Source: a virus
DNA: 21,243 nucleotides
Reading direction: 5' to 3' (one strand)
IMG/VR virus record: IMGVR_UViG_3300042305_001810
Span: 1 to 21,243 of that record
Part shown: positions 1 to 21,243 of the stretch, one piece after another
Layout: each line of letters begins with the position of its first letter
How positions within the stretch are numbered: position 1 is the stretch's first letter
Translations under genes and position numbers: made by a program
Notes under the pieces: generated by a model
Databases searched by the model: none
What the model was told of the DNA's origin: nothing
What the model saw: the letters and a program-made list of their open reading frames with translations, nothing else

Positions 1-1160
1 CCTAAGAATTGATGAACATTAGTATTGCTTTCTATTAATTCGAGATCAGGCCCCCAGATCAAATCCATAGTGCCTCCACCAACATTATTTCCTAATATGC
101 TAGCTAATTTAGCTGTTGCTGCTTTTGTAGGAGCTATCTTGTGTTCTAGACTTCCTAATTTAAAAATTCGTATATTACTTATAGCTCCATCAAGAGCTGC
201 CATATCTGCTAATTTAAGCTTCTCATAAACTGTAATATCATCCATAATAGCATATATCATAGGATATGCCCAAGCCTGCCAATCATCTTTTTTATAATGA
301 AAAACAAGAGTCTTATTAGGATCCAACGGATAATTCTTTTTAGTTTTAGCTGCTTCTACGATTTGTTCTGGTAATTGACTAACTATATTTTTTTCAGCTT
401 CTGTTTTGGGACTATTAATAATTTTTCTTAACATAGGAGGAACTTGTAACTCATACGTTTTATTATCTACGAAGGAAGATAAAGATCCCGCACTAACATC
501 AACAAATACTGGATCAATAAAAGTATACTTCCAAGGAATTTCTCTTTTTTCTATATCTGCTATAGGAAAATCAGTAATTATAGAATCACTAGCTCCTAAT
601 GATTGATATAATTTATCTGCTACTTTTAAACTAATTTTAGCTGTTCTTCTATCTACTACTATATTACCACTTTTATATAGATTATTTAAAAATCTTTCAC
701 TACGATCTTTACCATTAATTTTTTTAAACCATTGACGATAAAATCTTTCTATTCTTTTATTTCTATGTACTAGTCTTATTCCTTGACTAGCAAAATCTCC
801 CATGAGATCAATAACGTTTTTGACCAAACCTACTCTTTGATAAATATCATCCGCTCTTCTTAGTATCGCTTTAACTTTGTTTGGAGGAGCTTCTTCTGGT
901 CTAAAATTGTAATAATCGCTTTTAGTTAATCCTGGGCGACCTCCAGTAGGACCATCTAGATTAGAAAAATCATGATAATATCTACGACCACTACCGGCGG
1001 CGGTTGCTTTATCTATTAATGTATATTCATCCAAAGAGGATGCTGTAGATTTTAAAGCCTCTTTTTTAGATTCTAAATCATCTCCCCACGTAACATAAGC
1101 ATCTTCTGGTATAGTATTGACATTATCAACAATATCTGCTTTTGTTTTATGTTTGGCCAT
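1..1160 (-). CDS. Portal-like phage head protein, C-terminus outside window
   Basis: The reading frame opens at ATG 1158-1160 on the minus strand and stays open to the window edge (about 386 codons seen), so the C-terminus is missing. Residues around 115-190 follow the usual phage portal pattern: a hydrophobic helix (GLVKNVIDLMGDFAS), then a basic stretch ending in RFYRQWFKKI, then NLYKSGNIVVDRR, which matches the 'W..+i ... lyr.Gnvvv.R' layout of portal proteins. A portal would form the dodecameric ring at the capsid vertex where terminase docks. It lies just downstream of the large terminase in the same operon, the normal position for a portal gene. The assignment rests on these motifs and on synteny. 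Another head-associated protein is possible. Confidence 0.7.
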   Translation of the reverse strand, partial: MAKHKTKADIVDNVNTIPEDAYVTWGDDLESKKEALKSTASSLDEYTLIDKATAAGSGRRYYHDFSNLDGPTGGRPGLTKSDYYNFRPEEAPPNKVKAILRRADDIYQRVGLVKNVIDLMGDFASQGIRLVHRNKRIERFYRQWFKKINGKDRSERFLNNLYKSGNIVVDRRTAKISLKVADKLYQSLGASDSIITDFPIADIEKREIPWKYTFIDPVFVDVSAGSLSSFVDNKTYELQVPPMLRKIINSPKTEAEKNIVSQLPEQIVEAAKTKKNYPLDPNKTLVFHYKKDDWQAWAYPMIYAIMDDITVYEKLKLADMAALDGAISNIRIFKLGSLEHKIAPTKAATAKLASILGNNVGGGTMDLIWGPDLELIESNTNVHQFL

Positions 1161-1217
1161 ATTAATTAATAGTATTGGAGTAGTATTGTAAAAGAATTAT
1201 AGTATTAAAATACACAA

Positions 1218-3245
1218 TTATCTATAAATTCCGGTATAAATATCATCATTAGCCATATTAACAAACCACTCAGGTCCTTTATACAATTTTTGATCATTAT
1301 TATTTACTGCATCACGAGCATCAGATCCTATAATATCATATTCAATTGGTTTTAGTGATCGAGCAATGCTTCTTGCTATCATATTAGCTATTAATAAAGA
1401 ACTATATCTATCTTTTCGCAATTTGCCTTTTCTATGTCCTGATCCTTTAGTATCTGGAGTATCCCATCTGTCTCTTGCATTTGCACTATTACTGGTTTGA
1501 CTCATAACTATAGTGGTTAATTCATTCTTAAGTTCTTCTATTTCTAAAATACATTCACTTAAGCTGTCATATAAAGGATTTAAATCTGATTCTAATATAT
1601 TTTTACCTTCCATTTCCATTGCTAATCCTAGAGTTAAATTATCAAATCTAGGGAATAGTAATACTTTATCTTCAAAATCTTTTCTCATTCCATGATTAGC
1701 TTGTGCTGTCCATTCGGCTTTGGCGAACTGTATTAATTCTAGAATATGCAATCCTTGCTGAGAATCAGTATCCTTAGATTTGTCATAATCTATAATTGGC
1801 CAAATTAATTGTTCTCCTGGTTCTACTTTTGAAGGATCATGCAAAGCTTCTTCTATAGCAACTCCTCCTCCCTGAGCATCCATTCCTATCCTGATAGGAG
1901 TAAAAGTTTTCATTAAATTTCTAATTTTTCTAACACAAAAACCATAGAAATCATGCTCGTTAATTAATCCAGTTTTTTGTCTTTCTTTAAAATTAGAACG
2001 ATTAGTAGTCCAGCAATAAACTATTCTTGAGTGAGATTGATTAACCTCTAATATTACAATACTAAAATTATCTTGTTCACTAGCCGGATCTATTCCATAG
2101 ATGTATTGCTTATTTGGATCTCCTTTAATTGTGGCATCAAAATTTATTTGCTCATTGTTTATCACGATAGGATTATTAGAAATAACACAACTCTCAATTA
2201 AACTTCTACGAAAAAAACCTTCGCTATCTTTAACGAAAGTTGCTCCATATTCCATATTATATATGCCTGCATGAATAGTGGCTTTAGCTCGACTAACTTG
2301 CTTATCATCCATAAAACCTTTTGGAATTAATTCATAGGGAATACGTATAATGCTGTAGTCTTTCCAATTAAAATTAGGAGGAATTTCTCCTTTAAAAACT
2401 TCATTTAATATTCTTTCATCTCCTTTGCTTTCTATAATACTTTTATATCTTTTCCAATAGCTAGCAAAATGTTTAAAATCATAATCTGCTGTACCGCTAA
2501 TAACAGCCTGATTACCCATTTTTTTATTTAGTGTGTCAAGCTCATTATTCCAAACTCCAGCATCTATCATAGCTTGTCTTTTAGCCGCTTCTTTTACATT
2601 AGAAATAGGACTAGCACTAACAGCTGCGAATCCAGAAACCACTGTTTCATAAATATCTGGACTAATACTAGAAAATTCGTCTGCTAAAATAATATGCGCT
2701 CTAAGACCTCTAATTTTTTCACCAGTACCCATAGGAATAGCAATAGCCCAGCTATCTCCTAATCTCATTGTGCATCTATCTACATCTCTTCTAGGACCGT
2801 CTTCATTTCCACTAAAGATACTGCGTAAAATAGGACTATTACGCCACATAGTTTCCATATATTCAAAAATAATTTTACTTTGTCTAAAAGCTGAACCAAC
2901 AATAACAACCTTGGTTCCCGGATAAAAAGAACATTTAAGTATAGCATATAATGCTAAACTAAAACTTTTACTAAAACCGCGACTACCTATAAGCATTGGA
3001 AAAGGAGTATTCCATATCTCTTGTAAAACTGCTATTTGTATGGGATGTAATTCAATATTAAATAAAATTTTACATGTACTACCTAAATACCTTGGATTTC
3101 TTAGCACTTTAATAAGATGTAAATCTGGATTTTCTATTTCTTTTTCATTTCTATGAATCATGGGGTTATGAGTCAAAACAAGTTCAGATAAATCCCCTAA
3201 CCCTAACCATGCATCATCAAAAGGCGTAAGTATTTTTGTATCCAT
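1218..3245 (-). CDS. Terminase large subunit (packaging ATPase/nuclease)
   Basis: This 675-aa protein has the two-domain layout of large terminases, which drive ATP-dependent DNA packaging and cut concatemers at the portal. The N-terminal ATPase shows a deviant Walker A (GSRGFSKS, residues 87-94), a Walker B (IILADE, 185-190) and the coupling motif SGT (250-252). The C-terminal RNase H-like nuclease shows its first Asp in YGIDPA (D386) and a second in GMDAQGGG (D456). The third metal ligand is probably in the DSLSE segment near 560-565. Length and motif order are normal for the family. The gene begins 1 bp after the ERCC4-type nuclease gene and is followed by the portal-like gene, so it sits in a single packaging operon. 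The identification is firm. Confidence 0.93.
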   Translation of the reverse strand: MDTKILTPFDDAWLGLGDLSELVLTHNPMIHRNEKEIENPDLHLIKVLRNPRYLGSTCKILFNIELHPIQIAVLQEIWNTPFPMLIGSRGFSKSFSLALYAILKCSFYPGTKVVIVGSAFRQSKIIFEYMETMWRNSPILRSIFSGNEDGPRRDVDRCTMRLGDSWAIAIPMGTGEKIRGLRAHIILADEFSSISPDIYETVVSGFAAVSASPISNVKEAAKRQAMIDAGVWNNELDTLNKKMGNQAVISGTADYDFKHFASYWKRYKSIIESKGDERILNEVFKGEIPPNFNWKDYSIIRIPYELIPKGFMDDKQVSRAKATIHAGIYNMEYGATFVKDSEGFFRRSLIESCVISNNPIVINNEQINFDATIKGDPNKQYIYGIDPASEQDNFSIVILEVNQSHSRIVYCWTTNRSNFKERQKTGLINEHDFYGFCVRKIRNLMKTFTPIRIGMDAQGGGVAIEEALHDPSKVEPGEQLIWPIIDYDKSKDTDSQQGLHILELIQFAKAEWTAQANHGMRKDFEDKVLLFPRFDNLTLGLAMEMEGKNILESDLNPLYDSLSECILEIEELKNELTTIVMSQTSNSANARDRWDTPDTKGSGHRKGKLRKDRYSSLLIANMIARSIARSLKPIEYDIIGSDARDAVNNNDQKLYKGPEWFVNMANDDIYTGIYR

Positions 3246-3246
3246 A

Positions 3247-3741
3247 TTAATTTTCCGATTGATTCTGGTTATTTTTTATGTTTTGTTTTTCTATATAATA
3301 AATTTTCTTAAAAATATATTCTGCCATTTTTTCAGCATCTGATGCATTACCACAAAAATATACAATAATATTATGATTAAGTTGTAATTCTAAAAGATTT
3401 TTCAAAAGAAAAGCTGGAGATATTTTAATTTTATCCCACATTCTTTTAGGAACAGTACTTCCAATAGGATAAATAAGAACATCTTCAAGACTAAATTCAA
3501 GTAATAAAAATGAATATTTAAGCTGACTCATTCGTATCACAACATCTTTAAATCTTGATTCAATAATATTATTAGCAAATTCACTAATACTTTTTTTACG
3601 CTCTATACATAAAAGATGCTGAAGTCCTTCTATACTATAATCTCCAGTATCTAATTTTTTATTAGCTACGGCAAAATTATCAAAACTCCACGGTTGTTGT
3701 TCTCTAGTATCAACAATAATAGTAAAATCAGGATTTTTCAT
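3247..3741 (-). CDS. ERCC4/XPF-type nuclease domain protein
   Basis: This 164-aa protein carries the XPF/ERCC4 nuclease signature: IIVDTREQQPW (D11, R13, E14), then LDTGDYSI (residues 31-37), then CIERKKSISEF (E47-R48-K49). These correspond to the metal-binding 'D..E ... GDY ... ERK' core. Family members cleave branched or flapped DNA. In phages, stand-alone ERCC4 domains are usually linked to recombination or to processing of replication intermediates. The usual 'ERKxxxD' acidic residue appears as Glu or is shifted (ERKKSISE), a small departure. The gene overlaps the HNH gene upstream by 14 bp and abuts terminase downstream, so it is probably co-expressed with the packaging genes. Confidence 0.85.
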   Translation of the reverse strand: MKNPDFTIIVDTREQQPWSFDNFAVANKKLDTGDYSIEGLQHLLCIERKKSISEFANNIIESRFKDVVIRMSQLKYSFLLLEFSLEDVLIYPIGSTVPKRMWDKIKISPAFLLKNLLELQLNHNIIVYFCGNASDAEKMAEYIFKKIYYIEKQNIKNNQNQSEN

Positions 3742-4003
3742 TAGCTTTATCTGATAAAATCTTTAAAAATATTGATGAATATATACTTTCTAGTCCAGTA
3801 ATCATTTTATGATGTTTATGACATAATGTGATACCATTTGAAACCAAATATCTTAATCCTGGATTATCAGCCCATTTTAGTATATGATGAGCATTTAATT
3901 TTTTAGATTGATCGCAATATGGCCACTGACACTTCCAATTATCTCTGGTATAAACTTGTAGTCTCCATTTTTTATAAATAGGATCATTATAGTTTCTTTT
4001 CAT
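3728..4003 (-). CDS. HNH endonuclease
   Basis: This 91-aa protein is a compact HNH nuclease. It has VYTRDNWKC (C25), a second Cys at 30, the catalytic AHHI (H39-H40), a central N within ADNPGL, and LCHKHH (C61, H64-H65), i.e. the ββα-metal fold stabilised by four Cys-type ligands. HNH proteins next to large terminases support packaging-site cleavage in several tailed phages. A homing-type nuclease is the alternative. The gene overlaps gmd by 17 bp upstream and the ERCC4 gene by 14 bp downstream. Its stop codon is TGA, which argues that TGA is not reassigned in this region. Confidence 0.87.
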   Translation of the reverse strand: MKRNYNDPIYKKWRLQVYTRDNWKCQWPYCDQSKKLNAHHILKWADNPGLRYLVSNGITLCHKHHKMITGLESIYSSIFLKILSDKANEKS

Positions 4004-4991
4004 TTTGATAATAACTAATATCGCTAGTTACCATTTCTTTTACTAGTTGATCAAATGATATTTTAGGCTTCCATCCAAGATTATTTAATGCTTTGGAACT
4101 ATCTCCCTTAAGATAATTAACTTCGCATGGTCTATAGAACTCAGGATCAATATACACATAATCTTTATAATTTAAGCCGATTAATCCAAATGATCTATTT
4201 AAAAAATCCTCTACAGTATATGATATGCCTGTGCTAATAACATAATCATCAGCAATACTGCTATCTAGCATAAGAAACATAGCTTCTACATAATCTTTAG
4301 CATGACCCCAATCTCTACTAGCAGATAAATTACCTAAATGTAATTTTTGATTATTATGCAGTAAGTTGTTGGATAATTGGCCTATATATTTGGTAATTTT
4401 TCGTGTAACAAAATTTTCTCCTCGTCGTGAACTTTCATGGTTAAATAATATACCAGAGCATGAGAATAAATTATAGGCTTCACGATAAATTTGAACTAAT
4501 CTATGGGATGCTAATTTGGCAATAGCGTATGGACTTTGAGGTAAAAATGATGTATTTTCATTTTGAAATTTTTGTCCATTAATTTCAGTATAATTACTAC
4601 CAAACATTTCGCTGGTGCTAGCTTGATAAAATTTAGTCTGTGGACTATCTTGTTTTATAGCTTCTAATAAATTAATAACTCCTATAGTATCAATTTGGAA
4701 TGTTGTGGATGGTTGTTTAAAGCTGGTTCCAACATGACTTTGGGCGGCTAAATTATATAAATGATCTGGCTGATATTTTCTGAGTATATTACTACATCCC
4801 GACGGATCTGTAATATCAAATTCTTCTAAAGTTAAATTTGGATGATTTAGAATATGTTTAATTCTACCTGTTGTATCTGTGCTGGATCTTCTATATAATC
4901 CTATAACCTTATATTCTTTTTCTAGGAGTAATTCGGCCAAATAACTACCATCTTGTCCGGTAATTCCTGTTATAACTGCTGTTTTAGTCAT
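3987..4991 (-). CDS. gmd: GDP-mannose 4,6-dehydratase
   Basis: This 334-aa protein belongs to the extended short-chain dehydrogenase family. It converts GDP-D-mannose to GDP-4-keto-6-deoxy-D-mannose, the precursor of GDP-fucose, GDP-rhamnose and related sugars. Visible features are the NADP-binding GITGQDG (residues 9-15), YRRSS (33-37), NLAAQSHVGTSF (80-91), the TSEMFG block (126-131), the catalytic YAIAK (Y155, K159) and the RDWGHAKDYV substrate segment. Length is close to that of cellular Gmd. The gene starts 4 bp after the stop of the HTH/coiled-coil gene and overlaps the HNH gene, so it is translated as part of the packaging operon. No partner enzyme (fucose synthase, rhamnose reductase or glycosyltransferase) is visible in the window. 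Confidence 0.95.
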   Translation of the reverse strand: MTKTAVITGITGQDGSYLAELLLEKEYKVIGLYRRSSTDTTGRIKHILNHPNLTLEEFDITDPSGCSNILRKYQPDHLYNLAAQSHVGTSFKQPSTTFQIDTIGVINLLEAIKQDSPQTKFYQASTSEMFGSNYTEINGQKFQNENTSFLPQSPYAIAKLASHRLVQIYREAYNLFSCSGILFNHESSRRGENFVTRKITKYIGQLSNNLLHNNQKLHLGNLSASRDWGHAKDYVEAMFLMLDSSIADDYVISTGISYTVEDFLNRSFGLIGLNYKDYVYIDPEFYRPCEVNYLKGDSSKALNNLGWKPKISFDQLVKEMVTSDISYYQNEKKL

Positions 4992-4995
4992 AAAA

Positions 4996-5808
4996 TTATT
5001 CTACAGTATCTGGGGTTAAAAATGGTTTGTCTTGAGTATTATCAACATAAGTATGATAATTACTAAGTTTATTTTTATATTTTTCTGTGGCTAATGCTAA
5101 AATTTCCATTTCTCTTCCTTCTTTTTCTCTTATTTGTTCGTCTTCTAGCATGCGTATTAATCCTATCCAACTACTTTTACCGTCCTCTATTCTTTTGATT
5201 CTTTGTTCTCTGGTTGCTTTAAGATCTTTACTTATCTTTTGTTGCTCATTAAGTAGCTTTGTATACTCATTTGTATAATTAGCTATACTATTACGAGCGA
5301 AACTTAGCTGGGTTTCTAGATTAGCTAATTTAGGAATATCTCTTTGATCTTCTGATTTCTCGTATTCTTTATCTACTAAGCGTTGTAGTTTTTCGGTTTC
5401 TGCTATGTGTCGTTTTCTTTCTTTCATGCTACGATTAATAAGAATATCAATAGTAATAAATTGTTTAATTTGTAATTCTTCAGCAGGAAGAACGTCCTCT
5501 CTGAACTGTTTGATAAGTCCTATCCATGTATCTTCAAAGTATTTTAGTTCTCCACTATCTTCATCAAATTGTTTTTTTATTTCGGGCCAAAATGTTTTAC
5601 TGTATAATTTTTGTCGTAAAATTTCATTATCTTTTAACTCTTGACTATTGTCTATAATTGTTAAATTATTTTCTTTAATATATCTTTTAATAGGATCAAG
5701 ATTTCTATTGAGCTGATCAGCAATTTGCTCTATAGTTAAAGATCCATAACTATCTCTAATAAATTTTTCTTCGTCTAAGCTTAGTTGTCCTCGTTTTTTA
5801 TTTATCAT
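4996..5808 (-). CDS. HTH plus coiled-coil protein, candidate small terminase
   Basis: This 270-aa protein begins with a helix-turn-helix-like segment (residues about 10-48, core LTIEQIADQLNRNLDPIKRYIKENN). A long, charged, heptad-rich region follows from about 95 to 225 (many K, E and R, e.g. EKLQRLVDKEYEKSEDQRD), which should be coiled coil. An N-terminal DNA-binding HTH followed by an oligomerising helical region is the architecture of small terminase subunits, which recognise the packaging site. The gene lies in the same operon upstream of the large terminase, but three other genes intervene, which is unusual. It overlaps the sigma-like gene by 11 bp. The function is inferred from architecture and position only. 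Another DNA-binding structural or regulatory protein is possible. Confidence 0.6.
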   Translation of the reverse strand: MINKKRGQLSLDEEKFIRDSYGSLTIEQIADQLNRNLDPIKRYIKENNLTIIDNSQELKDNEILRQKLYSKTFWPEIKKQFDEDSGELKYFEDTWIGLIKQFREDVLPAEELQIKQFITIDILINRSMKERKRHIAETEKLQRLVDKEYEKSEDQRDIPKLANLETQLSFARNSIANYTNEYTKLLNEQQKISKDLKATREQRIKRIEDGKSSWIGLIRMLEDEQIREKEGREMEILALATEKYKNKLSNYHTYVDNTQDKPFLTPDTVE

Positions 5809-6415
5809 AACTATTAAATTTTTTCATTAAAGATTGAATATGATTTTGTAATTTAACTAATTTTTGTTTTGTGATCTTTTCTCCATGCTTTAGTCTTAGA
5901 TAAGTTTCTCTATAATCAGCATGAATATTTATATCTAAAAAATTAATTAATTCACTATTTTCGGTTAAAGCATCAAAATTAAATTTGTTAGTTATATCGT
6001 AGTCAATATAGCTAGGTTTCATGATATTTTTTTTACTGTTGTTTCTTTTTATCCATGAAGCATATAGATCACAATCATTTTTATTCTCATATTTTTCACA
6101 TTCGCTGGTGGAAACTTTGCACTTAGCATCATACAAAGGACAAGTTAGACAGGGTTTATCTGGTCTTTGATAATTATTTCTTTTGTAATTAAAGAGTCTA
6201 TTTCTAACATGTGTCCATAAAAAGTTTTCTAAAGGACGACTATGATCATATTTTTCTAAGCCTTCTAGAGCGAATATGGCCGCTTGCTGTTTCATATCAT
6301 CAATATCATGATATCCGAATCTGAATTTATATACTAACCTTTTACTAATATTATCTAATACGGTCAAAAATTCTTCTTCGGTAACTTTTTTATTTTGATT
6401 TATTTTCTTGGTCAT
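5798..6415 (-). CDS. Phage sigma-70 region-2-like transcription factor
   Basis: This 205-aa protein has a clear sigma-70 region 2 at residues about 32-82. DIDDMKQQAAIFALEGLEKYD resembles region 2.1-2.2 (core RNA polymerase contact), and ENFLWTHVRNRLFNYKRNNYQRP resembles region 2.3-2.4 (-10 recognition and melting). A five-Cys segment follows (C89, C92, C99, C106, C115) and may bind zinc. The C-terminus (about 165-200, YLRLKHGEKITKQKLVKLQ) is too short for a standard region 4. Small sigma factors of this type direct late transcription in some large phages (T4 gp55 is the classic case). Its place at the head of the structural operon fits a late-gene role. It overlaps the genes on both sides. 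Confidence 0.78.
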   Translation of the reverse strand: MTKKINQNKKVTEEEFLTVLDNISKRLVYKFRFGYHDIDDMKQQAAIFALEGLEKYDHSRPLENFLWTHVRNRLFNYKRNNYQRPDKPCLTCPLYDAKCKVSTSECEKYENKNDCDLYASWIKRNNSKKNIMKPSYIDYDITNKFNFDALTENSELINFLDINIHADYRETYLRLKHGEKITKQKLVKLQNHIQSLMKKFNSYDK

Positions 6416-6536
6416 CTAATAGTTCTGCTATGCTTTTGCCTTCCTCTAATTCTAGATCATAAGCAATATCAACTCCTGAAGCTTTTACTTCTAAGATTGA
6501 TGATATTAGATCATTTTGATTAATTTCTGGATTCAT
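6390..6536 (-). CDS. Small acidic protein, unknown function
   Basis: A 48-aa frame opens at ATG 6534-6536 (MNPEINQNDL...) and ends with TAA, overlapping the sigma-like gene by 26 bp. It is acidic and helical in character (LELEEGKSIAELLDDQENKSK). An AAGGATA-type Shine-Dalgarno sequence lies about 6 bases before the ATG. No family is recognised. As the first gene of the minus-strand operon, directly upstream of a sigma factor, it could be a co-regulator or a leader peptide. That idea comes only from position. Confidence 0.55.
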   Translation of the reverse strand: MNPEINQNDLISSILEVKASGVDIAYDLELEEGKSIAELLDDQENKSK

Positions 6537-6546
6537 AAAAATATCC

Positions 6547-6577
6547 TTGCGTAAAAAATATCAACCTTTAGTATAAT
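6547..6577 (+). promoter_or_regulatory. Plus-strand promoter of the 6620 gene
   Basis: TTGCGT (6547-6552) and a consensus TATAAT (6572-6577) are separated by 19 bp. The long spacer differs from the 16-bp class used in the right half. The TSS would lie near 6584, giving a leader of about 35 nt with AAGGAT before ATG 6620. Confidence 0.5.
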
Positions 6578-6586
6578 AGTGTTGAT
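6560..6586. promoter_or_regulatory. Inverted repeat flanking the -10 in the divergent intergenic region
   Basis: ATCAAC (6560-6565) and GTTGAT (6581-6586) are perfect 6-bp arms separated by 15 bp that contain the TATAAT. Read on the other strand, the same stretch offers TATACT facing the minus operon. A dimeric repressor bound here would cover both divergent promoters. The small DNA-binding protein encoded at 6620 is the obvious autoregulation candidate. This is inference from position. Confidence 0.4.
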
Positions 6587-6619
6587 TATTTTTCTGGCAA
6601 TGTACAAAGGATAAAAATT

Positions 6620-6850
6620 ATGGCTAATTACAAAAAATGGACAAATGCTGAATTGGATTTTCTTTCTAAGAATCATACTCTTTTGAATGATGCCGAGTTG
6701 GCTGCAAAGTTATCTAAAATGGGCGGAGAAAATGTTACTACTGCTATGGTTCGTCGTCAAAGACGAAAACTGAATATCAAGAAAAGCAGAGGTCGTCCAC
6801 CAAAGATCAAAGAAGTATCTCAACCTGTTGATGAAAATTTAACAGTGTGA
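6620..6850 (+). CDS. Small Myb/SANT-like HTH protein with AT-hook
   Basis: This 76-aa basic protein has residues 5-52 (KKWTNAELDFLSKNH ... VTTAMVRRQRRKLNI) forming a three-helix, SANT/Myb-like or sigma-region-4-like DNA-binding unit. An AT-hook-type RGRP at 57-60, preceded by KKS, follows, then an acidic tail. It is the only plus-strand gene in the left half. It has its own promoter and AAGGAT ribosome site, and ends in a strong terminator. It probably binds AT-rich DNA and may regulate the divergent structural operon. The stop is TGA. Family membership beyond the general HTH look is not certain. Confidence 0.75.
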   Translation: MANYKKWTNAELDFLSKNHTLLNDAELAAKLSKMGGENVTTAMVRRQRRKLNIKKSRGRPPKIKEVSQPVDENLTV

Positions 6851-6880
6851 TTTGGTCTAATTAGTTTATTCAAATAAAAG

Positions 6881-6908
6881 AGGAGAGTTAAATACTCTCC
6901 TTTTTTTA
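6881..6908. terminator. Bidirectional rho-independent terminator
   Basis: GGAGAGT (6882-6888) and ACTCTCC (6894-6900) form a perfect 7-bp stem with a 5-base loop, followed by TTTTTTT for plus-strand transcripts and preceded by an A-run on the other side. It lies between two convergent genes and can serve both. Confidence 0.88.
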
Positions 6909-7193
6909 TTCTTTAAATGGAATAATATGTTTTCTGGTAAAATATAAATTAATAAAAAATCCGCAAAAAGCAGATAATACATTGCTTGAGAACCCTATAT
7001 TGTAGCTGTCTAATGGGTTTATATAGAAGCTTAATAACAAGCTGATCCAAAAACTAGAACACTCATGACATAATAAAGGATCTCTAATATATGGAATTCT
7101 AGCTACTATATTTCTTAGGGGGCGACTAGCTTCAGTATCACTCCAAGCGTAACATAATCCTAAGCTAGAGAATAAATATATTATAAATATCAT
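6906..7193 (-). CDS. Small membrane protein with CxxCxxFW motif (DUF1360-like)
   Basis: This 95-aa protein has a hydrophobic N-terminus (1-15), a polar stretch with ARIPYIRDPLLCHECSSFW (C42, C45, F48, W49) and two further hydrophobic segments (about 48-58 and 70-86). The arrangement 'R.P....L.C..C..FW' at the start of a membrane helix resembles DUF1360-type phage and bacterial membrane proteins. The function of that family is unknown. The gene start overlaps the TGA of the gene upstream (TTATGATA), so translation is probably coupled. The family call is from memory of the motif, not a search. Confidence 0.65.
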   Translation of the reverse strand: MIFIIYLFSSLGLCYAWSDTEASRPLRNIVARIPYIRDPLLCHECSSFWISLLLSFYINPLDSYNIGFSSNVLSAFCGFFINLYFTRKHIIPFKE

Positions 7194-7597
7194 AAGAAAT
7201 AAACTACTAATTCATTTTCTCTTTCTACTACACTAAATGCTCGAAACATTCTGCCTTGATTAATATCTTGAGATAAAGCTTTCCAGGCTTCATCATTTTT
7301 AGGTATAATTACAATTTTACCACTATAATTATTTTGTTGTTTTAATAATTCTGCTTTATTTAATTCTATAGTTAATTCTTGTTCATTATATATATATTTA
7401 TTGAGCATGGTTGGTTCTTGTTGCAGCTTATCTGTAAAAAATTTCGTTACGCGACCTCTGCATGAACAATTAGGATTATTTTTAAAAGTTGTCAAATCTG
7501 CTAGAATTTCGGGGAAGTCTGTTTTTAATCTATCAAAAGTAGATTCATTTTTAAGTAGATATGGTAAAGCTGATGATAAATTTTGAATAGTAATCAT
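7190..7597 (-). CDS. Unknown phage protein
   Basis: The frame is open from ATG 7609, but the second ATG at 7595-7597 is preferred: GGAG lies 6 bases before it, and that site would sit inside the coding sequence if the first ATG were used. The resulting protein is about 135 aa, with an N-terminal helical part, a short CSCRGRVTKFF motif (Cys 44 and 46 in this numbering) and a C-terminal α/β part (KIVIIPKNDEAWKALSQDI). No family is recognised. The motif spacing does not suggest a complete zinc site. It is followed by the small membrane protein with a 4-bp overlap. Confidence 0.7.
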   Translation of the reverse strand: MITIQNLSSALPYLLKNESTFDRLKTDFPEILADLTTFKNNPNCSCRGRVTKFFTDKLQQEPTMLNKYIYNEQELTIELNKAELLKQQNNYSGKIVIIPKNDEAWKALSQDINQGRMFRAFSVVERENELVVYFL

Positions 7598-7630
7598 TTT
7601 ATACTCCATAAAAGTTTAACAATATAATTT

Positions 7631-7659
7631 ATATTAGTGTTTAAATTAATTATAATCAA
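7631..7659 (-). promoter_or_regulatory. Candidate minus-strand promoter for the 7190-7597 gene
   Basis: Read on the minus strand, TTGATT (complement of 7654-7659) and TAATAT (complement of 7631-7636) are spaced by 17 bp. A TSS near 7624 would give a leader of under 30 nt. The surroundings are extremely AT-rich, so chance matches are likely. Confidence 0.4.
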
Positions 7660-7745
7660 CATTTAATTTTATTAATTAATCATAACTATTTAGCTTAGAC
7701 AGATATAATTCGAGGTTCTTGGCCCGTTTCCAAAACTATCTGCTG

Positions 7746-10292
7746 TTACACAGTTGAAGTAGGAGTTGGCGTAAGTGTTGGAGTTGGAGTATTGGTTAGT
7801 ATTATAGTAGGTGTGAGGGTTGGTGTTGGTGTGACTGTGTTAGTTGGAGTACTCGTTGGTGTGACTGTGTTAGTTGGAGTTGGTGTTGCTGTAGATACAG
7901 CTTCTATGGTCAGAATAGATGTTGATGAATCATATGTTGCATTATATGTTCCAGTAACTCCAATAAGCGTTATATTTTCTGGAATATAAGATTGTACTGT
8001 TGGAGAATTAAATATTTTAAAATAATCTCCTACTGATGGTTCATTATTAAAATAGCAAGTCATTGTAGATGATGTAAATACAACACTACTCAAACTAAAA
8101 TTAGTATTTTCGTTTCTCCAGCCAGGGACATAATTCTGATACATAGACGGACTAGAGACTTTAACCGATCCATAGGCTATATCATAATTTATGATTGAAG
8201 ATGGTAAATATGTGAAATCCAACCATACCATTCCTGTCATATTAGAAGTTCCAAATTTTATACTTATTTCTGGATTAGCATTACCATCTTGTTTTTGCCA
8301 CGAAGATGGTGAAGTTAAAAATCTAACAACTCCTCCGTCATCACAGGCTAATGTTAAAGAATCACTACCAATCCTAAATGCTGAATTAGCGTCAAAAACT
8401 CCCAAAACCCCGGTTTGACTGGGATAAGAACTTCCGCCTAAAATAACTTCAGAATTTGTAATTCCAGATGGTATTTCTAATGCTCTGGAAAAAGTCGAAC
8501 CTCCTCTTGCATTTAATGGTATTTCTGTTTCATCAAATTCAAATGCTCGTTGAGCCATTAATAAAGATACTGGACCAGTATGACTAGAACTTCCAAGTCT
8601 AGGAATAGAACTATTTTGTGCTCCAATAATACTACTCCCGCCACTACCACCGTAAGCATCTCCTGCTAAAATAATGGTTCCTTCTTTAAATAATAAGAAC
8701 TCGCTTCCTGATCCTGATCCTCGGGTTCTCCATATATTATTACGAGTTAAAACCCAAGTACCAGTTCCTTCTTTTTGTATTCTGATTTTTGTATCAGTAT
8801 TATAGAATACTCTACCCACAGCATTATGCTCTGTACTAGATCCGCTAAGAATTAATGTTCTTTCTGGCATTGGAAATGGATTATATGGACATTTAGGAAC
8901 ATTTATTATAGTATCCATTTGTACGGGAATATTTGTATTTGCTAATAGAGTTGTATTTTTCTCTATCGGAAATGAGTAGTTATATAGTCCACTAACTGGT
9001 ATTATTGCTTCTCCTTCACACTCATAACAAAAACGGAAAACAACCGAGGTGTTTATTCCATCTCCATAATTATCTCGGGATGCTACTGTAAAAGTGCGAG
9101 GACCATCATATGTAAAGCAATGATCTATGATATGACCAGAATTACATGGATGACCATTTAAAAATTCATTATTTTGAATAACATTACCATTAAGTAACAA
9201 ATCATCATTAACTTTTCCTATAATATGCATTATAGTAGGTATATTTATACTATTAGGTATGGTGAAATTTTGTGATCCTGCTATGCGAAATACTTCACAT
9301 GGTTGTTGGCCTGTATTTCCAATGATAGAATCAGAATAATTATATATTAGGGGTGTTGTTGTACTATAATAATCGTCACATAATGAGCAAGGACAACCAC
9401 AACTTCCAGGATTTAAACTATAACTCCATACCGGAGGACCTGTAGGATCACCAGTTTCTTCACAAGAAGTTATAATTCCTGTAATAGAAATATCACCATC
9501 AGGACAATCTGTAGATACTGTATTTGACCATTTTTCACAACCTTCTACTAAAAGATCACAATTAATAACTGATAATATTGAATGAATTCCGTCTCCTAAT
9601 GCTTTTGTAGTCATTCCTGACCAACTGCATGTATAAGGATCAAAAGAGTATGATATTGGAATTGGTTCTACTTCACAAGGAGGAGAAACGTCTAATAATG
9701 CTTGACCATTCCATTCAGTATAACAACATTCTGGCATAGGGGATGGTGTTGGGTCTGGTGTTGGCTCTGGAGTTGGGTCTGGCGTTGGCTCTGGCGTTGG
9801 CTCTGGAGTTGGGTCTGGCGTTGGGTCTGGTGTTGTTGTGCTAGTCGGAGTTGATGTGCTAGCTGGTGTTGTCGTATTCGTTGGTGTAGCGCTATAAGTT
9901 GGAGTAACCGTATTAGTTGGAGTAACCGTATTAGTTGGAGTAACCGTATTAGTTGGAGTAACCGTATTAGTTAGAGTAACCGTATTAGTTGGAGTTACCG
10001 TATTAGTTGGAGTTACCGTATTAGTTGGAGTAACCGTATTAGTTGGAGTTACCGTATTAGTTGGAGTTACCGTATTAGTTGGAGTTACCGTATTAGTTGG
10101 AGTAACCGTATTAGTTGGAGTTACCGTATTAGTTGGAGTAGCGCTATTAGTAGGCGTTGGAGTAAACGTATTTGTAGGAGTAATAGTAGGTGTTGCTGTT
10201 CTGGTAGAAGATGGCGTAACCGGAATTGCTGGTGCAGGACAGCATTGTGCTATTTTATTGTCTACTTCTGGTATATCGTATTTTATAGGCAT
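7746..10292 (-). CDS. Large Pro/Thr-repeat appendage or surface protein
   Basis: This 848-aa protein starts with a short head (MPIKYDIPEVDNK...), followed by a Pro/Thr-rich stalk (about 22-187). The stalk holds 13 near-identical NTVTPT hexapeptides (one NTVTLT) and then a DPTPEP block. The centre (about 188-450) is Cys-rich (e.g. SCGCPCSLC), followed by Gly/Ser-rich β-type sequence (e.g. SGSGSEFLLF, YGGSGGSSIIG) to about 795. The protein ends in a second PT-rich tail (about 800-848). No signal peptide is visible. Extended PT linkers between β-rich domains are typical of phage tail or capsid appendages and adhesins, so virion attachment and host or particle binding is the likely role. It could also be a decoration protein. 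No domain family is firmly recognised. Confidence 0.72.
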   Translation of the reverse strand: MPIKYDIPEVDNKIAQCCPAPAIPVTPSSTRTATPTITPTNTFTPTPTNSATPTNTVTPTNTVTPTNTVTPTNTVTPTNTVTPTNTVTPTNTVTPTNTVTPTNTVTLTNTVTPTNTVTPTNTVTPTNTVTPTYSATPTNTTTPASTSTPTSTTTPDPTPDPTPEPTPEPTPDPTPEPTPDPTPSPMPECCYTEWNGQALLDVSPPCEVEPIPISYSFDPYTCSWSGMTTKALGDGIHSILSVINCDLLVEGCEKWSNTVSTDCPDGDISITGIITSCEETGDPTGPPVWSYSLNPGSCGCPCSLCDDYYSTTTPLIYNYSDSIIGNTGQQPCEVFRIAGSQNFTIPNSINIPTIMHIIGKVNDDLLLNGNVIQNNEFLNGHPCNSGHIIDHCFTYDGPRTFTVASRDNYGDGINTSVVFRFCYECEGEAIIPVSGLYNYSFPIEKNTTLLANTNIPVQMDTIINVPKCPYNPFPMPERTLILSGSSTEHNAVGRVFYNTDTKIRIQKEGTGTWVLTRNNIWRTRGSGSGSEFLLFKEGTIILAGDAYGGSGGSSIIGAQNSSIPRLGSSSHTGPVSLLMAQRAFEFDETEIPLNARGGSTFSRALEIPSGITNSEVILGGSSYPSQTGVLGVFDANSAFRIGSDSLTLACDDGGVVRFLTSPSSWQKQDGNANPEISIKFGTSNMTGMVWLDFTYLPSSIINYDIAYGSVKVSSPSMYQNYVPGWRNENTNFSLSSVVFTSSTMTCYFNNEPSVGDYFKIFNSPTVQSYIPENITLIGVTGTYNATYDSSTSILTIEAVSTATPTPTNTVTPTSTPTNTVTPTPTLTPTIILTNTPTPTLTPTPTSTV
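9898..10131 (-). repeat. 13 tandem 18-bp repeats encoding NTVTPT
   Basis: The unit on the plus strand is GTTGGAGTWACCGTATTA, repeated about 13 times with almost no change except a synonymous A/T alternation and one TTAGAGT variant (NTVTLT). Since 18 bp is six codons, gain or loss of units keeps the reading frame, so stalk length can vary freely. Confidence 0.93.
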
Positions 10293-10419
10293 TTGATTAT
10301 ATTATAATATTTAATTTAACAAAGTTGCTTATGTTTTAAATTACACTAGATATTAAGATATTTAAGAGTTATATTAACATTAAAATTTAGGTCATATATT
10401 ATAAGATTATTATCTTAAA
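10293..10419. other. AT-rich spacer with no gene seen
   Basis: Nothing codes convincingly here. A TATAAT on the minus strand (complement of 10301-10306) lies 9 bases before the appendage gene's ATG and could be its -10, but no -35 at a sensible distance was found. Confidence 0.5.
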
Positions 10420-11024
10420 AACCTCTTGACTTCCTAGATGATATTAATGGGTGAAATTTTGTATCTTTTAATAATAAGGTTCAAGATGACTACTATCATG
10501 GTACAGTAATAGCTGGCATAATTGGGGCTGTAGCATTTTTAAAGAGTATAGATATTAGGTACTCAGCATCTCAAATTAAAAAAGCATTATTAGACGGGGC
10601 ATCTTATATAACAGGAGTAGCTTCTAGGGTGGGAAATGGTGTTTTAAATTTGGTGGGGGCCGTTAAACAATTAAAGATGATAAATTTATCAACTCCTGTT
10701 ATGCGTTCGGTTCCCATAGTGCCACCTTCTGTTGGAGTTATACAGTATAAGCTGGATGTTGTTAATAGTTCTAGAATTAAAGGGTGGGCGAATAATAGCA
10801 TCAATGTTAACAATAAAATGTTAGTGGAAGTATCAATTAATAATGTTGTGAAGCATTTGTCGTGGGCAAATCTTTATAGAAGTGATACTAAGAAATACAA
10901 CGGATTTGATGTAGCATTGTCTAGGAAACAGTTTGTGAGCGGCTGGAATTTGGTAAGTATCAAAATTAAAGATACTATCAACAAGAAGGAGCTATTGGTT
11001 TATAGCAACTATATGAGAATATAA
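10420..11024 (+). pseudogene. Broken subtilisin-family (S8) protease gene
   Basis: The conceptual translation reads ...DFLDDING-stop-NFVSFNNKVQDD, then YYHGTVIAGIIGA, then VAFLKSIDIRYSASQIKKAL and VGNGVLNLVGAVKQL. Secreted subtilases carry 'DDINGWNF...DDxxHGTxVAGIIGA' around the catalytic His, so the TGA at about 10451-10453 replaces the conserved Trp. The text then jumps straight from the His motif into the helix that normally follows the catalytic Ser ('GTSMAAP...'). The oxyanion Asn and Ser regions are absent, which suggests an internal deletion at the AG/GA similarity. A C-terminal β-sandwich-like domain (SRIKGWANNS ... FVSGWNLVSIKIKD) remains. From GTG 10629 the frame stays open for 131 codons. 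No start, promoter or Asp motif is visible upstream. Confidence 0.75.
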
Positions 11025-11207
11025 TGGCTAATAAACTGGCTAATTATTATAGGGGGTGCCTATTGTTTTTATACCACCCGGCGGTTTTGTCGAAAAATCC
11101 ACAGACTCCTTGAAAAACAAAAAAACCCCCCATCTTGCCAGGATGCCTAGCAAACTGTGTGCCAATCGGCCGGAAAAATTCCAGAAAGTTTTTCTGATTT
11201 TCTTTTC
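11025..11207. other. Intergenic region at the composition change
   Basis: A 29-codon frame starting ATGGCTAATAAACTGG (11022) has no clear ribosome site and is not called. A TGCCAATCGGC block near 11160 weakly resembles one arm of the twin palindromes and may be a decayed copy. A run of A then C (about 11123-11131) is the only other notable sequence. Confidence 0.35.
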
Positions 11208-11235
11208 TTGATTTGCCGATAACCTAATGTATAAT
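11208..11235 (+). promoter_or_regulatory. CGATA-class promoter P0
   Basis: TTGATT, 16-bp spacer containing TGCCGATA, TATAAT (11230-11235). It is the first of the family and drives the 11256 and 11457 genes after a leader of roughly 15 nt. Confidence 0.85.
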
Positions 11236-11255
11236 CGTGGTATAAGAAAGAGAGA

Positions 11256-11444
11256 ATGAAAATGAAAATTGGTGATTTTGCTTTCGTCGAATATAACAAC
11301 GGCAAACTGTATACGGGTGAGGTTGTGGGCGTGAAGGATATGTCGGAAAATCGCATGCTGTTTACCGTGAATGATCCTGTGGGGTTCAAGTCTCTTTATC
11401 TTGACAAGTGTGTTTCGGTTGAAGTTTGGGAAGCCTCTAAGTAA
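11256..11444 (+). CDS. Small β-rich protein, paralog of the 12246 and 14647 products
   Basis: This 62-aa protein (or 60 aa from the second ATG at 11262, which leaves better room after the AAGAGAGA ribosome site) is predicted to be all-β. Its pattern NGKLYTGEVVGVKD ... RMLFTV ... FKSLYLDKCVSVEV matches NGKKYDGRVVLVRD ... HMFTV ... YRSLYLQDCVSCLKL in the 12246 product and, more weakly, the 14647 product. An SH3/Tudor-like barrel is a reasonable guess from the 'G.V..V.D' strand pattern. No function is known. It is the first gene after promoter P0. Confidence 0.82.
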   Translation: MKMKIGDFAFVEYNNGKLYTGEVVGVKDMSENRMLFTVNDPVGFKSLYLDKCVSVEVWEASK

Positions 11445-11456
11445 AAAGGAAAATCC

Positions 11457-11654
11457 ATGAACATTCACGAAATGATTTGCAAACTGGAAAATGAAGGCTT
11501 GAAGGTTTCCGTGATGAATGATCCGTATACGCTTCATGTAGACGGTTATCATCCCCCACAAAGTAAGGGTTTGCCCGACTGGCTTTGGAATTGCAAGGGC
11601 TGGGGAGTATCATCGTGCGGATTCGCTCGCGTGTTCATGTTCAAAATGAAATAA
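11457..11654 (+). CDS. Small unknown protein
   Basis: This 65-aa protein has a leading amphipathic helix (MNIHEMICKLENEGLKVSV) and then an aromatic Trp-rich segment (LPDWLWNCKGWGVSSCGF). It begins 12 bp after the preceding stop with AAAGGA as a ribosome site, so it is second in the P0 unit. Its last codons run into the T-rich stretch that precedes promoter P1. No family is recognised. The Trp/Cys-rich middle may form a small binding surface. Confidence 0.75.
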   Translation: MNIHEMICKLENEGLKVSVMNDPYTLHVDGYHPPQSKGLPDWLWNCKGWGVSSCGFARVFMFKMK

Positions 11655-11663
11655 TTTTTTTCC

Positions 11664-11691
11664 TTGCAAATGCCGATAAGGTATGTATAAT
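11664..11691 (+). promoter_or_regulatory. CGATA-class promoter P1
   Basis: TTGCAA, 16-bp spacer with ATGCCGATA, TATAAT (11686-11691). It drives the 11716 gene. The -35 is a weaker match than in most of the family. Confidence 0.82.
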
Positions 11692-11715
11692 CGAGGAAAA
11701 GAAAGAAGGAATAAA

Positions 11716-11865
11716 ATGACGATTCAAGTACAGAACACGATTCACAGCCTCGTTGCTCGCCACGGTTATTCTGCTACATTTGTTCAGCATATGGGTGAGG
11801 GTATCTGCCTGTACAGTATCGGCGGTATCATGTATCGTATTCGTGGGGATGGTACGATTCTCTAA
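11716..11865 (+). CDS. Small unknown protein
   Basis: This 49-aa protein is MTIQVQNTIHSLVARHGYSATFV ... LYSIGGIMYRIRGDGTIL. An upstream in-frame ATG (11683) overlaps the -10 of P1 and cannot be in the mRNA, so ATG 11716, with AGAAGGA about 6 bases before it, is chosen. The sequence suggests one N-terminal helix and two or three β strands. It is the only gene of its transcription unit and is followed by the first twin palindrome. No family is recognised. Confidence 0.75.
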   Translation: MTIQVQNTIHSLVARHGYSATFVQHMGEGICLYSIGGIMYRIRGDGTIL

Positions 11866-11896
11866 AAGTTTACTAAATGACATAACGGCAGACAAT

Positions 11897-11940
11897 ATGC
11901 CAAAATGGCAGGCCGCGGGCGCCAACTGCCAAAATGGCAG
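11897..11940. repeat. Twin palindrome copy 1
   Basis: Arms ATGCCAAAATGGCAG (11897-11911) and CTGCCAAAATGGCAG (11926-11940), centres 29 bp apart, spacer GCCGCGGGCGCCAA. The following -35 is 80 bp away, much farther than usual. The intervening DNA includes a 20-bp block (11941-11960) shared with copy 2. Confidence 0.95.
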
Positions 11941-12020
11941 GCGCTGCAAATCTTGTGCCAAACTCTAGCATAGCAAATATCATGCCAAAGAAAATATTTT
12001 TTATCTACGATTTTTTTTAG

Positions 12021-12055
12021 TTGACATTCAAGTATGCCTATGTATAATGTCGATA
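12021..12055 (+). promoter_or_regulatory. Promoter P2, variant with CGATA after the -10
   Basis: TTGACA, 16 bp, TATAAT (12043-12048), then GTCGATA (12049-12055) covering the expected start site. The -35 is part of TTGA-CAT-TCAA. P4 and P6 share this arrangement. Confidence 0.88.
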
Positions 12056-12082
12056 TAAGAGAAAAGGAAAGAGAGAATTGAA

Positions 12083-12220
12083 ATGAGAATGATTGAAGTG
12101 ATTACGTCCGATTGCTGTGGTGATGAAATTAGGGGTTATGATATTTGCTCATGCTGCCTTGAGCATTGTACCCCTATTCTGGAATATGTTTCCGATCCTA
12201 CCGATCCCGATAGCAACTAA
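12083..12220 (+). CDS. Cys-rich microprotein, probable zinc binder
   Basis: This 45-aa frame (MRMIEVITSDCCGDEIRGYD...) follows a GAAAGAGAG ribosome site. It has Cys at 11, 12, 22, 24 and 25 and the ending CLEHC (C25, H28, C29), enough ligands for a small zinc knuckle or ribbon, then an acidic tail (SDPTDPDSN). It is the first gene of the P2 unit and ends 25 bp before the next ATG. It does not match a known zinc-ribbon spacing exactly, so metal binding is an inference. Confidence 0.72.
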   Translation: MRMIEVITSDCCGDEIRGYDICSCCLEHCTPILEYVSDPTDPDSN

Positions 12221-12245
12221 CCCTAGAAAGAAAGAGAATACTACA

Positions 12246-12461
12246 ATGGTCAGCGTGAATGATATGGTAGTTGTCGATCATAAGAACGGTAAAAAGTACG
12301 ATGGTCGAGTTGTTCTGGTTCGTGATTTGCCAAAGGGACATATGTTCACTGTAGCCATGAAGCATTATCCTACTGGCACGATGAAGTATCGTAGTCTATA
12401 CCTTCAAGATTGTGTTTCATGCTTGAAGTTGGAAGATGCAGGATTTGTGTCTGCTACCTAA
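12246..12461 (+). CDS. Small β-rich protein, paralog of the 11256 product
   Basis: ATG 12246 is chosen. The longer frame from 12117 runs through the preceding Cys-rich gene in another frame and has a non-protein-like start, whereas this start aligns with its paralog. The 71-aa product shares NGK.Y.G.VV.V.D, then MFTV, then SLYL..CVS with the 11256 product, with a short insertion (KHYPTGTMK) between strands. An SH3-like barrel is plausible. The stop is followed by a G6-containing intergenic stretch before the next gene of the same unit. Confidence 0.82.
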   Translation: MVSVNDMVVVDHKNGKKYDGRVVLVRDLPKGHMFTVAMKHYPTGTMKYRSLYLQDCVSCLKLEDAGFVSAT

Positions 12462-12523
12462 CTCGGGGGGTTGCAAGGTAGTCTATAGGTTTCTACAATC
12501 CATCATCCTTTGGAGAAAAATAA

Positions 12524-12859
12524 ATGAGTAAGCCACAAATTCTGATTGATGCTGACCGTGTTATCCTGTCGTGCTTTCTTGGAATTGCAATTCCCCACCA
12601 GCCTAGTCTGGCCGATGGTACATACGGGCCGATTCGTAGTGAAAAGGTATTAAAGTTCAATCGCAAGGCTTTGCGAAAGATTGGCAAGCGTAAGGTCGAA
12701 AAGGTCGATCCTCGCTACAATGGTGGCGATGATACTATGATTATCAAGGTTGGTAAGCCTGGTAATGCTGAACGTAAAGAGGCTTTAGCACAGCAGTATG
12801 CTGCTATCATGGCTAGCGGTGAGGAAGTTAGCCCCTTCTCTTGGAGGGGTGATGACTAA
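12524..12859 (+). CDS. Unknown protein
   Basis: This 111-aa protein follows a clear TTTGGAG ribosome site. It begins MSKPQILIDADRVILSCFLG, a β-strand and DAD segment, has a basic middle (LKFNRKALRKIGKRKVEKVD), and ends with an amphipathic helix and SPFSWRGDD. The final residues GDD and the early DAD are suggestive but not enough to call a nuclease or polymerase. It is the last gene of the P2 unit. The 60 bp upstream (12462-12523) contain GGGGGGTTGCAA and no visible promoter. Confidence 0.72.
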   Translation: MSKPQILIDADRVILSCFLGIAIPHQPSLADGTYGPIRSEKVLKFNRKALRKIGKRKVEKVDPRYNGGDDTMIIKVGKPGNAERKEALAQQYAAIMASGEEVSPFSWRGDD

Positions 12860-12923
12860 TAGTAGTATACTATTATTGTTACTATTCTGTTTTACTATTA
12901 GTTACATGGCCCTAAAAGGATAA

Positions 12924-12967
12924 CTGCCAAAATGGCAGGCGGGGCGGCCGGGCTGCCAAAATGGCAG
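12924..12967. repeat. Twin palindrome copy 2
   Basis: Two perfect CTGCCAAAATGGCAG arms (12924-12938, 12953-12967), 29 bp between centres, spacer GCGGGGCGGCCGGG. The next -35 lies 52 bp downstream, with a 20-bp block (12968-12987) nearly identical to that after copy 1. Confidence 0.95.
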
Positions 12968-13019
12968 GCAGTGCAAATGTTGTGCCACAAAAAATAATTT
13001 TTGCCGCTAATTTTTTTAG

Positions 13020-13047
13020 TTGACATTGCCGATACCTAATGTAGAAT
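13020..13047 (+). promoter_or_regulatory. CGATA-class promoter P3
   Basis: TTGACA (13020-13025), 16-bp spacer with TTGCCGATA, TAGAAT (13042-13047). It drives five small genes from 13074 to 14012. A T-run abuts the -35 upstream. Confidence 0.88.
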
Positions 13048-13073
13048 CAAAGCATCACAACGGAGAAAAGATC

Positions 13074-13262
13074 ATGTTTCACGATTTCGATGAAGTGAAC
13101 GCTGTTCTTAACGCTATGGCCGACGAGGGCATGATCGAGCCGATGGTCGAGCCGATTGACGATCCTAACGTGGAAGTGAATTTTTGGGATTGGGCAGATG
13201 TTGTGGGAATTGTAGACGATTTTGTTCCTTCTGATAATCCTTTTTGGGGGGTTGCAAACTAA
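13074..13262 (+). CDS. Small acidic protein
   Basis: This 62-aa protein is MFHDFDEVNAVLNAMADEGM ... VEVNFWDWADVVGIVDDFV ... NPFWGVAN. It is strongly acidic, with few basic residues, and has aromatic FWDW and PFW motifs near the C-terminus. ATG 13074 follows CGGAGAAAAG. Earlier in-frame codons overlap the promoter. It is the first gene of the P3 unit and lies two genes upstream of another highly acidic protein (13340). The function is unknown. The charge would fit a DNA mimic or an inhibitor, but nothing shows this directly. Confidence 0.75.
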   Translation: MFHDFDEVNAVLNAMADEGMIEPMVEPIDDPNVEVNFWDWADVVGIVDDFVPSDNPFWGVAN

Positions 13263-13263
13263 A

Positions 13264-13335
13264 ATGCTTTCTGCTATCATGTTTGTTGTGGGCTATATCG
13301 GTTTATTTTACGTTGCTACCATTGTGAGAGACTAA
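13264..13335 (+). CDS. Single-helix membrane peptide
   Basis: A 23-aa frame (MLSAIMFVVGYIGLFYVAT...) consists of one hydrophobic helix and ends IVRD. It starts 1 base after the preceding stop and ends 4 bases before the next ATG, so there is no room for another gene. A G-rich ribosome site (GGGGGG) lies about 12 bases upstream. Its exact fit between flanking stops and starts argues that it is real. Confidence 0.6.
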   Translation: MLSAIMFVVGYIGLFYVATIVRD

Positions 13336-13339
13336 TGCT

Positions 13340-13585
13340 ATGAGTCACCCTGATCCACTGTTCGATCCCGATAACGCTTATGAGGATGATGATATGTATA
13401 TCCACGATGATACCGCCGATTATAACTATGGAGATCACGACGATTTTTATGCTGACACAATGGACGGCGACCATGATTCCGCGATGACTTCTGCGGGATG
13501 GGGAACCGATGAGGATTATGGTTATTATGGTGATGATCGTGAGGATTTTCACAGTGATGATGGATACGGTTATTATGAAGACTGA
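13340..13585 (+). CDS. Highly acidic Asp/Tyr-rich protein, DNA-mimic candidate
   Basis: This 81-aa protein has about 24 Asp, 4 Glu and 11 Tyr, with a single Arg and no Lys. Repeating patterns such as EDDDMYIHDD, DYNYGDHDDFY and DEDYGYYGDD spread negative charge along the whole chain. Phage proteins of this composition often mimic DNA to block restriction enzymes, CRISPR effectors or nucleoid proteins (Ocr and ArdA are known examples of the principle). No sequence relationship to them is claimed. Disordered acidic scaffolds are the alternative. The next gene's ATG overlaps its TGA region. Confidence 0.78.
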   Translation: MSHPDPLFDPDNAYEDDDMYIHDDTADYNYGDHDDFYADTMDGDHDSAMTSAGWGTDEDYGYYGDDREDFHSDDGYGYYED

Positions 13586-13868
13586 AGATATTAAAAATTG
13601 GGTCGATTCTTACTTTACTAACAGGAATAATAAGATGATGAAGGTTATTGTAACTCATACTGATACTTTTGGTGGTGAGCCTAATTATGGTTGGGTGAAT
13701 CGGCACGAGTTTACTATTAGTCGCTCGGCTGCTCAACACAATATCACTCGACAGGCTAAGGCTTTGGCCGGTATGACGGGTGTAAAGGCTGATACGTTCG
13801 ATTATGATACTGGCCTTACTATCAAGCCTCGCGGTTATCATCAGGTTATTTTTGTGGATTTTGAGTGA
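13575..13868 (+). CDS. Unknown phage protein (MKVIVTHTDTFGG type)
   Basis: The frame can start at ATG 13575 (overlapping the previous TGA, 97 aa) or at ATG 13635/13638 (about 76 aa). AGGA sits about 9 bases before 13635, and MKVIVTHTDTFGGEPNYGWV reads like a natural N-terminus, so the shorter form is quite possible. The core is a β-strand start, then RHEFTISRSAAQHNITRQAKALAGMTG as a helix, then basic β strands to the end. Proteins with this kind of start are common in phages, with no known function. The track upstream of 13575 is a shadow of the acidic gene. Confidence 0.72.
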   Translation: MKTEDIKNWVDSYFTNRNNKMMKVIVTHTDTFGGEPNYGWVNRHEFTISRSAAQHNITRQAKALAGMTGVKADTFDYDTGLTIKPRGYHQVIFVDFE

Positions 13869-13871
13869 GTT

Positions 13872-14012
13872 ATGAAAAAGAAAAAGATTAGTAATTATCA
13901 AAAAGCCTTGGAACGAATGAATCGGGAAACCAATAGAGCGATTGCTCACGTTGAAAATCTAAGTAAACTTTATAACGAAATGATAAAGGAAAAGGTGGCC
14001 GCAAAAAAGTAA
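13872..14012 (+). CDS. Short basic helical protein
   Basis: This 46-aa frame starts MKKKKISNYQKALERMNRET and is almost entirely helical with heptad-like spacing (ALERMNRETNRAIAHVENLSKLYNEMI), so it is probably a small coiled coil. It begins 3 bases after the previous stop, with GAGTGAG as a weak ribosome site. Its TAA directly abuts twin palindrome 3. The function is unknown. Confidence 0.65.
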   Translation: MKKKKISNYQKALERMNRETNRAIAHVENLSKLYNEMIKEKVAAKK

Positions 14013-14056
14013 CTGCCAAAATGGCAGACGGGCCGCGGCGACTGCCAAAATGGCAG
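14013..14056. repeat. Twin palindrome copy 3
   Basis: Perfect arms at 14013-14027 and 14042-14056, 29 bp between centres, spacer ACGGGCCGCGGCGA. It directly follows a TAA stop, and the -35 of P4 is 26 bp beyond it. Confidence 0.96.
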
Positions 14057-14082
14057 GCAAAGATTTTAGGCATTTTTTTTAT

Positions 14083-14117
14083 TTGACTTCTCAAGTTTGA
14101 TGAGTAAAATACCGATA
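14083..14117 (+). promoter_or_regulatory. Promoter P4, variant with CGATA after the -10
   Basis: TTGACT (14083-14088), 16 bp, TAAAAT (14105-14110), ACCGATA (14111-14117). The -35 lies in TTGA-CTTC-TCAA. It drives 14139, 14327 and 14647. Confidence 0.83.
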
Positions 14118-14138
14118 TAAAGGAAAGAGGAAAAACAA

Positions 14139-14324
14139 ATGAACGCTTCAACTACCGACGTTGTGATTCACGCTACGACGCTGAGTGGTGCAAAGGTTCG
14201 CGTGAATACTTTCGACGTTATCATCGAGAACGGAAAGCCGCTGATTGTGTTTTTTGCGGTTGACGAAAACGGCCAGCACGGTATCTTCAATCAGAACGAA
14301 CTCACTAACTATACGGAGCGTTGA
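14139..14324 (+). CDS. Small β-rich unknown protein
   Basis: This 61-aa protein is MNASTTDVVIHATTLSGAKVRV ... IIENGKPLIVFFAVDENGQHGIFNQNELTNYTER. Alternating hydrophobic strands suggest a small β barrel or sheet, in the same size class as the SH3-like paralogs but without clear sequence identity to them. Start chosen after AAAGGAAAGAGG. It ends 2 bases before the next gene's ATG. No family is recognised. Confidence 0.78.
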   Translation: MNASTTDVVIHATTLSGAKVRVNTFDVIIENGKPLIVFFAVDENGQHGIFNQNELTNYTER

Positions 14325-14326
14325 AA

Positions 14327-14644
14327 ATGATTCATTCCGAAGCGGTATCTATGGTTCGTGGCAAGCGTAATGCTAATCGTCGCAAGGTTGGAAACAATAC
14401 CTACGCTGAAATTCTGAGCGATGGTAGCGTGGGGATTATGCTGCACAGTACCTACGTTGTGAAGATTCATCCCGACAATACCTACACTCTGAATAGTGGT
14501 GGATGGCAGACTCTGACCACTAAGGATAGAATCAACCAGTATAGTCCGCGATATGTTTACCAGAAGAATTTTGAGTGGTTTGTAAAGATTGACGACAAGA
14601 GTTATCCTTTCATGGATGGTATGGTGGTAGGAGCGGAGAAGTAA
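14327..14644 (+). CDS. Conserved-looking phage protein of unknown function
   Basis: ATG 14327 with GGAG 8 bases before it is preferred over the TTG at 14321. The 105-aa product has RKVGNNTYAEILSDGSVGIMLHSTYVVKIHPDNTYTLNSGGWQTLTTKDRIN in five separable segments (residues about 18-70), followed by QKNFEWFVKI. The pattern 'GNNTY.E...DGS..i.LH.T.VV..HPD...TLNSGGW.T.TTK.RIN' is one I recall from many phage genomes without a function. The all-β N-terminal part with repeated turns (SDGS, HPDN) suggests a small barrel. Confidence 0.82.
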   Translation: MIHSEAVSMVRGKRNANRRKVGNNTYAEILSDGSVGIMLHSTYVVKIHPDNTYTLNSGGWQTLTTKDRINQYSPRYVYQKNFEWFVKIDDKSYPFMDGMVVGAEK

Positions 14645-14646
14645 TA

Positions 14647-14847
14647 ATGAGTATGCGTGAACATTACAACAAACGTTTCACTGGTCAGCGTAAAGATGGT
14701 CGTATTTTTACTGGTGTTATTATTGATGTTTGGAGTTGGCCATCTACTAATCCCGCTAAGGGTGAAATGCTTGTAATTAAGCAGGACGATGGGCTTATCA
14801 AGAGTATTTTGGTTAATAATTTAACATATTGTAATATTACTGAGTGA
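14647..14847 (+). CDS. Small β-rich protein, third member of the SH3-like paralog set
   Basis: This 66-aa protein starts 2 bases after the preceding stop, with GGAGAAG upstream. KDGRIFTGVIIDVWSWPS ... GEMLVIKQDDGLIKSILVNNLTYC aligns in pattern with NGKLYTGEVVGVKD ... MLFTV ... FKSLYLDKCVS of the 11256 product: conserved (N/D)G+.(Y/F).G.(V/I)(V/I) and final KS-hydrophobic-C. It differs by a longer loop (SWPSTNPAKG). It is last in the P4 unit. Confidence 0.75.
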   Translation: MSMREHYNKRFTGQRKDGRIFTGVIIDVWSWPSTNPAKGEMLVIKQDDGLIKSILVNNLTYCNITE

Positions 14848-14856
14848 GTAATAATA

Positions 14857-14900
14857 CTGCCAAAATGGCAGGCGGGCCGCGATTTCTGCCAAATTGGCAC
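14857..14900. repeat. Twin palindrome copy 4
   Basis: CTGCCAAAATGGCAG (14857-14871) and CTGCCAAATTGGCAC (14886-14900), 29 bp between centres, spacer GCGGGCCGCGATTT. The -35 of P5 lies 26 bp after it. Confidence 0.95.
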
Positions 14901-14926
14901 GATATTTGCTATCTAAAGTTTTCGTA

Positions 14927-14954
14927 TTGACAAGCCGATAAACTATGGTAGGAT
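14927..14954 (+). promoter_or_regulatory. CGATA-class promoter P5, leaderless configuration
   Basis: TTGACA (14927-14932), 16 bp with AGCCGATA, TAGGAT (14949-14954). Only six bases (AAAGTT) separate the -10 from ATG 14961, so transcription should begin at or next to the start codon. Confidence 0.85.
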
Positions 14955-14960
14955 AAAGTT

Positions 14961-15131
14961 ATGAGCAAGCAGAATAAGGAAATCGTCGTGAAGTTGAATG
15001 TTCGTCCGTTGTGGGAAATTGGGCACGGCCATAGTGAGCATCGGTCTGGTAGTGGACAACACGACAACCGAACTAAGAGACTGCGTACTCGCGGTTCTCA
15101 AAAGAGACAGGCGATTAGCGACGGGTGGTGA
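14961..15131 (+). CDS. Small basic protein, predicted leaderless mRNA
   Basis: This 56-aa protein is MSKQNKEIVVKLNVRPLWEI followed by a Gly/His/Ser-rich stretch (GHGHSEHRSGSGQHDN) and a basic tail (RTKRLRTRGSQKRQAISDGW). The composition suggests a nucleic-acid-binding, partly disordered protein. The only AGGA-like sequence upstream is inside the -10 box and would not be in the mRNA, so translation should start on a leaderless transcript. The TGA stop is the first three bases of hairpin element 1. Confidence 0.72.
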   Translation: MSKQNKEIVVKLNVRPLWEIGHGHSEHRSGSGQHDNRTKRLRTRGSQKRQAISDGW

Positions 15132-15184
15132 CTGTCTCACCTAACCCTACGGGTTTGGATGTGGTGGATGTAGTCAGCGAAAAA
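15129..15184 (+). ncRNA. 56-nt conserved hairpin element, copy 1
   Basis: It begins with the TGA of the preceding gene. It contains the hairpin AACCC-TAC-GGGTT flanked by CC...GG, an outer TGACT/AGTCA stem and the 3' tail GTAGTCAGCGAAAAA. Copies 2 and 3 have AATCC-TAC-GGATT, a compensatory C-G to T-A change. Here the element sits inside an operon, 20 bp before the ribosome site of the next gene and with no promoter in between. RNA class unknown. Confidence 0.7.
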
Positions 15185-15204
15185 ACTAAAGAAAGGGAAC
15201 ACGG

Positions 15205-15303
15205 ATGTTCGATATAAATTGGGTGAGTGTGAGTGTGGGATTTATTGTTGGCATTTTTGGTTCTTATCTTGTTCATGATCTTGTTTTTCCAGTAAAGGAA
15301 TGA
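15205..15303 (+). CDS. Single-helix membrane peptide
   Basis: This 32-aa frame is MFDINWVSVSVGFIVGIFGS with a tail YLVHDLVFPVKE: a short polar head, one transmembrane helix and a polar tail. AAAGGGA lies about 8 bases before ATG 15205. It ends 1 base before the start of a second membrane peptide, so the two are likely translated together. Function unknown. Paired small membrane peptides in phages can be holin- or superinfection-related, but nothing here proves that. Confidence 0.68.
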   Translation: MFDINWVSVSVGFIVGIFGSYLVHDLVFPVKE

Positions 15304-15304
15304 T

Positions 15305-15382
15305 ATGAATAATAAAGAGAAGATGATTTTTATTTTTATGTGCTTTATCACTGGTTGTATTGTAACCTATTTGATTAACTAA
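15305..15382 (+). CDS. Single-helix membrane peptide
   Basis: This 25-aa frame is MNNKEKMIFIFMCFITGCIV, tail TYLIN: a basic head and one hydrophobic helix, consistent with N-in topology. AAAGGA lies 6 bases before the ATG. It immediately follows another one-helix peptide and ends just before twin palindrome 5. Confidence 0.62.
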   Translation: MNNKEKMIFIFMCFITGCIVTYLIN

Positions 15383-15390
15383 TAATTAGC

Positions 15391-15434
15391 CTGCCAAAAT
15401 GGCGGGCGCCGCGGCCAAACTGCCAAAATGGCAT
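15391..15434. repeat. Twin palindrome copy 5
   Basis: CTGCCAAAATGGCGG (15391-15405) and CTGCCAAAATGGCAT (15420-15434), 29 bp between centres, spacer GCGCCGCGGCCAAA. A T9 run and the -35 of P6 follow, 26 bp after the second arm. Confidence 0.95.
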
Positions 15435-15460
15435 ACTAAATATTTTCATTTTTTTTTTAT

Positions 15461-15495
15461 TTGACATTCAAGAGTTTGTTGGTAAAATACCGATA
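15461..15495 (+). promoter_or_regulatory. Promoter P6, variant with CGATA after the -10
   Basis: TTGACA (15461-15466), 16 bp, TAAAAT (15483-15488), ACCGATA (15489-15495). It contains the same TTGACATTCAAG start as P2. Confidence 0.85.
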
Positions 15496-15516
15496 ACAGA
15501 AGCAAAGGAGAAGAAA

Positions 15517-15732
15517 ATGGACACCACTAAGATTCGTGATACGCTGAAGCAAATTTGGGCTGATGAAAGCCATAATGTGAGTCTGATTTTGACCGTTGAT
15601 GGCAAACTGTATGCCGAGTGTGAGTCCACTTTTGATCGTCGTAGGATTACGGAAAACAATTGCTACGAAGTATTGAACGATATGTTTTATGATTACTGTC
15701 TGGAAAATGCAATTTGGATGGGAGTCTCCTGA
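15517..15732 (+). CDS. Small unknown protein
   Basis: This 71-aa protein is MDTTKIRDTLKQIWADESHN, then β strands (VSLILTVDGKLYAECES), then a helix (NNCYEVLNDMFYDYCLENAIW). An α-β-β-α order with a conserved-looking VDGKLYAE turn suggests a compact domain, but no family is recognised. A strong AAAGGAG precedes ATG 15517. It is the only gene of the P6 unit, and its TGA starts hairpin element 2. Confidence 0.8.
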   Translation: MDTTKIRDTLKQIWADESHNVSLILTVDGKLYAECESTFDRRRITENNCYEVLNDMFYDYCLENAIWMGVS

Positions 15733-15785
15733 CTGTCCCATCTAATCCTACGGATTTGGCTATATGGGCTGTAGTCAGCGAAAAA
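15730..15785 (+). ncRNA. 56-nt conserved hairpin element, copy 2
   Basis: It has the same length as copy 1 and also begins with a TGA stop. Stems: TGACT/AGTCA outer, CCCAT/ATGGG middle, AATCC-TAC-GGATT apical. Promoter P7 begins 18 bp after its AGTCAGCG tail, so here it sits at a transcription-unit boundary where a twin palindrome would otherwise be expected. Confidence 0.72.
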
Positions 15786-15798
15786 CCGTTTTCTTTTG

Positions 15799-15826
15799 TT
15801 GACAATGCCGATTCTAAATGTATAAT
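15799..15826 (+). promoter_or_regulatory. CGATA-class promoter P7 (CCGATT variant)
   Basis: TTGACA (15799-15804), 16 bp with ATGCCGATT, TATAAT (15821-15826). This is the only family member with a T in place of the last A of the motif. It drives 15847, 16005 and 16084. Confidence 0.87.
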
Positions 15827-15846
15827 CTATTCATCAGGAGAGAACA

Positions 15847-16008
15847 ATGAAAAACGATTATGATGCTTATTTGGCTAGGATTCAAGCGAAAGAATACTGG
15901 AAGAATCGTAAAGGCCCAACGCCAACGGAAATGATTAAAAAAGCGGACGAGGGATGGATCGTGATTCATCATCCAAGCGGATTGACCGAAAGGATAAAAA
16001 AGTCGTGA
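15847..16008 (+). CDS. Small basic unknown protein
   Basis: This 53-aa frame is MKNDYDAYLARIQAKEYWKN ... TEMIKKADEGWIVIHHPSGL ... IKKS. Start at ATG 15847 after AGGAGAGA. The N-terminal helix is followed by GWIVIHHPSGLTERI, a β-hairpin-like segment. First gene of the P7 unit, ending in GTGA, which provides the start of the next frame. No family is recognised. Confidence 0.74.
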   Translation: MKNDYDAYLARIQAKEYWKNRKGPTPTEMIKKADEGWIVIHHPSGLTERIKKS

Positions 16009-16082
16009 TTGCTCTTGTGTTTTTTGCATTTATAGGCTATCATTGGTTTTTAGAGATCGAAGCACTTTTTATTAGGAAGTAA
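16005..16082 (+). CDS. Single-helix membrane peptide, GTG start
   Basis: This 25-aa frame starts with GTG inside the GTGA overlap and is one hydrophobic helix (MIALVFFAFIGYHWFLEIEA) with a basic end (RK). AAAGGA lies about 10 bases upstream. Its TAA is 1 base before the next ATG. The tight packing supports it, but the GTG start and small size leave doubt. Confidence 0.5.
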   Translation: MIALVFFAFIGYHWFLEIEALFIRK

Positions 16083-16083
16083 A

Positions 16084-16341
16084 ATGAACGGTTATGAATT
16101 GCTCGCAGAGTTTGATCGGATTATCAAGGATGTTATTCTGATTCCTAATGATTGGCTGCCCGAAAACTTTCGTGATAATCGTACCGATAGTGTTTCATTG
16201 GCCGATCTTGAACGCAAGTGTGATTCGTTAGAGATTGGCGAAACCGATCATCAAATCGAAAAGAGCGAAAAGGATAAGCGGATAGCAGCATATTCCGCTA
16301 TGATTGAAAAAGAACAAGAGATAACCTATCTGCCAAAATGA
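16084..16341 (+). CDS. Unknown acidic helical protein ending inside a palindrome
   Basis: This 85-aa protein is MNGYELLAEFDRIIKDVILI ... NRTDSVSLADLERKCDSLEI ... EKSEKDKRIAAYSAMIEKEQ..., mostly helical and charged. Start after TTAGGAAG. The coding sequence runs into the first arm of twin palindrome 6. The codons CTG CCA AAA TGA are part of the arm, and the G-to-A change that makes CTGCCAAAATGACAG also creates the stop codon. No family is recognised. Confidence 0.76.
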   Translation: MNGYELLAEFDRIIKDVILIPNDWLPENFRDNRTDSVSLADLERKCDSLEIGETDHQIEKSEKDKRIAAYSAMIEKEQEITYLPK

Positions 16342-16373
16342 CAGATGGGCCGCGAAAACTGCCAAATTGACAG
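16330..16373. repeat. Twin palindrome copy 6
   Basis: CTGCCAAAATGACAG (16330-16344) and CTGCCAAATTGACAG (16359-16373), 29 bp between centres, spacer ATGGGCCGCGAAAA. Both arms carry the same GGCAG to GACAG change, breaking one stem pair. The -35 of P8 is 23 bp on. Confidence 0.94.
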
Positions 16374-16396
16374 GAATTTTTTTCTAAAGCGGCGGC

Positions 16397-16424
16397 TTGA
16401 CAAGTGTCGATAATAGAGTATACT
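16397..16424 (+). promoter_or_regulatory. CGATA-class promoter P8
   Basis: TTGACA (16397-16402), 16 bp with AGTGTCGATA, TATACT (16419-16424). It drives the single gene at 16461. Confidence 0.86.
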
Positions 16425-16460
16425 GGTGGAAAAGGTTTTCAATAACGAAAGGGTTTGATA

Positions 16461-16871
16461 ATGAACGATATGGTTTATATTGGTATTGCTGCTGTTGCTG
16501 GTATTGCTGCTTTGCTGTTTATTCTCGCTTTGAATGTTTACAACGGCATTCATGGTAGTCTTAGCACTGCTAAGGTTGGTGAAGTATATAATTTTGACTA
16601 TGAGCAGCCTTTTCATGGTGAGCGTCAAAGGATTCTTGCTAAGGTTATTGAGCCTGTTTATACGTTGAGCGATGAGACTATTAGAAAGTTGGATCGTACT
16701 AGCAGTTATCGTCGTCACGATTCAATCTTTAAGCGTACTCATCATCTGGTAACTTGCCAGACGTTTGATGGTAAGATTCGACAGTTTTATGCTGAACGTG
16801 CTACTAATGTTCGTCGATTTCCTATGGGGGATGTATTGATGAAGACCGGCTTGGCCAGCCTCCTCTTTTGA
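16461..16871 (+). CDS. Membrane-anchored unknown protein
   Basis: ATG 16461 is used, since the earlier TTG only adds two residues. The 136-aa product has one N-terminal transmembrane helix (about 5-27, YIGIAAVAGIAALLFILALN) and a soluble domain: VGEVYNFDYEQPFHGERQRI, LAKVIEPVYTLSDETIRKLD, RRHDSIFKRTHHLVTCQTFDGKIRQFYAERATNVRRF. The ordered β pattern of the domain, with HGE and YAERA motifs, looks conserved, but no function is known to me. It ends with KTGLASLLF. CCTC-TTTT-GAGG overlaps its end and may act as a weak hairpin before twin palindrome 7. Confidence 0.8.
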   Translation: MNDMVYIGIAAVAGIAALLFILALNVYNGIHGSLSTAKVGEVYNFDYEQPFHGERQRILAKVIEPVYTLSDETIRKLDRTSSYRRHDSIFKRTHHLVTCQTFDGKIRQFYAERATNVRRFPMGDVLMKTGLASLLF

Positions 16872-16883
16872 GGGGGTTTTGGC

Positions 16884-16927
16884 CTGCCAAATTGGCAGCC
16901 GGGCCGCGAAAACTGCCAATATGGCGG
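16884..16927. repeat. Twin palindrome copy 7
   Basis: CTGCCAAATTGGCAG (16884-16898) and CTGCCAATATGGCGG (16913-16927), 29 bp between centres, spacer CCGGGCCGCGAAAA. A T7 run starts 3 bases later, and the -35 of P9 is 23 bp on. Confidence 0.95.
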
Positions 16928-16950
16928 TTATTTTTTTCGACAAATTTTCC

Positions 16951-16978
16951 TTGACAAGATGCCGATAATCCATATAAT
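16951..16978 (+). promoter_or_regulatory. CGATA-class promoter P9
   Basis: TTGACA (16951-16956), 16 bp with AGATGCCGATA, TATAAT (16973-16978). The leader to ATG 17031 is about 45 nt, the longest of the family. Confidence 0.88.
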
Positions 16979-17030
16979 GAGGCTTACATAAGGGATGATC
17001 GACTAACCTCAAAGATAATGGAAAACGATA

Positions 17031-17480
17031 ATGTTCACGCTGAAGCACATGAATCGGGTTTTGGGGGAAATCAAGGGACTAAGCAGCAAAAGTGTGTTTT
17101 CTGTGCGAAAGAGCCGTTTGTCCTATAGTCTGTCTCGACTGAACAATCAGCATCGTGGTGCTATTGTGGAGAAGATGATTAGGGATAAATTGATTATGCA
17201 AGGTCGGAGGGTTAAGTATATCGGGGGAACCAATCCTTTTGATATGCTGGTTGATGGTCAACGTGTTGAAGTCAAGTCTTCTCTGGCTCGTCAGTTGCCT
17301 AGTGGTCGGCATTTTTATCAGTTCCAGAATATCAAGACTAAGAATTTTGATAAGATTGTTTTGGTCTATATCACCCCTAACGGTATCAAGACTAAGACTT
17401 TAACCAAAAAGACCATGATGAAGAAACTTCGCCGGAATAAGTATTATTCTAATGGAAAGACTCTTGCGGGTGCGGCCTAA
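17031..17480 (+). CDS. PD-(D/E)XK-like nuclease
   Basis: This 149-aa protein has a basic N-terminus and then the restriction-endonuclease-like core: GAIVEKMIRDKLIMQG (E47 in the first helix), NPFDMLVDGQRVEVKSS (D71 and E80-V-K82, the PD...EXK triad), and a following β strand FDKIVLVYI. The order and spacing fit Holliday-junction-resolvase or restriction-type nucleases. The exact substrate cannot be told. The tail is very basic (KKTMMKKLRRNKYYSNGK), consistent with DNA binding. Start at ATG 17031 after ATGGAAAA. An overlapping frame from ATG 17018 is treated as a shadow. Confidence 0.78.
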   Translation: MFTLKHMNRVLGEIKGLSSKSVFSVRKSRLSYSLSRLNNQHRGAIVEKMIRDKLIMQGRRVKYIGGTNPFDMLVDGQRVEVKSSLARQLPSGRHFYQFQNIKTKNFDKIVLVYITPNGIKTKTLTKKTMMKKLRRNKYYSNGKTLAGAA

Positions 17481-17491
17481 ATTTTGTCCCC

Positions 17492-17519
17492 TTGACAACC
17501 GATAATAGTAGAGTAAACT
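17492..17519 (+). promoter_or_regulatory. CGATA-class promoter P10
   Basis: TTGACA (17492-17497), 16 bp with ACCGATA, TAAACT (17514-17519). No twin palindrome or hairpin element precedes it. It begins 11 bp after the nuclease stop codon. Confidence 0.82.
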
Positions 17520-17538
17520 GAGAGCAAGGAGAAAGAAA

Positions 17539-17754
17539 ATGATTCGCAACCATACGGTTCGTGACGAGATTGCTAGTATCATGATGGAGTATGCTACTCT
17601 GGTTTGTGCTGTGGCTGAAACTCCTAGTACCAATAAGGCTGTGCATAAGATCAAGTTTGATACGGTGTTGGAGTTGAAAGAGGCTACTACAACTTTGATT
17701 ATGAAAAAGTTGAATGAGCAAAAGCATAGTGCTGTGTGTGGTAGTTCTAACTAA
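17539..17754 (+). CDS. Small helical unknown protein
   Basis: This 71-aa protein is MIRNHTVRDEIASIMMEYAT, then LVCAVAETPSTNKAVHKIKF, then DTVLELKEATTTLIMKKLNE..., with two or three amphipathic helices. AAGGAG lies 8 bases before ATG 17539. First gene of the P10 unit, 11 bp before the Api92-like gene, so the two are co-transcribed. No family is recognised. Confidence 0.78.
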   Translation: MIRNHTVRDEIASIMMEYATLVCAVAETPSTNKAVHKIKFDTVLELKEATTTLIMKKLNEQKHSAVCGSSN

Positions 17755-17765
17755 AGGGTAAAAAT

Positions 17766-18275
17766 ATGCCAAACTGGTGCATGAACAAATTGACTGTTGA
17801 GCATAATGATCCTTCTAAGTTGAAGGAATTTGTTGATGCTTATAACGCTGGTAATGTTTGTGAGCATTATTTGCCCGTTCCTAAAAATGAGAGTGGCGAT
17901 ATTATTCTAGACCAAAATGATCCAAACTATTGGTATAATTGGTGTGTGAATAATTGGGGAACCAAATGGGATATTGGTGCTGACGTTGGTACTGATCGTG
18001 AGGAATGGCATGGTTTGAAGGCTACGGTGGTTGGTAATCAGGCTAATTGTAGTTTTGATAGTGCTTGGGCTCCTCCAATCGGTTTGTACGATAAACTGGT
18101 AGAGTTGGGATATGATGTAAAGGCTAGTTATTGGGAGCCTGGAATGGCCTTTTGTGGAATTTGGGATAATGGTGCTGATAATTATTGTGAGTATACTACT
18201 AAGGATATGATTCCTGTTGCATTGTGGAATGAATTTGGTATGGAAGAATTTTTTGGTGATGAGGTAGAAGTATAA
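17766..18275 (+). CDS. Api92/YubB-like protein (DUF1281 type)
   Basis: This 169-aa protein starts MPNWCMNKLTVEHNDPSKLK, the hallmark N-terminus of the Api92-like/DUF1281 family, with LPVPK (36-40), NNWGTKWD (62-69), FDSAWAPPIG (97-106) and a C-terminal acidic tail. The C-terminal part of this family adopts a ferredoxin-like fold. The family is common in phages and plasmids, and its role is not established. Length is typical. Second gene of the P10 unit, followed by twin palindrome 8 about 15 bp after the stop. Confidence 0.88.
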   Translation: MPNWCMNKLTVEHNDPSKLKEFVDAYNAGNVCEHYLPVPKNESGDIILDQNDPNYWYNWCVNNWGTKWDIGADVGTDREEWHGLKATVVGNQANCSFDSAWAPPIGLYDKLVELGYDVKASYWEPGMAFCGIWDNGADNYCEYTTKDMIPVALWNEFGMEEFFGDEVEV

Positions 18276-18289
18276 AACAAAACCCGAAT

Positions 18290-18333
18290 CTGCCAAAGTG
18301 GCAGATGGGCCGCGAAAACTGCCAAAATGACAG
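18290..18333. repeat. Twin palindrome copy 8
   Basis: CTGCCAAAGTGGCAG (18290-18304) and CTGCCAAAATGACAG (18319-18333), 29 bp between centres, spacer ATGGGCCGCGAAAA, identical to copy 6. The -35 of P11 is 24 bp on. Confidence 0.95.
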
Positions 18334-18357
18334 AAAAATTTTTGTGGATTTTTTTAG

Positions 18358-18385
18358 TTGACAAGCCGATACTACATAGTAGAAT
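18358..18385 (+). promoter_or_regulatory. CGATA-class promoter P11 of the structured RNA
   Basis: TTGACA (18358-18363), 16 bp with AGCCGATA, TAGAAT (18380-18385). The expected start near 18392 lies 3 bases before a perfect hairpin with a GAAA loop. Confidence 0.88.
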
Positions 18386-18391
18386 GATTAC

Positions 18392-18815
18392 AGAACAAGT
18401 GAAAACTTGTTGGTTATGTCGGGCCGAGTAGCCGGTAAAAACGGTAGTTGATGTCCTAGGAAACGTCTGCTACAATCGGTCCTAACAATACAAACTTTCG
18501 TGGGTCCATGCTCAAGGGCTAGATTGGATAACCTATTACGATAAACCTCCCGTTCAGCGAAGACGTAATCATCGCCGGGGTTGACAGCAAGGTTATATGC
18601 TGTATAGTAATACCAATCTATGGGGGATTGCATCCTCACCACGACCAATACAACCAGTAACCGCTTGAATAGCAAGGTGATGAAATACTGATCATATTTC
18701 TAGGGACCAATGTCGTGGGCGGTTTCCACTAGTTTTTACCTGGCCCAAGGGTTAAAAATATCGGGTACTAGATTGGATTATAGAATCGGGGCGTAAAAGA
18801 TTCGCTGGTTTTTTC
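18392..18815 (+). ncRNA. Large structured non-coding RNA, new or unrecognised class
   Basis: About 420 nt with its own promoter, a terminator-like end and no convincing plus-strand ORF. Stems seen by eye: ACAAGT-GAAA-ACTTGT (18395-18410). CCGAGTAGC (18424-18432) with GCTAC-aa-TCGG (18469-18479), enclosing GATGT/ACGTC (18450-18467). CCCG and GCGA with TCGC and CGGG (18549-18579). CCACGA/TCGTGG (18639-18644 with 18713-18718), enclosing CAGTA/TACTG and ACCGCT/AGC-aa-GGT. CTAGT/ACTAG (18729-18733 with 18767-18771). CTAGATTGGAT occurs twice (18519 and 18769). None of the conserved cores of RNase P RNA, tmRNA, 6S or group I/II introns is recognised. Large phage ornate RNAs (such as ROOL or GOLLD) are a possible comparison, but no match was established. 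Confidence 0.72.
18783..18815 (+). terminator. Candidate terminator of the structured RNA
   Basis: GAATC (18783-18787) pairs with GATTC (18799-18803) around an 11-base loop, and TTTTTT follows at 18809-18814. The stem is short and the T-run is five bases away, so it is only moderate. An alternative GATT/AATC pairing just upstream would compete with it. Confidence 0.45.
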
Positions 18816-18818
18816 CTA

Positions 18819-18846
18819 TTGACATGACGATAAAGAATGGTATAAT
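18819..18846 (+). promoter_or_regulatory. CGATA-class promoter P12, leaderless configuration
   Basis: TTGACA (18819-18824), 16 bp with TGACGATA, TATAAT (18841-18846). ATG 18854 is seven bases after the -10, so it coincides with the expected start site. It drives a seven-gene overlapping operon. Confidence 0.87.
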
Positions 18847-18853
18847 GCAACAC

Positions 18854-18970
18854 ATGAAGTGCAAAAAGTGTGGACGATGGATAAATGATTTTCATGACAG
18901 GCGTTGTCCTGCACGATCTGACTCTGGTGATAATCGAGTTAAAGAGAATGAATGTAAGGAAAAGAAATGA
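18854..18970 (+). CDS. Zinc-ribbon microprotein, predicted leaderless mRNA
   Basis: This 38-aa frame is MKCKKCGRWINDFHDRRCPA with a basic/acidic tail ending NECKEKK. CxxC (C3, C6) followed by H14 and C18 gives four metal ligands for a small zinc ribbon. No ribosome site can be present, because the -10 box ends 7 bases before the ATG. The stop overlaps the next start (ATGA), so the second gene could be translated by coupling as well as by its own GTAAGGA site. Confidence 0.72.
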   Translation: MKCKKCGRWINDFHDRRCPARSDSGDNRVKENECKEKK

Positions 18971-19191
18971 CCGTAAACGAACTTATTGAGCAGTTGAAGA
19001 ACTATCCCGGTGATATGAGGGTATTGACTCTTGGGTATGAGGGTGGGTATAATGATACCGAACTCAAGACTGAAGAGATTGTGTTCAACTTCTCTAAAAA
19101 TGATGCTTGGTATTACGGGCCTCATGAATGTGTGAAGTATACCGATACTGATACTGGTACAAAGTGTTTGGTAGTTGTGAGGGGAAAATGA
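18967..19191 (+). CDS. Unknown protein (MTVNELIEQLKNYPGDMRV type)
   Basis: This 74-aa protein has MTVNELIEQLKNYPGDMRVL and then GYEGGYNDTELKTEEIVFNF and a β-rich end (KCLVVVRGK). The pattern 'v.eLi..L..yp.dm.V...gyeGGy.D' is familiar from many phage and bacterial small proteins without known function. It overlaps the genes on both sides by 4 bp (ATGA), and GTAAGGA precedes the ATG. Confidence 0.82.
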   Translation: MTVNELIEQLKNYPGDMRVLTLGYEGGYNDTELKTEEIVFNFSKNDAWYYGPHECVKYTDTDTGTKCLVVVRGK

Positions 19192-19313
19192 TCTATCTTA
19201 ATCTTAATGAGATTGAGCGATTGGCCGAGATCGTATCCGAACTGGTTAAGTTGGGTATGAGTGTTACTGCTGAATTGAAGTATGATAGGTGGCAGATAGA
19301 GGTATATAAGTAA
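19188..19313 (+). CDS. Small unknown protein
   Basis: This 41-aa frame is MIYLNLNEIERLAEIVSELV, then KLGMSVTAELKYDRWQIEVY: a helix followed by a β-hairpin. GAGGGG lies 6 bases before the ATG. It overlaps both neighbours by 4 and 1 bp, so it belongs to a coupled operon. No family is recognised. Confidence 0.72.
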   Translation: MIYLNLNEIERLAEIVSELVKLGMSVTAELKYDRWQIEVYK

Positions 19314-19501
19314 TGGTATGGAGAAGTGGACAACCTATTGATATGGGCTACTATCTTTGTGCTATTGTTGGTAACAATAAGCCTAGTGAATTATATTGGG
19401 ATGGTGCTTCTTGGAGTTATCAAGATTGGGAAACTCTTGATAGTAATGAAGTTGCATATTATATGTATCTTGGTGATATTCCTATGCCGGAGAATTGGTG
19501 A
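19313..19501 (+). CDS. DUF551-like small protein
   Basis: This 62-aa protein is MVWRSGQPIDMGYYLCAIVG, then LYWDGASWSYQDWETLDSNE, then VAYYMYLGDIPMPENW. The order 'W ... P...G.YL ... W.DG.W ... V.YY....iP.PE' matches the DUF551 pattern seen in many phage early regions (W at the start, paired Tyr/Trp and IPxPE at the end). The function of DUF551 is unknown. It overlaps the next gene by 1 bp (TGATG). Confidence 0.68.
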   Translation: MVWRSGQPIDMGYYLCAIVGNNKPSELYWDGASWSYQDWETLDSNEVAYYMYLGDIPMPENW

Positions 19502-19818
19502 TGGAATGGTTTAACTCTCATAAGAATCCACCAGAGGTTGGACAAAAGATTTATTACTTTGGGCCGCATATTGGTATCGGGATTGGACACTATTCTTATC
19601 AAGAGGACAGGGGATTCTTTCCATATCATTACGATGAAAATGGCTTGAAAGTTAATGAAGAAAAAAAGATAGACCTTTGCCCCCATATTTTCACTAACGA
19701 AAAATTTGGAGTTGTTGATGCTTGTGATGCTCCGTTCTGGCTTCCTTACGACGAGGAACGAGCAAAGAGTTGGTGTCCGATTATTCCAGAAGAATATACT
19801 AAGGGGTTGTATGACTAA
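19501..19818 (+). CDS. Unknown protein, possible DUF551 relative
   Basis: ATG 19501 overlaps the previous TGA, and GGAG lies about 9 bases upstream. The 105-aa product is MEWFNSHKNPPEVGQKIYYF, then a Gly/His-rich strand region (HIGIGIGHYSYQEDRGFFPY), and ends DAPFWLPYDEERAKSWCPII. 'W.....PPE.G..i.yf...h.giG.Y' at the start and 'fWlPY' near the end recall DUF551 but are longer and less certain. It could be a diverged second copy of the 19313 gene. Confidence 0.75.
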   Translation: MEWFNSHKNPPEVGQKIYYFGPHIGIGIGHYSYQEDRGFFPYHYDENGLKVNEEKKIDLCPHIFTNEKFGVVDACDAPFWLPYDEERAKSWCPIIPEEYTKGLYD

Positions 19819-19984
19819 CGATAGAGAAAAAGCCATGATCTATATTCTTAGTTTTTTCAGGAATAGAATGGCGGCTGTGAATAAGCAAAATGTAAGCCAA
19901 GTTAAAGAACTTATTTCTACCCATGAGATTGCAGTTTCCGAACTTGTGGATAAGTATGTGGAGTTAGTTTATGAAAACTCTTAG
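19811..19984 (+). CDS. Small helical unknown protein
   Basis: This 57-aa frame is MTNDREKAMIYILSFFRNRM, then AAVNKQNVSQVKELISTHEI, then AVSELVDKYVELVYENS, with two amphipathic helices. It overlaps the previous gene by 8 bp, with AAGGGG just before the ATG, and overlaps the following gene by 14 bp. ATG 19811 is used. A longer frame from 19706 is a shadow of the preceding gene. Confidence 0.72.
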   Translation: MTNDREKAMIYILSFFRNRMAAVNKQNVSQVKELISTHEIAVSELVDKYVELVYENS

Positions 19985-20096
19985 TGATATTTGTCCATGT
20001 GGAAAATGTGATATACTAGCATACAAGTATGATCATAACTATGGCATCTTATGGTATTTTTGTGCTGAATGCCATTGGTGGTATGTAGGTAACTAA
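19971..20096 (+). CDS. Zinc-ribbon microprotein
   Basis: This 41-aa frame is MKTLSDICPCGKCDILAYKY, then DHNYGILWYFCAECHWWYVG. CxCxxC (C8, C10, C13) and CxxC (C31, C34) give a typical zinc-ribbon layout with aromatic flanks. GGAG lies 7 bases before the ATG. Its TAA directly abuts twin palindrome 9. It is the last gene of the P12 operon, which thus begins and ends with a zinc-binding microprotein. Confidence 0.76.
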   Translation: MKTLSDICPCGKCDILAYKYDHNYGILWYFCAECHWWYVGN

Positions 20097-20140
20097 CTGC
20101 CAAAATGGCGGCCGGGCCGCACCATCTGCCAAAATGGCAT
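20097..20140. repeat. Twin palindrome copy 9
   Basis: CTGCCAAAATGGCGG (20097-20111) and CTGCCAAAATGGCAT (20126-20140), 29 bp between centres, spacer CCGGGCCGCACCAT. It abuts a TAA stop. The -35 of P13 is 24 bp on. Confidence 0.95.
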
Positions 20141-20164
20141 ACCAAAATTTTTTAAATCTTTCTC

Positions 20165-20192
20165 TTGACCATTCCGATACTAATAGTATACT
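20165..20192 (+). promoter_or_regulatory. CGATA-class promoter P13
   Basis: TTGACC (20165-20170), 16 bp with ATTCCGATA, TATACT (20187-20192). It drives a very short unit (about 20199 to 20340) with only a 30-codon frame and hairpin element 3. Confidence 0.83.
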
Positions 20193-20202
20193 TAAGGGAC
20201 AA

Positions 20203-20295
20203 GTGGATGCGGGCCGTTGGCAGAATGATATCAAAGAAGCCGCGGTTAAATGCAAAGCCGAGTATGGCATAACCCAATCCTCTTGTCTTTCCTAA
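20203..20295 (+). CDS. Possible 30-aa peptide with GTG start
   Basis: GTG 20203 lies about 4 bases after the expected start of P13 and opens a 30-codon frame, GRWQNDIKEAAVKCKAEYGI in its core, with protein-like composition. Its TAA is inside hairpin element 3, much as TGA stops begin copies 1 and 2. A second frame from ATG 20207 (21 aa, basic) is an alternative. The unit could equally make only a small RNA. Confidence 0.4.
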   Translation: MDAGRWQNDIKEAAVKCKAEYGITQSSCLS

Positions 20296-20335
20296 TCCTA
20301 CGGATTTGGTAGTCTTGGCGATAGTCAGCGAGAAA
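20281..20335 (+). ncRNA. Conserved hairpin element, copy 3
   Basis: It shares CTAATCCTACGGATTTGG and AGTCAGCG with copy 2, with the same 13-nt distance between them. The apical hairpin extends as CC-t-AATCC-TAC-GGATT-t-GG. The outer TGACT and middle stems of copies 1 and 2 are lost. Promoter P14 starts 14 bp after AGTCAGCG. Confidence 0.68.
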
Positions 20336-20344
20336 TTAAAGGTA

Positions 20345-20373
20345 TTGACAACGATTGGTCGATAAGGTATACT
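20345..20373 (+). promoter_or_regulatory. CGATA-class promoter P14, leaderless configuration
   Basis: TTGACA (20345-20350), 17 bp (the only 17 in the family) with GGTCGATA, TATACT (20368-20373). ATG 20380 is six bases after the -10. Confidence 0.83.
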
Positions 20374-20379
20374 AGAGAC

Positions 20380-20805
20380 ATGAAAACAAAACAACCACAC
20401 GGCGAAGTGCGATTCCATCTTGGTGGTGGAAAAAATTATATGCACTGGCAACTAAAAATTAAGAAAGGTAGCAAAACTGTTGAGGTTTGCTATTTTGATC
20501 CATCTGAATATCAGTTAGAGATGCGGGGTTGTAGATTGGTGAATCAGCCCAATAAGGCTAAAAAGGTGTTTGAGGCTGGTGTGCATGATGTGAGCGGATG
20601 GGTACGATGTGAAGAGTTGATGTTGAGAAAAAGTTTTTATCCACTTTTGCCTGTTGACAATCTTGAAAAGTTGTATTATAATCCCATCCGTGATCCACAC
20701 TGGCGACGAGAAAGCGATAGCAACGAATTCGTTTGGGACGATAGCGAATACGCTACTTTACTGACTAACGGCAAACAAGTTTATATTTTGGAAGAAAGGG
20801 TTTGA
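20380..20805 (+). CDS. Unknown phage protein, predicted leaderless mRNA
   Basis: This 141-aa protein starts MKTKQPHGEVRFHLGGGKNY and continues MHWQLKIK ... VEVCYFDPSEYQLEMRGCRL, then NKAKKVFEAGVHDVSGWVRC. The early VRFHLGGG...MHWQ and GCRL segments look like a conserved phage family that I recall without a function. The C-terminal half is rich in Tyr, Trp and Asp. No ribosome site is possible, since the -10 ends 6 bases before the ATG. It is followed after only 2 bp by the bL12-like gene in the same unit. Confidence 0.8.
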   Translation: MKTKQPHGEVRFHLGGGKNYMHWQLKIKKGSKTVEVCYFDPSEYQLEMRGCRLVNQPNKAKKVFEAGVHDVSGWVRCEELMLRKSFYPLLPVDNLEKLYYNPIRDPHWRRESDSNEFVWDDSEYATLLTNGKQVYILEERV

Positions 20806-20807
20806 AT

Positions 20808-21182
20808 ATGATTAAGTTGGAACTGGGTGTGCGTGAGGCTCTTACCATGATTGCTAACGGTTGCAGTCTGGATATGTTCGAGAAGATTGTGTGTGCGTTG
20901 GAGGTGGCGCTGGGTGTGAATCAGCGTCGTGTGGTTACGATCACTGGTGGTATGGATCTGGACAATCGCATCTCTTGCATCAAGGCTATTCGACTCCACA
21001 CCGGATGGGGCTTGAAGGAAAGCAAGGATTGGACGGATGCTCTGGTGGGCGGTTGGAAGTACGACAAGTTTGTTCCGGCATCTGCTGGTGCGAAGCAGAG
21101 TATTACGCTCAAGACTCCCGAGGCGGCTGAAAAGTTGCTGCGTGATCTTGCTGGTTTGGGTTGTGAGGGTTATCTCTCATAA
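20808..21182 (+). CDS. Ribosomal bL12 C-terminal-domain-like protein
   Basis: This 124-aa protein has an N-terminal helical part (1-45) and a domain (about 53-124) with the bL12 CTD signature: RISCIKAIRLHTGWGLKESK (54-73), DWTDALVGG, then a helix TPEAAEKLLRDLAGLGCEGYL ending in a strand. Compare bL12 'KI.vIK.vR..TGLGLKEAKDLVd...k.g..keeAe..k..Le.aGa.vel'. The CTD recruits translation GTPases to the ribosome, and bL12-like genes are known in some large environmental phages. The N-terminal half does not resemble the bL12 dimerisation domain. Start at ATG 20808 after GAAAGGG. Its TAA abuts twin palindrome 10. Confidence 0.82.
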   Translation: MIKLELGVREALTMIANGCSLDMFEKIVCALEVALGVNQRRVVTITGGMDLDNRISCIKAIRLHTGWGLKESKDWTDALVGGWKYDKFVPASAGAKQSITLKTPEAAEKLLRDLAGLGCEGYLS

Positions 21183-21226
21183 CTGCCAAAACGGCAGGCG
21201 CCGCGGCCCGGCTGCCAAAATGGCAG
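21183..21226. repeat. Twin palindrome copy 10
   Basis: CTGCCAAAACGGCAG (21183-21197) and CTGCCAAAATGGCAG (21212-21226), 29 bp between centres, spacer GCGCCGCGGCCCGG. It abuts a TAA stop. The promoter expected after it would lie beyond the window. Confidence 0.95.
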
Positions 21227-21243
21227 AGCAAAAAATATTCACG

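Follow-up and report, generated by a model that had tools for sequence, protein, structure and literature searches.

A subtilase remnant with an in-frame TGA in an uncultured phage is very probably a pseudogene of a patchily distributed cargo gene

Does an in-frame TGA at a conserved Trp position of a phage subtilase reflect reassignment of a stop codon or decay of the gene? This question is raised by a locus in a 21,243-b stretch of viral DNA, which is the whole IMG/VR virus record IMGVR_UViG_3300042305_001810 and is referred to here as the window. The left arm of the window consists of minus-strand genes at about 30% GC and the right arm of small plus-strand genes at about 41% GC, with the locus lying between them. 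The left arm encodes a large terminase (phrog_2, E=6e-21), an adjoining gene that is probably the portal according to its position, an ERCC4 nuclease, an HNH nuclease, a GDP-mannose dehydratase, and a sigma-like factor.

The subtilase pieces were encoded in a single plus-strand frame at positions 10431-11024. In this frame, the preceding stop was TAA at 10416-10418, and the TGA at 10452-10454 was followed by 189 open codons up to TAA at 11022-11024, whereas stop-free runs did not exceed 121 codons in 1000 Markov simulations of the 731-b stretch. Homology began near 10431 (FLDDING), and the preceding KPLD had no match. The order of the pieces was DDING-TGA-NF, the His motif, the helix after the catalytic Ser, and an open C-terminal domain. 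The first part, with DDING-x-NF and the His motif up to IIGA (10431-10530, plus strand), was about 60-70% identical to phage homologues over 33 residues. An earlier note on this DNA had read DDING-W-NF with TGA in place of Trp, and we confirmed that the residue is Trp in 22/22 aligned relatives. The note had also described the His motif as running straight into the post-Ser helix. Alignment with intact relatives agreed: the His motif DDYYHGTVIAGIIGA runs directly into VAFLKSIDIRYSASQIKKALL, which matches GAVALLNSVKPGLSISKVKAAI, the stretch that follows GTSMAAP in those relatives. The junction (10523-10535, plus strand) marks where about 155-167 codons between IIGA and GAVAFL were deleted in frame, a loss that includes the oxyanion Asn and the catalytic Ser. 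It is followed on the same strand by the remnant of the helix and a linker (10530-10730) and by the C-terminal 'GWA' domain (10731-11024), which is open to the TAA stop and has a 5-residue deletion before the NGF motif.

The homology of the remnant was examined with a group-specific profile derived from 13 intact homologues in phages. The profile matched the window at E=4e-24, with two domain matches in the correct order and in the remnant frame only (His segment, i-E=2e-10; C-terminal domain, i-E=5.5e-17). It had no match in 100 simulated windows and detected no other parts of the subtilase gene elsewhere in the window. Solved subtilisins matched the remnant at E of about 1e-3 in the His part alone, and the phrog_3677 protease matched it at E=4e-4. 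Searches with the remnant matched no family in Pfam and no GenBank phage. The closest intact relative was about 40% identical, in the C-terminal domain. The intact phage subtilases are 400-557 aa long, carry Asp, His, Asn, and Ser, and score 114-176 bits against Peptidase S8 (Pfam PF00082). In contrast, the remnant keeps the His segment of this domain and has lost the Asp, Asn, and Ser regions. The region of the catalytic Asp motif (DSG) was absent from the window, and the oxyanion Asn and the catalytic Ser motif (GTSMA) both fell within the deletion. The catalytic His motif (HGT) was present, but its invariant neighbours Gly and second His were changed. Because Asp, Asn, and Ser are missing, the remnant cannot work as a protease. 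Bacillus phage SP-15 and its relatives are likewise large phages with a subtilisin-like protease (subtilase domain), and these proteases were 36% identical to one intact homologue (L114) over the catalytic part. No GenBank record covered 80% of L114, and the GenBank phage subtilisin-like proteases left its C-terminal GWA part and N-terminal motif uncovered.

Relatives of the terminase were found at 67 loci and relatives of the right arm at 26 loci, and both meet in the same contigs (for example, 3300044638_006750, 232,683 b). No near relative of this phage group was found in the GenBank phage collection searched. Gene order on both flanks was kept in the relatives G018 and G030. The earlier note had proposed looking for an intact homologue, and intact subtilases were found at the same place and on the same strand, with the same neighbours, in G030, G018/G029, and G009; others lie beside right-arm genes in G036 and G040/G041. 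About 27 loci holding both flanks, some of them near-duplicates, showed no trace of the gene, which is therefore a patchy cargo gene. A change of composition and strand is present at the remnant as the note had claimed, but it is not a foreign junction. It is the family-wide border between a low-GC and a higher-GC arm, with a GC step of 0.41 vs 0.32 in G030 and 0.45 vs 0.36 in G018. Two other features of the relatives were observed. In G030, a 353-aa intein carrying a LAGLIDADG endonuclease (PF14528, E=7e-27; PF14890, E=2e-9) splits the terminase (L116, 138-3227), and the window terminase has no intein. Some large contigs of the group (L103-L106 and L100-L102) encode a second, shorter subtilase in frames of 302-325 aa, far from the cargo site and without the GWA domain.

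Taken together, these results indicate that the remnant is very probably an ordinary pseudogene of this cargo gene. The decay favoured by the earlier note is supported by intact homologues at the same site, the loss of three of four catalytic elements, and a TGA that acts as a stop in the whole record. Two residues of GHGTH that are invariant in 22 relatives, the Gly and the second His, differ in the window. In the His segment, 2/13 invariant columns were changed, compared to at most one in any intact member, and in the C-terminal domain 2/13 invariant residues were changed in addition to the 5-residue deletion. Judged from these modest numbers, constraint at invariant residues appears to be relaxed in the remnant. 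Counting against a pseudogene, the core and 5-residue deletions both preserve the frame and no stop interrupts the last 189 codons, features for which a gene dead for a long time would have no need. A literature search for phage-encoded subtilisin pseudogenes found nothing.

The same evidence was weighed against readings in which the gene, or part of it, is functional. If TGA encoded Trp in this phage, the gene could be functional, and the TGA does sit exactly at a Trp that is invariant in relatives. However, when conserved Trp positions (Trp in at least 80% of homologues) were counted in the window genes with homologues, they were Trp in 48/48 cases under table 11 and TGA in 0/48. The 29 closed genes examined end in TAA (17) or TGA (12), several of the latter where homologue alignments also end, and the HNH (3728), 6620, and 7190 genes use TGA as a normal stop, as the earlier note had stated. 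There is no tRNA gene in the window, and Asp, Asn, and Ser are missing even with the TGA read through. The conserved-Trp count and the terminal TGA stops refute stop reassignment for the window record, and its probability is close to nil; the recoding that the note had raised and doubted is rejected. An assembly error or a chimeric contig, with an intact gene in the real phage, would be favoured by the repeat-rich neighbour (18-b repeats at 9774-10223) and by the shift in base composition at the remnant. But a second contig, IMGVR_UViG_3300034106_006613 (23,775 b), has other ends, reaches 12.3 kb further left, is 100% identical to window positions 1-11483, and shares the TGA, the deletion, and the arm border. 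A contig-specific error is unlikely given this identity, although the two contigs may come from related samples and may not be fully independent. The order of the arms is also the same in independent relatives, and several separate lesions would all need to be errors. Synteny and the second contig rule out a chimera, and we regard an assembly artefact as highly improbable.

It may also be asked whether the C-terminal domain is made alone in a non-proteolytic role, for example from GTG 10629 (131 aa). The domain is the best-kept part of the remnant, and the 131 open codons from this GTG are preceded by AGGAG 11 b upstream. Against this, no upstream promoter scored above chance, there is no N-terminal signal, the domain carries the internal deletion and changed invariant residues, and there is no diverged orthologue of the remnant for a selection test. 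Production of the domain by itself is considered very unlikely. A broader proposal, in which Planctomycetota phages export the subtilase via a host surface signal and the window phage still makes the reduced C-terminal domain for a non-proteolytic use, is very unlikely.

For the pseudogene, the following course of decay can be proposed. At the low-GC/high-GC border, related phages carry the gene for a subtilase that is probably exported and has one or two 'GWA' domains in its C-terminal part. The window lineage has lost the 5' portion of this gene, which holds the N-terminal signal and the catalytic Asp, and everything before FLDDING is absent here. The earlier note had claimed an internal core loss, which holds, but the damage is not limited to the core, as the 5' third of the gene is also gone. 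A minus-strand block of three genes (6906-10292), including an 848-aa Pro-Thr-rich protein, now extends to a point shortly before the truncated 5' end of the remnant. The block separates the remnant from the conserved 6620 gene, and it is missing there in G030 and G018; for two of its genes, L056 has homologues at another place, close to the terminase. The truncation point (about 10431) lies about 140 b upstream of the start codon of the 848-aa gene. Arrival of the block may have decapitated the subtilase gene, which is the simplest reading of the 5' loss. The 848-aa protein itself (7746-10292) has long (TPTNTV)n repeats and a weak phrog_15511 match, and a search for it elsewhere returned the sister contig only. 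The in-frame deletion took out both oxyanion Asn and catalytic Ser. Gly-Ala is encoded at both sides of the deletion in several relatives, and a short direct repeat in the intact ancestor may have guided it. The nonsense TGA and the changes at invariant residues accumulated as well. With intact relatives no closer than about 40% identity in the C-terminal domain, the order and age of the lesions are undated. Since the C-terminal frame is still open, the decay is probably recent.

The right arm of the window was also found to contain about ten intergenic units (11893-21233), each with two TGCCAAAATGGCA palindromes flanking a GC-rich core. They often precede T runs and TTGACA...TAGAAT-like sites. 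A count of the pattern on one strand had suggested stem-loop repeats unique to the window phage, and this was overturned by a repeat search in G030, where a similar double unit occurs 12 times (L115, 151-14058). The units resemble terminator-promoter cassettes of right arms throughout the group.

The intact gene presumably encodes an exported protease. Nearly all intact phage copies (L123-L166) begin with an LExRxLLS-like motif, such as LEQLETRTLLS, IENLENRSLLT, or VERLESRHVLS. This motif, which is lost in the window, resembles the planctomycete extracellular signal PF07595, a cell-surface signal described as planctomycetes-specific (PMC8567305). PF07595 was listed for 6/12 N-termini tested, with every score below the Pfam cut-off, and a planctomycete control with LEYLEPRLLLS was not listed; the model is therefore a weak test. 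In a pattern check of 50 bacterial and archaeal subtilase loci, the motif was found in five, all Planctomycetota (of about 12 from this phylum), and also in L185, a phage-like contig that had been binned as Gammaproteobacteria; no other group had it. The 7.4-kb contig L185 (RGPR01000093.1) holds the gene for a phage-type subtilase that shares the C-terminal domain and the N-terminal motif, and it is probably a misbinned phage contig. A terminase search in 392 Planctomycetota genomes gave no match; for a lytic phage, such a result carries no information. The motif suggests Planctomycetota hosts for the phage group, as a lead that falls short of proof.

The TGA at this locus is settled as one scar of ordinary gene decay, and the genetic code is unaltered. 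More is to be gained from the intact homologues than from the remnant, as their N-terminal motif provides a modest lead to the host of an uncultured group of large phages, with contigs of up to 233 kb that hold both arms. In this group, the locus represents a phage cargo site in action, at which a protease is kept by some relatives, is absent in most, and is being lost here.
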